Source: Micromonospora peucetia
GTDB lineage: Bacteria > Actinomycetota > Actinomycetes > Mycobacteriales > Micromonosporaceae
Direction: 5' to 3'
Assembly (NCBI RefSeq): GCF_900091625.1
Contig: NZ_FMIC01000002.1
Coordinates: forward strand, 1 to 64,000
DNA: 64,000 nucleotides
A program made the translations under genes and the position numbers. Under the pieces are notes generated by a model. That model saw only the letters and a program-made list of their open reading frames with translations. It made no database searches and had not been told where the DNA came from. Below, piece by piece: positions 1 through 64,000 of the stretch. The first letter of the stretch is position 1; every line of letters begins with the position of its first letter.

Positions 1-741
1 GGGGTCATGAGCAGATCGTGCAGTTGGGCGCGCAGCACGAGTTCGGCCGAGTGGCCGTCGCGTCCCAGCGAACGCGGACGAGCGATGTCGATGTCCACGA
101 TCTGCCGCAGCCGGCCCGGTCGCGGGCTGAGTACGACGACCCGGTCGGCGAGCAGCACGGCCGTCGACCGAGTGCGTCACGAAGAGCACCGTCGAGGCGT
201 GCTTCATCTGCAGGCGCTGGAGTTCGACCGTGAGGTCGGCGCGGGTGAGCGCGTCGAGTGCGGAGAACGGCTCGTCCATCAGCAGCACCCGCGGCTGCTG
301 GATGAGGGCCCGGCACAGCGAGACCCGCTGCTGCATCCCGCCGGAGAGTTCGTGCGGCAGGCGCTTCTCGAAGCCGTTCAGCCCGACCAGGTCGAGCAGT
401 TCGTGCGCGCGGTTACGGGCGTCCCGTCGGTCCTGCCTGAACACCTCGGTCGGCAGCAGCACGTTGTCGATGACCGACCGCCACGGCAGCAACGCCGGGC
501 GCTGGAACATGAAGCCGATGTCCCGCCGTGGCCCCCGGATGGGGGTGCCGGCGACGGTTATCTCGCCCGAGGTGGCCTCCTGGAGGCCCGCCACCAGCCG
601 CAGCAGGCTGGACTTACCCCACCCGGCGCCCGACGATCGCCACGAACTCGCCGTCGGCGACTCCCAGCGACACATCACGCAGGGCCTCCACGTCACCGGC
701 CGGGTGCGGTAGATCTGCGAAACGTTACGAATTCCGATCAT
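1..741 (-). pseudogene. NitT/TauT-type ABC transporter ATP-binding protein, frameshifted, cut by window edge
   Basis: Reading the minus strand from the ATG at 741 and changing frame several times gives a typical SsuB/TauB-class ATPase that would power uptake of sulfonate, taurine, nitrate or a pyrimidine precursor at the membrane. Visible pieces are a degraded Walker A (GWGKSS) near 620-635, a Q-loop region with FQRPALLPW, the signature LSGGMQQRVSL, Walker B VLLMDEPFSALDAL and the switch VTHSVDE. Frame breaks lie near 695, 620-630 and 158-162; each is a 1-2 base change with conserved sequence on both sides. The gene continues past base 1. It sits 58 bp downstream of a matching binding-protein gene; a permease gene is not in view and may lie to the left. 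Either an assembly artefact or a recent pseudogene. Confidence 0.75.
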
Positions 742-799
742 GGTTTCGCCCTCGCGGTGACGCGGCAACCAGCCGCGCGCACCGCCGTCGAAGAGGAAG

Positions 800-1799
800 T
801 TATGGCTTTGCGATGTCGTAGACGCCGAGGTCATCGGCGCTCGGCGTCGACTTGAGGGTGCCGGTGCCGGCGAGCAGCTTGATCATCGCCTCCACCCGCG
901 CCCGGTCGAGCTTCCCGGCGGTCCCGCCGTCGACCAGGACGTACGGGCATCTCGGTGAGTTCGGCGGCGGCGACCTTCTCGTCGGCCGTCCGGTCGTGCT
1001 TCTTGAGCAGCTGGGCGGCTTCCTCGGGGTGCTCCACCGCATAGATCAGGCCCTTGACCAGCGCCGCCGTGAACTTCTCGACCTCTGCGCGGTCGCTGTC
1101 CAGCTTCGTGGCGGAGACCAGCAGGCCGTTGCCGTACAGGTCGGGCAGCTTGTCCGCGTACGGCAGCATGGTGACGGTCTTGCCACCGGCCGCCTTCTCC
1201 AGCAGCGGCTTGCCGGCGGCGAACTGGCCGATCGCGTCCACCGAGCCGGCGGCGAGCAGCTGCGGCAGCGACTGCGGCGAGGACGGGACGAACTTCACCG
1301 ACTTCGGGTCGATGCCGGCCGCCTTGGCGTACGCCGGGAAAATGATCATGTTGGGTGGAGCCGGAGCTGTCCGCGATGCTGGCGCCGGGCAGCTTCTCCG
1401 GCGAGTCGATCGCCTTGTCCAGCGAGGCGATGCCGGCCATCGACCGCTGGTGGATGGCGGCCACCGCGCGCACCGGCATCTTCTCGTTGGCCATCGTGGT
1501 GATGACCCCGGAGAGGTCGCCGGTGCCGTAGTCGGCCTGCCCGACCCGATCAGCTTCATGACGTCGACAGTGCCGGTGCCGGGCTTGATGGTGACGTTGA
1601 GCCCGGCCTCCTTGAAGTAGCCCTTCTCCAGGGCGACGTAGGCGTACGAGTCCCGACCGAACGTCCCGAAGGAGGTCAGGTAGGTGACGGAGGCGGCATC
1701 GGGGGAAGAATCGGCCTCCTCCGAACCACCACAGCCGGCGACGGTGAGGGCGAGAGCCGCTGTGGCAACGGCCGCGACGAGACGGGTACGAGCTGACAT
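800..1799 (-). pseudogene. NMT1/SsuA-like substrate-binding lipoprotein of an ABC importer, frameshifted
   Basis: Periplasmic-type binding protein that would deliver a small organic substrate (class nitrate/sulfonate/taurine/thiamine precursor) to the ABC importer encoded next. The ATG at 1799 follows AGGAGG at good spacing. The N-terminus is a lipoprotein signal ending VAGC (Cys 23), followed by a segment reading GYFKEAGLNVTIKPG typical of the family, and later DAIGQFAAGKPLLEK and KLLAGTGTL. Full length would be about 330 residues, normal for the family, but the frame changes near 1545, 1360 and 940. Between the breaks the reading is clean with no internal stops. Transcribed toward the ATPase gene. 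Substrate cannot be deduced. Confidence 0.75.
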
Positions 1800-2071
1800 G
1801 AGACCTCCTGCATCGGCGGGATTTATCAAATGTCAAACTTCCCGACTCGTCAAGACCTTGTTTTGGAAACACCGCCCCACCCGGCGGCCCCAGCCGGCGA
1901 CCTCACCCCACCAGGCCCACTGACCTGGCCGTACGCAACCCCGCCCTGGCGGCAACCACCTTCCCGGTTGGATCAAGTCACGCTCCCACCGGCGATCCCG
2001 TCGTCGCACGACTCGGCACCGACCCGGTGGTTTCAAGCTGTGCTCGGACGGCCGGTTGCATCGGAAACCGT

Positions 2072-2115
2072 TCGACAGAGGACTTGTACAGACTTACAAT
2101 TTGTATCCATGTACA
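2072..2115 (+). promoter_or_regulatory. Promoter with overlapping TetR-type dyad
   Basis: A -35-like TCGACA (2072-2077), 17-base spacer and -10-like TACAAT (2095-2100) precede the FBP/TetR gene pair. A dyad centred on 2100 covers the -10: TGTACA at 2085-2090 and 2110-2115 placed symmetrically around the inner palindrome TACAATTTGTA (2095-2105). The position fits autorepression by the TetR gene at 2657 (inference). Confidence 0.55.
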
Positions 2116-2137
2116 GATTTGACCGAGAGATGACATC

Positions 2138-2660
2138 GTGCGGGCCATGAGTCGGGACGAGGTGCGGGGTGCGATCGCGAACCTGGACGTGGTCGAGAGC
2201 AAGGTGCGTCTGCCGGCCTGGTTCGACGAGATCGCGTGGGGCAAGCTCGACTACCTCGGGTGGCGGGATCCCCGAGCGCCAATGCGCGCCTACCTGGTCA
2301 CCGACATCGACGGTACGGCGTCGGGCGCAATGCTCCGCCAGAGTCCGAGCCGGGCTGAGCTCGGCGGGCGAGCGGTCATGTGCTCGCTGTGCCACTTCAT
2401 GCGCCGCTTCAACGAGGTCGCCCTCTTCGCCGCACGCGCCCCTCTGCGGACAAGCGCCAGCGGCTGAGCACGCTCGGCATCCTCGTGTGCACCGACCTCG
2501 ACTGCGTCACGAAGGTGCACAGCGCGCCCCGTCCTCGGGCCGCTCGACCCACCGGTCGACGAGATGATTCAGGCGCGCAGGGAGGGGCTGCGGGGTGCGT
2601 ACCGTCTCGTTCCTACGCTCGGTGTCGAGCACTCCGCGAACCGTACGAGGGAGGGGATGA
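2138..2660 (+). pseudogene. FBP-type (EF-G-binding) treble-clef zinc-finger protein, frameshifted
   Basis: The start GTG at 2138 follows GAGAG. The first 95 codons match the actinobacterial FBP C-terminal treble-clef family (elongation factor G-binding, related to FusB), with GKLDYLGWRDP, MCSLCH (first zinc pair) and, after a frame change near 2440, ILVCTDLDCV (second zinc pair). Another change near 2540 restores a C-terminal tail, and the last frame ends in a TGA at 2658-2660 that overlaps the ATG of the TetR gene, as expected for a translationally coupled pair. Total length would be about 170 residues. Known members bind EF-G; the role of this copy is unknown. Broken by indels at two or three points. 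Confidence 0.6.
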
Positions 2661-3220
2661 TGGCGTACCTGGCGCGTGCAGAACGGCGACGCTCGATCGT
2701 GGAGGCGGCGGCCACCGTCGTCGAGCGCGATGGCTTGAGTGCGGTGACGGCCAGAGTCGTGGCGGACGAGCTTGGTGGGTCGCAGGGCCAGATCCACCAC
2801 CACTTCGCGTCGACCGACGAGCTCGCCGGGGAGGCCTGGCGACACTACGCCGCGCAGCAGATCGATGAATACGAGCACGAAATCGACGGCCTCGATGCGT
2901 ACGACGCGCTCGTGCTCTTCTTCGCCGACCTCGTCAGTACCGACGGGGACGGGCACGCACTCGCGCGGTGGGCCGAGGCGAACGCACACGCGCAGCAGCG
3001 TCCCCTCGTCGCGAAGAGCTACGTCGAGACGCTCACCCGGCTGACCGACGTCCTCGCCTCCGTCTTGGCCGGGGACTCCGACGCCGCGCGTGCGCGAACG
3101 GCCGCCTGGCGGATCCTCATGCTTGGGGTCGGGCTCGCCGGGCTCACCCGCATCACCGAGGACTCACCCGTGCCGGCCCGTGACGTCATGCTGTCGGCGA
3201 TCCGAGCAGAGACGGATTGA
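2657..3220 (+). CDS. TetR/AcrR-family transcriptional regulator (RcdA-like)
   Basis: A 187-residue one-component repressor. The start is one of two consecutive ATG codons (2657 or 2660) after GGAGGGG. Residues 6-55 form the TetR helix-turn-helix, with the recognition segment SQGQIHHHF; the remainder is an all-helical ligand/dimer domain with RWAEANAHAQ typical of RcdA/BetI-like members. It overlaps the FBP gene by four bases, so both are probably one transcript from the promoter at 2072-2100, whose dyad is the best candidate operator. Ligand unknown. Unlike its neighbours this frame is intact. Confidence 0.85.
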   Translation: MMAYLARAERRRSIVEAAATVVERDGLSAVTARVVADELGGSQGQIHHHFASTDELAGEAWRHYAAQQIDEYEHEIDGLDAYDALVLFFADLVSTDGDGHALARWAEANAHAQQRPLVAKSYVETLTRLTDVLASVLAGDSDAARARTAAWRILMLGVGLAGLTRITEDSPVPARDVMLSAIRAETD

Positions 3221-3271
3221 CGTCTCGCCTGCGGCGGGAGTTGCAGTGCCGATCAGCGGTACGGTTCGGGC

Positions 3272-3570
3272 GTGCTTGCCGTCGGCACGCGTCCGCCGAT
3301 CTTTGTCGACATCGATGGTGTGCTCCTTCCGTTCCGGATCCGTCCGACTGGCGCGGATCGCCGTTCGAGCGTTGGCGCGAGCGCCGCTCCCGACCACTCC
3401 GGCAACCCGCTCCTGGAACGACTCGACCCCGGTGACGGGAAGCGTCTGCTCGGCCTGCCCGGCGACCTGGTCTGGGCGAGTACCTGGATGGCCGAGGCGA
3501 ACGAGGTCGTCGCGCCCAGGCTCGGACTTCCCGCTCTGCCGGTCGTCGATTGGCCCGATGCGCGTACGGC
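3272..3570 (+). pseudogene. HAD-like hypothetical protein, C-terminally lost
   Basis: The GTG at 3272 opens a frame beginning with PPIFVDIDGVLLPF, the DxD motif I nucleophile region of HAD-superfamily proteins, and continuing with GDLVWASTWMAEANEVVAP and LPVVDWPD, which is typical of a small actinobacterial HAD-like hypothetical family of about 160-180 residues. After VVDWPD near 3560 the frame loses similarity and I could not recover the expected WVDDE segment in any frame, so the C-terminal half is missing or scrambled. 3571-3745 contains no recognisable gene. Confidence 0.5.
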
Positions 3571-3745
3571 ACCAAGACCGGCATTCGGGCGGTCGCCGGG
3601 TCCGCCCGGCACGATCACGGCGAGGACGACGTCCGCCCGCGCTCGTGTGGTGTCCGGCTGCGGCGCCTGTCCGCAAACGGGCGCCGCGGGGCAGGTAGCG
3701 CGATGGTGGCGGATAGCCGCCGGGCGACCGCCTGCGATCAGTGCG

Positions 3746-4571
3746 CTACCGCCGGGCGGTGGCGGCCCGTGGCGTGCCGATTCGTACCAGCACGACAGTC
3801 GCGGCGGTCGCCGCGTTCAGGGAGCTGGCGGACCCGAACATGGGATCCGGACGAGTTGGTCGCATGCCTCGCGCCACCCGGAGCTGAGGCCGGTGGTCTC
3901 GTTGCCGATCAACGTCAGGGTGGGTTGTGTGAAGTCGTACTCGGCGGCGTCCAGGATGCCGTACTCATCTGTTCCCATGATGCTCATGCCGTGCCGTCGG
4001 CGCGGACGTCAGCGACCCAGGATAGAACGGCCTGGTGGGAGGGCACCCGGACCCGGGCAAGGCGAACAGCGAGCCGGTGCTCGCCCGGACGCGCTTCGGG
4101 TCGTACACGTCGGCGGCGTGGCCCGGTGACGATGACGCCGCCGGCGCCGAAGGCGTCCGCCGACCGAACGAGGTCCCGATATTGCCGGGGCTGGTGGGCC
4201 GATCGAACACGACGGTGAGCATGGTCGGACCGACCGGGATCGGCGCAGGTTGTCCTCCCGCAGCGCGACCACGGCCAGCAGCTCTGGAACCGTGTCTGCC
4301 TTACCTCCCAGTTCGTGCATCAGTTCACGCGAGACGGCGAACTTCTCGGCCCGGACTGTGTCCGGGCCTCGCGTGCCCAGCTGGACAGCTGCGCGCTGGT
4401 GTCGTAGAGCAGCTCCCGGATCTGCCAGCCGTGTTCGACGGCCATGGTGATCGGACGCACGCCCTGCACGAGGAACTCGCCGCGGTCGCTGCCGCTTGGT
4501 CCGATTGCCGAGGAGAGCTTTCCACTGCTGGACCGCGCATTGCGGCCACTCACTCGCAGAACCACTGCCAC
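3746..4571 (-). pseudogene. SpoU/TrmH-family RNA 2'-O-methyltransferase, multiply frameshifted
   Basis: Minus-strand pieces in all three frames join into one SpoU-class enzyme, which methylates a ribose 2'-OH of rRNA or tRNA using SAM. In order: VAVVLRVSGRNAR at the start (GTG 4571 or 4565, GGAGG upstream), WKALLGNRTKRQR, GEFLVQGVRPITMAVEHGW, VPELLAVVALREDNLRR, VVFDRPTSPGNIG (motif 1), VTGHAADVYDP, TLIGNETTGLS (motif 2), and MFGSASSLNAATAATVVL (motif 3, trefoil knot), ending at the TAG 3746-3748. At least five small indels separate them. All three motifs survive, so the lesion is indels rather than general decay. Confidence 0.75.
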
Positions 4572-4665
4572 CGCCTCCGTCGCACGTAGCCCGCCCATGC
4601 CCTGCCTGCCACACTTCACCCGGCTCTGGCTCCCGAGGTTTCCGACAAGGCCTTCGGCCAGGCGC

Positions 4666-5499
4666 TCAGGAACGGACGGGGCTTGTCGCCCCGGCGCCGC
4701 GGTCGGTGCCGTCTCCGTCCGGACCGAGGGCGTCCTGTCCGAGACCCTGACGGATCGCGATCTCTACGGGTGAGTATGCCCCGTCGGCCCGCTCCAGTTC
4801 GTACGGTGCGGCTGGCATCAGCGGCGGTTGGGCCATAAAGCGAGGCCGCGTTCCGTGGTGCGGTTGCGCCGCGTGCACCAGGAATGGGTGGCACAGGAAG
4901 ACGTCGCCCGGAGATCCGGTGGCGAGGGCGAGCGGCCGGTGTTCGGACGCCGCCACCAGGTCGGGCGCAAGGGCCAGTCCGCTCGCTCCGTCCTCCCCGT
5001 ACTTCTCCAGCACCTTCGGCACGTCGAGGTGTGAGCCGACCCTGATCCGGGTCGGGGCGTCCTTCTCACCGACCTCACTGAACAGGAACAGCATCAGCAG
5101 TGCCCGGCCCCGGGAGCGCACATTGGTGAAGTACCAGCTCTCGCCCTCCGGCAGATAGCTGCCCTCGATGTGCCAGCCCGCGTCGTTCGGCTCCTCTTCG
5201 TGCGGGAAGCGCAGCGGGAATGTGCCCAGCGAGTAGCGCGGCTCCCAGCGGCCCGCGCCGACGAGCAGGTCGTACGCGTGATGGAGGAACGGGGAGTTGG
5301 GAGCGGCGACGAACGGCCCCTGCGCCATGCCGGGCACCCAGTGCACGGGCTGCGTCCACGTCGCTGGATCGTCCGGGTCGCAGCCCGTCTCCCGCCACAG
5401 CAGCCGCGCGCAGTCCGCTGCCACGCGCGGCGCGACGGCGCCCTCCAGCTTCACGAAGCCGTCGCGAAGAAAGCGGGATACCAAGGTCGTGTCATCCAT
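4666..5499 (-). CDS. Phytanoyl-CoA dioxygenase (PhyH)-like Fe(II)/2-oxoglutarate enzyme
   Basis: A 277-residue intact frame from ATG 5499. The PhyH fold is indicated by MAQGPFVAAPNSPFLHHAYD, then GWHIEGSYLPEG with the first metal ligands as H110-x-E112 (the family more often has H-x-D), and a distal HPFLVHAAQPHHG segment around H204-H214 with Arg 218/220 positioned to bind 2-oxoglutarate. These enzymes hydroxylate or halogenate small molecules; the substrate is not deducible. It is divergent from the GyrI-like gene at 5650 and the 150-bp gap between them is a plausible shared control region. It may equally be a stand-alone accessory enzyme. Confidence 0.8.
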   Translation of the reverse strand: MDDTTLVSRFLRDGFVKLEGAVAPRVAADCARLLWRETGCDPDDPATWTQPVHWVPGMAQGPFVAAPNSPFLHHAYDLLVGAGRWEPRYSLGTFPLRFPHEEEPNDAGWHIEGSYLPEGESWYFTNVRSRGRALLMLFLFSEVGEKDAPTRIRVGSHLDVPKVLEKYGEDGASGLALAPDLVAASEHRPLALATGSPGDVFLCHPFLVHAAQPHHGTRPRFMAQPPLMPAAPYELERADGAYSPVEIAIRQGLGQDALGPDGDGTDRGAGATSPVRS

Positions 5500-5649
5500 G
5501 CCCCCATCGTGCGGCGGCGCCGGTCTCGATCACCCGACATTTTCCGCGCCGCTTTTGTCGGGCGCTGCCCGGTGCGCTGCGACCAAGGTTGACGTCGGAC
5601 AGAGGCTTGATGATCTCGACTCCGTCTGACCGTCGAAGGGAGCGAACAC

Positions 5650-6143
5650 GTGGACGCCCGCATCGTCGACCATCCCGAGTTCCGGCTCGTGGGGCACGCG
5701 GCCCGCGTCCGGCTGGTCCATCAAGGCATCAACCCGCACATCCAGCGGCACATCACCGCACTGCCGACCGAGGAGCACCTGCGCTTGAAGGCTCTCGGCA
5801 ACACTGAGCCGAGCGGCCTGCTCGCGGTCAGCGACGACCTTGACCCCGACTACGCCGAGGGCAGCGAGCTGACCTACCTTCACGGGGTCGCCGTATCCCC
5901 GGTACGCCGGTCCCCGACGGCCTCGACATCATCGAAGTTCCGGCCGGCAGATGGTTGATCATCCGGACCACGGGCCCGCATCCGCAGACCCTGCAGAAGG
6001 CCTGGGCCACGGCCGCAGCCGCGTGGTTCCCGTCCAACCCGTGGCGTCTGCGGCCAGGTCCGGAGATCGTCGCGGCGCTTGAGCCTACGAACGACTTCAG
6101 CACCGCGACCTGTGAACTCTGGCTGCCCGTCGAACCGGCGTAA
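5650..6143 (+). pseudogene. GyrI-like effector-binding-domain protein, one frameshift
   Basis: The GTG at 5650 follows GAAGGGAG. The product is a stand-alone GyrI/AraC-effector-binding fold, with HAARVRLVHQGINPHIQ, GLLAVSDDLDPDYAEGSEL and, after a frame change near 5900, IIEVPAGRWLIIRTTGPHP and STATCELWLPVEPA at the stop. About 164 residues if repaired, normal for the family. Such proteins bind or hydrolyse cationic or hydrophobic small molecules and act in drug sensing or tolerance. Only one indel (between YLHGVAVS and PVPDGLD) interrupts it. Confidence 0.7.
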
Positions 6144-6233
6144 CGATCTGGCGAGCATCCAGACAGCATCAGGGGTCCGGCCCGGCGGCCAACAGGATGG
6201 CCCAGCCGCGGCAACCGAGCGCGAATATCCGGA

Positions 6234-6250
6234 TCTGCCGCCGTCCGTGC
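6234..6250. repeat. Copy of dispersed TGCCGC-type intergenic motif
   Basis: Reads TCTGCCGCCGTCCGTGC within the noncoding stretch 6144-6367. Related copies occur at 10907, 12252, 12293, 28851, 29869 and 30642, all outside genes. Confidence 0.4.
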
Positions 6251-6367
6251 GCGCACACTGATCGCGGTTGTGGTCACGCTCAGTAGCTGATCTTGAGCCG
6301 AGCAGGCATCCTGATCTACCGAGTTGAGTGCGTTGGTTTTCCGGACGATGTAGGGTTTTCTGTCGGT

Positions 6368-7321
6368 TTAACGGAAGGCGATCACCGTTCCGATCGCGGC
6401 GGTGGCTGGTACGAAAAGCTCTCCGGATGCTGCTCGACAGAGCGGAACCTTATTGGTTTGGAGGAGGTCCTTCGTCGCGGCTAGGTCGCGGACTTCGACC
6501 GTGTAGGCAACGAGGGCGGGCAGTGCCGGTGGTTGCTGTCCGGGCAGAGCCTCGGCGAGGCGGGATGCCTGCACCAGGGTCAGTGTTGCCGCGCCTAGAT
6601 CGAACACATACCCACGCCCGTTGGCCCTGGGTGTGCGGTCAAGGTAAGCCTCGTAGCGTGTCCGGACAGCGTCCAACCCAGAGTCGGCGATGCCGAGCGT
6701 AGCGTCGACGAGACCGAAGGCGCCGTTGGGATGGTCGGCCGCGCGGGAGCTCTGGATTCCGGGATCCAGATCCGCGGCGACGCCGATCCTGCCTTCTGCC
6801 TCCACGCCAGGTTGGACGCCGTCGATCTCCAGATATCGGACTGTTTCGACTCGGGGGCCTACTGGGCGTCGCACGGTGTTGACCCCGCCGTGCTTTATCC
6901 CGGAGTTCGTTAGACGAGCTGCCGTCGCCTCGATATCGGACGAGGACAGCATCAGGATGTGCAGGCCCTCGTACCGGTCCAGGCAGTCGGACAGGTTCGC
7001 GCTGGTGGCGTTGATCCGCTCCATCAGCGATGGCAGCACGCTGGGCGGGGCGTTCAGCGGGACCAGTCGCGCGTCGGCAGGCACTCGACTACCTACGCCG
7101 TCGACGTTGACGACGGTCACCAGTTCGACGAAGTCCTGAGGAAAGTCGGCGTGGGTGTTGGCTGCGCCGAACGGCTCGAGTGTGCCTCCGTCCTGCGGCA
7201 CGATCGCGGGATAACTCGGCGTGGGCAGCGCGAACCCTAGCCGTCGATACAGCTTGAGCGCGGCGGTCATATCGCGGACCACGTGACCGATGTGGTGCAG
7301 GCGGGTGATCTCAGGAGTCAT
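6368..7321 (-). CDS. VOC-superfamily (glyoxalase-like) protein
   Basis: A 317-residue protein starting at ATG 7321 (an in-frame GTG at 7330 is the alternative). The N-terminus ITRLHHIGHVVRDMTAALKLYRRLGF is a canonical first VOC betaalphabetabetabeta module with a potential His metal ligand; a second, more divergent module covers the C-terminal half (VDATLGIADSGLDAVRTRYEAYLDR and ALVAYTVEVRDLAATKDLL). VOC enzymes include glyoxalases, extradiol dioxygenases and antibiotic-binding proteins. It is divergent from a TetR gene with a 30-bp dyad between them, so it is probably the regulated target, perhaps detoxifying the inducer (inference). Confidence 0.8.
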   Translation of the reverse strand: MTPEITRLHHIGHVVRDMTAALKLYRRLGFALPTPSYPAIVPQDGGTLEPFGAANTHADFPQDFVELVTVVNVDGVGSRVPADARLVPLNAPPSVLPSLMERINATSANLSDCLDRYEGLHILMLSSSDIEATAARLTNSGIKHGGVNTVRRPVGPRVETVRYLEIDGVQPGVEAEGRIGVAADLDPGIQSSRAADHPNGAFGLVDATLGIADSGLDAVRTRYEAYLDRTPRANGRGYVFDLGAATLTLVQASRLAEALPGQQPPALPALVAYTVEVRDLAATKDLLQTNKVPLCRAASGELFVPATAAIGTVIAFR

Positions 7322-7335
7322 GTCGACCACGCTAG

Positions 7336-7365
7336 AAGTAGCCTGACCGTATGGTCAAGCTACTT
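7336..7365. promoter_or_regulatory. TetR-type operator between divergent VOC and TetR genes
   Basis: A near-perfect dyad with 13-base arms: AAGTAGCCTGACC (7336-7348), spacer GTAT, and GGTCAAGCTACTT (7353-7365), with one mismatch. It lies 15 bp before the VOC start and 24 bp before the TetR start, ideal for repressing both. Confidence 0.75.
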
Positions 7366-7388
7366 TGGGGGTGGGTACCCTGAGACGA

Positions 7389-8012
7389 ATGAGCGCGCAG
7401 CACGTAGACGGCAGGCGTCTGCGTTACCAGCACCGGCGGCCCGAACTGCTCGATGCCGTGGTCAACTACGTTCTCGCGCATGGGTTAGCGAATCTGGCGA
7501 TGCGGCCGTTGGCCGAGGCAGTAGGGGTCAGCCACGGGGCTCTGCTGCACCACTTCGGCACAAAGGAGGCCCTCCTCATCGAGGTGACCGATGTGCTTCG
7601 CCAGCGGTTGGCCGACGCGGCCGGCCTGGCCGACTCATCCGGCAGCCTGGCCGACCTCGGCTCGTGGTGGCGGCGGTCGATGACCGCAGACCGCCTGCCG
7701 GTCTATCGCTTGTTGTTCGAGGTCTACGCTCAGGCCACACGAGAGCCGGAGCGCTACGAGCGTTTCCTTCAGCAAGCAATGCACGACGCGCTTGGGCTCG
7801 TACAGCGGCTAGTCTTGGCAGAAGGATGCCCCGGCGAGCAAGCGCCCATGGTCGCATCGATGATCGTGGCCCAGGCACGCGGCCTGCAACTCGATCTCCT
7901 GGCTACCAACGACCGCGAACGCGTCGACCACGCCTTCTCTGTCTTCATCGGCCTGATCGACCGCCTGAGGCAAAGCTGGACCGGCGAGCAACCACCAACG
8001 CAGCCGCGCTGA
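7389..8012 (+). CDS. TetR/AcrR-family transcriptional regulator
   Basis: A 207-residue repressor from ATG 7389. The helix-turn-helix occupies about residues 12-58 with recognition helix VSHGALLHHFGTKEALL; the rest is the helical ligand-binding and dimer domain (VYRLLFEVYAQATREPERYERFL). It is transcribed away from the VOC gene and shares the dyad at 7336-7365, so autoregulation plus control of the VOC gene is likely. An upstream in-frame GTG at 7371 would overlap the operator more closely and is less likely. Confidence 0.85.
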   Translation: MSAQHVDGRRLRYQHRRPELLDAVVNYVLAHGLANLAMRPLAEAVGVSHGALLHHFGTKEALLIEVTDVLRQRLADAAGLADSSGSLADLGSWWRRSMTADRLPVYRLLFEVYAQATREPERYERFLQQAMHDALGLVQRLVLAEGCPGEQAPMVASMIVAQARGLQLDLLATNDRERVDHAFSVFIGLIDRLRQSWTGEQPPTQPR

Positions 8013-8106
8013 CGAGGACCGCGAACTCCCACCCCCTCCTCCGAGATCGCTTCGCAGTGCACGCTCATGGCCGCGGGGTGCGCGTTGGACCGCTCGCCGA
8101 TGTCCG

Positions 8107-8895
8107 CTAATCCTCGAAGTCGAACGCGAAGGTGCCCGCCTCGATGCGGTCGATGAGTTCGCCGACATCATCGGCTTGTCGGATGGCGTTGTCCCATCCG
8201 CTGCTGGTGATGTCGACCAGCAGTACCGGTGCGGGGTCGCTGCGCAGGTCGAGCACGAGCTGTTCACGGGATCCGTCACCGCCGATGATCGCGATGCCGG
8301 GGTGCGCGTCGGTGCTCTCGTCCCATGCGTGGTGCAGCTCAAGCATCTCGCGTGGCGTGTTGAGCCAAACATAGGCTCCGCCTGTCATCCACCCTCGCCG
8401 GAACCACGACGCACCTTGCAGGTAGGCCCGCCACGCGGCCGGTAGCGCTCTGCCCAGCGCGTGGTGGGCGTCGGTGAACTCCTGGTCGCCCACGGGACCG
8501 CGGTAGTCGGCTTCCTCGATGATCGCGCCGACGATGTGGGCGTTGAGGTCGGCAAGCTCCTCTGCGGGGATCCAGTACTCCAGCACGTCGCGGCCACCGA
8601 CCTGATGAACCTCGTAACGGTCCAGGTACGCACGCTGGACCTCGAACCGGGTCACGTAGCCGACGCCACCGGCAGGAACGTTCCACTCGCGGGCGATCTT
8701 TGTGGCGTACCAGCGGTTGAGTACCGGATAGAAGATCGGCTGGTCCGGCAGGCGGGGTGGCCAAGCCCGCCATCCGGACGCCGCGACAAGGTCGAGTTCG
8801 GCCTGCCCGGTGGGCCGCCACAGGATGATCGTGTCAGAGGCGTCGATGGGCCTGCTCCCCGCATTGATGGTTATCGCGCGATCGTGGCGAGCCAC
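8107..8895 (-). CDS. Two-part protein: ADP-ribosylation/crystallin-J1-like region fused to SMI1/KNR4 (SUKH) domain
   Basis: One uninterrupted frame, probably from GTG 8895 (weak ribosome site; start uncertain). Residues about 20-140 match a family often labelled ADP-ribosylation/crystallin J1, with ILWRPTGQAELDLV, WPPRLPDQPIFYPVLN, GVGYVTRFEV and EYWIPAEELADLNAHIVG. The C-terminal 115 residues match the SMI1/KNR4 superfamily (ALPAAWRAYLQGASWFRRG, GIAIIGGDGSREQLVLDL, PVLLVDITSSGWDNAIRQA). SUKH proteins commonly serve as immunity proteins against polymorphic toxins or contact-dependent toxins. No toxin gene is adjacent, so the role here is open. Confidence 0.65.
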   Translation of the reverse strand: MARHDRAITINAGSRPIDASDTIILWRPTGQAELDLVAASGWRAWPPRLPDQPIFYPVLNRWYATKIAREWNVPAGGVGYVTRFEVQRAYLDRYEVHQVGGRDVLEYWIPAEELADLNAHIVGAIIEEADYRGPVGDQEFTDAHHALGRALPAAWRAYLQGASWFRRGWMTGGAYVWLNTPREMLELHHAWDESTDAHPGIAIIGGDGSREQLVLDLRSDPAPVLLVDITSSGWDNAIRQADDVGELIDRIEAGTFAFDFED

Positions 8896-9102
8896 GCCTG
8901 CAACTTTCTGATGCTGTCGGCCCCGGACGTTACCGCGGCCAGTTCGGCCAGGGTCGATGACACATGGAACCCAGGCACGGATCTGCCGCAGCCCGCGCGT
9001 CGTGGAGCGCAGCCGGCCGACGGAGGGCAACGCGCAACCGTGTCGTTGACAATGCACAGGTCCAGCCGGCGGCTTGCCGGCAGCCATCGGATGTCGTCGG
9101 CG

Positions 9103-10086
9103 CTAGTCGCCGGGCCGGGTCTCGGGCGGCGAAGGCGAGAGTGCTGCGCTGAAGCGGGCCGCGACCGTGGCCACGGCGGCATGGAGTTCGGGGCCTTCTT
9201 CCACAGAGAAGTCGAAGGGGACAACGGCCAGCCACTCCTGGGCGTACATCGCCGGGTTTCGGGTGCTGCCGACCAGTACGCACCGGTCGCCGTCCGGCTC
9301 GAGGCGGCCCATCGGTGGCCGGATCCACGGTGCCACCTTTTCCCACGACGCGTGGAACCGCACGCGGGTGCGGTACTTCCATCCTGCGCCGAGGTTTTCC
9401 TCAAGTGCGGCAACCGGATCCAGGTCGTCGGGCGGTGTGAAGCCGTGCGGCAGATGCCGCACGGCCCGAACCCGGTCGATACGGTACGTGCGGATCGCGT
9501 CCGCGCGGTACGAGTGGCACAGCAGATACCAGCGCCCGTACCGCACCACGACCGCCCACGGGTCGACCTCGGCGTCCCACTCCTCGCCGCTCTTGCCTCG
9601 ATAGGTGACCAGGACGCGGCGCCGGTCGGCGACGGCGGCGACCAGGGCGCTTGTGGTGGCGGCGTCAGGACGGGCCGAATGTCGGTCAGGGGTGGCCGAG
9701 GCGTACGCCCGCAGCGCCGCCGCCTGCCGTCCGACGCTGTCGGGGAGAGCCCGGATGACCTTGCTGAGTGCCGAGCCGATCAGGTCGTCGGCGTCGATCG
9801 CGGCCGGCTGCCCGTCGAGCACGGCCATGACCAAGCCGAGCGCCTGCTCCTGGGTGAAGACGACCGGCGGTAGCCGGGTGCCGCGGCCCAGCCGGTAGCC
9901 GCCGTACGGCCCGCGGATCGATTCGACCGTGATGCCGGCCTCGCGAAGGATCCCGACGTAGCGGCGCGCGGCCCGCTCTGTCACGCCCAGGAGGGAGGCG
10001 AGCTGGTCGGCAGTAACGCCGGGACGTGCCTGCAGGATCTCGAGCGCGCGCAGGGCCCGGGCGGTGGGGCTCGGACCGGTTCGCAC
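9103..10086 (-). CDS. WYL-domain transcriptional regulator (DeoR/HTH_11 type)
   Basis: A 327-residue regulator from GTG 10086. Residues 1-60 form an HTH_11 winged helix (ARALRALEILQARPGVTADQLASLL, then RRYVGILREAGITVESIRG and the family hallmark GPYGGYRLG). The middle is the WYL domain with VLVTYRGKSGEEWDAEVDPWAVV and RWYLLCH, followed by a WCX-like tail. WYL domains bind oligonucleotides or small ligands and regulate metabolic or defence genes. It is divergent from the hydrolase gene at 10140 with a 53-bp gap, so that hydrolase is the likely target. The 207 bp between this gene and the SUKH gene hold nothing recognisable. Confidence 0.85.
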   Translation of the reverse strand: MRTGPSPTARALRALEILQARPGVTADQLASLLGVTERAARRYVGILREAGITVESIRGPYGGYRLGRGTRLPPVVFTQEQALGLVMAVLDGQPAAIDADDLIGSALSKVIRALPDSVGRQAAALRAYASATPDRHSARPDAATTSALVAAVADRRRVLVTYRGKSGEEWDAEVDPWAVVVRYGRWYLLCHSYRADAIRTYRIDRVRAVRHLPHGFTPPDDLDPVAALEENLGAGWKYRTRVRFHASWEKVAPWIRPPMGRLEPDGDRCVLVGSTRNPAMYAQEWLAVVPFDFSVEEGPELHAAVATVAARFSAALSPSPPETRPGD

Positions 10087-10139
10087 AGCGGAGAGAGTAG
10101 CGGAAGTAGAACGTCCGGAATCGCCTCTAGGTTGATTCC

Positions 10140-10823
10140 ATGACTGCAGAACAGATCGTGCTCGTGGGTGGCCTGTGGCTCGACGGGTCGGTGTGGACCA
10201 GCATCGCATGCGAGCTCGAAGAGAGGGGCCGCCTTGCGGTGCCGGTGGCCCTACCGGGGCAGGGCGACGGGAACATGGCGGCGACGCTGGCCGATCAACT
10301 GACCGCGGTGCTCGCCGCCGTGGACGCGGGTCCCGGCAGGTCGGTGGTGGTGGGGCACTCCGCAGCCTGCACCCTGGCCTGGATGGCGGCCGACGCGCGG
10401 CCCGGGCGCGTGGCCAAGGTCGTGCTGATCGGCGGGTTTCCCTCAGGCGACGGGCAGCCGTACGCCGACTTCTTCGAGATCAGCGACGGTGTCATGCCGT
10501 TCCCAGGCTGGAGACCGTTCAACGGGGCGGACGCGGCCGACCTGGACGAGCAGGCCCGGCAGGCCTTCGCGGCGGCGGCGATCCCGGTTCCCGAGGGCGT
10601 GGCCAGGGGCGTCGTACGGCTGACAGACGAGCGGCGATTCGACGTTCCGGTCGTGGTGGTGTGCCCGGAGTTCACACCTGCCGAGGCGCAGGAGTGGATC
10701 GCCGCGGGAGACGTACCCGAGCTGGGCCGGGCCAAGCACATCGGCCTGGTCGACATCGACTCCGGACATTGGCCGATGATGACGCGGCCCACAGAGCTGG
10801 CGCGGATCCTCGCCGCGGTCTAG
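10140..10823 (+). CDS. Alpha/beta hydrolase
   Basis: An intact 227-residue alpha/beta hydrolase from ATG 10140. It begins with VLVGGLWLDGSVW, the oxyanion strand region, has the nucleophile elbow GHSAAC (Ser about 75), and a C-terminal DIDSGHWPMMTRPTELA holding the catalytic His; the Asp/Glu is probably in VVVVCPEFTPAEA. It resembles EstC/salicylate-esterase-like small hydrolases found beside WYL regulators. Substrate unknown. Divergent from the WYL regulator, which probably controls it. Confidence 0.85.
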   Translation: MTAEQIVLVGGLWLDGSVWTSIACELEERGRLAVPVALPGQGDGNMAATLADQLTAVLAAVDAGPGRSVVVGHSAACTLAWMAADARPGRVAKVVLIGGFPSGDGQPYADFFEISDGVMPFPGWRPFNGADAADLDEQARQAFAAAAIPVPEGVARGVVRLTDERRFDVPVVVVCPEFTPAEAQEWIAAGDVPELGRAKHIGLVDIDSGHWPMMTRPTELARILAAV

Positions 10824-10906
10824 CGGGATACGGGACCGTATGTGCGGCGTCGTGGTCTGCTGCCGGCTCTATAGAGCGTGGACTCTGCTAAAACGCGGCA
10901 TCCGAA

Positions 10907-10939
10907 TCTGCCGCTGACCGTGCACCGGTCAGCGTCCGC
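10907..10939. repeat. Dispersed intergenic repeat with hairpin
   Basis: Contains the TCTGCCGCTGACCG motif and the perfect inverted repeat GCTGACCG/CGGTCAGC (10913-10920 and 10926-10933). A copy with one difference over 27 bases is at 28858-28884. It lies in the noncoding gap after the hydrolase. Confidence 0.5.
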
Positions 10940-10999
10940 TCCTGCCGATCACCGGATGCAGGGGATTCAACCGGACGGAAGTGCCGAGCAGCGATGGAT

Positions 11000-11453
11000 C
11001 TACGGGCCGCTCGGCGATGCGGTTGTCCGTGCTTCGTCGCGACGAGGCAGCCGGTCAGGCTCAGGCAGGGAACGAAGCAATGCCGGCAGGGCGCCAAACA
11101 CGAGGGGAAGGCCACCCAGCTCGCTGATCCTGACCCATGCGATGTCGTCATGCTCCTCAGGTGCACGGTTGGTGGGAGAGCCGACCCAGTCTCTGATTTG
11201 CCAGACGCCCACGTGGACGGCGTCCTCGCCACTGCCGGCATGCAGGTCGCCCAACCGTGACGAGGACTCCGTCACAATGTGAACCCCTAGCTCCTCGTGC
11301 ATCTCACGCGCGAGGGCCTGTAGTTCAGACTCACCCGCTTCGACGTGCCCCCGGGCAGATCCAGAGATCCGGGTATGCCCGGCGGGTCGGGCTGCGGTGT
11401 ACCAGCAGGACCGCGCCGTTCTCCACGAGTGCGCCGCAGACGACGACATGCAT
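11000..11453 (-). pseudogene. Nudix hydrolase, frameshifted in front of the Nudix box
   Basis: From ATG 11453 the frame reads MHVVVCGALVENGAVLLVHR and RAYPDLW, a normal Nudix N-terminus, and then changes frame near 11345 into GHVEAGESELQALAREMHEELGV, a full Nudix box with all catalytic Glu residues, followed by EEHDDIAWVRISEL. The enzyme would hydrolyse a nucleoside diphosphate derivative. The break falls in a GGGGG run between LWxLPG and GHVEAG, so it looks like one or two missing bases. If repaired the protein has about 150 residues, normal for the family. Confidence 0.7.
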
Positions 11454-11665
11454 GACGGGATTAGAGCATAGGAGTAGGACAAGCCCGCTCCAGCCAGAGG
11501 GCACGCGCAGACATCCGGCTCTGCCACGCGGCGTGTGCGCTGGCCGTCGGGGCAGCGCCCGGCTGGCTGCTGCCTCCGGCGTAGCGACTCTCGGCGGTGT
11601 GCCAGCTGGGGCATTCGCCATGGTCACTGACGACGGGGCACCAGAGTTCGGGATGGGACGGAGGT

Positions 11666-12157
11666 TCAACCTGCCGGTGTCCTGACCTGGCTGTGAGTCG
11701 CACAGTCGGTCCCGACCCGGCAGCCCTCTTCGAGCACAACGGCACCGTAGAGGGCTGTGAAGACGCGGTCCCGCAGGATCTCGTACTGCTGGCGGCATCG
11801 CCGAGGTGGGCCCGGCGGGCGTTGCTGGACTTGACCGCCGACAACGACTTCCGGTGGCTGGAACTGGTCAGCTGTCAGGTCGACCTCGCGGCCGTCGGCC
11901 AATCGATTCCAGTAGTGGTAGCCGACCTTGACGTCTCCGGCGAGGACCTCGCCGAGGATCAGCTCTCCGCCGAGCAGGTCCTGAATGATCAAGGCAGTCA
12001 CCCCGCATTGGCCACGGGCTGCGTTGCTGGCGTGCCAATCCTGCACATCGTGCGGGTCGCAGGTATCCGCTCCCCAGCCGTCGCGCAGTACCGGCCGCAG
12101 CATCTCCAGGTCAATCGCGAGAGGGACTGATCGTTGGTCGCGCTTTTCATACGTCAC
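11666..12157 (-). CDS. YunG-like protein
   Basis: A 163-residue frame from GTG 12157. It matches the small YunG family by WGADTCDPHDVQDWHASN, GQCGVTALIIQDLLGGEL, GYHYWNRLADGREVDLTADQF and a late RRCRQQYEILRDRVFTAL; conserved Cys, His and Asp in these blocks recall a papain-like/transglutaminase-type arrangement (inference). Function unknown. No good Shine-Dalgarno is visible. The last 20 residues past the family end may be read-through into noncoding DNA. 11454-11665 upstream of the Nudix gene holds nothing I recognise. Confidence 0.65.
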   Translation of the reverse strand: MTYEKRDQRSVPLAIDLEMLRPVLRDGWGADTCDPHDVQDWHASNAARGQCGVTALIIQDLLGGELILGEVLAGDVKVGYHYWNRLADGREVDLTADQFQPPEVVVGGQVQQRPPGPPRRCRQQYEILRDRVFTALYGAVVLEEGCRVGTDCATHSQVRTPAG

Positions 12158-12251
12158 CCAGGAAGGGTCAGCCCTCCACCGGGTCGAGAGTCAAGAAATA
12201 CCCCGCCTCGGGTCCTGGCCGGCCGAACGGCGCCACTAGCGGGCGCGCTCA

Positions 12252-12304
12252 TCTGCCGCCGACCGCGGTGCGATACCCCGAGCACACACTCATTTGCCGC
12301 CGAC
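12252..12304. repeat. Two close copies of the dispersed intergenic motif
   Basis: TCTGCCGCCGACC at 12252-12264 and TTTGCCGCCGAC at 12293-12304, each preceded by CA or TCA, in the gap 12158-12376 before the APH-like gene. Confidence 0.45.
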
Positions 12305-12376
12305 AGGGCGTTGAGGTACGCGTCATGTGAGCGGCTGTGTCCGGTGCACGGTCGTGCCGATGACAGAGTGGTACCC

Positions 12377-13276
12377 GTGGGCAGTGCGACCGAGGTTGAG
12401 ATTCGCTGGGTTGAGTCGACCTGGCAGCGTCGGATCACCAGGGTGCGGCGTCTCACGGGTGGTTGGACGTCCACCATGCTGGGCCTGACCGGACACGACG
12501 GTGAACAGGCTGTACTCCGGCTGGTGACGAAGGAGCCGTGGCGTCGACACGCTGCCGGACTGCTTTCCAGAGAGGCGGCTGTCCAGCGGCAACTGCAACG
12601 GTCATCGATCCCGGTGCCTCGAAGTATCGCCCTGGATCTGTCCGGGGAGACCGCCGGGGCACCGGCACACCTCATGTCCTGGCTGCCCGGGCGGCTTTGC
12701 TTGACCTCTGCCGCGGACGGCATCCTGGAGGCAATGGCGCAGGTTCTCGTTAGCATCCATCAATTCGCTCCTGGGCAGGACAGGCCACGGCAGTACCAGT
12801 CGTGGGCTGCGCCGGGCAAACGAGTCATGCCACCGTGGGCGCAGCGGCGACAGCTATGGCATCAGGCGTTCGAGCTGCTGGAACAACCCGTGCCGGCCTA
12901 TGCCGGTACGTTTCTGCACCGAGACTTTCATCCGGGAAATCTACTGTGGTCGCACGGGCGTATCAGCGGCGTAGTGGACTGGGTCGAGACATCGTGGGGA
13001 CCGGCGACCCTGGACGTCGCACACGCCGCGACCTATCTGGCCATGTTGCACGGCATTGAGGCTGGGGCCAGATTCACGAACGCGTACCGTCGCCGGGTCG
13101 ATGGCCGGCACGACGAGGACGAGTTCCGGTACTGGAACGTCATGGACATTGTCGGCTACCTGCCGGACCCAGCGAAAGTCGTCCAGCCATGGCGCGACTC
13201 CGGACTGGACATCAGTGACGACCTCGCTCGCAGCCGACTCGAACAGCGGCTTGAGCACGTTCTACGAGCTCACTGA
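12377..13276 (+). CDS. Aminoglycoside phosphotransferase (APH)-family kinase
   Basis: A 299-residue kinase-fold protein from GTG 12377 (GTG 12368 is possible). It shows GGWTSTMLGL as the nucleotide loop, the catalytic loop FLHRDFHPGNLLW (HRD at 181-183, Asn 188) and VVDWVETSWGPATLDVA with the metal-binding Asp near 200. APH-fold proteins phosphorylate aminoglycosides, homoserine, choline or other alcohols; the substrate cannot be assigned, and most chromosomal members in actinomycetes are not resistance enzymes. It is transcribed away from the YunG-like gene. The following 270 bp (13277-13547) hold no supported gene. Confidence 0.75.
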   Translation: MGSATEVEIRWVESTWQRRITRVRRLTGGWTSTMLGLTGHDGEQAVLRLVTKEPWRRHAAGLLSREAAVQRQLQRSSIPVPRSIALDLSGETAGAPAHLMSWLPGRLCLTSAADGILEAMAQVLVSIHQFAPGQDRPRQYQSWAAPGKRVMPPWAQRRQLWHQAFELLEQPVPAYAGTFLHRDFHPGNLLWSHGRISGVVDWVETSWGPATLDVAHAATYLAMLHGIEAGARFTNAYRRRVDGRHDEDEFRYWNVMDIVGYLPDPAKVVQPWRDSGLDISDDLARSRLEQRLEHVLRAH

Positions 13277-13547
13277 CGACCCAACTGAATCCTGCTCGGT
13301 GCCTGAACCCGCCCGCCCACCAAGGCTGCGACGCTGACGTGACGCCGACGAACGGGTCTGAGGTGAGTGCGCGGATTTGCCGCAAAGCGCGCGGCACCGA
13401 AGGTGACGTCAGCGCCCGATCACTGGTGTCCGAACAGCGACAACACTCGGGTCGTGCTGCTGAGCGCGGAGGCCTTCGCCGCCCGGCAACCAGGCGACGG
13501 CCTGCTGGAGATGGAACCAGCCACCTGATCGTCGAGGTCTCGGACTA

Positions 13548-14474
13548 CTAGCTGTTGCGGGGCAGGGGGTTGTTGACGGATCGATCGCGACCAGCCGCAG
13601 GCCCCTCGGGCGCCCTGATGCTCGGATCGTCTTCTCCGAAAGCGCGTTGGGTGAGGATCCGTAGTGCGTCTGCCGAGGAGGCATCGTTTGGGGTGTAGAT
13701 CTCGAGGCGGTGATCGGGGCTGTCGGGCTGTAGCCAGACTTGGTAGGCGATGCTCGCCGCACCGACCGTGGGGTGTTGGAGATGCATGTCGCCGGTGGTG
13801 CAGTCGGCGACTTCACCGGTTGCCCACAGGGAGGCGAACTGGTCGCTGCGCATGGTGAGTTCACCGATGAGGTTCGCTAGGCGCGCGTCGGTCGGGAACC
13901 GTCCGGCGGTGAGACGCAAGTAGGCGACGTGGACCCGGGCGAGTTCGTCCCAATTGCGGTGCAGATCCCTGGTGAGAGCGTCGAGGAAGAACATCCTCGG
14001 GATCGAGGGACGACAGCCCGGGTCACGGGGCGCCTCGAAGTCGACGTGCTCGGCGAGCAGCGCGTGTCCGGTGCGGTTCCAGGCGAGGACGTCGCCGCGG
14101 CGGCCCAGCACGATCGCCGGCGTCGCCTCGGCCAGTGATTCGAGCAGCGCGAGGACGCGCCGGTGGGGCTGCTCGACTGGTGGTTCGGCGAGGCCGGACC
14201 GGGAGGGCTGGCGGGCGAGATTGTGAAGGTGTACGACCTCCACGTCGTCCAGTTCCAGAACTCGTGCGAGGGCGTCGAGAACCTGTTCGGAGGCCGTCTC
14301 CGCCTGGCCCTGCTCCAGCCGCGTGTAGTAGCCAGCGCTGACCCCTGCCAGGTGGGCGAGCTCCTCGCGGCGCAGCCCCGGAACTCGGCGGGCGCTCCCG
14401 TAGGTGCGTAGCCCGATCTCGTCTGGGGTGACCCGGTCGCGGCGGCTCTTCAAGAATGCTCCGAGGCTCTCCAT
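13548..14474 (-). CDS. XRE-family regulator with MmyB-like ligand-binding domain
   Basis: A 308-residue regulator from ATG 14474. Residues 1-85 carry the XRE helix-turn-helix in its MmyB form (LGAFLKSRRDRVTPDEIGL, RRVPGLRREELAHLAGVSAGYYTRLEQG). The C-terminal half is the MmyB PAS-like ligand domain (ATPAIVLGRRGDVLAWNRTGHALL, FLDALTRDLHRNWDELARVHVAYLR). Members bind fatty-acid-like ligands and usually control a divergent gene. Here the divergent partner is the DHA2 exporter at 17121, but an IS21 element now lies between them. Confidence 0.88.
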   Translation of the reverse strand: MESLGAFLKSRRDRVTPDEIGLRTYGSARRVPGLRREELAHLAGVSAGYYTRLEQGQAETASEQVLDALARVLELDDVEVVHLHNLARQPSRSGLAEPPVEQPHRRVLALLESLAEATPAIVLGRRGDVLAWNRTGHALLAEHVDFEAPRDPGCRPSIPRMFFLDALTRDLHRNWDELARVHVAYLRLTAGRFPTDARLANLIGELTMRSDQFASLWATGEVADCTTGDMHLQHPTVGAASIAYQVWLQPDSPDHRLEIYTPNDASSADALRILTQRAFGEDDPSIRAPEGPAAGRDRSVNNPLPRNS

Positions 14475-14527
14475 GACATCGAGACTAGGCGCCCGTCGCG
14501 GATGGCTGGGTGTACCTGCTGGGTGTA

Positions 14528-14563
14528 TGTCGGCGGCCAGTGAAAGATCCCCATAGGCGGCCA
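14528..14563. repeat. IS21 left terminal inverted repeat
   Basis: Begins TGTCGGCGGCCA and ends TAGGCGGCCA. Further copies of the GGCCA...CCCC unit follow up to about 14622, as expected of IstA binding sites. Confidence 0.8.
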
Positions 14564-14625
14564 TTTACCGCCCCGCTGATGGCCAGGGTTCTCCCCGTGG
14601 ACGGCCAGATACCTCCCCGCTGATC

Positions 14626-16161
14626 ATGACGAGACGCTGGTCGGCGAGGGTCGGCGGCGTGAAACGCGGCAGGGAGATCGTGGAAATTTTGGAGGCATAC
14701 GACCTCACGGGTAGTTACCGTGCGGCGGCCGAGCTGGCCGGGTGTGATCACCACACCGTGGCCCGGTATGTGAAGTTGCGGGCCGAGGGACGCAGCCCCG
14801 AGGAGCGGACCCAGCGGGCTCGGCCGATCGACGAGTTCATGGACAAGATCGAGGAGTTGGTGGCCCGCTCGGGTGGCCGGGTCCGCGCCGATGTGGTGCA
14901 CCGGCGGATCACCACGATGGGCTTCGCCGGCGGAGAGCGCACCACCCGCCGGGCGGTCGCGGCGGTGAAGAAGTCCTGGCAGGCCGGGCAGCGACGGGTG
15001 TTCCGCCCGTGGATCCCCGAGCCCGGTTTGTGGCTTCAGTTCGACTGGGGCGAAGGCCCACGCATCGGCGGCCGGCGGACCACGTTGTGGTGCGCGTGGC
15101 TGCCCTGGTCCCGGTTCCGGGTCGTGATCCCGGTGCTGGACAAGACCCTGCCGACGGTCGTGGCCTGCCTGGATGCCACCCTGCGGCGCCTGGGTGGGGT
15201 GCCGGCCTATGTGTTGACCGACAACGAGAAGACGATCACGGTGGAGCACGTCGCGGACATCGCCGTGCGTAATCCGGAGATCGTGCAGGTGGCCCGGCAT
15301 TACGGGATGACGATCCGCACTTGCGTGCCGGCGGACCCGCAGTCCAAGGGCGGCGCCGAGAACACCGTGAAGATCGCCAAGGCGGACCTGGTCCCGACCA
15401 GCGCGAACCTGCTCGGCCAGTACCGCACGTTCGCGGAACTGGAGGCGGCCTGCCGCGACTTCACCGACGAGGTCAACGCCCGCATCCACCGCGACACCCG
15501 ACGCCGCCCGGCCGAAGCCCTCCTGGACGAACGCGACCGGCTGCATCCGCTGCCGGCGCAGCCGTTCACCGTCGCGTTCGGCACCACCCGCCGAGTGAAC
15601 TGGGACTGCACCATCTCCGTCGACGGAGTCCGCTACTCGGTCCCGCACCACCTGGTCGACACCCGGGTCTGGGCCCGGTTCCACGGCGACGAACTCATCG
15701 TCACCGCCGTCAGCGAGGACGGGCCGGCCGAGGTCGCCCGCCACCAGCGGGCCCAGCCGGGCCGCCCGTCGATCCTCGACGAGCACTACCCGCCCCGATC
15801 ACGCCAGTCCGACACCGCCGATCGGGTGCCGCGGGCCCGCACCGCCGACGAGGCCGCGTTCCTGGCTCTCGGCCCCGGCGCCGCCGCGTGGCTGGTCGAG
15901 GCCGCAGCCGCCGGGGTCCGCGGGGTGCGCCGCAAGATGGCCGAAGCCGTCGCTCTCGCGAAGCTGCACGGCGTCGACCACGTCGACCGGGCCCTCGGCA
16001 CCGCCGCTTTGGCGGGCAGGTTCGCCGACAACGACCTGATCCGCATCCTGGCCCACCAACGCGACGACGACACCCCACCCACTCGGGCCAGCGAAACCCA
16101 CAGCCTGCAACCAGGCACCTCTGCCTGGTCAACCTTCGGCACGACGACTGGAGAACAGTGA
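14626..16161 (+). CDS. istA: IS21 family transposase IstA
   Basis: A 511-residue DDE transposase. The start is ATG 14626 or the in-frame GTG 14659, where family similarity begins (KRGREIVEILEAYDLTGSYR). An N-terminal helix-turn-helix (AAELAGCDHHTVARYV) binds the ends. The RNase-H catalytic triad is visible as FDWGEG (Asp about 140), VLTDNEKT (Asp about 199) and KGGAENTVK (Glu about 244). It catalyses cut-and-join of the element together with IstB. The frame is clean, so the element may still be active. Confidence 0.95.
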   Translation: MTRRWSARVGGVKRGREIVEILEAYDLTGSYRAAAELAGCDHHTVARYVKLRAEGRSPEERTQRARPIDEFMDKIEELVARSGGRVRADVVHRRITTMGFAGGERTTRRAVAAVKKSWQAGQRRVFRPWIPEPGLWLQFDWGEGPRIGGRRTTLWCAWLPWSRFRVVIPVLDKTLPTVVACLDATLRRLGGVPAYVLTDNEKTITVEHVADIAVRNPEIVQVARHYGMTIRTCVPADPQSKGGAENTVKIAKADLVPTSANLLGQYRTFAELEAACRDFTDEVNARIHRDTRRRPAEALLDERDRLHPLPAQPFTVAFGTTRRVNWDCTISVDGVRYSVPHHLVDTRVWARFHGDELIVTAVSEDGPAEVARHQRAQPGRPSILDEHYPPRSRQSDTADRVPRARTADEAAFLALGPGAAAWLVEAAAAGVRGVRRKMAEAVALAKLHGVDHVDRALGTAALAGRFADNDLIRILAHQRDDDTPPTRASETHSLQPGTSAWSTFGTTTGEQ

Positions 16162-16949
16162 CCATCACCCCGTTGCGGGTCACCGGCGCAGCCGGTGACC
16201 CGCTGACCGAAGCGATCGAGCTCACCCGCCGGCTGAAACTGCCGCACCTGCGCCGGGCCATGGCCGACCTCATCCCCACCGCGAAAGCGCAACGCTGGGA
16301 CCCGGCCGAAGTCGTGCGGGTCCTCCTCGCGGAGGAGGCAGCCGGCCGGGACCAGGCCAACCTGCGCACCCGGCGCAAACGCGCCGCGTTCCCCGCCGGC
16401 AAAACCTTCGGCGACTGGGACGAGCAGGCCTCCTCGATCCCGCGGCCGACCCAGGACGCCCTGCGCAGCCTGGAATGGGTGCAGCGCAAGGAGAACCTGT
16501 CCATCTGCGGCCCGTCCGGCACCGGCAAGAGCCACTTCTGCGAAGCCCTCGGCCAAGCCGCCGTCGAGGCCGGCATGACCGTCGCCTGGTTCACCATCGA
16601 AGACCTCGGCGTCATGGTCCGCCGCCACCGCCCCGACGACTCCGTCGCCCGAGCCATGGCCAGACTGATCCGCACCGACCTGATCATCATCGACGACATC
16701 GGCCTGCTACCGGTCTCCCCGGACGCCGCCGAAGGGTTCTACCGCCTCGTCGACGCCGCCTACGAACGCCGCAGCCTCGCGGTCAGCTCGAACCTGCACC
16801 CGTCCGGTTTCGACGAGATCATGCCCAAGACCCTGGCCACCGCCACCGTCGACCGACTCCTGCACCACGCCCACGTCGTCGTGACCCAGGGTGACAGCTA
16901 CCGGTTCAACCAAGCCACCGCCGGACAGGGCGTCAAAGCCTTGCACTGA
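16158..16949 (+). CDS. istB: IS21 helper ATPase IstB
   Basis: A 263-residue AAA+ ATPase starting at a GTG that overlaps the istA stop (GTGA). It has Walker A GPSGTGKSH at about 118-126, Walker B LIIIDDIG at about 175-182 and the usual VSSNLHPSGFDEIM segment. IstB forms oligomers on target DNA and activates IstA, a DnaC-like role. The reading frame is open further upstream but that part belongs to istA in another frame. Confidence 0.95.
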   Translation: MTITPLRVTGAAGDPLTEAIELTRRLKLPHLRRAMADLIPTAKAQRWDPAEVVRVLLAEEAAGRDQANLRTRRKRAAFPAGKTFGDWDEQASSIPRPTQDALRSLEWVQRKENLSICGPSGTGKSHFCEALGQAAVEAGMTVAWFTIEDLGVMVRRHRPDDSVARAMARLIRTDLIIIDDIGLLPVSPDAAEGFYRLVDAAYERRSLAVSSNLHPSGFDEIMPKTLATATVDRLLHHAHVVVTQGDSYRFNQATAGQGVKALH

Positions 16950-17027
16950 CCCCAGCACCACCCCACAGGCGGGGAACTATCTGGCCGCCACTGGGGAGAA
17001 ACCATGGCCGCCAGCGGGGAAAACTAC

Positions 17028-17063
17028 TGGCCGCCTACGGGGAGATCTGATTGGCCGTTGACA
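17028..17063. repeat. IS21 right terminal inverted repeat
   Basis: The reverse complement begins TGTCAACGGCCA and matches the left end in TAGGCGGCCA and the outer TGTC. Additional GGCCGCC/GGGGA units lie at 16968-17027. Confidence 0.8.
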
Positions 17064-17120
17064 GGTGTACCCACACCAGGTGGCTAGCTGCTCCCGGCTC
17101 TGCGCTGGAGCGTTGCCGGC

Positions 17121-18629
17121 ATGACGCAACACACCTCACGCACGACCAACGTCCGAGCTTGGCTCGGTCTGCTGGTCGTCCTCGGCCCGGTGCTCTTGGT
17201 CTCGATGGACGGGTCCATCTTGTTCCTCGCAATGCCACGGGTCAGTCAGGCTCTCAATCCCAGCGCTGACCAAGCGCTGTGGATCCTGGATGTCTACGGC
17301 TTCTCGGTCGGCTCCCTGCTTATCGCATTCGGAAATATCGGCGACCGCTACGGGCGACTCAAGCTGCTCATGATCGGCGCGGTCTTCTTCGGCATCGGTT
17401 CGGCCGCCGCCGCGTTCGCGCCCACACCGGCGCTACTCATCGCCGCCCGTGCCGTGATGGGGATCGCCGGCGCCACCTTGCTTCCGTCCGCCTTGGCGGT
17501 GCTCAGTGAGCTGTTCACCGACCCGAAGCGTCGGGCCCAGGCCATCGGCATCTTCGCTGCGGCCTTCGCCGCGGGATTCGCAATCGGGCCGGCCATCGGT
17601 GGCGTGCTGCTGGAACGCTTCTGGTGGGGATCGGTGTTCTTGATCAACCTTCCCTTGATCGCGCTGTTCCTGTGTTTCGCACCCATGTTGCTCAGCGAGG
17701 TGCAAACCACCCGCCCCGGTCGAGTCGACCCGATGAGTGTCGTGACCTCTGCGGTCGGTCTGCTGCTAGCGATCTACGGGCTCAAGCACGCTGCCGCCGA
17801 GGGCCTCTCCGTATCGGCGGCGCTCGCCGGGCTCATGGGGGTCGCCGTGCTGGCATGGTTCGGCGTCCGTCAACGACACCTGGACCATCCACTCATCGAC
17901 TTCTCTCTCTTCCGGGATCGAGTCTTCACCATCGCGGTGATCACCGGGCTTCTACCGTTGGCCGCGTGGTCAGCAGCCGCCTACCTGGCTGGCATCTACT
18001 TGCAGTCCGTCCTTGACATTCCGGTCCTGCAGGCTGCCTTGCTGGCGTTACCGGGAGCCGTTGTGCTCATCACGACTTGCATCATCACCCCTGTGGTGGT
18101 CGATCGCGTCGGGAAACGCTCCGCGCTGCTTGTCTGCCACTTCTCCATCGCCACCGGGCTGCTCCTGCTCTTGCCCACCACCATCACTGGCGGGATCGGC
18201 TGGTACGTCGCTTCCACTGCGATCGCTGGCATCGGCTATGGCATCTCCTTCGCAGTCGTCGCTGACACCGCCGTCGGCGCGGTCCCGTCCGAGCGAGCAG
18301 GCTCAGCAGGCGCGATCGCCGAGACCAGCAACGAGGTCGGTAACGCCCTGGGCATTGCACTGCTCGGCTCTCTGGCAGCACTGCTGTTCCGGCTCCAAGG
18401 GCCCGACCTCGCGCCGACCCTGGACGAAACGCTTCAGCTCACCGGCCTGACACAAACGTTGATCACCGACGCCAAGTCAGCCTTCCTCACCGGCATGCAC
18501 GTGGTCGCAGCTACAGCCAGTTTGTTGCACCTCGTACTCGGCCTCATAGCACTCCGCTGGCTACCCCGTCCCGCCAGGGACGACATCCCGGCTGATGGCA
18601 AGCACGGCGAGGCGGTCGAGGCGCGATGA
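17121..18629 (+). CDS. MFS multidrug exporter, DHA2 (14-TM) type
   Basis: A 502-residue inner-membrane antiporter from ATG 17121. Hydrophobic segments fit 14 helices. Family signatures are LLVSMDGSILFLAMPRV in TM1 (the DHA2 acidic TM1 motif), GDRYGRLKLL (motif A) and GIAGATLLPSALAVLSELF (motif C region). Relatives (QacA, SmvA) expel cationic drugs by proton exchange. Its natural regulator is probably the divergent MmyB-type gene, from which IS21 has separated it; the promoter now lies only in the 57 bp right of the IS, so expression may be altered or driven from the IS end. Confidence 0.88.
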   Translation: MTQHTSRTTNVRAWLGLLVVLGPVLLVSMDGSILFLAMPRVSQALNPSADQALWILDVYGFSVGSLLIAFGNIGDRYGRLKLLMIGAVFFGIGSAAAAFAPTPALLIAARAVMGIAGATLLPSALAVLSELFTDPKRRAQAIGIFAAAFAAGFAIGPAIGGVLLERFWWGSVFLINLPLIALFLCFAPMLLSEVQTTRPGRVDPMSVVTSAVGLLLAIYGLKHAAAEGLSVSAALAGLMGVAVLAWFGVRQRHLDHPLIDFSLFRDRVFTIAVITGLLPLAAWSAAAYLAGIYLQSVLDIPVLQAALLALPGAVVLITTCIITPVVVDRVGKRSALLVCHFSIATGLLLLLPTTITGGIGWYVASTAIAGIGYGISFAVVADTAVGAVPSERAGSAGAIAETSNEVGNALGIALLGSLAALLFRLQGPDLAPTLDETLQLTGLTQTLITDAKSAFLTGMHVVAATASLLHLVLGLIALRWLPRPARDDIPADGKHGEAVEAR

Positions 18630-19147
18630 CCTGGCAACAGGCGGTTGACGAGGCATTGTGCTTCGGTTGGATCGACGGGCAGGCCCGCAAGCGGGATCAG
18701 GAGACCTCTTGGATCCGGTTCACCCCGCGCCGGCACCGCAGTTCCTGGTCACAGCGCAACGTCGCCCACGTGGCCCGGTTGGAGACGCAGGGGCGCATGC
18801 TGCTCTCGGGCCGCGCCGCAGTGGAAGCTGCGAGGGCGGACGGGCGGTGGGCGGCTGCCTACGCTCCGCCGTCGGAAGCTGAGGTGCCGGCCGACCTCCT
18901 TGCCGCGGTCGCCGCCGACCCCGCCGTCCAGGCCATGTTCGACGTACTCACCAAGACCAACCGCTACGCTTTCATCCACCGCGTCGGCTCCGTCAAGCGG
19001 GCTCAGACACGCGAGCGAAAGATCGCCGAGTTCGTCGCGATGCTGGCCCGTCACGAGACGATCTACCCGCAGAAGGCCAAGCCTTCGAGCCCGCCGCAAT
19101 CGGCACCCTTGATGATCAAGCGCGTGCTTTGCCGCGTTCGAGGATGA
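18626..19147 (+). CDS. YdeI/OmpD-associated-like protein, N-terminally truncated
   Basis: The 173-residue frame opens with an ATG overlapping the stop of the exporter gene. It matches the YdeI/OmpD-associated (bacteriocin-tolerance) family from VDEALCFGWIDGQARKRD through IRFTPRRHRSSWSQRNVAHVARL and AMFDVLTKTNRYAFIHRV to FVAMLARHETIYPQ. Normal members start about 45 residues earlier; those residues are absent because the upstream DNA encodes the MFS tail. The C-terminal 25 residues are unlike the family. This looks like a remnant joined by deletion or recombination, and its function is doubtful. Confidence 0.6.
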   Translation: MTWQQAVDEALCFGWIDGQARKRDQETSWIRFTPRRHRSSWSQRNVAHVARLETQGRMLLSGRAAVEAARADGRWAAAYAPPSEAEVPADLLAAVAADPAVQAMFDVLTKTNRYAFIHRVGSVKRAQTRERKIAEFVAMLARHETIYPQKAKPSSPPQSAPLMIKRVLCRVRG

Positions 19148-19211
19148 GCACGTACGAGAACAGGCCCGGCCGCTGCCGGTCACCCGCTCGTGGGCGGCAC
19201 GGAAGTGCCGT

Positions 19212-19796
19212 TCACAGGGGACTCCTGTGTGGCAGGAGGTCAGTGGGGAAAGGTGCGGGGGTGCCGTCGGTCGGCTGGCCCCGCCACATCCGCCAGATCA
19301 GTGGCCCTTCGGTGGGCAGGTGGATCGGGGCGCCCTGGCGGTAGCCGAGGCGCTGGTACAGGTCCCTGTTGCGGGTGTTGCTGGCTTCCAGGTACGCCGC
19401 CCGGTTGGCCGCGTCGAGGGTCTGGTGGGCGTTGGTGAGCAGCGCCGTTCCGACGCCTCGGCCCTGGTGGCGTGGGTCGACGGCGACGTAGGCGAGGTAG
19501 TCGTGTGGAGCATGTGGGTGGTGCGTTTCGAAGATGGCGTCGAGCAGCAGGAACCTCGGGGCGTACCTGCCGGTGGCCCGTTCCACCTCGTAGTAGTGGC
19601 CGGTCGATTCCACCAGTGGAACCTGGTCGCGGGTGTACCAGATCGCGACGGCCGACTGGTCGTCGGTGGTGTCCACGCGTCCGTGCTGAAGTCCGTGGTT
19701 GAAGACGAGCTTGAAATAGCGGAAGTAGACGGTGCGGCGGTTGGCCGCCACCGCAACCCCACGAGCGATACCACCCACCGCCACCTCAGGCATCAT
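19212..19796 (-). CDS. GNAT-family N-acetyltransferase, N-terminus uncertain
   Basis: A 194-residue frame from ATG 19796. The acetyl-CoA loop is clear in LAYVAVDPRHQGRGVGTALL (V-x5-Q/RxxGxG/A), followed by AYLEASNTRNRDLYQRLGY. The usual N-terminal strand of this GNAT subfamily should begin about 40 residues earlier; the upstream open frame (TLLSEAAAATAFPADAMM) resembles it but lacks a start codon before a stop at about 19880, so the true N-terminus may be lost. It would acetylate an amine of an unknown small molecule or protein. Confidence 0.65.
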   Translation of the reverse strand: MMPEVAVGGIARGVAVAANRRTVYFRYFKLVFNHGLQHGRVDTTDDQSAVAIWYTRDQVPLVESTGHYYEVERATGRYAPRFLLLDAIFETHHPHAPHDYLAYVAVDPRHQGRGVGTALLTNAHQTLDAANRAAYLEASNTRNRDLYQRLGYRQGAPIHLPTEGPLIWRMWRGQPTDGTPAPFPTDLLPHRSPL

Positions 19797-19816
19797 GGCA
19801 TCGGCCGGAAACGCCG

Positions 19817-20044
19817 TTGCCGCAGCAGCCTCCGAGAGCAGGGTATCGGCGGACCCGGCCCCGCCGCAGCGGCATCAACCCGCTGGTCGCCACCACCATC
19901 CTAGTTACCGCAGTGATGGCCTCATTCGTTGTGTGCGTGTTGGAACCGGTGGTCGGCTGCCCGCTGCTGGCGGTGGCGCTCGCCGTGTACGGGAGTGTGA
20001 TCGTTGCCAGCCGGCGAGGCAAACCCGGGCGCCGAATCCTCTGA
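19817..20044 (+). CDS. Possible small two-helix membrane protein
   Basis: A 75-codon frame with TTG start and weak ribosome site. It has a basic N-terminus and two hydrophobic stretches (PLVATTILVTAVMASFVVCVL and LLAVALAVYGSVIVA) before a basic tail. It overlaps the possible lost N-terminus of the minus-strand GNAT gene, so only one of the two readings may be real. No family recognised. Confidence 0.3.
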   Translation: MPQQPPRAGYRRTRPRRSGINPLVATTILVTAVMASFVVCVLEPVVGCPLLAVALAVYGSVIVASRRGKPGRRIL

Positions 20045-20175
20045 GGCCACCACCGGATGGTGCCGTAGCCGCCACCATCCGGCCACAACCGCAGTCGCCT
20101 ACCCGACAACGGTGGCGACACCACCCCCGCCCGCCACCAGCATCAGCCAGGCCAAACCGCATCCGAGGAGCCACC

Positions 20176-20574
20176 TTGACCTACCCGCAGCCCGGACCGC
20201 CGTACGGCCCGCCGCCGATCTCCGGCCCGCCCACCAGTCCCGGCTATCCGCCCGCCGGCTACTACCCGCCGCCGCAGGTGATCGTCGCCCAGGTGCCGCC
20301 AGCGTCCGGGCTCGCCACCGCATCCATGGTGTTGGGCATCATCGGGGTGCTCGGCGGCTGGTGCCTGTTCGGGCTGCCATGCCTTGCCGCAGTGGTCCTC
20401 GGGCATATGGGGCTGCGGGACACTGCGGACGGCCGGAAGTCGGGGCGGGGCATGGCGGTGGCTGGTCTGGTGCTCGGGTATGTGTTCGTTGCCCCGATGA
20501 TCGTGTTCACGGTGATGATCTTCATGGGTGGGGTGATGGGGGCGGTTTCGCCTACCCCAACCGCAACGCCCTGA
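20176..20574 (+). CDS. DUF4190-type membrane protein with proline/glycine-rich N-terminus
   Basis: A 132-residue protein from TTG 20176, placed after GAGGAG. The first 45 residues are Pro/Gly/Tyr-rich (YPQPGPPYGPPP), then SGLATASMVLGIIGVLGGW and a second helix, with the loop VVLGHMGLRDTADGRKSGRGMAVAGLVLGY characteristic of DUF4190, and a third hydrophobic segment at the C-terminus. Function unknown; such proteins are common small actinobacterial membrane proteins. Confidence 0.7.
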   Translation: MTYPQPGPPYGPPPISGPPTSPGYPPAGYYPPPQVIVAQVPPASGLATASMVLGIIGVLGGWCLFGLPCLAAVVLGHMGLRDTADGRKSGRGMAVAGLVLGYVFVAPMIVFTVMIFMGGVMGAVSPTPTATP

Positions 20575-20647
20575 CAGGTCCGCAAGCTCAAGCCGCTGCT
20601 GAAAGAAGCCCGCCCCTCCGCATCAAGAACCACCCGAAGGAGCAGCA

Positions 20648-21064
20648 TTGACCGGGAAGCTCACCCAGGCCGACCAGTACACCGTCATCGGCGACGGACT
20701 CGCCGTCGGCTGCCTCGACCTCGGCGTCACCGGACTCACCAGCCGGAAACTCGAACTCGAACTCTCCTTCAACCACGCCTGGCGAAACTTCCCCCTAGCC
20801 GCCCGGTTCCCCCAGGTCAAAGCCGACCTGAACCGCTGCGACATCCTCACCATCCTCAACCGCAGCCCCCGCCGCCGCTGGTCCCGCGGCAGCTGGATCC
20901 AGAACCGGGCATGGTGGGAGCCTCAACTGCCGGACTCGTACGACGATGCTGGCGAGGTGGCGGAGGACATCGCCAGCGTGTACGGCATCAGCCGGGACCA
21001 GTGGACCAGCCTGGCGCGACCACTGGTGGAACGCCTCGGCGACGACTGCGTCCGACGGCAGTGA
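20648..21064 (+). CDS. Hypothetical protein
   Basis: A 138-codon frame starting with TTG 20648 directly after AAGGAG at ideal spacing. It is hydrophilic, with aromatic and acidic residues (WIQNRAWWEPQLPDSYDDAGEVAEDIA) and no transmembrane segment or known motif. It ends just before a strong terminator at 21093-21130, so the DUF4190 gene and this one may be a unit. I do not recognise the family. Confidence 0.5.
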   Translation: MTGKLTQADQYTVIGDGLAVGCLDLGVTGLTSRKLELELSFNHAWRNFPLAARFPQVKADLNRCDILTILNRSPRRRWSRGSWIQNRAWWEPQLPDSYDDAGEVAEDIASVYGISRDQWTSLARPLVERLGDDCVRRQ

Positions 21065-21092
21065 CCTGACGTCCTGCTAATCCATATGCAAA

Positions 21093-21130
21093 GAAGACCC
21101 CGGTCAAGCATCAGCTCGACCGGGGTCTTC
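21093..21130 (+). terminator. Strong hairpin terminator
   Basis: A perfect 13-bp stem, GAAGACCCCGGTC with its complement at 21118-21130 and a 12-base loop, 29 bp after the stop of the hypothetical gene. Confidence 0.8.
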
Positions 21131-21205
21131 GCCTACCCGGCAAGGGAGCGTCAGCTACCCGACACCGTTCACCCGCAGCAACAACCCGCCACTACCGTCC
21201 ATGCG

Positions 21206-21367
21206 GTGAGCACCGAAGGTGTCGCCGGAATTGTCGGACTCGTCGCCGTCATCGGCATCGGCTACGCGTGGTGGAACCGCGACCGCGGCGACAGCCACGA
21301 CGACGGCGAGTACGAAGAGGTGTGGTACGAGGAGTGGCATTACGAGGAACACTGGCGCGAGGACTGA
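21206..21367 (+). CDS. Small single-pass membrane protein with acidic/aromatic tail
   Basis: A 53-residue frame from GTG 21206. A short N-terminus leads into one hydrophobic helix (GVAGIVGLVAVIGIGYAWW), then a soluble tail unusually rich in Glu, Trp, Tyr and His (EYEEVWYEEWHYEEHWRED). No family recognised. The start lies about 75 bp after a strong terminator, so it needs its own promoter. The composition bias argues for a real coding frame, but there is no clear ribosome site. Confidence 0.45.
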   Translation: MSTEGVAGIVGLVAVIGIGYAWWNRDRGDSHDDGEYEEVWYEEWHYEEHWRED

Positions 21368-21381
21368 ACGCCCCAGGGGTG

Positions 21382-21579
21382 CTACTCGCACCGGTCTTCG
21401 GCGCCCCGCCCGTACAACTCGCAGCAGTCCGGCCGGTGCCGAAACACGGGCAGGGTGCGGCCGTGGCGTTCCTCGCGGTCGCCGGTCCGCTCGTACAGGC
21501 ACGCACCCCACACGGCCGTCTCGCCGTGGCCGTCGACCACCTGCCCGTCACCGGGACCGTCCCGCAGCAACACCCTCAC
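21382..21579 (-). CDS. Small hypothetical protein
   Basis: A 65-codon frame from GTG 21579, convergent with the small membrane protein gene and upstream-facing the terminator at 21633-21670. It contains paired cysteines near the end (HRPDCCELYGRGAEDRC), which could bind metal. No family recognised; moderate support only from its frame and composition. Confidence 0.35.
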   Translation of the reverse strand: MRVLLRDGPGDGQVVDGHGETAVWGACLYERTGDREERHGRTLPVFRHRPDCCELYGRGAEDRCE

Positions 21580-21632
21580 GCCGGCGACGCTACCCGCGAA
21601 CGCCCGCGGGTTGCCGCAACTCCCGCAAGGCG

Positions 21633-21670
21633 CTGAGGCCGCCCAACCTGGCTGGGTTGGGCGGCCTCAG
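21633..21670. terminator. Strong hairpin terminator
   Basis: A perfect 16-bp stem, CTGAGGCCGCCCAACC with its complement at 21655-21670 and a 6-base loop. It separates the minus-strand pair at 21838-22529 from the small gene at 21382. Confidence 0.8.
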
Positions 21671-21728
21671 CCATCCCCGCTGGTGGATAGCCACTCGACA
21701 GGAAGCGGATTGGCCATGCCGTAAGAAT

Positions 21729-21830
21729 CGGATAGCCTATCCGCCCCTTGCGACCTGGACTGCCGCATAGCAGGTGCTACAGCAGATGGGTAGCAAGTGC
21801 CATGGCGTTTGCCACCCGCTTGCCACCAGC
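21729..21830. other. Noncoding patch with palindrome, dyad and short direct repeats
   Basis: Holds CGGATAGCCTATCCG (15-base palindrome, 21729-21743), the dyad TGCTAC/GTAGCA (21775-21795), and tandem TGCCACCCGC (21810-21819) and TGCCACCAGC (21821-21830). It could be a protein-binding or attachment region; nothing proves either. Confidence 0.35.
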
Positions 21831-21837
21831 GGGCCCG

Positions 21838-22131
21838 CTAGTCCTCGCCGGGCTCCCAGCCGAACAGGGCAGCCTGCCGGCGGGCATCCGCACGAGCCTT
21901 CGTCAGCGCGTCGATCATCGCGCCCATGTCCTCATCCGACAGCAACGACCGGCACGAAAACACCATGTCGTAGTCCCCGCCGGTCACCTGAAACCTCAGG
22001 TTGGCGTACGGGCTGTCGCAGCTCGGATCATCGAACGGCACAGCCTGCACCTCCAACACCGGCCCGTGACCCATATCCAACTCCACTCGGTAGGCGGGAT
22101 GCTTCTCCGGCGGCTCCACGACGTCGCTCAC
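21838..22131 (-). CDS. Hypothetical protein
   Basis: A 97-residue soluble protein whose ATG at 22131 overlaps the stop of the upstream gene by four bases, so the two are translationally coupled. Readable segments include YRVELDMGHGPVLEVQAVPFDD and FSCRSLLSDEDMGAMIDALTKARADARRQAA. No recognised domain. Together with its partner it lies downstream of the HTH gene and iteron array, suggesting a plasmid- or ICE-type accessory operon. Confidence 0.55.
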   Translation of the reverse strand: MSDVVEPPEKHPAYRVELDMGHGPVLEVQAVPFDDPSCDSPYANLRFQVTGGDYDMVFSCRSLLSDEDMGAMIDALTKARADARRQAALFGWEPGED

Positions 22132-22529
22132 GCCCCAGCACCGCCCGGCAGGGTGAGCCGGTAGTCCACGCTGTCCCCGTTGCCCCGGGTCGCCAGCAGA
22201 CCCGCCGTCACCAGCTCGAACATGAACACCGACAGGGTCATCGCCGAGAACCGGTCGTAGGTGAGCTTCCAGCCCGGGTCGTCGTCCTCGTCGCGCATCG
22301 CATCCGACAGCGTGCCCTCGTAGAACTCGTTCGGCCGGTAGTCGAGGATCAGCCCTTCGCCGTCAGCAGCGAGAGACAAGCCATCCGTGAGCGACTGAAG
22401 GTAGAAGTGGCGGCGGTTGATGTAGTCCAACCGGTGCTTATCCCACTCGTTGGGGCCGACGAAGCGGGCGCCTGTGCGGTAGCCCCACCGGTCGGAGTCG
22501 GTGGTGATGTCGTCAGGGGTCAACGGCAC
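22128..22529 (-). CDS. Hypothetical protein
   Basis: A 133-residue protein from GTG 22529 after TTGGAGA. Sequence includes RWGYRTGARFVGPNEWDKHRL, FYLQSLTDGLSLAADGEGLIL and YDRFSAMTLSVFMFELVTAGLL. No recognised family. First gene of a two-gene unit read leftward away from the iterons; the 12-bp repeat array starts 14 bp upstream of its start codon, so the array may also act as its control region. Confidence 0.6.
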   Translation of the reverse strand: MPLTPDDITTDSDRWGYRTGARFVGPNEWDKHRLDYINRRHFYLQSLTDGLSLAADGEGLILDYRPNEFYEGTLSDAMRDEDDDPGWKLTYDRFSAMTLSVFMFELVTAGLLATRGNGDSVDYRLTLPGGAGA

Positions 22530-22542
22530 GGGGGATCTCCAA

Positions 22543-22617
22543 GGGTTCCCGGAAGGGTTCCCGGAAGGGTTCCCGGAAGGGTTCCCGGAAGGGTTCCCGG
22601 AAGGGTTCCCGGAAGGG
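22543..22617. repeat. Array of six 12-bp direct repeats (iteron-like)
   Basis: Six perfect tandem copies of GGGTTCCCGGAA from 22543 to 22614 plus a partial GGG. The 12-bp period is close to one helical turn and the array lies between a replication-initiator-like HTH gene and its downstream unit, as in iteron plasmid origins. Confidence 0.85.
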
Positions 22618-22627
22618 TATCGGCGGA

Positions 22628-22680
22628 ACTGGTCCCGCTGCGGAACCAGTCTCCGTGTCGGACTAGTCCCGCTGCGGGAC
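22628..22680. repeat. Pair of related hairpin-forming repeats
   Basis: Two copies of a TCCCGCTGCGG core: ACTGGT...ACCAGT dyad at 22628-22650 and GTCCC...GGGAC dyad at 22666-22680. They sit between the HTH gene stop (22683) and the iteron array; a terminator or part of an origin are both possible. Confidence 0.5.
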
Positions 22681-22682
22681 CA

Positions 22683-23504
22683 CTACGCGGGCTCCAAACC
22701 GAGCGTCAGCAGCCAATCCTCAACGCCGTTGTCAGGGTCCCGCTCGGCCATGCCCTCGATGTACGCCCCCGGAAACCCGATCGGCTTCTTGGTGCTCTTG
22801 AGCTTGCGAAACGCGTTGTAAAAGGCATCCACCGTCCACACGCCCTTCCCGAAGGTGGTGCCGTCGGAGCGCAGGTGTCCAGCGTTGATGAGGCTGAGGA
22901 ACGTCGCCCGATCGTCGATTCGCTGCTGGGTAAGCTTCTTGGCTGTGCTGGGTTGCCGCTGGGCGGGAGGATTCCACTCGTCGGCAAAGCGGCTTTGCGT
23001 CTCGTCGGCCCCGGAGGGAGCGAAGCGACCGGAGGGGAGGCTGCTCTGGTCTGATCTTTGGTCTAGTTCATGTTCATCTAGTTGTAGTTCTTCTAGTTCG
23101 GGTGCGCTGTGGCTCACTAGGGTGGTGTTCTTCAGCGCACTAGGGGTGGTGTGCTGTGGCGCACCACCCCTAGTGGCGGGAGTCTTCGGCCACGACACCA
23201 GCAGCAGCGTGTACCGGTTCGTGTCGTTGGCCTCGCCCTTGCGTCGCCGCTCTGTCTCGATGAGCCCCGCGGCGGCTAGCTCGGTGAGATAGCGGTCAAC
23301 CGCCCGCGTATTCTTGAACTGCATCCGCTTGGCGAGGTTGCTGCGAGATGGCCAGACGTGGGCGTCGCCGCGCGTGTAGTTGATGTGCCTCAGCAGCAAG
23401 CCGTACAGCCAGGCCGCATGGATGGTGAGCTTCCCCGCGGCAACGAAATCCTGGATCTCGGTGGGGATGCGTAGGTGAGAGGTCTCATCGTCGGTGGCGC
23501 TCAT
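22683..23504 (-). CDS. HTH_36-type DNA-binding protein, candidate replication initiator
   Basis: A 273-residue protein from ATG 23504. Residues 15-100 form a winged helix of the HTH_36 class (AAWLYGLLLRHINYTRGDAHVWPSRSNLAKRM, then TRAVDRYLTELAAAGLIETERRR). A low-complexity acidic/Ser-rich linker follows, then a C-terminal helical domain (FGKGVWTVDAFYNAFRKLK). Such proteins occur as plasmid or ICE replication proteins and phage DnaD-like factors. The adjacent 12-bp iterons support a replication role (inference); no integrase, relaxase or transfer gene is in the window, so this may be a remnant or a small element. Confidence 0.6.
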   Translation of the reverse strand: MSATDDETSHLRIPTEIQDFVAAGKLTIHAAWLYGLLLRHINYTRGDAHVWPSRSNLAKRMQFKNTRAVDRYLTELAAAGLIETERRRKGEANDTNRYTLLLVSWPKTPATRGGAPQHTTPSALKNTTLVSHSAPELEELQLDEHELDQRSDQSSLPSGRFAPSGADETQSRFADEWNPPAQRQPSTAKKLTQQRIDDRATFLSLINAGHLRSDGTTFGKGVWTVDAFYNAFRKLKSTKKPIGFPGAYIEGMAERDPDNGVEDWLLTLGLEPA

Positions 23505-23584
23505 CGCACACCAGCCGGTCGCACAGACGTGCGGGCAAGGAAGACTTCCACCCTAGACATGGGTCGCCTCCTGCTAGGCGATCA

Positions 23585-23623
23585 GGGCCCGGCGCAAAGG
23601 TGCTACCAACACCTGCCGGGCCC
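23585..23623. terminator. Nested hairpin, terminator-like
   Basis: Outer arms GGGCCCGGC (23585-23593) and GCCGGGCCC (23615-23623) enclose inner arms AGGTG and CACCT; a T-rich run follows on the plus strand. It lies in the gap between the lipoprotein gene and the HTH gene. Confidence 0.6.
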
Positions 23624-23701
23624 GTTCTGTATTTGTGCCCCCATCCTACCGTGTGTCCGGATCATGCTGACCGGGGCCGATGGGTCGCAGGCAACGATGA
23701 A

Positions 23702-23727
23702 GCCTCCACCGCGAGCAGGGTGGAGGC
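23702..23727 (-). terminator. Hairpin after lipoprotein gene
   Basis: A perfect 9-bp stem, GCCTCCACC/GGTGGAGGC with an 8-base loop, 11 bp past the stop of the minus-strand lipoprotein gene. Confidence 0.7.
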
Positions 23728-23737
23728 ATCATCTGCG

Positions 23738-24142
23738 TCAGGGTGTTACCGCAGCAGACGGCGTCGCTGCGGGCGTGCCCGACGGCGGAACCGATGGGCT
23801 GACCGTGACCGCCGGAGTTGCAGGCGGCCCCAACGGGGGCAACTCCTTCGGCTTACCCGAGACGCACGAGTCCACGAAGAACGCCTCCACCTGGGCGATC
23901 CACTCCTCTTGGTCAATGGAAGTTCCCCCAACGCCCGGGGCGTCGTCATTGAGAGCAATGTGTGCGGCCTTGCACCGCTCCGCGTCCGGCTTGCCCTCCG
24001 ACGATGCGATCAGGCTATGCGTCTCCGCGCCCCGGAACGCAACCGTGCGCAGGTAGTCGCGCCTGTCGTCGTAGTCGAGGGAGCAGCCGGTGAGGGTGAG
24101 GGCAACAAGTGTTCCTGCCGCCACGGCACGTCCAAGTTTCAT
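23738..24142 (-). CDS. Putative lipoprotein
   Basis: A 134-residue protein from ATG 24142. The signal peptide MKLGRAVAAGTLVALTLTGC ends in a lipobox (Cys 20), followed by SLDYDDRRDY. The mature part has two further cysteines and a Pro/Thr/Ala-rich C-terminal tail (TPAVTVSPSVPPSGTPAA). It would be anchored on the outer face of the cell membrane. No domain recognised. Confidence 0.65.
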   Translation of the reverse strand: MKLGRAVAAGTLVALTLTGCSLDYDDRRDYLRTVAFRGAETHSLIASSEGKPDAERCKAAHIALNDDAPGVGGTSIDQEEWIAQVEAFFVDSCVSGKPKELPPLGPPATPAVTVSPSVPPSGTPAATPSAAVTP

Positions 24143-24214
24143 GACCGCAGAGCGTAAACCTAGCAGTGCCAAGGGTCATCAATACGGCAGGCTGGTTACG
24201 TGCCGGCTACGGCA

Positions 24215-24430
24215 TCAGCAGATGTTCACGCCACAGCCACGCCAACTCAAGGCACCCGGCCCCGGCGGGTGCGAGACGCCCCGCCCTCGCACGCCGGCTT
24301 CGGTGAACGGGTACCGCTCGGCCACCACCTGGCCCTCATCGTTGCGGTCCACAAAGTCGGCGGCCAACTCGTCGAACAGGTCGGTGTCGATGACGAGCAC
24401 CGTCAGGATCTCCCCAACCAGAGTGAGCAA
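24215..24430 (-). CDS. Small hypothetical protein
   Basis: A 71-codon frame with TTG start at 24430. It begins LVGEILTVLVIDTDLFDELAADFVDRNDEGQ, acidic and helix-prone. No family recognised; could be a chance frame. 24431-24797 beyond it contains no gene, only the RAE box and the rph leader. Confidence 0.35.
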   Translation of the reverse strand: MLTLVGEILTVLVIDTDLFDELAADFVDRNDEGQVVAERYPFTEAGVRGRGVSHPPGPGALSWRGCGVNIC

Positions 24431-24660
24431 GTCCAGGGCGACCCCGAGACAGGCGACCCGCAGGCGCCCGTCGGCACGCGCCTAAGCCCGACGCTCATCC
24501 ACAGGTTTCGAGCATTGCTCGGCAGCGGAATCGTGGAGGGGCGATCGTCTTACCTGGAGCTTCGCCCTCATCGATACCCGGGCTCGCCGCGCACCCTGAG
24601 CTGCAATATCAGCTCGGAAAAGAACTCGCTCCCTGCCCCTTCTAACGTATAGCGCACAGG

Positions 24661-24679
24661 GGGGCTTGCGACAAGACCC
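24661..24679 (+). promoter_or_regulatory. Rifamycin-associated element (RAE)
   Basis: GGGGCTTGCGACAAGACCC is a 19-base inverted repeat matching the RAE described upstream of rifamycin-inactivating genes in actinomycetes (consensus GGGGCTTGCnGCAAGnCCC as I recall it; one mismatch in the centre). It lies 118 bp before the rph start. Confidence 0.85.
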
Positions 24680-24797
24680 GGGTTGTGCCGCAGAATCGGC
24701 GGCCGGACCAGCACCGACGAGGAAATCGGGGGTACGACGTGGGTGCGTTGTCGATGGTCATTGCGGTACGGAGCACGGCTGCCGCGGAGGTATCGCA

Positions 24798-27395
24798 ATG
24801 ACCGAGCGGTACGTGTTGGACCTTCAAGAGGTCGACGAGACGCGGGGCGCGGTTGTTGGCGGCAAGGCCGCGCACCTGGGCGGGCTGTCGCGGATCGAAG
24901 GCATCCGCGTGCCGGCCGGGTTTTGCGTGACGACGGACGCCTTCCGGCGGATCATGGCGGAAGCGCCGTCGATCGACGATCGGCTCGATCAGCTGTCACG
25001 CCTGAAGCCGGACGACCGGGAGGCGATCCGCACACTCAGCGCGGACATCCGCCGGACCATCGAAGGGATCGCCATCCCCGGCGACCTGACGGCGGCGATC
25101 ACCCGCGCGCTCGCCCAACTCGGCGAGCAGGCCGCCTACGCCGTCCGATCCAGCGCGACGGCAGAGGACCTGCCGACAGCCTCCTTCGCGGGCCAGCAGG
25201 ACACATACCTGAACGTCGTGGGGCCGGCGGCGATCCTCCAGCACGTCAGCCGGTGCTGGGCGTCGCTGTTCACCGAACGGGCCGTGACCTACCGCCAGCG
25301 CAACGGCATCGACCACCGTGCGGTCCACATGGCCGTGGTCGTACAGCAGATGGTCTTGCCGGATGCCGCCGGCATCCTGTTCACGGCCGACCCCGTCACG
25401 GGCAACCGGAAGGTCGCCACCGTGGACGCCAGCTTCGGCCTCGGAGAGGCCCTGGTTTCCGGCCTGGTGAACCCGGACGTCTTCAGGGTGCGCGGCGGCG
25501 AGATCGTCGCCAGGACGGTCGCCGCCAAGCAGCGTGCCGTGCACGCCCTGCCGGCCGGCGGCACGCGGGAAGTGGCGATCGACCCGCGGCGGCAGGAGCA
25601 GCCGGCGCTGACGGACACTCAGGCCGTGCGGCTCGTGCAGCTCGGGCGGCGGATCGAAGCGCATTTCGGCCGCCCGCAGGACGTCGAATGGTGCCTCGTC
25701 GACGATGACTTCCAGATCGTGCAGAGCCGACCGATCACCACGCTGTTTCCCATCCCAACGGCCGGCGACTCGGAGAACCACGTCTATCTCTCCGTCGGTC
25801 ATCAGCAGATGATGACCGACGCCATGAGGCCACTGGGGCTCTCGGTGTGGCAGCTGACGGCCATGGCGCCGATGCAGGAGGCCGGCGGGAGGCTGTTCGT
25901 CGACTCCACCCGGCACCTGGCCTCGCCCGCGAGCCGCGCCGGCTTCCTGGAGATGGTGGGCAGGTCCGATCCGCTGACCAGGGACGCGCTGGAGACCGTC
26001 CTGGAGCGCGACGACTTCGTCCCGGCGCTCCCGGACGCCGGTCCCGGCGGGCTGCCGGTCGGCGGCGCGCCCGCCCCGATCGAGACCGATCCGGCCATCG
26101 TCACCGAGCTGGTCGAGCGCAGCGAGGCGTCCATCGCCGCCCTGCGGCGCGACATCCGGACGAAGACCGGACCGGCGCTGTTCGACTTCCTGCTGGAGGC
26201 CTTCCAGGAGCACAAGAGGGTCCTCGCTGATCCACTGAGCATGCAGGCGATCATGGCGGGGATGGAGGCCACCTGGTGGCTCAACGACCAGCTACGGGAA
26301 TGGCTGGGCGAGAAGAACGCCGCCGACGCCCTCACGCTGTCCGCTCCCGGCAACGTCACGTCGGAGATGGGGCTGGCGCTGCTCGACGTCGCGGACGTGA
26401 TCCGCCCGTATCCGCAGGTGGTCGCGTTCCTGCGCGGCGTCGAGGACGACGGTTTCCTGGACGGGCTGCCGAAACTCGCGGGCGGAATCGAAGCGCGCGA
26501 CGCCATCGAGGCCTACCTCGACCGGTACGGCATGCGCTGCGTCGGCGAGATCGACATCACGAGGCCGCGCTGGAGCGAACGCCCCGCCACCCTCGTGCCC
26601 GTGATCCTCGACAACGTCAGGAACTTCGAGGCGGGCGCCGCCAAGCGGCGCTTCGAGCAGGGGCGGCAGAATGCGCAGAAGAAGGCGCAGGAGGTGCTCG
26701 TACGCCTGCGGGCGCTGCCGGACGGGGAGCGGAAGGCCGACGAGACCAAGCGGATGATCGACCGGGTCCGCACCTTCGTCGGCTACCGGGAGTACCCGAA
26801 GTACGGCATCGTCAGCCGCTACTTCGTCTACAAGCAGGCCCTGCTCGACGAGGCCGAGCGCCTCGTGCGGGCCGGCGTGCTTCCCGAGAAGGAGGACGCC
26901 TTCTACCTCACGTTCCAGGAGCTTCACGACGTCGTGCGCTCGAACCAGGCGGATGGCGAGCTGATCCAGCAGCGCAAGGACGCGTTCCGGTCGTACCAGG
27001 CGCTCACGCCGCCCCGGGTGCTGACGTCGGATGGCGAGGCCATCACCGGGGCGTACCGACGCGACGACGTGCCGACCGGCGCCCTGATCGGCCTACCGGT
27101 CTCCGCCGGGACCGTCGAAGGGCGCGCCCGCGTCATCCTGGACATGGCCCAGGCCGATCTCGAACCGGGTGACATCCTCGTCACGGCCCACACGGACCCG
27201 AGCTGGACGCCCCTCTTCGTCGCCGTCGCAGGCCTGGTCACGGAGGTCGGAGGATTGATGACACACGGCGCCGTGATCGCCCGGGAGTACGGCCTGCCGG
27301 CTGTCGTCAGCGTGGTGGATGCCACCCGGCTGATTCCCGACGGGCAGCGGATCCGCGTGCACGGAAGCGACGGGTACGTCGAGATCCTGCCGTGA
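24798..27395 (+). CDS. rph: Rifampin phosphotransferase
   Basis: An 865-residue, three-domain dikinase from ATG 24798 after GGAGG. The N-terminal ATP-grasp domain starts VGGKAAHLGGLSRI and includes AVRSSATAEDLPTASFAGQQDTYL and VDASFGLGEALVSGLVNPD. The central region is the rifamycin-binding domain (LSVGHQQMMTDAMRPLGLSVW). The C-terminal swivelling domain has GGLMTHGAVIAREYGLPAVV, with the phosphorylated His at residue 823. It transfers the ATP beta-phosphate to the C21 hydroxyl of rifamycins. Size, His motif and RAE upstream all agree. Resistance expression is expected to be rifamycin-inducible. Confidence 0.93.
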   Translation: MTERYVLDLQEVDETRGAVVGGKAAHLGGLSRIEGIRVPAGFCVTTDAFRRIMAEAPSIDDRLDQLSRLKPDDREAIRTLSADIRRTIEGIAIPGDLTAAITRALAQLGEQAAYAVRSSATAEDLPTASFAGQQDTYLNVVGPAAILQHVSRCWASLFTERAVTYRQRNGIDHRAVHMAVVVQQMVLPDAAGILFTADPVTGNRKVATVDASFGLGEALVSGLVNPDVFRVRGGEIVARTVAAKQRAVHALPAGGTREVAIDPRRQEQPALTDTQAVRLVQLGRRIEAHFGRPQDVEWCLVDDDFQIVQSRPITTLFPIPTAGDSENHVYLSVGHQQMMTDAMRPLGLSVWQLTAMAPMQEAGGRLFVDSTRHLASPASRAGFLEMVGRSDPLTRDALETVLERDDFVPALPDAGPGGLPVGGAPAPIETDPAIVTELVERSEASIAALRRDIRTKTGPALFDFLLEAFQEHKRVLADPLSMQAIMAGMEATWWLNDQLREWLGEKNAADALTLSAPGNVTSEMGLALLDVADVIRPYPQVVAFLRGVEDDGFLDGLPKLAGGIEARDAIEAYLDRYGMRCVGEIDITRPRWSERPATLVPVILDNVRNFEAGAAKRRFEQGRQNAQKKAQEVLVRLRALPDGERKADETKRMIDRVRTFVGYREYPKYGIVSRYFVYKQALLDEAERLVRAGVLPEKEDAFYLTFQELHDVVRSNQADGELIQQRKDAFRSYQALTPPRVLTSDGEAITGAYRRDDVPTGALIGLPVSAGTVEGRARVILDMAQADLEPGDILVTAHTDPSWTPLFVAVAGLVTEVGGLMTHGAVIAREYGLPAVVSVVDATRLIPDGQRIRVHGSDGYVEILP

Positions 27396-27480
27396 CCGAC
27401 CGCTGCCCTGCCGAGCACCTGTCGCCTGGCGTCCCCGAACCGCTCCACGTTGATGTTGTCCTGTTCCGGATGGTGAACTG

Positions 27481-28776
27481 ATGCTGGCTCCGCTGCGGTA
27501 TGGCGCGTTTCGATACCTGGCTGCTGGCCGGCTGGTCAACATGCTGGGCAACGGTGTCGCTCCCATCGCGCTGGCCTTCGCCGTGCTCGACATGACCGGC
27601 TCGATAGGCGACCTGGGTCTGGTGGTCGGCGCGCGATCGGTGATGACCGTGCTGTTCGTGCTGTTCGGCGGGGTGGTGGCCGACCGGATTCCACGTCGGC
27701 TGGTGCTGGTCGGCTCCAATGTGCTGAGTGCGCTGACCCAGGCGGCGGTGGCCGCCCTGGTGCTCACCGGCACGGCGACGATCCCGCTGCTGCTGGCGCT
27801 CGGTGCGGCCAACGGCATCGTGAGCGCCCTGTCCCAGCCAGCCTCGGCCGCCGCGACGCCGCAGACTGTGCCGCCGGAGCTGATCCAGCCGGCCAACGCG
27901 CTCATCCGGCTCGGCATCAACGCGGGCATGATCGGCGGTGCCGCGTTCGGCGGCCTCCTGGTGGCCGCCGTCGGGCCGGGGTGGGGCCTCGCCATCGACG
28001 CGCTCACCTTCGCCATCGCGGCTGTCGCGTTCACCGGAGTCCGGGTCACTGCCTCGCCGGCGAAGCGCACCCGTACGAGCATCGTCGCCGACCTCCGGGA
28101 GGGCTGGACGGAGTTCACCGCGCGGAGCTGGGTCTGGGTCGTGGTGCTCGGCTTCATGGTCCTCAACGCGGCCCTCGCTGGCGGCGTGAACGTGCTCGGC
28201 CCGGCCGTCGCGGACGAGACGATCGGCCGTAGCGCCTGGGGCATGGTGTTGGCGGCGCAAACCGCCGGCATGGTCGTGGGCGGGTTGATCGCCCTGCGGA
28301 TCCGGGTACGCCGGCTGCTGCTGCTCGGGGTGGCCTGCATGTTCGCCGAGTCGTTCCTGCTGTTGGGGCTGGCCCTGGCGCCCAACATCGTCGTGCTGTT
28401 GTCGGCCGGAGTGGCGGTCGGCATCGCCGTCGAACAGTTCGCGGTGGCCTGGGACACGTCGATCGCGCAGCAGATTCCGGCCGACCGGCTGGCCCGCGTC
28501 TACTCCTACGACATGTTGGGGTCATGGGTCGCCATCCCACTCGGCCAGATCGCGGTCGGACCGGTCGCCGCGGCGATCGGCACCCGTGACACGCTGCTGA
28601 TCCTGGCGACATTGGTGGTGCTCGCCGTCCTCGGCATGCTGGCCAGCCGGGACGTCCGCCGGCTACAGGCGGTAGCCCCCGCCCCCGCTGCCGACGCAAT
28701 GCAGACCGAGCCAGCCGACGGTGGACCGAGCGACAGCCCTACCACGAAGCCCACCGAACCAGCGGCCCGCGCCTGA
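27481..28776 (+). CDS. MFS transporter (enterobactin-exporter/MDR-like, 12 TM)
   Basis: A 431-residue membrane protein from ATG 27481, with FRYLAAGRLVNMLGNGVAPIALAFAVLDMTG as TM1, a motif A-like GGVVADRIPRRLVLV, and SQPASAAATPQTVPPELIQPANAL typical of EntS-like exporters. The C-terminus is a hydrophilic Pro/Thr-rich tail. It follows rph by 85 bp in the same direction and could share its transcript, which would pair drug modification with efflux (inference). Confidence 0.8.
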   Translation: MLAPLRYGAFRYLAAGRLVNMLGNGVAPIALAFAVLDMTGSIGDLGLVVGARSVMTVLFVLFGGVVADRIPRRLVLVGSNVLSALTQAAVAALVLTGTATIPLLLALGAANGIVSALSQPASAAATPQTVPPELIQPANALIRLGINAGMIGGAAFGGLLVAAVGPGWGLAIDALTFAIAAVAFTGVRVTASPAKRTRTSIVADLREGWTEFTARSWVWVVVLGFMVLNAALAGGVNVLGPAVADETIGRSAWGMVLAAQTAGMVVGGLIALRIRVRRLLLLGVACMFAESFLLLGLALAPNIVVLLSAGVAVGIAVEQFAVAWDTSIAQQIPADRLARVYSYDMLGSWVAIPLGQIAVGPVAAAIGTRDTLLILATLVVLAVLGMLASRDVRRLQAVAPAPAADAMQTEPADGGPSDSPTTKPTEPAARA

Positions 28777-28850
28777 CCCGGTCCCCGATGCCAACCGCGC
28801 CCCCAGTTCAGAGCGCAGCCTCAGCCGCCGCCACGCACTTCGGCTCACTC

Positions 28851-28884
28851 TTGTGGCGCTGACCGTGCGCCGGTCAGCGTCCGC
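28851..28884. repeat. Dispersed intergenic repeat with hairpin, second long copy
   Basis: GCTGACCG/CGGTCAGC inverted repeat within 27 bases that differ at one position from 10913-10939. It lies between the MFS gene and the Imm53 gene. Confidence 0.5.
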
Positions 28885-28936
28885 ACATGCCGATGAGCGG
28901 ATATGCGAGAAGAAGCGCCTCGGGCATCATGATCGG

Positions 28937-29278
28937 GTGACCGGACAAGATCCGCAGTTCTACTCCCATAAGCCCGACCCGTTGACGTGGCTTCAAGCGT
29001 GGTACGCCACACAGTGCGATGGGGACTGGGAGCACGAGTACGGCGTGTCGATCGAGACGCTTGACAACCCGGGCTGGTTCCTGAAGCTGGACTTGCAGGA
29101 AACCGCCATGGACGGCTTGACGTTTCCCAAGCGTGAGGTCCACCGAAGCCAGCACGATTGGTTCATCGCTCAGGTGGTCGAAGGCCGGTTCGAGGTCGCC
29201 TGTGGGCCACTCAATCTCGGTGAAGCGATCCACCAGTTCCGGCTTTGGGTGGCCGACCAACATCGAGGCGAGTCCTGA
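28937..29278 (+). CDS. Imm53-family immunity protein
   Basis: A 113-residue protein, most likely from GTG 28937. It matches the Imm53 family by LTWLQAWYATQCDGDWEHEYGVSIETLDNPGW (family hallmark W-x-W...CDGDWEH...I-x-TLDNPGW), then LDLQETAMDG and a C-terminal FRLWV. Imm53 proteins neutralise toxins of polymorphic toxin systems. No toxin or secretion gene is next to it; it is convergent with a SUKH gene, so this looks like an orphan immunity pair. Confidence 0.8.
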   Translation: MTGQDPQFYSHKPDPLTWLQAWYATQCDGDWEHEYGVSIETLDNPGWFLKLDLQETAMDGLTFPKREVHRSQHDWFIAQVVEGRFEVACGPLNLGEAIHQFRLWVADQHRGES

Positions 29279-29370
29279 ACCGATGTTCTGATCGTCGTAT
29301 CCGCTCATGCCGCAGGTCGCGCGTCGCCCGACGACGGTGTACGGAGAGAAACGCCGCACGCCGGCTCTCG

Positions 29371-29826
29371 TCAGGCCTTGAGCCCGTAGCTTGCCATGAA
29401 CTCGAGGAAGTCCTGGGCGACGAACTCGTCATCGCCGGCGTCGTGAAAGTGGAACCAAACCTGCTCGTGGCAGTGGCCGTCGATCACCTGGAAGCCCCAG
29501 TGGTCGCCGGTGCCGACCGAGGCGACCGCGACGAAGCTGCGTTCGGGAAACTCCCGGTCGTTGAGGGTACGGAGGTCGTGCCACGACGAGGGCACGGGCC
29601 CGATCGGGAACAACTCGACGAAGCCGAACAACTCGCCCCCGCCGTAGCGCATCATGAACGCCTTGTACTTGACCGGCAGAGCTACCGCCATCTTCCGCTC
29701 GACGCTCGCAATCTCCTCCGGGGTGGCGGTATGGCCTTCGATAAGCGCGAACCCGTACTCGGCTTGTGCCGCAGCCGACTTCCGACGAAGTGGTTCCGCC
29801 AGCGCCTCGAACTCCGCAAGCTCCAT
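29371..29826 (-). CDS. SMI1/KNR4 (SUKH)-family protein
   Basis: A 151-residue protein from ATG 29826. Core features are ATPEEIASVERKMAVALPVKYKAFMMRYGGGELFGF, then WHDLRTLNDREFPERSFVAVASVGTGDHWGFQVIDG and a C-terminal FVAQDFLEFMASYG, the standard SUKH order. SUKH proteins are common immunity proteins. Convergent with Imm53, which strengthens the immunity interpretation; the partner toxin is not in the window. Confidence 0.8.
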   Translation of the reverse strand: MELAEFEALAEPLRRKSAAAQAEYGFALIEGHTATPEEIASVERKMAVALPVKYKAFMMRYGGGELFGFVELFPIGPVPSSWHDLRTLNDREFPERSFVAVASVGTGDHWGFQVIDGHCHEQVWFHFHDAGDDEFVAQDFLEFMASYGLKA

Positions 29827-29868
29827 GCGCGGATACTACGATCGGCCTTACCAACCGCCGGGTCACTC

Positions 29869-29883
29869 AACTGCCGCTGATCG
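29869..29883. repeat. Copy of dispersed intergenic motif
   Basis: AACTGCCGCTGATCG, in the gap between the SUKH gene and the GNAT gene; TACTGCCGATGAGCG follows at 29931-29945. Confidence 0.4.
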
Positions 29884-29988
29884 AGCGTCACAGGCCGTGA
29901 CCGGTCCACGATGTGCTTCAGCTTCCGGTACTGCCGATGAGCGCTAAACCGTTTCTCGTTCCCCACGACCGGCTGACAGGATGTCGGG

Positions 29989-30570
29989 ATGGTGTCTAGC
30001 CCCTGGCCGATGCGCGTCGGCCTTCTCCTTCTTCGGGAAGCACACGAGAGCGACATTGAGCAGATGCTGTCCTTTCGCAACGATCCCGCAGTCAACCGGT
30101 TCATGCTCCGCACGAGTGTCGACCCGGGGACGTTTCGCCAGGAATGGCTGGCTGTGCCAACCAGTGGTACCGATTTCTCCTGCGTTGCCGAGGTCGACGG
30201 GACTGTTGTCGCGATGGGCTTCCTCGATGTCGTAGACGGCATGGGCCAGCCTGGGATGCCGAAGCGCACAGAAGGGGTTATCGGATACATCGTCGAGCCG
30301 GGCTCCACGGGGAAGGGCGTGGCGAGTGATCTCGCCCGCGGCCTGCTCGCGGCGGCGTTCGACCGCCTGGGGCTTCGGCGTGTCATCGCAAGCTGTAACG
30401 CCGACAATCCTGCCTCTGCACGGGTGCTCGAGAAGGCGGGGATGCGGCGTGAGCAACACGGAATCGAGGACTCGTGGCATGCCGAGTTGGGCTGGGTCGA
30501 CGGCTACCAGTACGCGATCCTCGCGCGCGAATGGCACGCCATACACAGCCCAGAGCGAACCTTGAACTGA
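29989..30570 (+). CDS. GNAT-family acetyltransferase, RimJ/RimL type
   Basis: A 193-residue enzyme from ATG 29989. It reads LLLREAHESDIEQMLSFRNDPAVNRFML (RimJ/RimL start), VIGYIVEPGSTGKGVASDLARGLL (acetyl-CoA loop) and LRRVIASCNADNPASARVLEKAGMRREQH, the classical motif B. It acetylates an N-terminal or small-molecule amine; the substrate is unknown. Monocistronic in appearance. Confidence 0.85.
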   Translation: MVSSPWPMRVGLLLLREAHESDIEQMLSFRNDPAVNRFMLRTSVDPGTFRQEWLAVPTSGTDFSCVAEVDGTVVAMGFLDVVDGMGQPGMPKRTEGVIGYIVEPGSTGKGVASDLARGLLAAAFDRLGLRRVIASCNADNPASARVLEKAGMRREQHGIEDSWHAELGWVDGYQYAILAREWHAIHSPERTLN

Positions 30571-30641
30571 AGTCTTCGAGTGGGTCTCGCGATTCTGCCG
30601 CGCCGCTGCCGCGCCTCCAACAGTGCGGCGCGACGTCCGGA

Positions 30642-30655
30642 TCTGCCGCCGACAG
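30642..30655. repeat. Copy of dispersed intergenic motif
   Basis: TCTGCCGCCGACAG in the gap 30571-30785. Confidence 0.4.
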
Positions 30656-30785
30656 AGCGCTACCCACCGCGACAGACCTTCGCGGAGGCCCTGCTTTCCA
30701 ATCGTGCCACCGGCCGGCGTCGGCCGGTGGCGCGAGCTGGCTCCGAGCTGGGGCACCCCATCGCTGAGTGCGCTGGTCGGCCGGT

Positions 30786-31388
30786 TCAGCGGACTCGGTC
30801 GTAGACGAGAGCCAAGGTGCCGTGCTCGCCCGCGGCCTGGCTGACGAGCGCCCACTGCCCCGCGGGCAGGCCGTCGTCGAAGAGGCGCGGTCCGCCACCG
30901 AGGAAGACCGGGAAGATCGTCATGGCCAGCCGGTCGACCATGTCGGCGGCCAGCAACGCCTTGATGACGCTCGCGCTGGAGAGCACGAGAATGTCGCCGC
31001 CTTCGGTTTCCTTGAGGTCCGAGACCACCTCCGCGGTCGGCTTGTCGACGATTGTCGTCCGCGCCCACGGCGCCTCGCCGAGGGTGGAGGAGAGGACCAC
31101 CTTGTCGGTGTCGACGAGCCACTTCGCGAAGCCCTCGTCGCGCGGGTCGGCCCCCTCCATGCCGATGACGGTGGGCCAGAAGCTGAGGAATCCCTCGGCG
31201 TTGACCCGACCGAGCAGGGCTGTCGTCGCCGACTCCCGGAGGCTGGTCATTTGGTCGCGGGCCACGTCGGTGACGGCGTACGGCATCACCCAGCCCATGT
31301 CCTCAGGGGCGTCCGGCGCAGCGTAGTGGCCGTCGAGGGAGAGGCTCATGTTGGTGACCACTCGGCGGCTGGCGCTCCGCTTCGTCAT
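30786..31388 (-). CDS. Dihydrofolate reductase/RibD-C family reductase
   Basis: A 200-residue protein from ATG 31388 after AAGGAG. It shows NMSLSLDGHYAAPD at the N-terminus, LLGRVNAEGFLSFWP, KVVLSSTLGEAPWARTTIV, GGDILVLSSASVIKALL and VFLGGGPRLFDDGL, the usual block order of the RibD C-terminal/DHFR-like fold. It probably uses NADPH; the substrate is not known and is unlikely to be dihydrofolate. Its start overlaps the stop of the ArsR-SRPBCC gene by four bases, so the two form an operon. Confidence 0.85.
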   Translation of the reverse strand: MTKRSASRRVVTNMSLSLDGHYAAPDAPEDMGWVMPYAVTDVARDQMTSLRESATTALLGRVNAEGFLSFWPTVIGMEGADPRDEGFAKWLVDTDKVVLSSTLGEAPWARTTIVDKPTAEVVSDLKETEGGDILVLSSASVIKALLAADMVDRLAMTIFPVFLGGGPRLFDDGLPAGQWALVSQAAGEHGTLALVYDRVR

Positions 31389-32248
31389 TTCGTGCTCCTT
31401 GTGTCGGTGTCGGCGCCGACAGTGTCGACGGTGTGGTGCGCGGCGAGGGTCGCCGCGAGCTTGTCGAGGCTCTGGCCGAAGCCGATCTCGATGCCTGCGA
31501 TGAAGTCCGCGGAGTCGACGGTGCTGTCGGTGATCCGCCAATGGACATCGAGGTCCGTGCCGGTGTCGGTGGGCCGGAGGCCGAGGTCGACGTGGGCGGT
31601 GAAGGCGAGGCCGCCGTCGGGGAGCAGCGGGGAGAGCCGGTAGGCGAGGCGCTCGTTGGGGCGTACGTCGTCGACGACTCCCTCCGCGCTCCCGGCGACC
31701 AGGTCGGAGCGGTCTACGTCCTCGGCATCGCGGTACTCCTGGACGATTCGCCCACCCGGTCGCGTCTCGAAGACGAGTTCGGAGACGCGGAGGTCGTCGG
31801 GCGTCCACCACCCGGCGAGCAGCGAGGCCTCGGTCAGGTGACGCCAGACCAGCTCAGGGTGCCCTCTCAGCGACCGGAGGAACCTGAACGAGCGGCCGTC
31901 GGCCCACCCCGACTCGTCTGCGGCGAGCCGCTCCGTCTGGAGGCTGATCCCGTAGCGGTCGTAGGTCTCGCGGGTGCCACCGGCCTGGTCCGCGGTGTCG
32001 GCGAGCCGGCTGAGCACAGCCGCCAGGTCCCGCAGGAGAGCGGGCTGGAGCGCGTAGATGCGGCGCTGGCCGGTGCGCTGGGAGGTGACGACGCCGGCGC
32101 GCTCGAGGGTCTGTAGGTGCTTGGTCGTCTGCGGTTGGCGCGCCTTGGCGAGCTGGGCGAGGACGCCGACCGAGCGAGGTCGCTCGGCCAGCAGGTTCAC
32201 GAGCCGCCAGCGGGCCGGGTCGGCCAGTGCGGTGAGGACTGCGTCCAT
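31385..32248 (-). CDS. ArsR-type HTH fused to SRPBCC (AHSA1-like) domain
   Basis: A 287-residue protein from ATG 32248. Residues 1-90 are an ArsR winged helix (VLTALADPARWRLVNLLAERP, QTTKHLQTLERAGVVTSQRTGQRRIYAL). Residues 125-275 are an SRPBCC/AHSA1 fold (GHPELVWRHLTEASLLAGWWTPDDLRVSELVFETRPGG, and later AHVDLGLRPTDTGTDLDVHWRITDS). The binding cavity probably senses a hydrophobic ligand. It leads the operon with the reductase. Fusions of this order are known in actinobacteria. Confidence 0.85.
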   Translation of the reverse strand: MDAVLTALADPARWRLVNLLAERPRSVGVLAQLAKARQPQTTKHLQTLERAGVVTSQRTGQRRIYALQPALLRDLAAVLSRLADTADQAGGTRETYDRYGISLQTERLAADESGWADGRSFRFLRSLRGHPELVWRHLTEASLLAGWWTPDDLRVSELVFETRPGGRIVQEYRDAEDVDRSDLVAGSAEGVVDDVRPNERLAYRLSPLLPDGGLAFTAHVDLGLRPTDTGTDLDVHWRITDSTVDSADFIAGIEIGFGQSLDKLAATLAAHHTVDTVGADTDTRSTK

Positions 32249-32343
32249 GGGAGAGGAGCATTCTTCACAGGGAATATTCTTGTCAAGGAATAATCAGAGA
32301 AGCTCTTGCTCCTCACGCGGCGTCATGGCACATAGTCGGTGGC

Positions 32344-33459
32344 GTGGATGAGCACCTGACCGTGGGGCGGGTGGCGGAGTTGGCCGGTGTCAGCGTCCGC
32401 ACCCTGCATCACTATGACGAGATCGGCCTCCTGGAGCCGTCCACGCGGACCGCGGCTGGGCACCGGGCCTACTCCGTGGGCGATGTGGAGCGACTCCGGG
32501 AGGTCCTCGCCTACCGGCGGCTCGGCTTCGGATTGCGGGAGATCGCGGATCTGGTTGACGATCCGGCCACCGACGCGGTCGCGCACCTGTGCCGGCTGCG
32601 CGGCCTGCTGATGGACCAGCGCGACCGCGCTGCTGCCATGGTGACCGCCATAGACAGGGAACTGGAGGCACGGGCAATGGGGATCAGGACGACGCCGGAG
32701 GAGCAACTGAGAGTGTTCGGCACACAGTTGTACGACGTCATCGGTTCTGCTTACCCGGCGACGCGGCGCACCGAGCCGCGGATAGCCGCACGCATCTGGG
32801 ATGCGCTGGGAGACGCACGAACGGTGCTGAACGTCGGGGCCGGCACCGGCTCCTACGAACCACCCGACCGCGACGTCACGGCGGTGGAACCGTCGGCGGT
32901 CATGCGGGCGCAACGTCCCCCGGGCGCGGCGCAGTGCGTGGCCGCCGCTGCGGAGAGTCTGCCGTTCGAGGACCAGTCCTTCGACGCCGCGATGGCGGTC
33001 AGCACCGTCCATCACTGGCCGGACCCGGTCGCCGGGCTGCGGGAGATGCAGCGGGTGGCCCGCCGCGTGGTGGTGTTCACGTACGACGCCGATGACACCG
33101 GCTGGCGTGAACGGTTCTGGCTCACCCGTGACTACCTGCCTGAGTTCGCGGACCTTCTCGTCGGCTGGCCCTCACTGGCCGACCTGACCGGCGCGATCGG
33201 AGGACGCGCGGAGCCGGTGCTCGTTCCGTGGGACTGCGCCGACGGCTTCTTCGAGGCATACTGGCGCCGGCCCGAGGCATACCTGGACGAACATGTCCGC
33301 CGCGCGGTTTCGGTATGGACCAGAGTCGGACCGCAGGCTGAGCAACGGGCAGTCAGCACACTCCGCGAAGACCTCTCCTCGGGCCGGTGGGCCGAGCGCA
33401 ACCGCGACCTCGTCGCCCTCGACACGGCAGAGCTCGGCCTCCGCCTGCTCGTAGCCTGA
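32344..33459 (+). CDS. MerR-family regulator fused to SAM-dependent methyltransferase
   Basis: A single 371-residue frame from GTG 32344. Residues 3-115 are a MerR regulator (LTVGRVAELAGVSVRTLHHYDEIGLLEPS, FGLREIADLV, then the coiled coil). Residues about 125-371 are a class I methyltransferase of the type normally encoded separately (GSAYPATRRTEPRIAARIW, motif I VLNVGAGTGSYEP, SLPFEDQSFDAAMAVSTVHHWPDP). Linker residues EEQLRVFG resemble the MerR tail. It may be a ligand-modifying or ligand-sensing regulator. The 95-bp gap to the ArsR gene on the other strand would be its promoter region. Confidence 0.8.
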   Translation: MDEHLTVGRVAELAGVSVRTLHHYDEIGLLEPSTRTAAGHRAYSVGDVERLREVLAYRRLGFGLREIADLVDDPATDAVAHLCRLRGLLMDQRDRAAAMVTAIDRELEARAMGIRTTPEEQLRVFGTQLYDVIGSAYPATRRTEPRIAARIWDALGDARTVLNVGAGTGSYEPPDRDVTAVEPSAVMRAQRPPGAAQCVAAAAESLPFEDQSFDAAMAVSTVHHWPDPVAGLREMQRVARRVVVFTYDADDTGWRERFWLTRDYLPEFADLLVGWPSLADLTGAIGGRAEPVLVPWDCADGFFEAYWRRPEAYLDEHVRRAVSVWTRVGPQAEQRAVSTLREDLSSGRWAERNRDLVALDTAELGLRLLVA

Positions 33460-33508
33460 CCACCGTGCGGCAGCCGGGTGCGACAGGACGTTCTGTCAGG
33501 AGATCTAC

Positions 33509-34339
33509 ATGCGTCTTCTCGTGTTCGGCGGCACCGGCTTCCTCGGGTTGGAGATCACGCGTCAGGCACAGCTCGCAGGTGACGACGTCGTGGGCACCTT
33601 CCACACCCGCGTTCCGGCCAGCACCGGCGTGGACTGGCGCAGGGTCGACATCCGGCGCCGCGACGACGTCACGGCGTTGGCCCGGCAGGCCCGACCCGAC
33701 GTGGTCGTCAATGCCGCGTACCGGCAGACAGACTGGGCAACCACCGCCGACGGCGGCACGCACGTCGCTCTCGCGGCGGCAGCGGTGGGAGCCCGGCTCG
33801 TGCACGTGTCCAGCGATGCGGTCTTTTCCGGTACGACCGCCAGCTACGACGAGACCCGACTGCCGGACCCCACGACACCGTACGGTGCCGCGAAGGCCGC
33901 GGCGGAGACTGCGATCAAGGGCATCGACCCGACGGCGATCATCGCCCGGACCTCACTGATCGTCGGTGACGGCGGCTCCCCGCACGAGGAGTACGTACAC
34001 GCGCTGGCATCCGGTGCCGTGACCGGTGCCCTCTTCACCGACGACGTGCGCTGCCCCGGGCATGTCACCGACCTGGCTGCGGCGCTACTGGAACTGGCCG
34101 CGTCCCCGTACACCGGAGTACATCACGTCGCCGGGGTCGACGCCGTCAGCCGCTACGAGCTCGGCGTGCTGATCGCCCGACGGGACGGTCTCGACCACAC
34201 CGCTCTCCCCACCGGCCTACGGGCCGCCACCAGCCTTCCAGGCCCCATCGACGTACGTCTGGACTGTGTCAGGACTCAGTCGCGGTTGACCACCCGCCTC
34301 CGGGGTGCGCGCGAGTTCCTCGTGCCCTCCCCGACCTGA
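33509..34339 (+). CDS. RmlD-like SDR family oxidoreductase
   Basis: A 276-residue NAD(P)-dependent enzyme from ATG 33509, 15 bp after TCAGGAG. It has the Rossmann start LLVFGGTGFLGLEI, PDVVVNAAYRQTDWATT, LVHVSSDAVFSG and the catalytic YGAAKAAAE (Y-x3-K), as in dTDP-4-dehydrorhamnose reductase-like enzymes. No sugar-nucleotide genes are nearby, so the substrate is unknown. It follows the MerR-methyltransferase gene by 49 bp and may be cotranscribed. Confidence 0.82.
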   Translation: MRLLVFGGTGFLGLEITRQAQLAGDDVVGTFHTRVPASTGVDWRRVDIRRRDDVTALARQARPDVVVNAAYRQTDWATTADGGTHVALAAAAVGARLVHVSSDAVFSGTTASYDETRLPDPTTPYGAAKAAAETAIKGIDPTAIIARTSLIVGDGGSPHEEYVHALASGAVTGALFTDDVRCPGHVTDLAAALLELAASPYTGVHHVAGVDAVSRYELGVLIARRDGLDHTALPTGLRAATSLPGPIDVRLDCVRTQSRLTTRLRGAREFLVPSPT

Positions 34340-34442
34340 CGCGTTCTGCTGGTCTGGCGGTCGCGACGCACGGCAGTCACCTGCGGATATCCGTCGTCAG
34401 GAGGGCCGGTGCGAAGCATGGCACCGGATTACCCTCGCCGAT

Positions 34443-35729
34443 ATGAGCCATGCCGATCCGGTCCGGCGTCCCCTTTGGCGTGATCGCAACTTCGGCGCCT
34501 ACTGGGTTGCACAGTCGCTCTCCGCCGCCGGCGACTCGTTCGCCTACATCGCGGTGCCGCTGCTCGTGCTCCACGCGACCGGGTCGGTCGCCCAGATGGG
34601 CCTGCTCACGGCTGCGGCCGGTGCCGCGTCCGTCGGTGCGGGGATCTTCGGCGGCATCCTGGTCGACCGGTACGACAGGCGGACCCTGATGATCGCCGCC
34701 GACCTGGCCCGGCTGGTGCTCTACAGCCTCATTCCGCTCGCCTGGCTCGGTGGTCCGCAGATCTGGCTGCTCTTCGTCGTGCTGCCGATCTGCGAGGCGG
34801 CCGGCATGGTGTTCCAGGTCGCCGCGGTGACCGCCGTGCGCAACCTCGTCGACCGGCCCAGGATCACCGAAGCCAACGGGCGCCTGCAGGCGACGTACGC
34901 GGCGGCGGCCGTGGGTGGGCCGCTGCTCGCCGGCGTGGTGTCGGCCCGGTTCGGCCCCACGGCGGCCATCGCCATCAACGCGGCCAGTTTCGCCCTGTCG
35001 GCCGCCGGCCTCTGGCTGGTGCGGCTCCGCAGGCCAGACGAGGATGCGGGGGGCGACGGCGCGGTGGGGCGGGAAAGCCGGCTGGCCGAGTTCCTAGCCG
35101 GCGCCCGGTTCCTCTGGCATCAGCCCGTGCTCCGCTCGCTGACCGTCCTCCTGTCGGTCTTCATCTTTCTGACGTACGGCTTCACCGACGTGCTCGTCTA
35201 CCACGTCAAGCACGACCTCGGCGGCTCCGACGGCACTGTCGGCACGGTGCTGGGGTTGGCGGCGCTGGGCACGATCGTCGGAGCCCTGCTGGTGGCGCCG
35301 CTGCGCCGCAGGCGTGGCTTCGGCATCACCTGGATCGGCGCGCACACGGTGTGCGGTCTCGCCATCGTGGGCATCGGCCTCGTCGGGGACGTACGTGGTG
35401 TCACCGTGCTGACGGCGGTGTACCTGTGCGGCCTCAGCGTGGGCGGAATCTGCTCGATGTCGCTGCGCCAGGAGATCACACCCGATCACCTGCTCGGACG
35501 GGTCACGTCAGCCTTCTGGAGCACGCACTACTCGCTCGGGCCGGCCGGCGCCGCCGTGCTGACCTGGGTCGCGAGCCGGTACGGCGTCACCACGGTCACC
35601 CTCGTCGCGGGAGCGGGGTGTCTCCTGGTCGGAATCAGCGGGCTGTTCACGCCGATCCGCCGAGCCGGGTCGGAGCCGATGGTCCGCCGGTCGGAGGTTC
35701 AGCAGGCCGCGACCAGCCAGGCGTCGTGA
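34443..35729 (+). CDS. MFS transporter
   Basis: A 428-residue protein from ATG 34443. It shows DRNFGAYWVAQSLSAAGDSFAYIAVPLLVL as TM1, motif A-like GGILVDRYDRRTLMIAADLARLVL, and TEANGRLQATYAAAAVGGPLLAGV, the pattern of the MdtH/enterobactin-exporter branch with 12 helices. Substrate unknown. It ends 17 bp before the convergent DUF5937 gene. Confidence 0.8.
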   Translation: MSHADPVRRPLWRDRNFGAYWVAQSLSAAGDSFAYIAVPLLVLHATGSVAQMGLLTAAAGAASVGAGIFGGILVDRYDRRTLMIAADLARLVLYSLIPLAWLGGPQIWLLFVVLPICEAAGMVFQVAAVTAVRNLVDRPRITEANGRLQATYAAAAVGGPLLAGVVSARFGPTAAIAINAASFALSAAGLWLVRLRRPDEDAGGDGAVGRESRLAEFLAGARFLWHQPVLRSLTVLLSVFIFLTYGFTDVLVYHVKHDLGGSDGTVGTVLGLAALGTIVGALLVAPLRRRRGFGITWIGAHTVCGLAIVGIGLVGDVRGVTVLTAVYLCGLSVGGICSMSLRQEITPDHLLGRVTSAFWSTHYSLGPAGAAVLTWVASRYGVTTVTLVAGAGCLLVGISGLFTPIRRAGSEPMVRRSEVQQAATSQAS

Positions 35730-35745
35730 ACTCGCCGGAGTTCAC

Positions 35746-36705
35746 TCAGGTGCTTGTGGATCCCGCGACGAGTGCGCGTGCCGTGTCGGTCCACCAGTAG
35801 AAGACCTCCCGGCCCGACCTGCGCCGGTGCAGCATGCCGGCTTCAAGCAGGACCTGCAGGTGGTGCCCGACGGTACCGAGGGGCATTCCGGTGGCGCCGA
35901 CCAGGCCACTGGTGCTGACCGGTTCCGCGGTGTGCTGCAGGACGGCGGCGCGCGCGGCACCCAGCAGGCGGACCAGGGATCTCGGCGTCGCATCCTCGGC
36001 ACCGGTGAATATGCCGGTGACCGGATAGATGATCCCGAACCGGTGGGGCAGCCGCCAGGAGACCCAGCCGCCACGACAGTGCGTGGCGTAGAAGGCCAAG
36101 TCCCGGCCACGAAGGTTGTAGCGTTCCTGCGGCAGTTCGTCGATTTGGAGCTCGCCGCCGCCGAGCCACCGCATCCCCGGCCGCATGTCCCGCACGACCC
36201 CTTCCCAGCCCTCGCTGGCGAGCCGGTTGATCCGCGACACGACATCGGCGCGGAGCAGTCGCTTCCGGCGGGGCCACTCCGGCGCGATGCTCCGATCCCA
36301 CAGCCAGCGCACCAGGGCCACCGCGCGTTCGGCCAAGCCCGGGGCCGTCAGCTGGGCGGGCAGCGGCTGGCGAACCCGTTCGAGGTCGGCCCGGATCCGG
36401 GTGTCCGAGACCGTGGCGAGTTCCACGAGTTCCTCGTCGATGGTGAGATCCGAGTGTGCCGGCGGAACGGTGAGGAAGTCGGCGATCCAGACCGGTGACA
36501 CAGCGTGCGCCACCAGGGCCCCGGTCACCGGATCGTCGGCGAGGTATTCGCGGAAGGCCGGAAGGTGGGTGTCTCGCCAGGCCTGGTGCCATGGCAGCGG
36601 CCTGGGACGCATGAGGATGCTCAGGGCAGCGACGGACTCCGCGAGCTGTGAGGTGCCGAATCGGGCTCGCGCCAGCACGTCGGCGTCCACCCGAAAGATG
36701 GTCAT
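35746..36705 (-). CDS. DUF5937/ArsR-type winged-helix transcriptional regulator
   Basis: A 319-residue protein from ATG 36705. The long N-terminal region has DUF5937 features (FGTSQLAESVAALSILMRPRPLPWHQAWRD), and the last 85 residues form an ArsR-like winged helix (LVRLLGAARAAVLQHTAEPVSTSGLVGATGMPLGTVGHHLQVLLEAGML) ending in the wing RSGREVFYWW. It is divergent from the MFS gene at 36745 and the dyad GTTTC-N10-GAAAC lies directly upstream of its start, so it probably represses that exporter. Confidence 0.8.
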   Translation of the reverse strand: MTIFRVDADVLARARFGTSQLAESVAALSILMRPRPLPWHQAWRDTHLPAFREYLADDPVTGALVAHAVSPVWIADFLTVPPAHSDLTIDEELVELATVSDTRIRADLERVRQPLPAQLTAPGLAERAVALVRWLWDRSIAPEWPRRKRLLRADVVSRINRLASEGWEGVVRDMRPGMRWLGGGELQIDELPQERYNLRGRDLAFYATHCRGGWVSWRLPHRFGIIYPVTGIFTGAEDATPRSLVRLLGAARAAVLQHTAEPVSTSGLVGATGMPLGTVGHHLQVLLEAGMLHRRRSGREVFYWWTDTARALVAGSTST

Positions 36706-36725
36706 GTTTCCGCCTGAGTCGAAAC
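36706..36725. promoter_or_regulatory. Short dyad between divergent regulator and exporter genes
   Basis: GTTTC (36706-36710) and GAAAC (36721-36725) with a 10-base spacer lie immediately upstream of the DUF5937 start and 20 bp before the exporter start. Confidence 0.4.
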
Positions 36726-36744
36726 GCTGGCCCCATGGCGTCCG

Positions 36745-38049
36745 GTGTCACACGCTGCGGAGATGTCTGCCGATACCGCACTGCCACCTGCGCCGGCCAC
36801 TTTTCGGCCGAGGAACTTCACCGCGCTCTGGGCCGGAGCCGCAGCGACCAACCTGGCCGACGGGATCTTCAAGCTCACCCTCCCGTTGTTGGCGGTGTCA
36901 CTGACCAGTTCGCCGGCTCTGGTAGCCGGTGCGTCGTTGGCGAACACCCTGCCATGGCTGGCGCTGGCGCTCCCCGCGGGTGCATTCGCCGACCGGGTGG
37001 ACCGCCGCAGGCTGATGATGGTCACGACGGCCGTGCGGGTGGTGCTGATCGCTCTGCTGGTGGCCGCCGTCCTGGCCGACGCGCTGCCACTGATCGGCCT
37101 GTACCTGGCTGCCCTGCTACTCGGCACCAATGAGGTGTTCGCGGACACCACCCGGATGTCGGTGATCCAGATGGTGGTGCCGCGCCATCGGACGGAATCG
37201 GCCTTCGCGAAGCTGACCGGTACCGAGACGGTGGCGAACGAGCTCGCCGGGCCTCCGCTCGGAGGGCTGTTGGCCGGCATCGGTTTCGCCCTGGCGCTGG
37301 GTGTCAGCGGTCTCGGTTACGCCCTCACGGTGGTCGCCCTGGCCGTCATGACCGGTCAGTTCCGCTCGTCCCGGTCGACAGGCGCCACCGCCCGGCCATC
37401 CGTGCTGAGCGACATCCGCGGCGGCCTGACCTATGTCTGGCACGAGCGCATCCTGCGCCTGCTGCTGCTGAGCGCCGGCGGAGCGAGTGCCTGCTGGGCG
37501 GGATGGATGGCGATCATCGTCGTCTTCGCGGTCGCCCCTGGCCGGCTTGGCCTGAGCGAATCCGGTTTCGGCCTGCTGATGGGGGCACTGGGGGTCGGCG
37601 GCGTGTTGGGCGCCTTCGCCGCCCCCGTGCTGAGCCGCCGGCTCGGCCGGCGCGTGGTGCTGGTCGGCTCGATGGCGTGTTTCACCGTCTTGATCGGTAC
37701 ACCCGCGGTATCGGACACGCCCGTCGTGATCGCGCTGGCGACCTTCGTCGGGGGCGCCGGCAGCGGCGCGTGGAACGTCGCCTACAGCTCGCTACGCACC
37801 TTGGTCGTGCCGGACGAGATGATCGGAAGGTACAGCGGAGTGAGCCGGTTGAGCAGTTGGGGCTCGATGCCGCTGGGGGCTGCCGCGGCCGGGGCGCTGG
37901 CCGAGTTCATCAGTGTCCGGGCGGTGTTCTGGGTGGGCGGCACGATGACCGCGGCTCTCGTGATGCTGGTGCTGTGGACCGTGTCCAGTCCCGACTTCCG
38001 GGAGATCGAGGCTCGGGCCGAGACGTCGGTTCACCCGGCCACGGCATGA
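36745..38049 (+). CDS. MFS exporter beside the NRPS locus
   Basis: A 434-residue transporter; the start is GTG 36745 or the in-frame ATG 36763. It has FTALWAGAAATNLADGIFKLTLPLLAVSLT in TM1, GAFADRVDRRRLMMVTTAVRVVLIALL (motif A), and FADTTRMSVIQMVVPRHRTESAFAKL. Twelve helices are expected. It may export the peptide made by the downstream operon or a related toxin, with DUF5937 as its sensor (inference). It is separated from the NRPS operon by a noncoding stretch with its own promoter. Confidence 0.82.
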   Translation: MSHAAEMSADTALPPAPATFRPRNFTALWAGAAATNLADGIFKLTLPLLAVSLTSSPALVAGASLANTLPWLALALPAGAFADRVDRRRLMMVTTAVRVVLIALLVAAVLADALPLIGLYLAALLLGTNEVFADTTRMSVIQMVVPRHRTESAFAKLTGTETVANELAGPPLGGLLAGIGFALALGVSGLGYALTVVALAVMTGQFRSSRSTGATARPSVLSDIRGGLTYVWHERILRLLLLSAGGASACWAGWMAIIVVFAVAPGRLGLSESGFGLLMGALGVGGVLGAFAAPVLSRRLGRRVVLVGSMACFTVLIGTPAVSDTPVVIALATFVGGAGSGAWNVAYSSLRTLVVPDEMIGRYSGVSRLSSWGSMPLGAAAAGALAEFISVRAVFWVGGTMTAALVMLVLWTVSSPDFREIEARAETSVHPATA

Positions 38050-38426
38050 CCGCGAGCAGGTCGGGGTGCCTGGACCACGCCGCGGCACTCTGAAGTTCGA
38101 GTCCACCCACCCCTCCTTACGTTGAGTGACTTATTGACCGCCCGGTGCAAGTTCCATATGGTGACGCATATGAATTGAGGCACTTCCCGCGGGAAATCCG
38201 CAAAATCATCGGGGACGCAGCCGCCTGGTCCGGCAATTTGCGCTAATGCCCGGATCAGTGGTTGATGCACCAATACGAGGGTGAGGGTAACCGTTTTGAC
38301 CACCGCCCCGGCCGGTCGGCTGCTGCCACGCCTCCGGATAGGCCCGGACGAACAGGCTCCCGCAAAGTCGGACGTCGCCGGACCGGCCCGATAACGGTCT
38401 GTGCCGCCACCTCGAAGGGATCCCTC
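38050..38426 (+). other. Noncoding leader region of the NRPS operon
   Basis: No supported gene on either strand. It is more AT-rich than the surroundings around 38110-38210 and holds the promoter at 38134-38162, two CATATG sites (38155-38160 and 38167-38172) facing each other, and a perfect palindrome TTCCCGCGGGAA at 38184-38195. If transcription starts near 38169, the leader before the exporter gene is over 400 bases. Confidence 0.5.
38134..38162 (+). promoter_or_regulatory. Sigma70-like promoter of the NRPS operon
   Basis: TTGACC (38134-38139), 17-base spacer and TATGGT (38157-38162). The match to TTGACA/TATAAT is 5 of 6 and 4 of 6 with ideal spacing. Confidence 0.55.
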
Positions 38427-38573
38427 GTGGCGCTCCGCACCCCGGACACACCCATCGCATACACCGCCGTCCACGATCTCGCCTTGCCGGACGGCAGCGT
38501 TTACACGTTCGTCCACGGTGCGGCCATCGCGAGCGAACAGAACGGCGCCAGAGCACTGTCGGACCGAAGCTGA
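38427..38573 (+). CDS. Small ORF in the NRPS leader
   Basis: A 48-residue frame from GTG 38427 with GAAGGGA 6 bases upstream. It reads ALRTPDTPIAYTAVHDLALP and DGSVYTFVHGAAIASE. It is not MbtH and I do not recognise it. Position (between the operon promoter and the exporter, 16 bp before the exporter start) suggests either a real small protein or a translated leader that couples exporter expression. Confidence 0.4.
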   Translation: MALRTPDTPIAYTAVHDLALPDGSVYTFVHGAAIASEQNGARALSDRS

Positions 38574-38589
38574 ACCGGTGGCGTCACGC

Positions 38590-39903
38590 ATGTCTGGTCT
38601 TTTTCGCCCTCCCGTTGCAATATCGCCGCAAGTGGGGAGGATGGCCGCGGCGAACCTGTTCGCCAGCCTTGGATTCGGGATGTACACCGCGGGAAGTGCG
38701 GTCTATTTCACCCGCCATGTCGGAATCCCGGCGTCCCAGGTCGGTGCGGGCCTCACCGCCGCCGGCTTGTTGTGGCTGCCGCTGTCGTTGTACATCGGAC
38801 GGTTCTGCGATCGGATCGGCGCTCGCACCGCGGTCGTCTGGACGGGCGCTGCTCAGGCTGTCCTGCTGCTGGCCGCCACCACCGTCCACGGTCTGGCGGG
38901 CTTCCTGATCGTGGTGACGCTGCTCGGCGTCGTCGTGCAGGGCGGATGGATCTGTCGCGAGGCGCTGGTCGCCGACGTGGTCACGGGCGACGCCCTGGTC
39001 GGGATATCCGCCTACCTTCGAAGCCTCTTCAACGTCGGAGTCATCGCGGGCGCGCTCCTCAGCGGCCTCGCCCTGAGTTGGGACAGGACCCCCGGCTACC
39101 AGGCGCTGATCATCGGCAGCGCGCTGGCCGAGGCGACGGCCGCGGTCATCTGTCTGCGGTTGCCGAAATACCGGCAGGAACATTTCGGAGTCTCGGAGGT
39201 GCCGCTCAGCGACGCGGTACGAGACGTGCCATACCTGGCACTCTCCGTCCTGCTCGGAATCCTGGCGGTGGGAGACACCATTCTGTACGTCGGCATTCCG
39301 CTGTGGGTGCTGTCTCAGCCTGCTCTCCCCCCGGGGCTGGGTGCCTGGTTGTACGGCCTCAACGCCGTCCTGGTGATCGGACTACAGGTTCGGCTGAGCC
39401 GGGCCGCTGACACCTACCGCGGGGTTCGGCGGCTCCTGATGCTGGCCAGCATCGCGACGGCCGTGTCATGTCTGGCAGTGGGGGCCAGCCAGGGGCGTTC
39501 CGTCCTGGCCGGCGTGCTCTGGCTGGTGGTCGCGGTCGTCCTGCTGTCGCTCGGTGAGGTGTGGAGTGCCGCCGCCGGTTGGAAGATCCGCTACGACATG
39601 GCTCCGCCGCAGGCCCAGGGCACCTGGGGCGGCCTGTTCGCCCTGGGCAGCTCCGTCAACCTTGTGCTCGGTCCGGTCCTGGTAACCGTGCTGACAGCGC
39701 GTTACAGCGCGATGGGCTGGGTGCTGCTGTCACTCGCCTTCGTCGCGATGACCACTGCCGTCGTGCCGGCGATGTCCTGGGCACTGCGAACCCGCGCCCC
39801 ACGGACGGGTTCGTGGCCGGAGACCACCACGGGCGGCACGGCCGAAGACCCGGCACCGTACCCGGCCGCACCCCGGAGCCCGATCCCCGATCAGAGAGGA
39901 TGA
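38590..39903 (+). CDS. MFS exporter, first large gene of the NRPS operon
   Basis: A 437-residue transporter from ATG 38590 (GTG 38581 possible). It shows RMAAANLFASLGFGMYTAGSAVYF as TM1, GRFCDRIGARTAVVWTGAAQAVLLL (motif A) and WICREALVADVVTGDALVGISAYLRSLFNVG, with about 12 helices and a Pro-rich hydrophilic tail. It is 6 bp from the A-T gene and in the same direction, so it is almost certainly part of the same operon and the likely exporter of the product. Confidence 0.82.
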   Translation: MSGLFRPPVAISPQVGRMAAANLFASLGFGMYTAGSAVYFTRHVGIPASQVGAGLTAAGLLWLPLSLYIGRFCDRIGARTAVVWTGAAQAVLLLAATTVHGLAGFLIVVTLLGVVVQGGWICREALVADVVTGDALVGISAYLRSLFNVGVIAGALLSGLALSWDRTPGYQALIIGSALAEATAAVICLRLPKYRQEHFGVSEVPLSDAVRDVPYLALSVLLGILAVGDTILYVGIPLWVLSQPALPPGLGAWLYGLNAVLVIGLQVRLSRAADTYRGVRRLLMLASIATAVSCLAVGASQGRSVLAGVLWLVVAVVLLSLGEVWSAAAGWKIRYDMAPPQAQGTWGGLFALGSSVNLVLGPVLVTVLTARYSAMGWVLLSLAFVAMTTAVVPAMSWALRTRAPRTGSWPETTTGGTAEDPAPYPAAPRSPIPDQRG

Positions 39904-39909
39904 ACGACG

Positions 39910-41679
39910 TTGGCGCACGAAGGTTCACCGACGCTCGACGTGGCAGACGCGATACTCCGCCGTGCTCAGGATGACCCGGATCGGCCAGCCGTTGCCGACG
40001 GCCACGGGACCTGGACCTACCGGGAGGTCAGCCGACACGCGCGCGCCATCGGAGCCGGTCTACGTGACACCGGCGTCAGGACCGGGGACATCGTCGTGGT
40101 CCAGGGACACAGCAGCCCTCGGACCATCGCCACGTTGCTCGGGGTCCTGCTCGCCGAGGCGACGTACCTCGTGGTGGACGGTGAACTGCCAGCCGGCCGG
40201 CTCGCCCACGTGTTCGGCGAGGCATCGCCGCAGGTGGTGATCGCCGACGATCCCGGCATGTTCTCGTCCACCGGCGCCAGGATCGTGACCCACGACGAGG
40301 CCGGGCAGTGGCACCCGGCCGGCACGGACAACGTCTTCGCCACCGTGCCGCGACACCTGCCCGGCTACGTGGTCTACACCTCCGGCACCACGGGCCTACC
40401 CAAGGGCGTGGTGATCAGCAGAGGTTCGCTCGCCTGGCACTCCTCGGCCGTACGGTCGCTGTTCGGCCTGTCCGCGAGTGACCGGGTCCTGCAGGCCGCT
40501 TCCTTCGCGTTCGACGTGGCGGCGGAGGAGATCTGGCCGACCCTGTGCGCGGGCGCCTGTGTCGACATCCTGCACGGCGGGTTGAGGGCGATGAGCTACG
40601 CGGAGCTGACGAGGACCGTCCGCGATCGAGGCATCACCGTGGTCAATCTGCCTGCCTCATACTTCAGTGGCTGGGCGGAGTACCTCCACCAGACCGGGCA
40701 GCTGCTCCCTTCCCTGCGACTTGCGGTGACCGGCAGCGAGGAGTTGCCCGCGGACACCGCCAGGAACTGGTGCTCGACCGGTACGCGCCCGCGGCTCATC
40801 AACGCGTACGGGGTCTCCGAGGCCACGATCACCTCCGTGGCCTTCGAGGTGCGGCCGGAGGCGATCGTCGACGATCGGGTGCCCATCGGAACGCCGTTGC
40901 CCGGTGTGCGTGCGGTGATCGTGGACGACCAGGGGGAACCGGTCGCGCCGGGCTCCGACGGGCAACTGCTCCTCAGTGGGCCGGGAATTGCCATCGGCTG
41001 TCTCGGCACCGATCCGGCACCCGCTGAGCGGTTTCCGCCGACCGCGACCGGCGACGCCGAGCACGGCTACCTGACCGGGGACCGCGTACGCGAGGAGAAC
41101 GGCCTGCTGTACTTCCTCGGCAGGACAGACGATCAGATCAAGGTCAACGGGGTACGCATCGATCCCGGCGAGATCGCCGCGGTGCTGGCCGGTGGGAGCG
41201 GAATCACCGACGCCAGGGTGATGAAGATCGGTGACCGGATCGTGGCGTGTGTACGCGCCCACGACGACATCGACCCGGAATCTGTCCTGCTCCAGTCGGG
41301 CGCCGTGCTGCCGTCGGTGATGGTCCCCGATGAACTGGTGGTCCTCGCCGAGTTCCCCCTCACCGCAGGGGGGAAGGTCGACATGGGCTCGCTGCGGGCG
41401 ACAGTCGAAGCGAGGCTGGCCGCGGGGAGCACCGCCGAGGCGCAGGAGGACCTCAGCGAGATCCTGCGACGGCTCTGGCGGGAGGCGCTGGGGACGTCCG
41501 ACATCGACGCGCACACGGACTTCTTCGCGCTGGGTGGCGACTCGCTGGGAGCGGCCCGGCTGTCCGGCGCCCTACGCCGGGAGACAGGCCTGGGCTGTCA
41601 CACGAGGAGCGTCTTCGCCCATCCGCGCTTCGACGACTATCTCCACTACCTCCGGCTTCTTCGGGCCGGGCGGGTCTGA
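39910..41679 (+). CDS. NRPS loading protein, adenylation-thiolation (A-T)
   Basis: A 589-residue didomain protein from TTG 39910, 9 bases after AGAGGA. The A domain (about 10-505) has A3 YTSGTTGLPKGV, A4 FAFDVAAEEIW, A5 NAYGVSE, A7 YLTGDRV, A8 GRTDDQIKVNGVRIDPGEI and A10 LTAGGKVD. The T domain (about 510-585) has FFALGGDSL with the phosphopantetheine Ser 545. It begins directly with the A domain, so it loads the first residue. Aligned to GrsA, the pocket reads D-V-E-N-A-T-A-I-T-K; Asp 235 equivalent means an alpha-amino acid, and the acidic Glu may favour a basic or hydroxylated side chain, but I cannot assign it. It must act in trans with the next gene. Confidence 0.9.
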   Translation: MAHEGSPTLDVADAILRRAQDDPDRPAVADGHGTWTYREVSRHARAIGAGLRDTGVRTGDIVVVQGHSSPRTIATLLGVLLAEATYLVVDGELPAGRLAHVFGEASPQVVIADDPGMFSSTGARIVTHDEAGQWHPAGTDNVFATVPRHLPGYVVYTSGTTGLPKGVVISRGSLAWHSSAVRSLFGLSASDRVLQAASFAFDVAAEEIWPTLCAGACVDILHGGLRAMSYAELTRTVRDRGITVVNLPASYFSGWAEYLHQTGQLLPSLRLAVTGSEELPADTARNWCSTGTRPRLINAYGVSEATITSVAFEVRPEAIVDDRVPIGTPLPGVRAVIVDDQGEPVAPGSDGQLLLSGPGIAIGCLGTDPAPAERFPPTATGDAEHGYLTGDRVREENGLLYFLGRTDDQIKVNGVRIDPGEIAAVLAGGSGITDARVMKIGDRIVACVRAHDDIDPESVLLQSGAVLPSVMVPDELVVLAEFPLTAGGKVDMGSLRATVEARLAAGSTAEAQEDLSEILRRLWREALGTSDIDAHTDFFALGGDSLGAARLSGALRRETGLGCHTRSVFAHPRFDDYLHYLRLLRAGRV

Positions 41680-41702
41680 CCGTGTGCGCCGAGGAGGCGA
41701 AC

Positions 41703-44700
41703 GTGCCGCCGATCAATCACCCGATGTCGTTCGAGCAGGAGTCGATCTGGCTCAACGATCAGTTCCGTGAGGGCCGCTCGCTCTACCTGGAATCGTGGGC
41801 CTACCGGTTGCGGGGTCGGCTCGACATCGCCGCCCTCGAAGCCGCGGTCTCCGAGATCGTCCGGCGCCATGAGGGGCTGCGGAGCCGGCTTCACCTGGTC
41901 GGGGATCGCCCGGTCCAGACCGTGTCGCCGGCTCGGCCGGTGCGACTGATCAGACGCCCGGTGCCCGTTACACGGCTGCCGGAGGCCGTCCGGGAGGCGT
42001 TGTCCGAACCGCTCAGCCTTGATCTCCCGCCGCTGCTGCGGGCCCATCTGTTCGAGTTGGGCGAGAACGACGCCGTGTTCATGGTGACCATCCACCACGC
42101 GGCCCTGGACGGTACGAGTATCCGGGTGTTCGACCGCGAGTGCGGCGCGCTGTACCGCGATGCGGTCGAGGGCGTCGCGTTCACGCTGCCCGGCCTGTCT
42201 CAGCAGATCGGCGGCTACTCCGCCCGGCAGAGGCGGGCGGAGCGGTTGGTGGGACCCGCCAACCTGGCGTACTGGAAGGCCGCCATGGAGGGCGCACCGC
42301 GAGAATCCGTGCTGCCCGTCGACCGTCCCAGGCCGCACATGCCGAGTCATCAGGGCGCAGAGATCCGGTTCCGGGTGCCGGACGACGTCGCCCGAGGTGT
42401 CCGGCGACTGGCACAGGAACAGCGGACGACGCCGTACCTGGTCATGCTGACCGCCCTGACCGTTCTCCTGCACCGCCTGAGCGGACAGCACGACCTCGTC
42501 CTCGGCACTCCGGTCTCGATGCGGGACGCTCCCGCGTTGGACTCCCTCATCGCCTGCTTGGCCGAGGTTCTCCCGTTGCGCCTGCGAGTCACCCCGGCAA
42601 CGACCTTTGCGACGATGCTCTCCTCGTCCCAGGAGGTCGTCCTGGACGCTGTCGACCATCGTGAGATCCGATTCGGTCAGCTGATCAGCCAGCTGGGCGT
42701 CGAGCGCGCCCTCGGCCGTTTCCCGCTCTTCCAGGTCGTCTTCACCGCGGAACACACGGAACCCGCCGGCCTGTCGCTACCCGGAATCGTGGCGGAGCCG
42801 TTCCCTGTGCACAGCGGCACGGCGAAGTACGACATCTTCATGAACGTCGTTCCGGATGGGGAGGGCTTCCGCGGTTCGCTGGAGTACGCGACCGATCTGT
42901 TCGACCGGGAGAGCGCCGAACGTCTGGTCGAGCGCTACCACACCGTGATCGCGGATGCTGTTTCCCACCCGGGCCGCCTGGTCGGTGACCTGGCTGTCCT
43001 GCCACAGCCGGAACGTGAGTTCATCCGCCGGACCTGGACGCACCGCGGCCTGCCCGAAGCAACGCAACCGCTGCTGCACGAGGCGTTCACCGCATCGGCC
43101 CGGCAGCATCCGGACCTGCCCGCGGTCGTTCTGGGAACGGCGAGCCGGTCGTACGCCGAAATCGAAGCGGCCTCCGACGCGCTCGCCGCGCTGCTCGTCC
43201 GGTCGGGCCATGCCGGTCGGGCTGTGGCGATCTGCCTGCAACGGTCCTTCGACCTCCCCGTCGCGGTGCTCGCCGTGCTCAAGGCCGCAGGTGTCTGCGT
43301 GCCGATCGATCCGGCGTATCCCGGCGAACGGAAGGCCTTCATGCTGCGCGACAGCGGAGCGACGGTGGTACTCACCGACCACGCCCGGGCCGGTCGGATC
43401 CCGCTGCCGGACGGCGTCGCGGAGATTCTCGTGGACGATGTTCCGCTTCCTCGCCCGACTGCGGGCGAGGTCGGATCACCGTATCCGGTCTGCGCCGAAA
43501 GCCTTGCCTACGTGCTCTACACGTCCGGTTCCACGGGGCGGCCCAAAGGTGTGGCCATGCCGCACGGCTCCCTGGCCAACCTGGTCGACTGGCAGCGTCG
43601 CCGGTCGGGCTGCGGCCCGGGCGCCCGCACCCTCCAGTTCGCGCCGCTGAGCTTCGACGTGGCATTCCAGGAACTCTTCTCCACCTGGGCGTCCGCCGGC
43701 ACCGTCGTCCTGGTGGAGGAAGAGGCCCGCACGAACCCGGAACACCTGTACGACGCACTGATCGAGCAGGGTGTCGAACGGATCTTCCTGCCCTTCGTGG
43801 CCCTACAGCAACTGGCCGCGTACGGCAGCACCGCACGGCGTGCCTGTCCGTCGCTGAAAGAAGTGATCACCGCCGGGGAACAGCTCTTCATCACCCCGGC
43901 GATCAGGGAGTTCTTCACGGACCTCACCGATGCGTACCTGGAGAACCAGTACGGCCCCTCGGAAACCCACGTCGTCACCGCGGAACGTCTCATCGGGCAT
44001 CCGGCCAGCTGGCCCCGGCGGCCCCCGATCGGCCGCCCGATCGACGGGGTCCGAACGTACGTCATGGATGATCGGCTGCGTCCGGTGCCGATCGGATCGA
44101 CGGGGGAACTCTGCATCGGGGGCCGGGCGCCCGCCCGCGGCTACCTCGGTCGGCCGGACCTTACCGCGGAGAAGTTCCGGGTCGACCCGCACGCGTCTGG
44201 ATCCGGCCGCCTCTACCGCAGCGGCGATCTGGCGCGGCTCCTGCCGGACGGCCGTATCGAGTTCATCGGCCGGGCGGACGACCAGGTCAAGATTCGCGGC
44301 CACCGCGTCGAGACGGGCGAGGTCGAGTCGGCCGTCAGAGCCGTCGCCGGGGTGGTGGACGCGATCGTCGCCGCCGCCGCCGACGAGCCCGGCGACGGCG
44401 GGCGGCTGATCGCCGGATATCTCACCACGGCGACCGGCGGTGTGACGCCGGACAACCTGCGTGCGACGCTGCGAGACCGCCTTCCCACATACATGGTGCC
44501 GGCCGTCTGCGTTCCGCTCACGTCGTTCCCGCTGACACCGAGCGGCAAGGTCGACCGAGCGGCCTTCGTCGGTACAGCACTCGCCGCGACATCGTCCGGT
44601 GCCGGGTCCGAGGGCCCTCGGACCACCACTGAGAAACGCATCATCGTCGAGTACGCCCGGGTGCTGGACCTCGTAGAAGTCGGCGTCGAGGACGACTTCT

Positions 44701-46043
44701 TCCAACTGGGCGGCGATTCGCTGCGGGCCGTGAAACTCGCGCTCGCTCTCCGCGCCGAACTCGGTGTCAATCTGCCGATGAACGCCGTGTTCACCGCGCC
44801 GTCCGTCGCCGCTCTTGCCGTCCTCGCCGACAGTCTCGACGAGCAGCAGGAGGACATCGTTCCGACTGCGGACATCGCGCTTCCCACGGAGATCGCTCCC
44901 ACGCCACCGGTGGTACCGGTCGCCTCGGACCCGCGGGAGATTCTCCTCACCGGCGCCACCGGCTTCCTGGGCGCGTTCCTCCTGCGTGAACTGATCCGAT
45001 CCACGACAGCCAGGGTGCACTGTCTCGTCCGCGGGGACGACATGACCGGGGCGGCGCGCAGGCTACGGGCGGTGCTTGAGGGGTACGGCATCTGGGAACC
45101 GGCGATGGGAGCTCGCATCGAGGTGCTGCACGGAGACCTGGCAAGGCCCGGGCTCGGTCTGTCCCCGGAGATCCTCGACGGGCTGGCGCGGACGGTTGAC
45201 GTGATCTACCACTCCGGCGCCGCGGTCAACCTGGCCCAGTCATACGCCCAGTCCCGGGCCGCCAACGTCATGGGCACGACCGAGATACTGCGGCTCGCCG
45301 CAGCCAGGCGTACGGTCCCGGTCCACCACATCTCCACGACGGGCGTGTTCGCCGGTCCACTGGTCACGGGCCGCCGGATCACCGCGGACGAACCGCTCAC
45401 CCCACTCGACGGACTCATCCACGGTTACACCCGAAGTAAATGGGTGGCCGAAAAGGTGATCGATGCCGCTCGCGGTCGCGGGCTTCCGGTATCGGTGTAC
45501 CGGCCGACCCGTATCTCGGGGCATTCCAGGACGGGGGCCTGTCAGAGCGCGGACTATCTGTGGCTGCTACTCAAGGGCTGCATCCAGGCACGGCTCGCGC
45601 CGCGACTCAGGGACGTGGCCTTCGATCTCGTGCCGGTGGACTACGTGAGCCAGGCCATCGTCGCCTTGTCCACCAGCACCGCAGCCGCTGGCCGTAACGT
45701 CACCCTCGCCAGTGACCAGCTGCTGCCATTCGGCACGGCGCTGGAACACCTGCGGGCCATGGGATACCCGATCGCGACCGGGTCCGATCAGGAGTGGATG
45801 AAGGCCATTGCGACGATGCCGGACAATGCCGCGTTTCCGCTGCTCGGAGTCATGTCCGGCGACGGCCAGGACAGTGATCAGGAAGGCAGCACGCGTTTCG
45901 ACGCCACAGAGACCGGCCGGCTTCTCGGCAGTACCGACATCGCCTGCCCGGAAATCGACGAAAGACTCTTCGGCACCTACGTTCGCTACTTCCTCGACTC
46001 CGGATTCCTTCCGCACCCGCAGAGAGAGACCACGAAGCGTTGA
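41703..46043 (+). CDS. NRPS module with terminal reductase, C-A-T-R
   Basis: A 1446-residue protein; GTG 41703 after GAGGAGG is preferred over GTG 41682. C domain: HHAALDG at 131-137. A domain: A3 YTSGSTGRPKG at 606-616, A4 LSFDVAFQELFSTW (Asp 652), A5 NQYGPSETHVV, A8 GRADDQVKIRGHRVETGEVE. T domain: FFQLGGDSL with Ser 1006. R domain: Rossmann GATGFLG at 1084-1090, GDLARPGLGL, and the SDR pair Y1242/K1246 in GYTRSKWVAEK. Pocket code D-V-Q-F-I-A-Q-V-V-K is one change from the proline code. It condenses the residue carried by the A-T protein with a prolyl-like residue and releases the thioester by NAD(P)H reduction to aldehyde or alcohol. Confidence 0.93.
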   Translation: MPPINHPMSFEQESIWLNDQFREGRSLYLESWAYRLRGRLDIAALEAAVSEIVRRHEGLRSRLHLVGDRPVQTVSPARPVRLIRRPVPVTRLPEAVREALSEPLSLDLPPLLRAHLFELGENDAVFMVTIHHAALDGTSIRVFDRECGALYRDAVEGVAFTLPGLSQQIGGYSARQRRAERLVGPANLAYWKAAMEGAPRESVLPVDRPRPHMPSHQGAEIRFRVPDDVARGVRRLAQEQRTTPYLVMLTALTVLLHRLSGQHDLVLGTPVSMRDAPALDSLIACLAEVLPLRLRVTPATTFATMLSSSQEVVLDAVDHREIRFGQLISQLGVERALGRFPLFQVVFTAEHTEPAGLSLPGIVAEPFPVHSGTAKYDIFMNVVPDGEGFRGSLEYATDLFDRESAERLVERYHTVIADAVSHPGRLVGDLAVLPQPEREFIRRTWTHRGLPEATQPLLHEAFTASARQHPDLPAVVLGTASRSYAEIEAASDALAALLVRSGHAGRAVAICLQRSFDLPVAVLAVLKAAGVCVPIDPAYPGERKAFMLRDSGATVVLTDHARAGRIPLPDGVAEILVDDVPLPRPTAGEVGSPYPVCAESLAYVLYTSGSTGRPKGVAMPHGSLANLVDWQRRRSGCGPGARTLQFAPLSFDVAFQELFSTWASAGTVVLVEEEARTNPEHLYDALIEQGVERIFLPFVALQQLAAYGSTARRACPSLKEVITAGEQLFITPAIREFFTDLTDAYLENQYGPSETHVVTAERLIGHPASWPRRPPIGRPIDGVRTYVMDDRLRPVPIGSTGELCIGGRAPARGYLGRPDLTAEKFRVDPHASGSGRLYRSGDLARLLPDGRIEFIGRADDQVKIRGHRVETGEVESAVRAVAGVVDAIVAAAADEPGDGGRLIAGYLTTATGGVTPDNLRATLRDRLPTYMVPAVCVPLTSFPLTPSGKVDRAAFVGTALAATSSGAGSEGPRTTTEKRIIVEYARVLDLVEVGVEDDFFQLGGDSLRAVKLALALRAELGVNLPMNAVFTAPSVAALAVLADSLDEQQEDIVPTADIALPTEIAPTPPVVPVASDPREILLTGATGFLGAFLLRELIRSTTARVHCLVRGDDMTGAARRLRAVLEGYGIWEPAMGARIEVLHGDLARPGLGLSPEILDGLARTVDVIYHSGAAVNLAQSYAQSRAANVMGTTEILRLAAARRTVPVHHISTTGVFAGPLVTGRRITADEPLTPLDGLIHGYTRSKWVAEKVIDAARGRGLPVSVYRPTRISGHSRTGACQSADYLWLLLKGCIQARLAPRLRDVAFDLVPVDYVSQAIVALSTSTAAAGRNVTLASDQLLPFGTALEHLRAMGYPIATGSDQEWMKAIATMPDNAAFPLLGVMSGDGQDSDQEGSTRFDATETGRLLGSTDIACPEIDERLFGTYVRYFLDSGFLPHPQRETTKR

Positions 46044-47331
46044 GCACACACCTTTCGCCGCCACGCATCCTGATGCTCGGTGGCACCACGACCAGCACTC
46101 GCAAGGCGGCCGAATGCGGCCTGTCCGTCGTCAACGTCGAGAAGGCCGGTCTCTTCGAACCCGACGCCCGGGGTACTGCGCGCAAACCCACCTGATCGAC
46201 TATCAGGACATCCCGCTGGTGACGGCTCTGGCCAGGACACTCCATGAGCTTGCCCCGTTCGCGCGGGTGATCAGCCACACCGAGGCCGGGCCGCTGGTCG
46301 CCGGCCACCTCACCACCGTCCTGGGGCTCCCTGGCAACGGCACCCGGGTGACCCGGCTGCTGCACGACAAACTCTCCCTTCGCGCGGCACTCAACGCGGC
46401 CGGAATCGGCCCGGTCAAGGCCGAACCGGGCACGTCCCGCGAAGCCCTCATGGACTTCGTCGCCCGCAACGGCGCTGCGGTGGTGAAGCCGACCATGGGA
46501 TCGGGCAGCCTCGGCGTACGGAAGATCCGTTCTGTTGCCGAAGCGGCCGAGAGTTGGGAATGGCTGACCTCATTCGGACTACGACAGTTCATGGTCGAGG
46601 AACTGCTGGACGGCACCGAGATCAGCGTCGAGACGTTCTCCGACGCCGGCCGGCACACCGTGCTGGCCGTCACCGGCAAGGACATCGGCGACGGTGTCGT
46701 GGAGCTGGGGCATGTCGTCCCGGCGGCGTTGAGCGAACACCAGACCGCGGAGGTCGTAGCGTTCACGCAGGACGTGCTGAATGCCATCGGGCTCGTCGAG
46801 GGTGCCAGCCACACGGAGATCATCCTCACCCCGAGCGGCCCCCGGGTGGTGGAGTCCCACAACCGGTGCGGCGGCGACCACATCGTCGACCTCGTCGAGA
46901 TGGTGCGCGGCGTCGACCTCGAACGGCTCACGTACCAGTTGGCTCTTCCCGCCGGGGTCGCCCCGTTCACCGCCACGGACGAGGGCGCTGCCGCCATTCG
47001 CTATCTCACCCCGCCCGCCGGACGCATCGAGTCAGTGATTGGAATCGACCAGGCACGCGATGCCGAGGGAGTGGTGAAGGCCGAGGTCACGGTCGAACCC
47101 GGGCAGACCGTCCGGCCCCTGCTCTGGTCGGAGGATCGGTGCGGCCTGGTCATCGCCCGTGCCGAGCACAGCGCCGAAGCCGTAGAGCGCGCCCGACGCG
47201 CTGCGGACCTGATCCGGATCCACACCACGCCGGCCGCGCCGCCGCCGGCGACGACCATGGGCGATCTCCTGTCCAAGGCCGACGAGGTCCTGGATCCCTT
47301 CATCACCGAGGCGGCCACATCGACACGCTGA
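46040..47331 (+). CDS. ATP-grasp ligase, L-amino-acid-ligase-like, one apparent frameshift
   Basis: The TTG start overlaps the NRPS stop (TTGA). The first 42 codons (PPRILMLGGTTTSTRKAAECG) run into a stop unless one G is restored in the GGGG at about 46170-46173; the frame then reads YCAQTHLIDYQDIPLVTALAR and on to 47331, about 430 residues. ATP-grasp features: GAAVVKPTMGSGSLGVRKI, FMVEELLDGTEISVE, GASHTEIILTPSGPRVVESH, NRCGGDHIVDLVEMV; a C-terminal AAIRYLTPPAGRI resembles the L-amino-acid ligase C-terminal domain. It should join a carboxylate to an amine with ATP through an acyl phosphate, either before loading or on the released NRPS product. Confidence 0.82.
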
Positions 47332-47401
47332 CCCCGGGGATCACCCACCATTTAGGACAGCCGCGAGCAAGCGCCATGTCGATCTATGTGACACTCTGCG
47401 A

Positions 47402-48136
47402 GTGACGTTGCCTCCACCGCCGAGCATGCCCGACCAACCGGGCGCGACTCCACCAAACCCCGGGGCGGCACCACCGCAGCCGCCAGTACCACCGCCGACC
47501 CCACCGAAACGCAACACGCCCCTCATCATCGGTGTGGTCGCCGCAGTGCTGGCACTGTGCCTGGTCGGGGTCTGCGGGGCCGCAGTGGGCGGGGTGGCCA
47601 TCTTCCAGGCCAGGAGCGGCCCGCAGGACCAGTCCGCGGTCAGGCCCTCGCCTGCGCCGATAGAGACGACCGGGGCACTTCCGCAGGTTGAGCCGGCGGA
47701 CCCGCCGACCCGGATTACCCCCACAACCCCGGCGGCCCCACCACCGCCGCCAGCGAAGATCGGGCAGTGCATCGTAGTCAGCGAGATGGGCAGCTTTCAG
47801 GGCATCGGCAACTGCAACGGCACCCGTGGCACCTATCGGGTGGTCTCCCTGGATGCCTCCCAGGGCGAATGCGCTGACCCTGATTCCGCGTACATCACCG
47901 AAGCCGGCTATCGACTGTGCCTGGAGCGTCACCTGGTGCGCTTCTACTGTTACAAGTTCCCGAAGGACGATGGCTGGATCGTCGGCGCATCGAAATGCAA
48001 GGCGAAGGGCACTGTCCACATCATTGACATAGTTCCCGGCGCCACCAACGGAAACAGGTGCACGCAGGACCGCAAATGGAATCGTTGGTACCGGTTCACG
48101 AACCCGACTGTCGTCTACTGCGTGATGAGGTACTGA
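47402..48136 (+). CDS. Single-pass membrane protein with proline-rich cytoplasmic arm and Cys-rich outer domain
   Basis: A 244-residue protein from GTG 47402. Residues 1-38 are a Pro-rich arm, followed by one helix (TPLIIGVVAAVLALCLVGVCGAAVGGVAIF). A second Pro/Thr-rich linker leads to an outer domain with regularly spaced cysteines (GQCIVV, GIGNCNGTRGTYRVVSL, GECADP, RLCLERH, CYKF), similar to the LppU/SCO3897-type extracytoplasmic domain. Function unknown. It starts 70 bp after the ATP-grasp gene and is probably outside the biosynthetic operon. Confidence 0.65.
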   Translation: MTLPPPPSMPDQPGATPPNPGAAPPQPPVPPPTPPKRNTPLIIGVVAAVLALCLVGVCGAAVGGVAIFQARSGPQDQSAVRPSPAPIETTGALPQVEPADPPTRITPTTPAAPPPPPAKIGQCIVVSEMGSFQGIGNCNGTRGTYRVVSLDASQGECADPDSAYITEAGYRLCLERHLVRFYCYKFPKDDGWIVGASKCKAKGTVHIIDIVPGATNGNRCTQDRKWNRWYRFTNPTVVYCVMRY

Positions 48137-48176
48137 ACAGCACCGCTGGCGAACGCGTTCGACGGGCAGATCGCTT

Positions 48177-49406
48177 CTACGCTGTGCGGAGTGCTTCGTT
48201 GGGTGTGAGTCGGGTGGCTCGCCAGGCGGGGTAGGCCCCGGCGATGATTCCGACGGTGAGAGCGAGTGCGGGTGCGGCGACGACCGCGGTGATGGGAAGA
48301 GCCGCGGCCTGCGCGTTGACTGCGGCATAGCCGATGGTGGCCAGGACGCCGATGCTGATGCCGACGGTCGCGCCTATGGCGGCGAGAGTGAGCGCCTCGA
48401 AGATGAACTGAGTGGCGATGTGTGTGCGTCGCGCTCCGAGGGCGAGCCGGAGTCCGATTTCGCCACGACGTTCGACGACGGAGACGATCATGGTGTTGGC
48501 GATGCCGACCCCACCGATCAGGAGCGCGATTGCGGCAAGGGCCGTGGCGAGGTTGGTAAGGCTGGTGTCGGCGAGTTCGCGCACGTCGGCATAGTCGGAG
48601 AGCTGGGACACTCCGACGTACTGGGGTGCGGCGGGATTGGCGGTACCGGCGAGCACGGGACGCACCTGAGCGGCGGTGCCGGGGTGGGTGTTCACGTAGA
48701 TCGTGGCGATGCTGCCTGGTGTGGCGCCGGTGGCGTCGGTGAACTGCCGCCAGATGGTGTCTCTGGCCCAGTCGTCGCCGAGGAAGACGGCGTGGTCGAT
48801 ACCGTCTGCGAGGACGACCGGGTGCAGAACGCCGATGACGGAGTGCCACTGGTCGGCGACCCAGATGCGCTGTCCGGGGTAGGCGATGCCGAGCGCCGTG
48901 GCGGCTTGTGATCCGAGCACGACGGTCGGGAGGATGCGGCTGGCGTTGCTGAACCACTGCCCCCAGGCCAGGTCGGCGTCGATCGCTGCCGGGAGACCGG
49001 GGCCTGCGGCCTGGACGAGCAGTCCCCTGGTCTGGTTGATCGGGACGCGATCGGTGCGGTATGCACGCACCGTACTGGGTACGGCATACACCGCGGCGGC
49101 ATTCGTGACGGGGGCGATGCGTTCGATCATCTCCAGCGCCGTGGCGGGCAGCGGTACGGTCTTGTCGTTGGTGTCCTTCCCGGGCTCGACGGTGAGCAGG
49201 TTCGCGCCCATGCGATCGAGCTCGTTCAGATACTGGGCCTTGTTGGAGCCGGCGACGCCGGTGATGGCGACGAGAGCGGCGATGCCGATCGCGATCCCGA
49301 TGGACGACAGGACAGTACGCAGCGGTCTTGCCCAGGTTCCGGCGGTGGCATCGTCGAGGAGGTCTCGGATGCGGATCCGGATCGGACGAAGGTCAGAGAT
49401 GCTCAT
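48177..49406 (-). CDS. MacB/FtsX-type ABC permease
   Basis: A 409-residue permease from ATG 49406. The order is TM1 (LRTVLSSIGIAIGIAALVAITGVAG), a large extracytoplasmic domain (residues about 60-280), and three C-terminal helices around LIGGVGIANTMIVSVVERRGEIGLRLALGAR, the FtsX hallmark. It works by mechanotransmission rather than classical transport. It is the last of four genes (lipoprotein, adaptor, ATPase, permease); the starts of ATPase and permease overlap the preceding stops by four bases. Confidence 0.88.
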   Translation of the reverse strand: MSISDLRPIRIRIRDLLDDATAGTWARPLRTVLSSIGIAIGIAALVAITGVAGSNKAQYLNELDRMGANLLTVEPGKDTNDKTVPLPATALEMIERIAPVTNAAAVYAVPSTVRAYRTDRVPINQTRGLLVQAAGPGLPAAIDADLAWGQWFSNASRILPTVVLGSQAATALGIAYPGQRIWVADQWHSVIGVLHPVVLADGIDHAVFLGDDWARDTIWRQFTDATGATPGSIATIYVNTHPGTAAQVRPVLAGTANPAAPQYVGVSQLSDYADVRELADTSLTNLATALAAIALLIGGVGIANTMIVSVVERRGEIGLRLALGARRTHIATQFIFEALTLAAIGATVGISIGVLATIGYAAVNAQAAALPITAVVAAPALALTVGIIAGAYPAWRATRLTPNEALRTA

Positions 49407-50095
49407 GCGGTGGGCGCCCCGGTATCGGTGGTGACGCGGCCGTCGCGGATTCGGACCCGACGCGGCATCGGGTCGGCGATGGCGTGGTCGTGGGTGATGA
49501 CGATGACCGCCGTTCCGGAGCGGGCGATCTCACTGAGCAGACGGATGATGTTCTCCCCGGTGGCCGTGTCGAGGGCACCGGTGGGTTCATCGGCGAACAC
49601 GATGCTCGGCTGCTTGACGAGTGCGCGGGCGATGGCGACGCGCTGTTTCTCGCCTCCGGAGAGCTGCCCGGGCCGATACCGGGTGCGATGGGCCAGCCCG
49701 ACGGCTTCGAGGGCGTCTCGGGCGTGACGGAGGCGTTCAGCGTGTCCGGCGCCGGTGTAGAGCAGTCCGGTCGCGACGTTCTTCTCTGCCGTGAGGGTGG
49801 GAATGAGGTGAAACTGTTGGAACACGAAACCGATGTGCCGTGCCCGCAGTGCCGCACGCTGCGCATCGCCGAGTCGAGCGACCGGGTAGCCCCGCAGACG
49901 CACCGTTCCGCTGGTGGGGTCTTCGAGGGTGCCCATGATCGAGAGTAGAGTCGACTTGCCCGACCCGGACGGTCCCACGACGGCGACCAACTCTCCGGCC
50001 CGCACTGCCAGGTTGGCTGCGCGAAGTGCGTGTGTCGGCGGGTCGGTGGGATACGTCTTGGACACCTCCTCGACGGTGAGGACGGGTTCGGTCAT
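49403..50095 (-). CDS. MacB/LolD-type ABC ATPase
   Basis: A 230-residue ATPase from ATG 50095: Walker A VGPSGSGKSTLLSIMG, Q-loop FVFQQFHLIP, signature LSGGEKQRVAIARAL, Walker B IVFADEPTGALD and switch His in VIVITHDHAIAD. It energises the adjacent permease. Overlaps the adaptor stop by four bases. Confidence 0.92.
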   Translation of the reverse strand: MTEPVLTVEEVSKTYPTDPPTHALRAANLAVRAGELVAVVGPSGSGKSTLLSIMGTLEDPTSGTVRLRGYPVARLGDAQRAALRARHIGFVFQQFHLIPTLTAEKNVATGLLYTGAGHAERLRHARDALEAVGLAHRTRYRPGQLSGGEKQRVAIARALVKQPSIVFADEPTGALDTATGENIIRLLSEIARSGTAVIVITHDHAIADPMPRRVRIRDGRVTTDTGAPTA

Positions 50096-51132
50096 GGCGC
50101 CACCACCTCCTCTCCTTCTTTGATGTCGCCGGTGATCTGTAGTCGAGAATCGGCGACCAGCCCCACCTTCACGGGCACGAGGACACGTTTACCGTCTCGG
50201 AGCACTTCGACGCCGTACCCACCGTCGGCCAGGGCGAGCAGCGCGGTGACCGGCACGACGAGGGCTCCGTCGACGGTGTCACTGGGGATGGTGACCCGCA
50301 CCGCGGAGAGGCCGATCCTTGACACCGGAGACTGGTCGGCGAATTCGACTACCGCACGGTCCGGTAGTAGTTTTCCGTCCTTGTCGGACCCGCGGTGCTT
50401 CTGGATCTGGGTGATCTGAGCGCCGATGGTCGACCCGTCGGGCAGTGCCACGGTCACCGGTTTCCCGGGCATCAACGATCCGGCCTGCGCGGTGCTGAGG
50501 TTGGCGAACGCGAGGACGGCGGTGTCGGTGTAGTCGAGGATGTCGCCGTTGGCGGATGCCCCGAGCTTCACGTGAATGGTCTCGACCCGGATCGCATCCG
50601 CCTTGGTGACGACGGCATCGCCTGGGGCGAACACACCGGTGCGTTTGACGCGGAGGGAGTCCTGCCAGCGCTTGATCGCCAGGGCGGTGGACCGGGTGAA
50701 CGTGTCATCCACGGTGAGACCCGCACTGGAGCCCAGCTTGACAAGATTCCGTTCGAGTTGGCGCACGTCCTCACCCGGGCTCACGCCGGTTCTGAGCTCG
50801 CGCCAGAACGGCCGGGCACCTTTCAGGAGCACGACGGGTCGCCCGTCCGTCTCGTAGACGCGTTGGCCGACCTTGACCACCTTCCCGAGGGGTGGCAGCA
50901 CCGTGAGGATGCCACCGCCGCCACCGATGAGAGTGTCCGGGTCGCCGTAGCTGAGCTGTGCGTTCAGGATCGTGTTCGACGTCAATGCCTCTCGCATGAC
51001 CGTCTGGGTGTTCACCTTCGGCCCCGGTAACGCGGCGTCCTTCCGCCAGGGCTGCCATACGTAGGCGGCGGCCACAGTACCGAGCACCAGGACGGCGGTC
51101 GCAGCGGCGGCGACACGGATACGGCTTCGCAC
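50092..51132 (-). CDS. Periplasmic-adaptor-like protein with peptidoglycan-binding-like domain
   Basis: A 346-residue protein from ATG 51132 with an N-terminal membrane anchor (VAAAATAVLVLGTVAAAYVW). It has HlyD/MacA-like features (LPPLGKVVKVGQRVYETDGRPVVLLKG) and a PG_binding_1-type insert (DVRQLERNLVKLGSSAGLTVDDTFTRSTALAIKRWQD). Gram-positive members link the MacB-like pump to the cell wall. The operon and divergent two-component system suggest response to cell-envelope stress or antimicrobial peptides. Confidence 0.82.
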   Translation of the reverse strand: MRSRIRVAAAATAVLVLGTVAAAYVWQPWRKDAALPGPKVNTQTVMREALTSNTILNAQLSYGDPDTLIGGGGGILTVLPPLGKVVKVGQRVYETDGRPVVLLKGARPFWRELRTGVSPGEDVRQLERNLVKLGSSAGLTVDDTFTRSTALAIKRWQDSLRVKRTGVFAPGDAVVTKADAIRVETIHVKLGASANGDILDYTDTAVLAFANLSTAQAGSLMPGKPVTVALPDGSTIGAQITQIQKHRGSDKDGKLLPDRAVVEFADQSPVSRIGLSAVRVTIPSDTVDGALVVPVTALLALADGGYGVEVLRDGKRVLVPVKVGLVADSRLQITGDIKEGEEVVAP

Positions 51133-51144
51133 TGATCGCCTCGC

Positions 51145-51801
51145 CTAGGAGTTCGCGCCATCGATGATGCGTGAGTACAGTTCCTCGCTCCAGGCTGGGT
51201 CGAACGCGCCCGTGAAGTTCGGGGCAACGAACGTGCCCTTCTTTTCGCCGGCCGGTATGATCGTCTTTTTGCATGCCGTGAACATGGCGAAGAACTGTTC
51301 CTTCGTCGTTCCGGCCGGCACTGCCATCTCCGCGGACGCACCCTCCGGATCGGGGAACGCGGCGATGCCGTTCTCCCTGGCACACTTCGCGAACGCACGA
51401 GACGCCTCCGCCAGGGCCGGGTCGGTCCCGTCGTCGTTGCGTGGCGGCTCATACTGGGGCACTCTCGCCCGGCAGACCTTCTCGGCAGCCGCGAACAGTT
51501 CGGCCGCTGCTCCGTCGAACTTGACCGCGCCGGGGCTACTGTTTCCCTGAGCGGAATCAATCGAAATACCCGGTCCGACATGGCCATCCGGCCCGACCAT
51601 CACGTTCTGCACCCCTTCGGTGCGCAGACAGTCCGCGTACGCTTCCGCTCCCGCCTTCGCATCACCCTTGGCCACGGGCACGTCGCCGGCGGAAGGCACC
51701 TCGGGCGTGGACGTGCAGCCGGCAAGGGTGAGAGCTGCGGCAAGCGCGGCTCCCGCGACGAACAGTCTCGTCGTGGCTGGCCGGTGGTCGTTGCTGAACA
51801 T
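51145..51801 (-). CDS. Secreted lipoprotein of the MacAB-like operon
   Basis: A 218-residue protein from ATG 51801. The signal peptide is FVAGAALAAALTLAGC (lipobox), after which come two related stretches with conserved Cys (EAYADCLRTEGVQNVMVGPDG and SRAFAKCARENGIAAFPDPEG) and a FTACKKTI segment. Such lipoproteins are usually found in operons with MacAB-like pumps in actinobacteria. First gene of the unit, divergent from the response regulator with a 134-bp control region. Confidence 0.75.
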   Translation of the reverse strand: MFSNDHRPATTRLFVAGAALAAALTLAGCTSTPEVPSAGDVPVAKGDAKAGAEAYADCLRTEGVQNVMVGPDGHVGPGISIDSAQGNSSPGAVKFDGAAAELFAAAEKVCRARVPQYEPPRNDDGTDPALAEASRAFAKCARENGIAAFPDPEGASAEMAVPAGTTKEQFFAMFTACKKTIIPAGEKKGTFVAPNFTGAFDPAWSEELYSRIIDGANS

Positions 51802-51935
51802 GGTCTGTCCTCCCTGACGGGTTCGCATCCCGCTGTCGCGGGATCGGTCAGGAGAAGTTCTAGACGGTCGGCGGTCAGCGAACGGTCAGCGCGTTCCTGA
51901 CCGTTCCCTTACCTTCCGGACCGGACAATGGGGCG

Positions 51936-52598
51936 ATGAGAGTGCTGATCGTGGAAGACGAGATCGACCTCGCCACGAGCCTGGCCGAAGGGCTACGCGC
52001 CGACGGATACACGGTCGACGTCGCTCACGACGGTGCGACCGCGCTCAGCCGGATTCAGCTCGGCGATCCGGATGTGATGGTGCTGGACCGCAACCTGCCC
52101 ATCCTCGACGGTGACACCGTCTGCCGAACCCTGTCGGCCATGCGCCACCCGGTACGCATTCTCATGCTGACCGCCGCTGCCGGACTTGACGACCGCGTCG
52201 AAGGCCTGGACCTCGGGGCGGACGACTACCTCACGAAACCCTTCGCCTACCGTGAGCTGACCGCCCGTATCAACGCCCTCACCCGCCGACTCGACCCCGG
52301 TGACACCTCCCGCAGCGTTGCGGACCTCGTCCTGGACACCGCCGGGCAGAAGGTGACCCGACGTGGAATGCCGGTGCGCCTCAGCACCAAGGAGTACGCG
52401 GTGCTCGAAGCCCTGGTTGTCGCCAACGGAGGCCTCGTGACCTATCGGCAGCTCATCGACCATGCCTGGGACGAGGACTACGACACCGAACGCGCCGCCG
52501 TGAAGATGGCCGTCTACGCCCTCCGCCGTAAGCTCGGCACACCGGACCTGATTGTCGCTGAGCACGGACGCGGCTATCGAATCGAGGCCCCATCATGA
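51936..52598 (+). CDS. OmpR-family response regulator
   Basis: A 220-residue regulator from ATG 51936. The receiver domain has VEDEIDLATSLAEGL, phospho-acceptor Asp 51 in VLDRNLPILDGD, LTAAAGLDDRVEGLDLGADDYLTKPF (conserved Thr and Lys). The C-terminal winged helix contains MPVRLSTKEYAVLEALV and AVKMAVYALRRKLG. It probably controls the divergent efflux operon. Overlaps the kinase gene by four bases. Confidence 0.93.
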   Translation: MRVLIVEDEIDLATSLAEGLRADGYTVDVAHDGATALSRIQLGDPDVMVLDRNLPILDGDTVCRTLSAMRHPVRILMLTAAAGLDDRVEGLDLGADDYLTKPFAYRELTARINALTRRLDPGDTSRSVADLVLDTAGQKVTRRGMPVRLSTKEYAVLEALVVANGGLVTYRQLIDHAWDEDYDTERAAVKMAVYALRRKLGTPDLIVAEHGRGYRIEAPS

Positions 52599-53890
52599 GT
52601 CGACGTACGCCCCGCCTGCACAGCTTCCGCACCCGACTCACCGTGACCTTCACCGCAGCGTTTCTCACCGCCGGAATCGTCCTTCTCGCCGTCGTCTATC
52701 TCGCTGTGGCTCACCTGTTCGACACCGCTCAGCACGGCGGGATCAATGAGGTCATCAGCACCGACGGCACGGTGGTCGCATGGCAGAGCAGCGAACCGCT
52801 ACTCGAACCGGGTTCCGTCACATACCCCAACGGGCTGCCGGCGGGAGGGATCCAAGGAGTCATCGATCGGACCCAGATCACGCTCCGCGACGACATACTC
52901 GCCGGCCTCGTGTGGTGGTGTCTGGGAATCCTCGCCGTCTTCGCCGTCTTCGCGGCTTTCGCCGCATCCAGGCTCTCCCGAGCCGCGCTTACCCGGATCG
53001 CCAACATCACCTCATCCGCTCGCTCCATCACCCAGCACCAACTCGACGCACGGCTGAACCTGCCCGGCCCGACAGACGAGATCAAAGAACTCGGCGACAC
53101 GATCGACCAGATGCTTGACCGGCTCGAAGATTCGTTCGCCCGGCAACGTGAGTTCATCGCCAACGCATCCCACGAACTGCGTACCCCGGTCGCGACAGCC
53201 CGCACGGCCCTCGAAATCCCCCTCGAACAGGGACGAGTCCCAACCCAACTCGAACCAGCCGTCACCCGTGCGCTCACCGCGACCAAACGCAGCGAGACCA
53301 TCCTCAATGCCCTCCTGGATCTCGCCCGTGCCGAAACCTCCCAGCTGGGGAAGCCAGAGCCGATCGACCTGGCTGCGGCAATCCGCGAAACCCTGACCGA
53401 CCTCGACGGGCTGATCGCCAGCCGCGGTCTGGACATAACCGTCGAGACAACGGACCGGCAGCTCACCGCGGACAAGACTCTGATCGAACAGTTCCTTCGC
53501 AACGCCATCATCAACGCCGTACGACACAACATCGACAACGGCGAAGTCGACATCCAGACCCAGGCCCGCGTCGACGGAATCGACATCGCCATCTCGAACA
53601 CCGGGGAATCCATCGACCCCGACACGATCGACGATCTCACCGCACCCTTCAACCACGGCAGAACCACTCGCCTCGCCCAAGAGCAGAACCCGGGCTACGG
53701 GCTGGGCCTGGCCATCATGAAGCGCATCATCGAACGCCACAACGGCACACTGACCATCACCCCCCGGGAGAACGGCGGCCTCGTCGTTCACGCCCACGTG
53801 CCGGACCACGCCTTGGCCAAGGCGTTGCCGGTGAGATCGGCATGCCAGGAAGTAGGACAGACGGGGGCGAGTCGCGTGCTCCACCGCTGA
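52595..53890 (+). CDS. Sensor histidine kinase
   Basis: A 431-residue membrane kinase from ATG 52595. TM1 (FTAAFLTAGIVLLAVVYLAVA) and TM2 (LAGLVWWCLGILAVFAVFAAF) frame a short extracellular sensor of about 65 residues. HAMP follows, then HisKA FIANASHELRTPVATARTAL with His 193, N-box RNAIINAVRHN, and G-box NPGYGLGLAIMKRI. The short sensor loop is typical of kinases that read membrane or transporter state. The C-terminal 25 residues extend past the usual end. Confidence 0.92.
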   Translation: MSRRTPRLHSFRTRLTVTFTAAFLTAGIVLLAVVYLAVAHLFDTAQHGGINEVISTDGTVVAWQSSEPLLEPGSVTYPNGLPAGGIQGVIDRTQITLRDDILAGLVWWCLGILAVFAVFAAFAASRLSRAALTRIANITSSARSITQHQLDARLNLPGPTDEIKELGDTIDQMLDRLEDSFARQREFIANASHELRTPVATARTALEIPLEQGRVPTQLEPAVTRALTATKRSETILNALLDLARAETSQLGKPEPIDLAAAIRETLTDLDGLIASRGLDITVETTDRQLTADKTLIEQFLRNAIINAVRHNIDNGEVDIQTQARVDGIDIAISNTGESIDPDTIDDLTAPFNHGRTTRLAQEQNPGYGLGLAIMKRIIERHNGTLTITPRENGGLVVHAHVPDHALAKALPVRSACQEVGQTGASRVLHR

Positions 53891-53891
53891 G

Positions 53892-55052
53892 TCAGCGACA
53901 CCGTCGGGCGCCGTTGAGGCGGGCGGCCTGGCGCGTCAGGTGGTCGCGCTCGGCGAGGTTGGGTGCCTTCTGGGCCGCCTCGGCGTACAGCCGTGCCGCC
54001 GTCGCCAGGTCGCCGTCGCGCTCGTGCAGGTACGCCGCCACCGCCGCGTGGCGGGGCAGTGAGTCGTCCAGCGCCGCGAGCGCCGCCAGGCCGGCGCGCG
54101 GTCCGACGGCCTCGCCCACGGCCACCGCGCGGTTGAGCCGGACGACCGGGCTGTCGGTCAGGCGCGCGAGTTCGTCGTACCACTCGACGATCTGTACCCA
54201 GTCGGTCTCCTCGGCGGTGGGCGCGTCGGCGTGCAGTGCCGCGATGGCGGCCTGGGCCTGGAACTCGCCCAGCCGGTCGCGGGCGAGGGCCGCCTGGAGG
54301 ATCTCGACGCCCTCGGCGATCGACGTGGTGTCCCACCGGCTGCGGTCCTGCTCGGCGAGCGGCACCAGGCTGCCGTCGGGCGCGGTCCGGGTGGCGCGCC
54401 GGGCGTGGTGCAGCAGCATGAGGGCGAGCAGCCCCGCCACCTCGGGGTGGTCGATCGCGGTCGCGAGCTGCCGGGTGAGCCGGATTGCCTCGGCGGCGAG
54501 ATCGAGGTCGCCGGAGTAGCCCTCGTTGAAGACCAGGTACAGGACGCGCAGCACGGTGGCGATGTCGCCGGGCTGGTCGAACCGCACGCCGGAGACGGTG
54601 CGCTTGGCCCGGCTGATGCGCTGCGCCATGGTCGCCTCGGGCACCAGGTAGGCCTGGGCGATCTGGCGGGTGGTCAGCCCGCCGACGGCGCGCAGCGTGA
54701 GCGCGACCGCGGACGACGGCGTCAGCGACCGGTGGGCGCACAGGAAGTAGAGCTGGAGCGTGTCGTCCACCCCGGCTGCGGGCCCGGGCGCCGGCTCCTC
54801 GTCGACGAGGTCCTCACGCCGACGGCGGGCGGCGTCCGCCCGGGTCGCGTCGAGGAACCGGCGCCAGGCCATGGTTACCAGCCAGCCCTTCGGGTCCCGC
54901 GGCGGGTCGGCCGGCCAGACGCGGACCGCCTCGACCAGCGCGTCCTGCACGGCGTCCTCGGCCGCCGCGAAGTCAGCTCCGCGGCGGACGAGGATCCCGA
55001 GCACGCTCGGCGTGAGGCTCCGGAGCAGGGCCTCGCTCAGCTGAGAGGTCAC
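53892..55052 (-). CDS. ECF42-family RNA polymerase sigma factor
   Basis: A 386-residue sigma factor from GTG 55052. Region 2 (SVLGILVRRGADFAAAEDAVQDALVEAVRVWP) and region 4 (LRAVGGLTTRQIAQAYLVPEATMAQRISRAKRTV) are followed by a long TPR-like C-terminal extension (AEAIRLTRQLATAIDHPEVAGLLALMLLHHARR, AALDDSLPRHAAVAAYLHERDGDL), as in the ECF42 group, whose partners are DGPF proteins rather than anti-sigmas. The DGPF gene lies immediately upstream, overlapping by four bases. Confidence 0.9.
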   Translation of the reverse strand: MTSQLSEALLRSLTPSVLGILVRRGADFAAAEDAVQDALVEAVRVWPADPPRDPKGWLVTMAWRRFLDATRADAARRRREDLVDEEPAPGPAAGVDDTLQLYFLCAHRSLTPSSAVALTLRAVGGLTTRQIAQAYLVPEATMAQRISRAKRTVSGVRFDQPGDIATVLRVLYLVFNEGYSGDLDLAAEAIRLTRQLATAIDHPEVAGLLALMLLHHARRATRTAPDGSLVPLAEQDRSRWDTTSIAEGVEILQAALARDRLGEFQAQAAIAALHADAPTAEETDWVQIVEWYDELARLTDSPVVRLNRAVAVGEAVGPRAGLAALAALDDSLPRHAAVAAYLHERDGDLATAARLYAEAAQKAPNLAERDHLTRQAARLNGARRCR

Positions 55053-55456
55053 TCCGTGATGGTGGGCGGCGCGTTCAGGAACGGGCGCACCTCGAGCCAC
55101 TCGTGGATCGGCTTCCCGCCCGCCCCGGGGGCGGCCGACAGCTCCCCGGCCAGCTCGATGGCACGCTCGTAGCTGTCGACGTCGATCACCATCCAGCCGG
55201 CGATGAGGTCCTTGGTCTCGGCGAATGGGCCGTCGGTGACCGGTGGGCGCCCCTGCCCGTCGTACCGGACGAAGGTCCCCTCGGGGGCGAGCGCCTGACC
55301 GTCGACGTACTCGCCGGTCCCCTCGATCCGGGCCGCGAAGTCGTTCATGTACTGGATGTGCGCCGAGATCTCCTCCGGCGTCCACTGGTCCATGGGCACG
55401 TCGTTGACCGGAGCCGGAGCGCCGCGGTAGTGCTTGAGCAGCAGGTACTTGGCCAT
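55049..55456 (-). CDS. YCII-related DGPF-family protein
   Basis: A 135-residue protein from ATG 55456. It has MAKYLLLKHYRGAP, GTFVRYDGQGRPPVTDGPFAETKDLIAGWMVIDVDSYERAIELA, with the DGPF motif in the middle and HEWLEVRPF near the end. It is the usual first gene of ECF42 loci. Catalytic role unproven; related to YCII ferredoxin-fold proteins. Confidence 0.9.
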   Translation of the reverse strand: MAKYLLLKHYRGAPAPVNDVPMDQWTPEEISAHIQYMNDFAARIEGTGEYVDGQALAPEGTFVRYDGQGRPPVTDGPFAETKDLIAGWMVIDVDSYERAIELAGELSAAPGAGGKPIHEWLEVRPFLNAPPTITE

Positions 55457-55722
55457 CGTGTTTCTCCTCGGTGCTGGTGCGACCCATTTTGGTCGCGTAC
55501 ACCCCGGGGACGGAGCCGGTCACGGGTTCTCGACATCGCCGTCCGAAATTCTCTGGCTCTCGTAGATGAGCCTGGGTGAGCCGTCGCGGGTCAGCAGACC
55601 CGCCCCAGAGCACCTCACCGCCCGGCCACCAGCATCCCTCGCATCCGGCCTCGCGGTCGCCATCGGGGTATTGGTCCCGATTCCACCCGCCTGTCGATGG
55701 TGTTGGTGGAACGATCGAAGAC

Positions 55723-56085
55723 GTGGGAGCTGCCAAAACTGCGATGCCTGCCATCTCGCCGCTTGCTGGCGAGCCGATCAAGCGCGCCGATGCCGAACGG
55801 CTCGCGGGAGTCCTGAAGGCCTTCGCCGACCCGGCCCGGCTGCGACTGCTCAGTCTGATCCAGTCCGCTCCGGAGGGCGAGGCGTCCGTGAGTGACCTCA
55901 CCGCGCCGCTCGGGCTCTCCCAGCCGACCGTGAGTCATCACCTTCGGATCCTCACCGAGGCCGGCCTGCTCGAGCGCGAGAAGCGCGGTGTCTGGGCGTA
56001 CTACCGCCTGGTGCCGTCCGCGATCGCGGCGATCGCCGAACTGTTGACGCCACCCCGCAAACGGGCGACGAAGAGAGCCCGCTGA
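55723..56085 (+). CDS. ArsR-family transcriptional regulator
   Basis: A 120-residue winged-helix protein from GTG 55723 (ATG 55744 is the alternative). It reads RLAGVLKAFADPARLRLLSLIQSAPEGEASVSDLTAPLGLSQPTVSHHLRILTEAGLLEREKRGVWAYYRL, a textbook ArsR fold. There is no cysteine, so As/Cd/Pb thiolate sensing of the classical kind is excluded. A target gene is not obvious. The 266 bp upstream (55457-55722) hold nothing recognisable. Confidence 0.85.
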   Translation: MGAAKTAMPAISPLAGEPIKRADAERLAGVLKAFADPARLRLLSLIQSAPEGEASVSDLTAPLGLSQPTVSHHLRILTEAGLLEREKRGVWAYYRLVPSAIAAIAELLTPPRKRATKRAR

Positions 56086-56266
56086 GCGGCACTGCCGAAG
56101 GTGTCCGCCGACGCGCGTCGGCGCGTCGGCGGGCTCACCCACCGGTCACCCGCAGCATCACGGCCTTTCTCAAGCCGGTCACCAAGAGCAGAACTCCGCC
56201 CCGACCGGTCGGTACCGCCGATGGCTGGTACCGCCGCGGTCGGGGCGGTTGTGCATCTGCTGGCCA

Positions 56267-56307
56267 CCGCTCATCGAGGAAAACCAGGGCCTGTCCTCGA
56301 TGAGCGG
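56267..56307. terminator. Bidirectional hairpin terminator
   Basis: A perfect 14-bp stem, CCGCTCATCGAGGA and its complement at 56294-56307 with a 13-base loop, between the convergent ArsR and hydrolase genes. Confidence 0.75.
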
Positions 56308-56357
56308 CATCCTGGCCGACAGCTCCTATCGTCTGCTGCCGGCCTGACGACCTGGCT

Positions 56358-57095
56358 TCACTTCAGGTGCCGGGCGAAGAACCGGTTCCCGTCGTCCCCC
56401 TCGAACTGCGGGACGCCGGTGTGCCCGCCCATGTTGGCGTGCAGCGTCTTCTCCTTGGAGCCGAAGGCGTCGAACAGGTCCAGGGCCATCTGCCGGTCGT
56501 TTCCCTTGTCGTCCCACTGCAGCAGGACCTGCAGCGGAATGGTGACCTGCCGGGCCTCCTCGAACATGGCGCGGGGCACGAAACTCCCGGCGAACAGAAG
56601 GGCGGCCGAGATGCGCGGCTCGACCACCGCCAGCCGAAGGCCGATGGCGATCACCCCTCCGGCGTACCCGACCGGGCCGCCGATCTCGGGCAGCGAAAGG
56701 AGGGCGTCCAGGGTGGCCCGCCATTCCGGGACCGCCTTTTCGACCAGCGGGAGGACGAGTCGGTCGACGATCTCGTCGCCGACCGGCTCACCGGCCTCCA
56801 GCGCCCGGAGCAGGTCGGCGCGGGCCTCCTCGGCGGCGGCGAAACGGGGCCGGTCACCGCCCCCGGGGAGCTCGATGGTGGCCGCGGCGAAGCCCTCCGC
56901 CGCGGAGTGCCGGGCCCGGGCCACCAGTCGGGGGTACATCTTGTGCAGTCCGCCGGGGTGGCCGACCAGGATCAGCGGCGCCGGTGCGGATGCTGATGCG
57001 GATGCGGGCGTCCACAGGATGCCGGGGACCTCGCCGAGGGTGAATTCGCGTTCGAGGACGCCGTCGTCGAGGCGCTGTTCAGAAGTGAATTGCAT
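56358..57095 (-). CDS. Alpha/beta-hydrolase-fold protein, probable loss of nucleophile serine
   Basis: A 245-residue protein from ATG 57095 of the dienelactone-hydrolase-like class: APAPLILVGHPGGLHKMYPRL at the oxyanion strand, FAAATIELPGGGDRP, and late VLLQWDDKGNDRQMALDLFDAFGSKEKTLHANMGGHTGVP with the likely Asp and His. The elbow, however, reads GYAGGV (codon GCC at about 56665) where GYSGG is expected, so the nucleophile appears changed to Ala. Either non-catalytic or a sequence error. It contains a short Ser-Ala repeat after ILWTPA. Confidence 0.7.
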   Translation of the reverse strand: MQFTSEQRLDDGVLEREFTLGEVPGILWTPASASASAPAPLILVGHPGGLHKMYPRLVARARHSAAEGFAAATIELPGGGDRPRFAAAEEARADLLRALEAGEPVGDEIVDRLVLPLVEKAVPEWRATLDALLSLPEIGGPVGYAGGVIAIGLRLAVVEPRISAALLFAGSFVPRAMFEEARQVTIPLQVLLQWDDKGNDRQMALDLFDAFGSKEKTLHANMGGHTGVPQFEGDDGNRFFARHLK

Positions 57096-57348
57096 GGTCG
57101 TGCCTTTCGGGAGTGCTCTTGAACGGCGCTCCCGGACGACCTATCGCCCGACCGTGGCCCCAGAGGGGAGCACCCATGTCGATACGTTCACGGGTACCAC
57201 CTCCTCGGTCTCTCGCACGGCCTCCAGGAAAGTAGCAGTGGTCGCCGCGGTCCGCAAACGGGTTTTTGCGGAGGCTCCGTGGCCGGATGCCACGACAGAT
57301 CGCCGGATATGTCGTAGGGCTCCCCGAGGTCGTATGGTCTCCCGACCA

Positions 57349-57537
57349 TGGCTAGCGACGAGAACCGCGGGTCACTGGCCCCGCGGGGCCAGGTTCGTTC
57401 AACGCGCCTACCTGAGGGTGGCTTTCGCGGAGGATGACGTTTGGCCGGACTTCGATCCGGCACACGTAACGCGGCTGGTTGGGCTCAACCCCACTCGGCG
57501 GCCGATCGGGGGCATGGGAGCGGGGCGTTCGCCTAGC
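57349..57537 (+). pseudogene. DUF4279-like fragment
   Basis: ATG 57349 opens ASDENRGSLAPRG and, after a frame change near 57390, continues QRAYLRVAFAEDDVWPDFDPAHVTRLVGLNPTR, which resembles the start of DUF4279 proteins. It then meets the 3' end of the Lrp gene without the rest of the domain. A truncated remnant; the region 57096-57348 before it holds only a hairpin TCCGCAAA/TTTGCGGA (57251-57272). Confidence 0.4.
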
Positions 57538-58012
57538 GTTGTTGTGGGCGGGGCGCGACGGGCGGGCCGAATGTGGCAGTTTCAGCGAGTGCTGCGGTTC
57601 GCAGAACGAGCCGTGTCTGGGTTGCCTCGACGCCGGTCTCACGCTTGAGGACGCGGATCAGCTCATCGATGCGGGCGGCGTTGGGCACCCGTACCCGAAG
57701 CTGATAGTCCCAGGCGCCGGTGACATGGACCGCTTCGGTGATCCAGGGCAGGCGGGCCAGGGCTGCTTCGAACGTCTCAGGGTCGGTGTCCGGGCGTAGC
57801 CGGGCGTCGACGATCAGGTCGAGTCGCGTGTCGGAGGTAGCGGTCTCGTCGGTCAGGGTGACGAAGCCTCGGATGACTCCGGTGGCGATCAGCCGGCGGA
57901 CGCGGTCCGCGGTGGCGTTGGCCGACAGGCCGACCCGGGCACCGAGGCTGCGGTAGCTCATCCGCGCATCCGTACGTAGTGCGTCGAGAATGTCGCGGTC
58001 CACGGCGTCCAT
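57533..58012 (-). CDS. Lrp/AsnC-family regulator
   Basis: A 159-residue regulator from ATG 58012. N-terminal HTH (VDRDILDALRTDARMSYRSLGARVGLSANATADRVRRLIATGVI) and a RAM ligand domain (DPETFEAALARLPWITEAVHVTGAWDYQLRVRV). It is divergent from the LysE-type exporter at 58081 with a 68-bp gap, the standard arrangement for amino-acid-responsive control of an exporter. Confidence 0.9.
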   Translation of the reverse strand: MDAVDRDILDALRTDARMSYRSLGARVGLSANATADRVRRLIATGVIRGFVTLTDETATSDTRLDLIVDARLRPDTDPETFEAALARLPWITEAVHVTGAWDYQLRVRVPNAARIDELIRVLKRETGVEATQTRLVLRTAALAETATFGPPVAPRPQQR

Positions 58013-58080
58013 GGCTGCGATTATCGCAGCATCGTCCGGTCGCTGACCGCGCATAGCACTGACCCTCCCACAGTTACACC

Positions 58081-58731
58081 ATGATTCTGGATATTTCGTT
58101 GGCGTCGGACGTCTCCGGCGCGCTCGCTGCGTTCAGCGTTGGTGCGGTTGCTGGGCTCGGTGTGGCGGTCCCGCTGGGAGCCGTGGGCGTGTTGCTGCTG
58201 CACGAAGGCATGGCGCGGGGGTGGCGTCCGGCGCTGGCGGGTGCCACCGGTGTGGCCGTCGTCGACCTTGTCTACGCGGCGGTCGCGGTGATCGCTGGTG
58301 GAGCTGTGACCGCCGTCTTGTCGGAACATCAGGGCGCTGTACGGGTGGGGGGCGCTGTCGTGCTCGGCGTGTTGGCGTTGCGTGGGCTTGTGCGGGCTGT
58401 GCGCTCACGCTCGGCTGCGCACGTGCCCACCCCGGGCGGCGCCCCCGGCGGCGCCTTCTACAAGTTCGTGGCGCTGACCGCCCTGAACCCGCTGACTGCC
58501 GTCTATTTCACCGTCCTGGCCGCTGGACTCGGCGATCGGTTGCGTGGCTTGTGGACCGCGGCGGCGTTCGCGCTCGGTGTCTTCGCCGGCTCCTGGGCCT
58601 GGCAGGCGATCTTGGCCGTCATCGGGTCCATAGCCGGCGCCCGTTTGCCTGCCGGCGCCCGCGCCGTAACCTCCATAGCCGGCTACGGCGTCGTGCTCGT
58701 CCTGGCGATCACTCTTGCGGTCAGCGCCTGA
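58081..58731 (+). CDS. LysE/RhtB-family amino-acid exporter
   Basis: A 216-residue membrane protein from ATG 58081 with six hydrophobic segments, including FSVGAVAGLGVAVPLGAVGVLLLHEGM (LysE TM1 with the PLGAVGVL pattern), GATGVAVVDLVYAAVAV and FVALTALNPLTAVYFTVLAAGLG (the conserved NP in the second half). It would export an amino acid or derivative, under the divergent Lrp regulator. Confidence 0.88.
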   Translation: MILDISLASDVSGALAAFSVGAVAGLGVAVPLGAVGVLLLHEGMARGWRPALAGATGVAVVDLVYAAVAVIAGGAVTAVLSEHQGAVRVGGAVVLGVLALRGLVRAVRSRSAAHVPTPGGAPGGAFYKFVALTALNPLTAVYFTVLAAGLGDRLRGLWTAAAFALGVFAGSWAWQAILAVIGSIAGARLPAGARAVTSIAGYGVVLVLAITLAVSA

Positions 58732-58769
58732 CCACGTCGCCTTGTCCGGATCTTGGTGCCTGCGAGGCG

Positions 58770-59015
58770 TCAGCCGGCGCGCAGCGCCGCCAAAGACGCC
58801 AACGACTGAACGTCACCAGCTGTCATCGCCGCCCGGTACACGGACTCCATCGCAGTGTGGTCCTCCCGGATACCCGGCCAGTTGACCAGCTTCACGGCGG
58901 CCCGGTGGTCTCCGGCTTCTGCCGCCTTGTGGCTGGTCGCAGTATCCACGGTTCTGCATCGCAGGTAGATCTGGGCTACCCCAGATGCGTCCAGCGACTC
59001 GGGTCCTAGACGCAC
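58770..59015 (-). CDS. Small hypothetical protein or fragment
   Basis: An 81-codon frame on the minus strand, convergent with the exporter gene. It reads QIYLRCRTVDTATSHKAAEAGDHRAAVKLVNW and AMESVYRAAMTAGDVQSLASLA, Ala-rich and helical, like a TPR-type tail. No clear ribosome site. It may be the remnant of a longer protein. Confidence 0.35.
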   Translation of the reverse strand: MRLGPESLDASGVAQIYLRCRTVDTATSHKAAEAGDHRAAVKLVNWPGIREDHTAMESVYRAAMTAGDVQSLASLAALRAG

Positions 59016-59109
59016 GCGTCTCGGCTAGAACCGGGCATCAGCTGGGCTGTTCGATGGCGTGGCCCGCTTCATGTGAGCATGGTGGGTGCAGGCCGGCCGT
59101 TCCCGATAG

Positions 59110-59781
59110 GTGGTTGTTGACGTGGTGAAGGCGCGACCCGCCGCGGGTGGCGGGCGGTGGGTGGAGATCTCACCGGAGCGGATTCGTGGTTGGCTCGACG
59201 GCTTCTACAGCCGTCACGACGGCGCCACCGAGCAGGGCCTCGTGTTGACCGGCTTAAGCAACGGTGATACCGCCACGCTGTATCCGCCGCCAGGGCTCGC
59301 CGACGCGAGGGATGTCGACACGCTGCTGGCCCGCGTCATCCGACCGCCCCGGATCGCCGTGCTGCTGGCCCGTAAGGGCGCGGTTGCCGTCGGTGTCGCG
59401 GACGGTGCGACCATCACCGTTTCCAAGGTCGAACGCTTCTACGTGCAGGGTCGCACCGCGGCCGGCGGTTCCTCACAGCAGCGCTACGCACGTCGCCGCG
59501 CCAACCAGGCCAACGCTGCTACGCAGCGGGCGGCGGACATCGCCGCGCGGATCATGCTGCCCCATGCGCCCGGTGTTGTCGCCGACCCTCACGATGCAGT
59601 CAGTGCCCTGGTCTGTGGCGGCGACCGGTCGATGATCGACGCGGTGCTGACAGACCGGCGTCTGTCGCCACTGGCGCCACTGCGTCATCCGCACCTGCTC
59701 GAATCCGCCGAGCCCCGGCTGGCCGTCCTGGAGGATGCGGCGGTTACGGCCAGACGGATCCGCGTCCATCTGATGCCGTGA
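59110..59781 (+). CDS. acVLRF1-family peptidyl-tRNA hydrolase (Vms1-like release factor)
   Basis: A 223-residue protein from GTG 59110 (GTG 59122 possible). It matches the actinobacterial VLRF1 group: GRWVEISPERIRGWLDGFYSRH, DVDTLLARVIRPPRIAVLLARKGAVAVGV, and the catalytic-loop analogue YVQGRTAAGGSSQQRYARRRANQA with the conserved Gln, then AADIAARIML. Related proteins release nascent chains from stalled ribosomes in quality control. The Trp often found in the GGWSQQR loop is Ser here. Confidence 0.85.
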   Translation: MVVDVVKARPAAGGGRWVEISPERIRGWLDGFYSRHDGATEQGLVLTGLSNGDTATLYPPPGLADARDVDTLLARVIRPPRIAVLLARKGAVAVGVADGATITVSKVERFYVQGRTAAGGSSQQRYARRRANQANAATQRAADIAARIMLPHAPGVVADPHDAVSALVCGGDRSMIDAVLTDRRLSPLAPLRHPHLLESAEPRLAVLEDAAVTARRIRVHLMP

Positions 59782-59787
59782 CCACGA

Positions 59788-60103
59788 TCAGGTCCAGCAG
59801 GTCGACGACGACGCGACCAGGATGATGTGCGACAGCCCAACAGTGCCGGACCTGTACGTGATGTCCCGTATCCCGCCCGCTCTGCGGCTGGAGAGGATGT
59901 CCGGGGGTGCGGGAGTCGCAGTGAACTTCGCCGCGGCGATGAAGGCGTCCCGCCCAGTACGGGGGCATGCGGAACTTCGCCGAAAGCAGGGTTTCCAGGC
60001 CGTTGCGGTAAGCGGCGGTAAGCAGCACGGTTCCGGGCGGAAGGGTCACGTGAGCGATGGCTTCCACCTGAGCCGCACTGGCGACCTGCGGCCCGGACTG
60101 CAC
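59788..60103 (-). pseudogene. Hypothetical protein, one frameshift
   Basis: From GTG 60103 the frame reads ASAAQVEAIAHVTLPPGTVLLTAAYRNGLETLLSAKFRMPP, then shifts near 59955 (GGGCGGG) to DAFIAAAKFTATPAPPDILS and GIRDITYRSGTVGLSHIILVA, ending TGA 59788-59790. About 104 residues if joined. The two parts read as one soluble domain that I do not recognise. Convergent with acVLRF1. Confidence 0.45.
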
Positions 60104-60136
60104 CGGGAGTAGCGGCGCACGGTTTGAAGATCAAAT

Positions 60137-60685
60137 TCAGACCGTGTTGCGGTAGCCGACGCTGATAACCCGCCGGGCCGTCTCGTCGTAATATTCCGGA
60201 TCACTCGGGGCGAACGTGCCGAGGCCGTCGACGTACCGGTTGACCATGCAGAAGGCCGCCGCGATCAGCACCGTGTCGTGGATCTCCTCGTCGGTGGCAC
60301 CCTCAGCCCGGGCCGCCCCGACCAGTTCGGGGGTGACGCTGCGTCCGCTGTGCTGCACAGCCCCGGCGATGTGCAGCAGGGCACGCAGCTTGGCGCTGAC
60401 CGGAGCGTTGTCCAGGTCGGCGCGTACCTGCTCGACCAGGGTCATGCCCTCGTCTAGCAGGGCGGCGGCGAACGCCGAGTGCGCCGAGCAGCAGTAGGTG
60501 CACTCGTTGCGGCCGGAGACGTACGCGGCGATCAGCTCGCGGTCGGCCGTCGGCAGGCTGAGTGGCCCGCGCAGTAGGGTCTCGGCCAGTTCCAGCATCG
60601 GCTTGCCGGTCACCGGCCGGTACTTCAACGGGCCCCGGACCCCGGGAAACTCTTTCTCGTCCACACCCAGGTCGATGTGTGCCAT
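60137..60685 (-). CDS. AhpD-like carboxymuconolactone decarboxylase-family protein, copy 1
   Basis: A 182-residue protein from ATG 60685. It has the AhpD core EAxCxxCxxxH form as NECTYCCSAHSAFAAALLDEG (Cys 62, Cys 65, His 69), with DNAPVSAKLRALLHIAGAVQ and a late NRYVDGLGTFAPSDPEYYDE. AhpD-type proteins reduce peroxides or act as thiol-based peroxidase partners (peroxidase-related group). Downstream-most of three tandem paralogues on this strand. Confidence 0.85.
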   Translation of the reverse strand: MAHIDLGVDEKEFPGVRGPLKYRPVTGKPMLELAETLLRGPLSLPTADRELIAAYVSGRNECTYCCSAHSAFAAALLDEGMTLVEQVRADLDNAPVSAKLRALLHIAGAVQHSGRSVTPELVGAARAEGATDEEIHDTVLIAAAFCMVNRYVDGLGTFAPSDPEYYDETARRVISVGYRNTV

Positions 60686-60737
60686 GACGTCACGCCCCCA
60701 TTCGGCTAGCGGATGGAACTTCGGTGACCGGTACGGG

Positions 60738-61292
60738 TCAGCGATCCAGCACCGGCAGGTAGCCCTGGGTGGCGACCCGCGCGGCCGGTCCCAGATACCA
60801 CTCCTGGTCGTCGGGGACGAGCGTGCCGAGGCCGTCGACGTACCGGTTGAACATGCAGTACGCCGCCGCGATCAGGACCGTGTCGTGGATCTCCAGGTCG
60901 GTGGCGCCCTCGGCACGGGCGGTTGCGACCAGTTCGGGGGTGACCTCGCGTCCACTGACCTGGACGGCGGCGGCGATGTGCAGCAGGGCGCGCAGTTTCG
61001 CGGAGATCGGAGCGTTGTCCAGGTCGGCGTGAACCTGGTCGACCAGGGGCATGCCCTCGTCGAGCTGTACGGCGGCGAACGCCGAGTGCGCACCCTGGCA
61101 GAACCGGCACTCGTTGCGGCCGGAGACGTACGCGGCGATCAGTTCCCGTTCGCCGGGGGTGAGCGGGTGCGGTCCACGTAGCAGCGCCTCGTTCAGCGCC
61201 AGCAGAGGGCGGCCGGTCTCCGGCCGGTAACGGATCAGGCCGTGGATGCCCAGGTAGACTTGCTCGTCCTGGCCGAGGTCGATATGTGCCAT
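60738..61292 (-). CDS. AhpD-like carboxymuconolactone decarboxylase-family protein, copy 2
   Basis: A 184-residue paralogue from ATG 61292 starting MAHIDLGQDEQVYLGIHG. The active site is NECRFCQGAHSAFAAVQLDEG, keeping Cys-x2-Cys-x3-His but replacing the second Cys-Ser of the loop. A 153-bp stretch (60877-61029) is identical to part of copy 3, while the active-site segment differs, suggesting gene conversion. Probably cotranscribed with the other two copies. Confidence 0.85.
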   Translation of the reverse strand: MAHIDLGQDEQVYLGIHGLIRYRPETGRPLLALNEALLRGPHPLTPGERELIAAYVSGRNECRFCQGAHSAFAAVQLDEGMPLVDQVHADLDNAPISAKLRALLHIAAAVQVSGREVTPELVATARAEGATDLEIHDTVLIAAAYCMFNRYVDGLGTLVPDDQEWYLGPAARVATQGYLPVLDR

Positions 61293-61361
61293 GACCTGAC
61301 GCTCCGGGTTCTCCGCGTGGGGCGGGCAGGGTTCGGTCCAGTGGCGCCGTCCGGATCGTCG

Positions 61362-61976
61362 TCAGACGACCTGCCGGTAGCCGGTGTTGACGATGCGCTC
61401 GGACGCCTGCGCGTACCACCCGGGGTCGGCCGCCGGTTGGGTGCCGAGGCCGTCGACGTACCGGTTGAACATGCAGAAGGCCGCCGCGATGAGCACCGTG
61501 TCGTGGATCTCCAGGTCGGTGGCGCCCTCGGCACGGGCGGTTGCGACCAGTTCGGGGGTGACCTCGCGTCCACTGACCTGGACGGCGGCGGCGATGTGCA
61601 GCAGGGCGCGCAGTTTCGCGGAGATCGGAGCGTTGTCCAGGTCGGCGCGCACCTGGTCGACCAGGGGCATGCCCTCGTCGAGCTGCGCCGCCGCGTACGC
61701 CGAGTGCGCCGAGCAGCAGTAGGTGCACTCGTTGCGGCCGGAGACGTACGCGGCGATCAGTTCCCGTTCCCCGGCGGTGAGCGGGTGCGGTCCGCGCAGC
61801 AGCACCTCGACCAGCTCGAGCAGCGGTCGGCCGGTCTCCGGCCGGAAGCGCAACGGCCCGCGGATGCCTGGGAACCCGGTCTCGTCCACCCCTAGATCGA
61901 TGTGTGCGATGGGGTCACTCTCCTGAAATCGAAGCCGGCCCTGATCGTGACTGAGCATCGAACCTAGTGAATTCAC
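61362..61976 (-). CDS. AhpD-like carboxymuconolactone decarboxylase-family protein, copy 3
   Basis: Upstream-most paralogue. The active site is NECTYCCSAHSAYAAAQLDEG. Where copies 1 and 2 start with MAHIDLG, this copy has IAHIDLG (codon ATC at about 61912-61914), with AGGAG placed at start-codon distance before it. In-frame ATG codons at 61958 and 61976 would add 15-21 residues and swallow the AGGAG. Either initiation occurs at a rare ATC, the longer protein is made, or one base is wrong. 204 residues from the longest start. Confidence 0.8.
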   Translation of the reverse strand: MNSLGSMLSHDQGRLRFQESDPIAHIDLGVDETGFPGIRGPLRFRPETGRPLLELVEVLLRGPHPLTAGERELIAAYVSGRNECTYCCSAHSAYAAAQLDEGMPLVDQVRADLDNAPISAKLRALLHIAAAVQVSGREVTPELVATARAEGATDLEIHDTVLIAAAFCMFNRYVDGLGTQPAADPGWYAQASERIVNTGYRQVV

Positions 61977-62141
61977 TGCGGCATTTCAAGGGTCTGCCGT
62001 TCGCTGTCCGGTGGCGTCCGACGGGGTGCCACCGACCGAATCACCGCGCTGATCGCCCTGGCCTGGTCCAGCGGCGTCGACCTCGACGACTGACCGCGAG
62101 GCCGGGGGCGGCGCGGTAGCCCCGCCGCCCCCGGGTCGGTG

Positions 62142-64000
62142 TCAGCGCGGTGACGGCAGGCCGGTGTCCACCGCGGACATCAGCGTGCCGGCGGTGGTGT
62201 CGCCGGACATCTCCCAGATCATGCCGCCGAGCAGGTTCTGCTGCTTGGCCCAGGTGGTCTTCTGGCCGATCGCCCACGGGTCGTCGAAGGTCCACCACTG
62301 CCCGCCGTTGCCGGTGAAGCAGTACGACGAGACCGACTGGGTGTCGTGCTGGACGGTGCAGCCGGGCACCATCGCGAGCAGGTTGGCGTACCCGCGGGTG
62401 CCCGCCTCCTCGGCGAACTGGCCGGGTGCCGCCCCGGTGGCGGTCTGCCACTCCCCGTTGGCCGAACCGCCGCCCGGCAGGGTCCCGGCGGCGACCCCCT
62501 GCCAGCCTCGGCCGTAGAAGGCGAAGCCGACGGTGAGCTGGCGCGGGTTGACCCCGGCGTCGGTGTACGTCCGCACGGCGCGTTCGACGCTGAACTCGAA
62601 CGGGTACGGGTCCTGCGCGTCGCGGTACAGGTTGCCCTGGTGTCCGGTGCGGTTCGGTTCCCACGAGTTGTCGCTGCCGGCGCCGTGGAAGTCGTACCCC
62701 TGCACGTTGGCGAAGTCGAGGTAGTCGAAGACGCTCGGCGTGCCGTCGGTGCGGCTGATGTCCCACCCCGCGTCGATCTTCGCCGGATCGGCAGGGGTGA
62801 ACGCGGTCAGCAGGTACCGCTTGCCGGTGGTCGCGCCGAGTTCGTCCATCTGCCGGCGGAACTCGGCGAGCAGCGCCGTGTTGTTGGCCTTGTCCTGCGG
62901 CCCCCAGTGGTTGCCGGGGTGCCCTTCGGCGCCGGGCCACTCCCAGTCGAGGTCGATGCCGTCGAAGATGCCGGCCGCGGTGCCCGGCCCGCCGGCGTTG
63001 CCGGCTACCGGCAGGTTGCCGCGCAGGTAGATGTCCAGGCACGAGCGGACCAGCTTCTCCCGGCTCGCGGGGGTCGCCGCGGCGTCGGAGAAGTACTTGG
63101 AGTACGTCCATCCGCCGAGCGAGATCAGGATCTTCAGGTGCGGATGCTTGGCCTTGAGCTTCTTGAGCTGGTTGAAGTTGCCGCGCAGCTTCTCCCAGCC
63201 GGTGTCGGCCACGCCGTCCACCGACTGCGCCGCGCTGAACGGTCGGCCGTAGTCGGCGTCGGCGTCACCCGCGCCGGTGCCCTGGTCCGGGTCTTGCGGG
63301 TTCGGGGTGGTGCCCCGGGTGACGCCTTGCAGGCAGGTCAGGTTCACCGGGTCGAGGTTGGCAAAGGCGTAGTTGATGTGGGTCAGCTTCGCTGCGGCGC
63401 CGGACGTGTCCAGGTTCTTCACGAAGTACTGCCGGCCGTAGATTCCCCATTGGACGAAGTAGCCGACCTTGGCGTACCGGCCGGCGCCCATCACGTCGTC
63501 GGTGGTGACGGTGACCGACGCGCTGGCGGGCGAGACGTTGTCGTAGGTGTCACGGGCGCGGACGGTGAACGTGTACGCGGTCAGTGGGGTGAGTCCGCCG
63601 ACGGTGATGCTGGTGCCCGTGCCGTTGACCGTGGCGGCGAGCTGGGTGCCGCGATAGACGTCGTACCCGGCGATGCCGCTGGCGTCGTTGACGGCGTTCC
63701 ACGCGAGCGTGACGCTGGCGGCGGTCACGGCGGTGCTGCGCAGGCCACCGGGTGCCGGCGGGGCGACGGTGTCGTCGGCCGGGTTGAGCGTGGTGGCCGA
63801 CACGGCGGCGCTCGCCGGCGAGACGTTGCCACGGGTGTCCTTGGCCACGACGGCGAAGGTGTACGAGGTGTTCGGCGTCAGCCCGCCGACGGTCGCCGCA
63901 GTGCCGGTGACCGACGCGACGACGGTCCCGCCGCGCAGCACGTCGTACCCCGCGATCGGGAAGTCGGTGGCGGTGGCGGCGGCCCAGGTCAGCGACAGGG
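62142..64000 (-). CDS. GH18 chitinase with FnIII repeats, N-terminus beyond window
   Basis: A secreted chitinase open to the right edge; over 619 residues are visible. At least two fibronectin type III modules come first (GGLTPNTSYTFAVVAKDTRGNVSPASAAVS and GGLTPLTAYTFTVRARDTYDNVSPAS), linked by PADDTVAPPAPGGL. The GH18 barrel follows: KVGYFVQWGIYGRQYFVKNL, LKILISLGGWTYSKYF, the catalytic FDGIDLDWEWPG (D-x-D-x-E), GYDFHGAGSDNSWE, and a closing GGMIWEMSGDTTAGTL. It hydrolyses beta-1,4 linkages of chitin outside the cell. A carbohydrate-binding module and signal peptide presumably lie upstream. Confidence 0.92.
   Translation of the reverse strand, partial: LSLTWAAATATDFPIAGYDVLRGGTVVASVTGTAATVGGLTPNTSYTFAVVAKDTRGNVSPASAAVSATTLNPADDTVAPPAPGGLRSTAVTAASVTLAWNAVNDASGIAGYDVYRGTQLAATVNGTGTSITVGGLTPLTAYTFTVRARDTYDNVSPASASVTVTTDDVMGAGRYAKVGYFVQWGIYGRQYFVKNLDTSGAAAKLTHINYAFANLDPVNLTCLQGVTRGTTPNPQDPDQGTGAGDADADYGRPFSAAQSVDGVADTGWEKLRGNFNQLKKLKAKHPHLKILISLGGWTYSKYFSDAAATPASREKLVRSCLDIYLRGNLPVAGNAGGPGTAAGIFDGIDLDWEWPGAEGHPGNHWGPQDKANNTALLAEFRRQMDELGATTGKRYLLTAFTPADPAKIDAGWDISRTDGTPSVFDYLDFANVQGYDFHGAGSDNSWEPNRTGHQGNLYRDAQDPYPFEFSVERAVRTYTDAGVNPRQLTVGFAFYGRGWQGVAAGTLPGGGSANGEWQTATGAAPGQFAEEAGTRGYANLLAMVPGCTVQHDTQSVSSYCFTGNGGQWWTFDDPWAIGQKTTWAKQQNLLGGMIWEMSGDTTAGTLMSAVDTGLPSPR

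What the first reader, a model, noticed from the sequence alone, without database searches (positions are those of the whole stretch)
38427..47331. Compact A-T / C-A-T-R / ATP-grasp locus predicted to make a reductively released prolyl-type dipeptide
Seen: an A-T protein, a C-A-T protein ending in a full thioester reductase, an L-amino-acid-ligase-like ATP-grasp gene overlapping its stop, and an exporter 6 bp upstream, all in one direction. Known: R domains release NRPS thioesters as aldehydes or alcohols, and A-T plus C-A(Pro)-T-R is the core of pyrrolobenzodiazepine and tilivalline assembly. Here there are no anthranilate genes and the first A domain keeps the Asp that binds an alpha-amine. 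Inference: an aminoacyl-prolinal (or its cyclic imine/pyrazinone), possibly extended by the ATP-grasp ligase. I do not know a described product with this gene set; peptide prolinals are a plausible prolyl-peptidase inhibitor class.
Basis: partly seen in the sequence, partly recalled or inferred. Interest (0 to 1): 0.88.

Follow-up and report, generated by a model that had tools for sequence, protein, structure and literature searches.

The report
Uncharacterised prolyl-dipeptide gene cluster with ligase
A four-gene set in an actinomycete looks built to join an amino acid (probably a basic one) to proline, cut the product off as an aldehyde or alcohol, decorate it with a separate ligase and pump it out; the same set occurs in some Streptomyces, but the ligase gene is out of frame in this copy.

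Summary
In detail: exporter, A-T, C-A-T-R and ATP-grasp ligase lie in one direction, separated by 6 nt, 2 nt and a 4-nt overlap. One thing was missed: the ATP-grasp frame slips near 46171-46174, so the window carries it in two pieces; a 99% identical intact relative exists. The C-A-T-R A domain reads DVQFIAQVVK, a proline-type code. The A-T code DVENVGAITK is identical in 17 of the 22 best homologues. It keeps the alpha-amine Asp and has Glu at 239, so I predict a basic or amide side chain (ornithine or lysine first); anthranilate is strongly disfavoured. Three fetched Streptomyces loci keep the four genes in the same order, and the ligases linked to such NRPS genes fall on one side of a fully supported branch. 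So this is a real, conserved, sporadic cluster family, not chance. The product remains inference: X-prolinal, its cyclic imine, or X-prolinol. The closest solved reductase whose outcome I recall makes an alcohol, so the aldehyde is not assured. The ligase probably acylates a free amine; its substrate is unknown. I found no described product in the searches named. Parts are known, the combination seems undescribed: a new variant of a known kind.

The parts
38590..39903 (+). MFS exporter (start chosen at ATG 38590; ORF open from 38401)
   Evidence: PF07690 82 bits; 59-66% identical genes at the same place in L001-L003
39910..41679 (+). A-T protein (loading module), TTG start; code DVENVGAITK
   Evidence: PF00501 226 bits, PF00550 48 bits; code; 55-56% identical in L001-L003
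41682..46043 (+). C-A-T-R protein, GTG start; A code DVQFIAQVVK; terminal thioester reductase
   Evidence: 60-63% identical over full length in L001-L003
46040..46195 (+). ATP-grasp ligase, N-terminal piece (frame a; homology ends near 46174, frame stops at 46193-46195)
   Evidence: P0004 residues 1-34 match 46073-46174 at 100% in this frame
46171..47331 (+). ATP-grasp ligase, main piece with LAL_C2 (frame b)
   Evidence: P0004 residues 34-419 match 46171-47328 at 99%; LAL_C2 84.5 bits, ATP-grasp_4 58.7 bits

Best explanation
A two-module NRPS pathway. The A-T protein loads an L-amino acid with a basic or amide side chain (ornithine or lysine first guess; inferred from the code). The C domain of C-A-T-R joins it to proline held on the second carrier (proline by code; condensation inferred from an intact HHxxxDG). 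The R domain uses NADPH to release X-prolinal, which closes to a bicyclic imine through the free alpha-amine, or is reduced further to X-prolinol (inferred). The ATP-grasp ligase activates another amino acid as acyl phosphate and joins it to a remaining free amine, most simply the side-chain amine of X (inferred, least certain). The MFS protein exports the product (inferred). In this strain the ligase reading frame is interrupted, so the last acylation may be missing unless the slip is an assembly error.
Confidence: 0.55

Rival explanations
1. The R domain works by four-electron release and the product is an X-prolinol (amino alcohol), not an aldehyde or cyclic imine; the ligase then acylates the amine. 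(The rivals listed are not mutually exclusive.)
For: Of the solved R domains found, MxaA (4u7w, 276 bits) is second only to 8v1x (336 bits), a chain named type I polyketide synthase; MxaA gives a primary alcohol (recalled). Over the whole protein NCBIfam MxcG (705 bits) outscores AusA (531 bits), both far below cut-off; MxcG can give an alcohol (recalled).
Against: Sequence does not decide between two- and four-electron release; the outcome of 8v1x was not looked up.
Confidence: 0.3
2. A relative of pyrrolobenzodiazepine or tilivalline assembly, loading an anthranilate.
For: A-T plus C-A(Pro)-T-R architecture.
Against: A1 keeps D235; no anthranilate or kynurenine family among 37 window proteins scanned with Pfam.
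Confidence: 0.03
3. In this strain the locus is decaying and makes nothing finished, because the ligase is out of frame.
For: Two-frame split while a near-identical protein is intact.
Against: The slip lies in a G-rich run where assembly errors are common (my judgement); the NRPS genes are open and carry the motifs named.
Confidence: 0.25
4. The A-T protein loads glutamine or a glutamate-semialdehyde-type residue rather than a basic one, giving an Ahp-like or other cyclised unit.
For: DVENAGVVTK at the Ahp position of cyanopeptolins shares 7 of 10 positions with DVENVGAITK.
Against: The substrate of that cyanobacterial domain is not stated in the paper's text, where glutamine and ornithine do not occur; different phyla and contexts.
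Confidence: 0.25

Closest known systems
Aureusimine/phevalin synthetase AusA (A-T-C-A-T-R; product class recalled)
   Same: Two modules, dipeptidyl thioester, reductive release
   Different: One polypeptide there, two here; 531 bits against a cut-off of 2500; proline second; ATP-grasp partner
Pyrrolobenzodiazepine / tilivalline NRPS pairs (recalled)
   Same: Separate A-T and C-A(Pro)-T-R proteins
   Different: A1 keeps D235; no anthranilate genes seen in the window
Small peptide aldehydes: leupeptin, antipain, flavopeptin, livipeptin (PMC10548850, abstract and passages seen)
   Same: NRPS or NRPS-like protein with R domain, aldehyde warhead, accessory amide-forming enzymes
   Different: Livipeptin uses an A-T-R protein without C and a tRNA-dependent transferase; the words ATP-grasp, ligase and prolin- do not occur in the main text of that paper
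ATP-grasp L-amino acid ligases (BL00235, RizA, BacD/YwfE)
   Different: 17-21% identity; NCBIfam BacD 42 bits against 850; linked to an R-domain NRPS
Belactosin/cystargolide ligases BelU, CysD (PMC11427300, passages seen)
   Same: ATP-grasp ligases completing a warhead peptide late in the pathway
   Different: In the passages seen, no NRPS with R domain takes part; beta-lactone warhead

Membership tests
NRPS with terminal thioester reductase | C-A-T-R domains with intact HHxxxDG, carrier Ser, GxxGxxG and YxxxK | tested here: met
   TIGR01746 309 bits above cut-off 213
NRPS with terminal thioester reductase | Product released as aldehyde or alcohol | not testable with these tools
   needs an assay
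Pyrrolobenzodiazepine/tilivalline assembly | First A domain activates an anthranilate and lacks Asp235 (recalled definition) | tested here: not met
   D235 in P0002 and in all 22 homologues examined
Pyrrolobenzodiazepine/tilivalline assembly | Anthranilate-forming genes nearby | tested here: not met
   none among 37 window proteins; my gene finder lists 61 candidates in the window; rest of the genome not checked
Pyrrolobenzodiazepine/tilivalline assembly | C-A(Pro)-T-R second protein | tested here: met
   (proline by code only)
Aureusimine synthetase AusA | NCBIfam equivalog cut-off | tested here: not met
   531 bits, cut-off 2500
Myxochelin synthetase MxcG | NCBIfam equivalog cut-off | tested here: not met
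   705 bits, cut-off 2300
ATP-grasp L-amino acid ligase | Fold and LAL_C2 domain | tested here: met
   LAL_C2 84.5 bits; fold of intact relative P0004, though purine-pathway ATP-grasps score close behind
ATP-grasp L-amino acid ligase | Intact gene in this window | tested here: not met
   two frames
ATP-grasp L-amino acid ligase | Forms an amide bond between amino acids | not testable with these tools
   needs an assay
Leupeptin-type cluster | Same gene set as the leup operon | not tested
   that operon was not fetched; the passages seen name leupA without its enzyme type

The most novel reading that the evidence does not exclude
A new actinomycete natural-product family in which an NRPS pair and a free-standing, co-inherited ATP-grasp ligase together make an aminoacylated basic-residue-prolinal (or its pyrrolopyrazine imine): a hybrid of thioester-template and free-acid peptide assembly, acting as an inhibitor of proline-specific peptidases.
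Probability: 0.25. Interest if true: 0.7.

Novelty: new variant of a known kind. Interest (0 to 1): 0.45.

Why it matters
If right, a compact set of four genes would encode a reactive small peptide of a class (prolinals) known as inhibitors of prolyl peptidases (recalled) but not tied to a bacterial gene cluster in the searches I ran. The fixed, unassigned loading code DVENVGAITK and the linked ligase group give two directly testable enzyme activities, and the Streptomyces relatives give other copies to work with.

Tried and rejected
PBD/tilivalline reading: disfavoured by D235 and by the absence of anthranilate genes among the 37 window proteins scanned. A programmed frameshift in the ligase: judged unlikely, because all 24 rows of alignment A1 run across the slip point as one protein; they are database predictions, and their DNA was not inspected. 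Anti-phage reading of the ligase: no PADLOC match. Viral contigs: no match to the C-A-T-R patterns. Plasmids: A-T matches in 79 records, all below 60% identity, at most 37% in the 15 shown; ligase matches in 40 records, up to 59%, in other contexts such as a gene set with sulfation and sugar genes on an S. albidoflavus plasmid. Substrate of A1 from literature codes: four searches; some searches gave only DVENAG (Ahp) and DVQFVAQVV (Pro), and one search added no code. Text searches for leupeptin with thioester reductase, ATP-grasp with peptide aldehyde, thioester reductase or reductive release, and prolinal with NRPS returned none, one or two papers each; I saw passages of three of those (PMC10548850, PMC11480411, PMC11427300) and only the listing of PMC10676414, and none of what I saw describes this gene set. 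The library holds only open-licence papers, so this is no proof of absence. PMC9866976 was opened for codes and held none of the terms. Genus search with A-T in 392 genomes gave 0 without a positive control and with 3 candidates scored per genome.

Full report
What is there. Four genes run in one direction: an MFS exporter (38590-39903), an A-T protein (39910-41679, TTG start), a C-A-T-R protein (41682-46043, GTG start) and an ATP-grasp ligase (from TTG 46040 to 47331). Gaps are 6 nt, 2 nt and a 4-nt overlap. Pfam and NCBIfam confirm the domains: Condensation 246 bits, AMP-binding 237 and 226, PP-binding 50 and 48, NAD_binding_4 223, thioester reductase TIGR01746 309 bits (cut-off 213), LAL_C2 84.5 bits (cut-off 29.4), MFS_1 82 bits. 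Condensation, carrier, nucleotide-binding and adenylation motifs are present. A guessed short-spacing pattern for the reductase Ser-Tyr-Lys found nothing; in the alignment, ST and YxxxK of the R domain stand opposite those of MxaA.

The ligase is not one open frame. The frame that begins at 46040 ends at a stop at 46193. An intact relative, P0004, matches the window in two frames: residues 1-34 at 46073-46174 (100%) and residues 34-419 at 46171-47328 (99%). P0005 and P0010 show the same two-frame pattern. So this copy carries a frame slip near 46171-46174. It may be a real mutation or an assembly error; I cannot tell. P0004 differs from the window's own reading at a few residues and is listed without source, so which strain it comes from is not known to me.

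Host. The window is the first 64 kb of contig 2 of a 7.37-Mb genome. In one search a genome of the same family, G976, has a contig of 9228054 bases, the length listed for the Actinoplanes sp. N902-109 protein P0080, so the family is probably Micromonosporaceae (inference). Among 151 genomes searched with the ligase (own, 90 of the same genus, the rest of the order; 12 candidates scored each), 108 had some match, but the best outside the own genome was 40% identical and no listed row exceeded 43%. At E<=1e-90, 2 of 354 family genomes matched: the own one and G976 at 52% (5 scored each). G976 has a C-A-T NRPS (30-37% identical) beside its ligase and no R-domain match in the 18 kb held. With A-T, 1 of 396 phylum genomes (the own one) matched at 1e-120 and 0 of 392 of a Streptomyces-like genus at 1e-110, 3 candidates scored each. 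The locus is rare and sporadic.

Relatives. One scan of named genome contigs with a 24-row ligase alignment gave 61 loci. Three of the 61 (L001 Streptomyces sp. sk2.1, L002 S. hilarionis, L003 Streptomyces sp. HD) hold MFS, A-T, C-A-T-R and ligase in the same order, at 61-66%, 55-56%, 59-68% (by domain) and 62-68% identity; the other 58 showed no R-domain match, though several loci are cut by contig ends. In L003 the C-A-T-R and ligase overlap by 4 nt, and so do the ligase and the next gene, as called by my simple gene finder. Protein searches, of which the 120 best rows are shown each time, add further Streptomyces and Actinoplanes. For P0004, P0005, P0007, P0008, P0009 and P0013 the contig length equals that of an A-T or C-A-T-R hit, which I take as linkage without having fetched them. 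In a tree of 40 ligases (21 of the 61 loci and 19 listed proteins, chosen by me), the 9 rows counted as linked fall on one side of a branch with 100/100 support, against 18 unlinked loci; 13 rows bear no label and the program warned of long branches among distant rows. Identity alone does not mark the group: P0014, at 62%, falls outside it.

Extra genes. L001, L002 and L003 all hold a TauD-type dioxygenase, a TPP enzyme of the acetolactate-synthase type (718 bits to NF005760 for L001) and a divergent 2-hydroxyacid-dehydrogenase-like gene; a zinc alcohol dehydrogenase is whole in L001 and L002 and seen as a 33-residue end in L003. None of these matches the window. The own genome has only a weak TauD match elsewhere; I did not look for the other three there. 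So the window has the four-gene core alone.

Codes. With PheA numbering (fragment checked against 1amu), A1 reads DVENVGAITK in the window protein and in 17 of the 22 best-ranked homologues, one of which (P0124) is a 99% copy; the other 5 differ at one or two places. A2 reads DVQFIAQVVK, and DVQF(I/V/L)(A/S)(Q/H)VVK in all 17 homologues under 1650 aa among the 21 best hits. PMC9113097 (passages and Table 7 seen) gives DVQFVSQVMK of the telomycin synthetase and DVQFVAQVVK of a relative in S. formicae as Pro; DVQFIAQVVK itself was in no paper searched. For A1, text searches found only DVENAGVVTK, the Ahp position of cyanopeptolin in PMC2533009 (passages seen). From memory, E239 with N278 or S278 also marks ornithine and lysine pockets; that is recall, not a test. 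Four fused A-T-C-A-T-R relatives (P0252, P0253, P0255, P0257) keep the proline code at the end but begin with DAL(A/T)(L/V)GG(V/I)FK, so the proline-reductase half pairs with different loading modules.

Reductase outcome. The R domain is closest among solved structures to 8v1x (336 bits) and MxaA 4u7w (276 bits). MxaA makes an alcohol, as I recall. So prolinol is a real rival to prolinal. If the aldehyde is formed, the free alpha-amine of the first residue should close on it to a six-membered imine (chemistry, inferred).

Verdict. A real, conserved, probably undescribed cluster family made of known enzyme kinds. My searches of open-licence papers found no product with this gene set; MIBiG was not available.

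Noticed in passing
24666-27395 (+): Rifamycin-inactivating phosphotransferase, 1638 bits to NF041857 (cut-off 999), followed by an MFS gene at 27481-28776 and an Imm53-domain protein at 28721-29278.
   Followed up: partly
46040-47331 (+): The ATP-grasp gene is in two frames here, intact in a 99% identical relative.
   Followed up: yes
L001 11299-15662; L002 11299-15707; L003 1-2428 and 11263-12207: Streptomyces relatives carry alcohol-dehydrogenase, TauD, TPP-enzyme and hydroxyacid-dehydrogenase-like genes around the core, in two different arrangements.
   Followed up: partly
P0252, P0253, P0255, P0257: Fused A-T-C-A-T-R proteins with a proline-type last A domain and a different first code, DAL(A/T)(L/V)GG(V/I)FK.
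   Followed up: partly
L094 (stretch of an S. albidoflavus plasmid of 438,721 bp): A 59% identical ATP-grasp sits among sulfate-activation, sulfotransferase, nucleotide-sugar and NRPS genes.
   Followed up: no
14626-16161 (+): Transposase-like gene with integrase core and Mu-transpos_C_2 domains.
   Followed up: no
48177-53890: MacB/FtsX permease gene (-) with an ABC-ATPase-like gene beside it, next to a response regulator and sensor kinase pair (+); the last three judged from the translations only.
   Followed up: no
G000:C2:4807973-4830190: NRPS matches in an open frame of 8033 residues; the genome is rich in NRPS-type matches (88 to the C-A-T-R protein).
   Followed up: no
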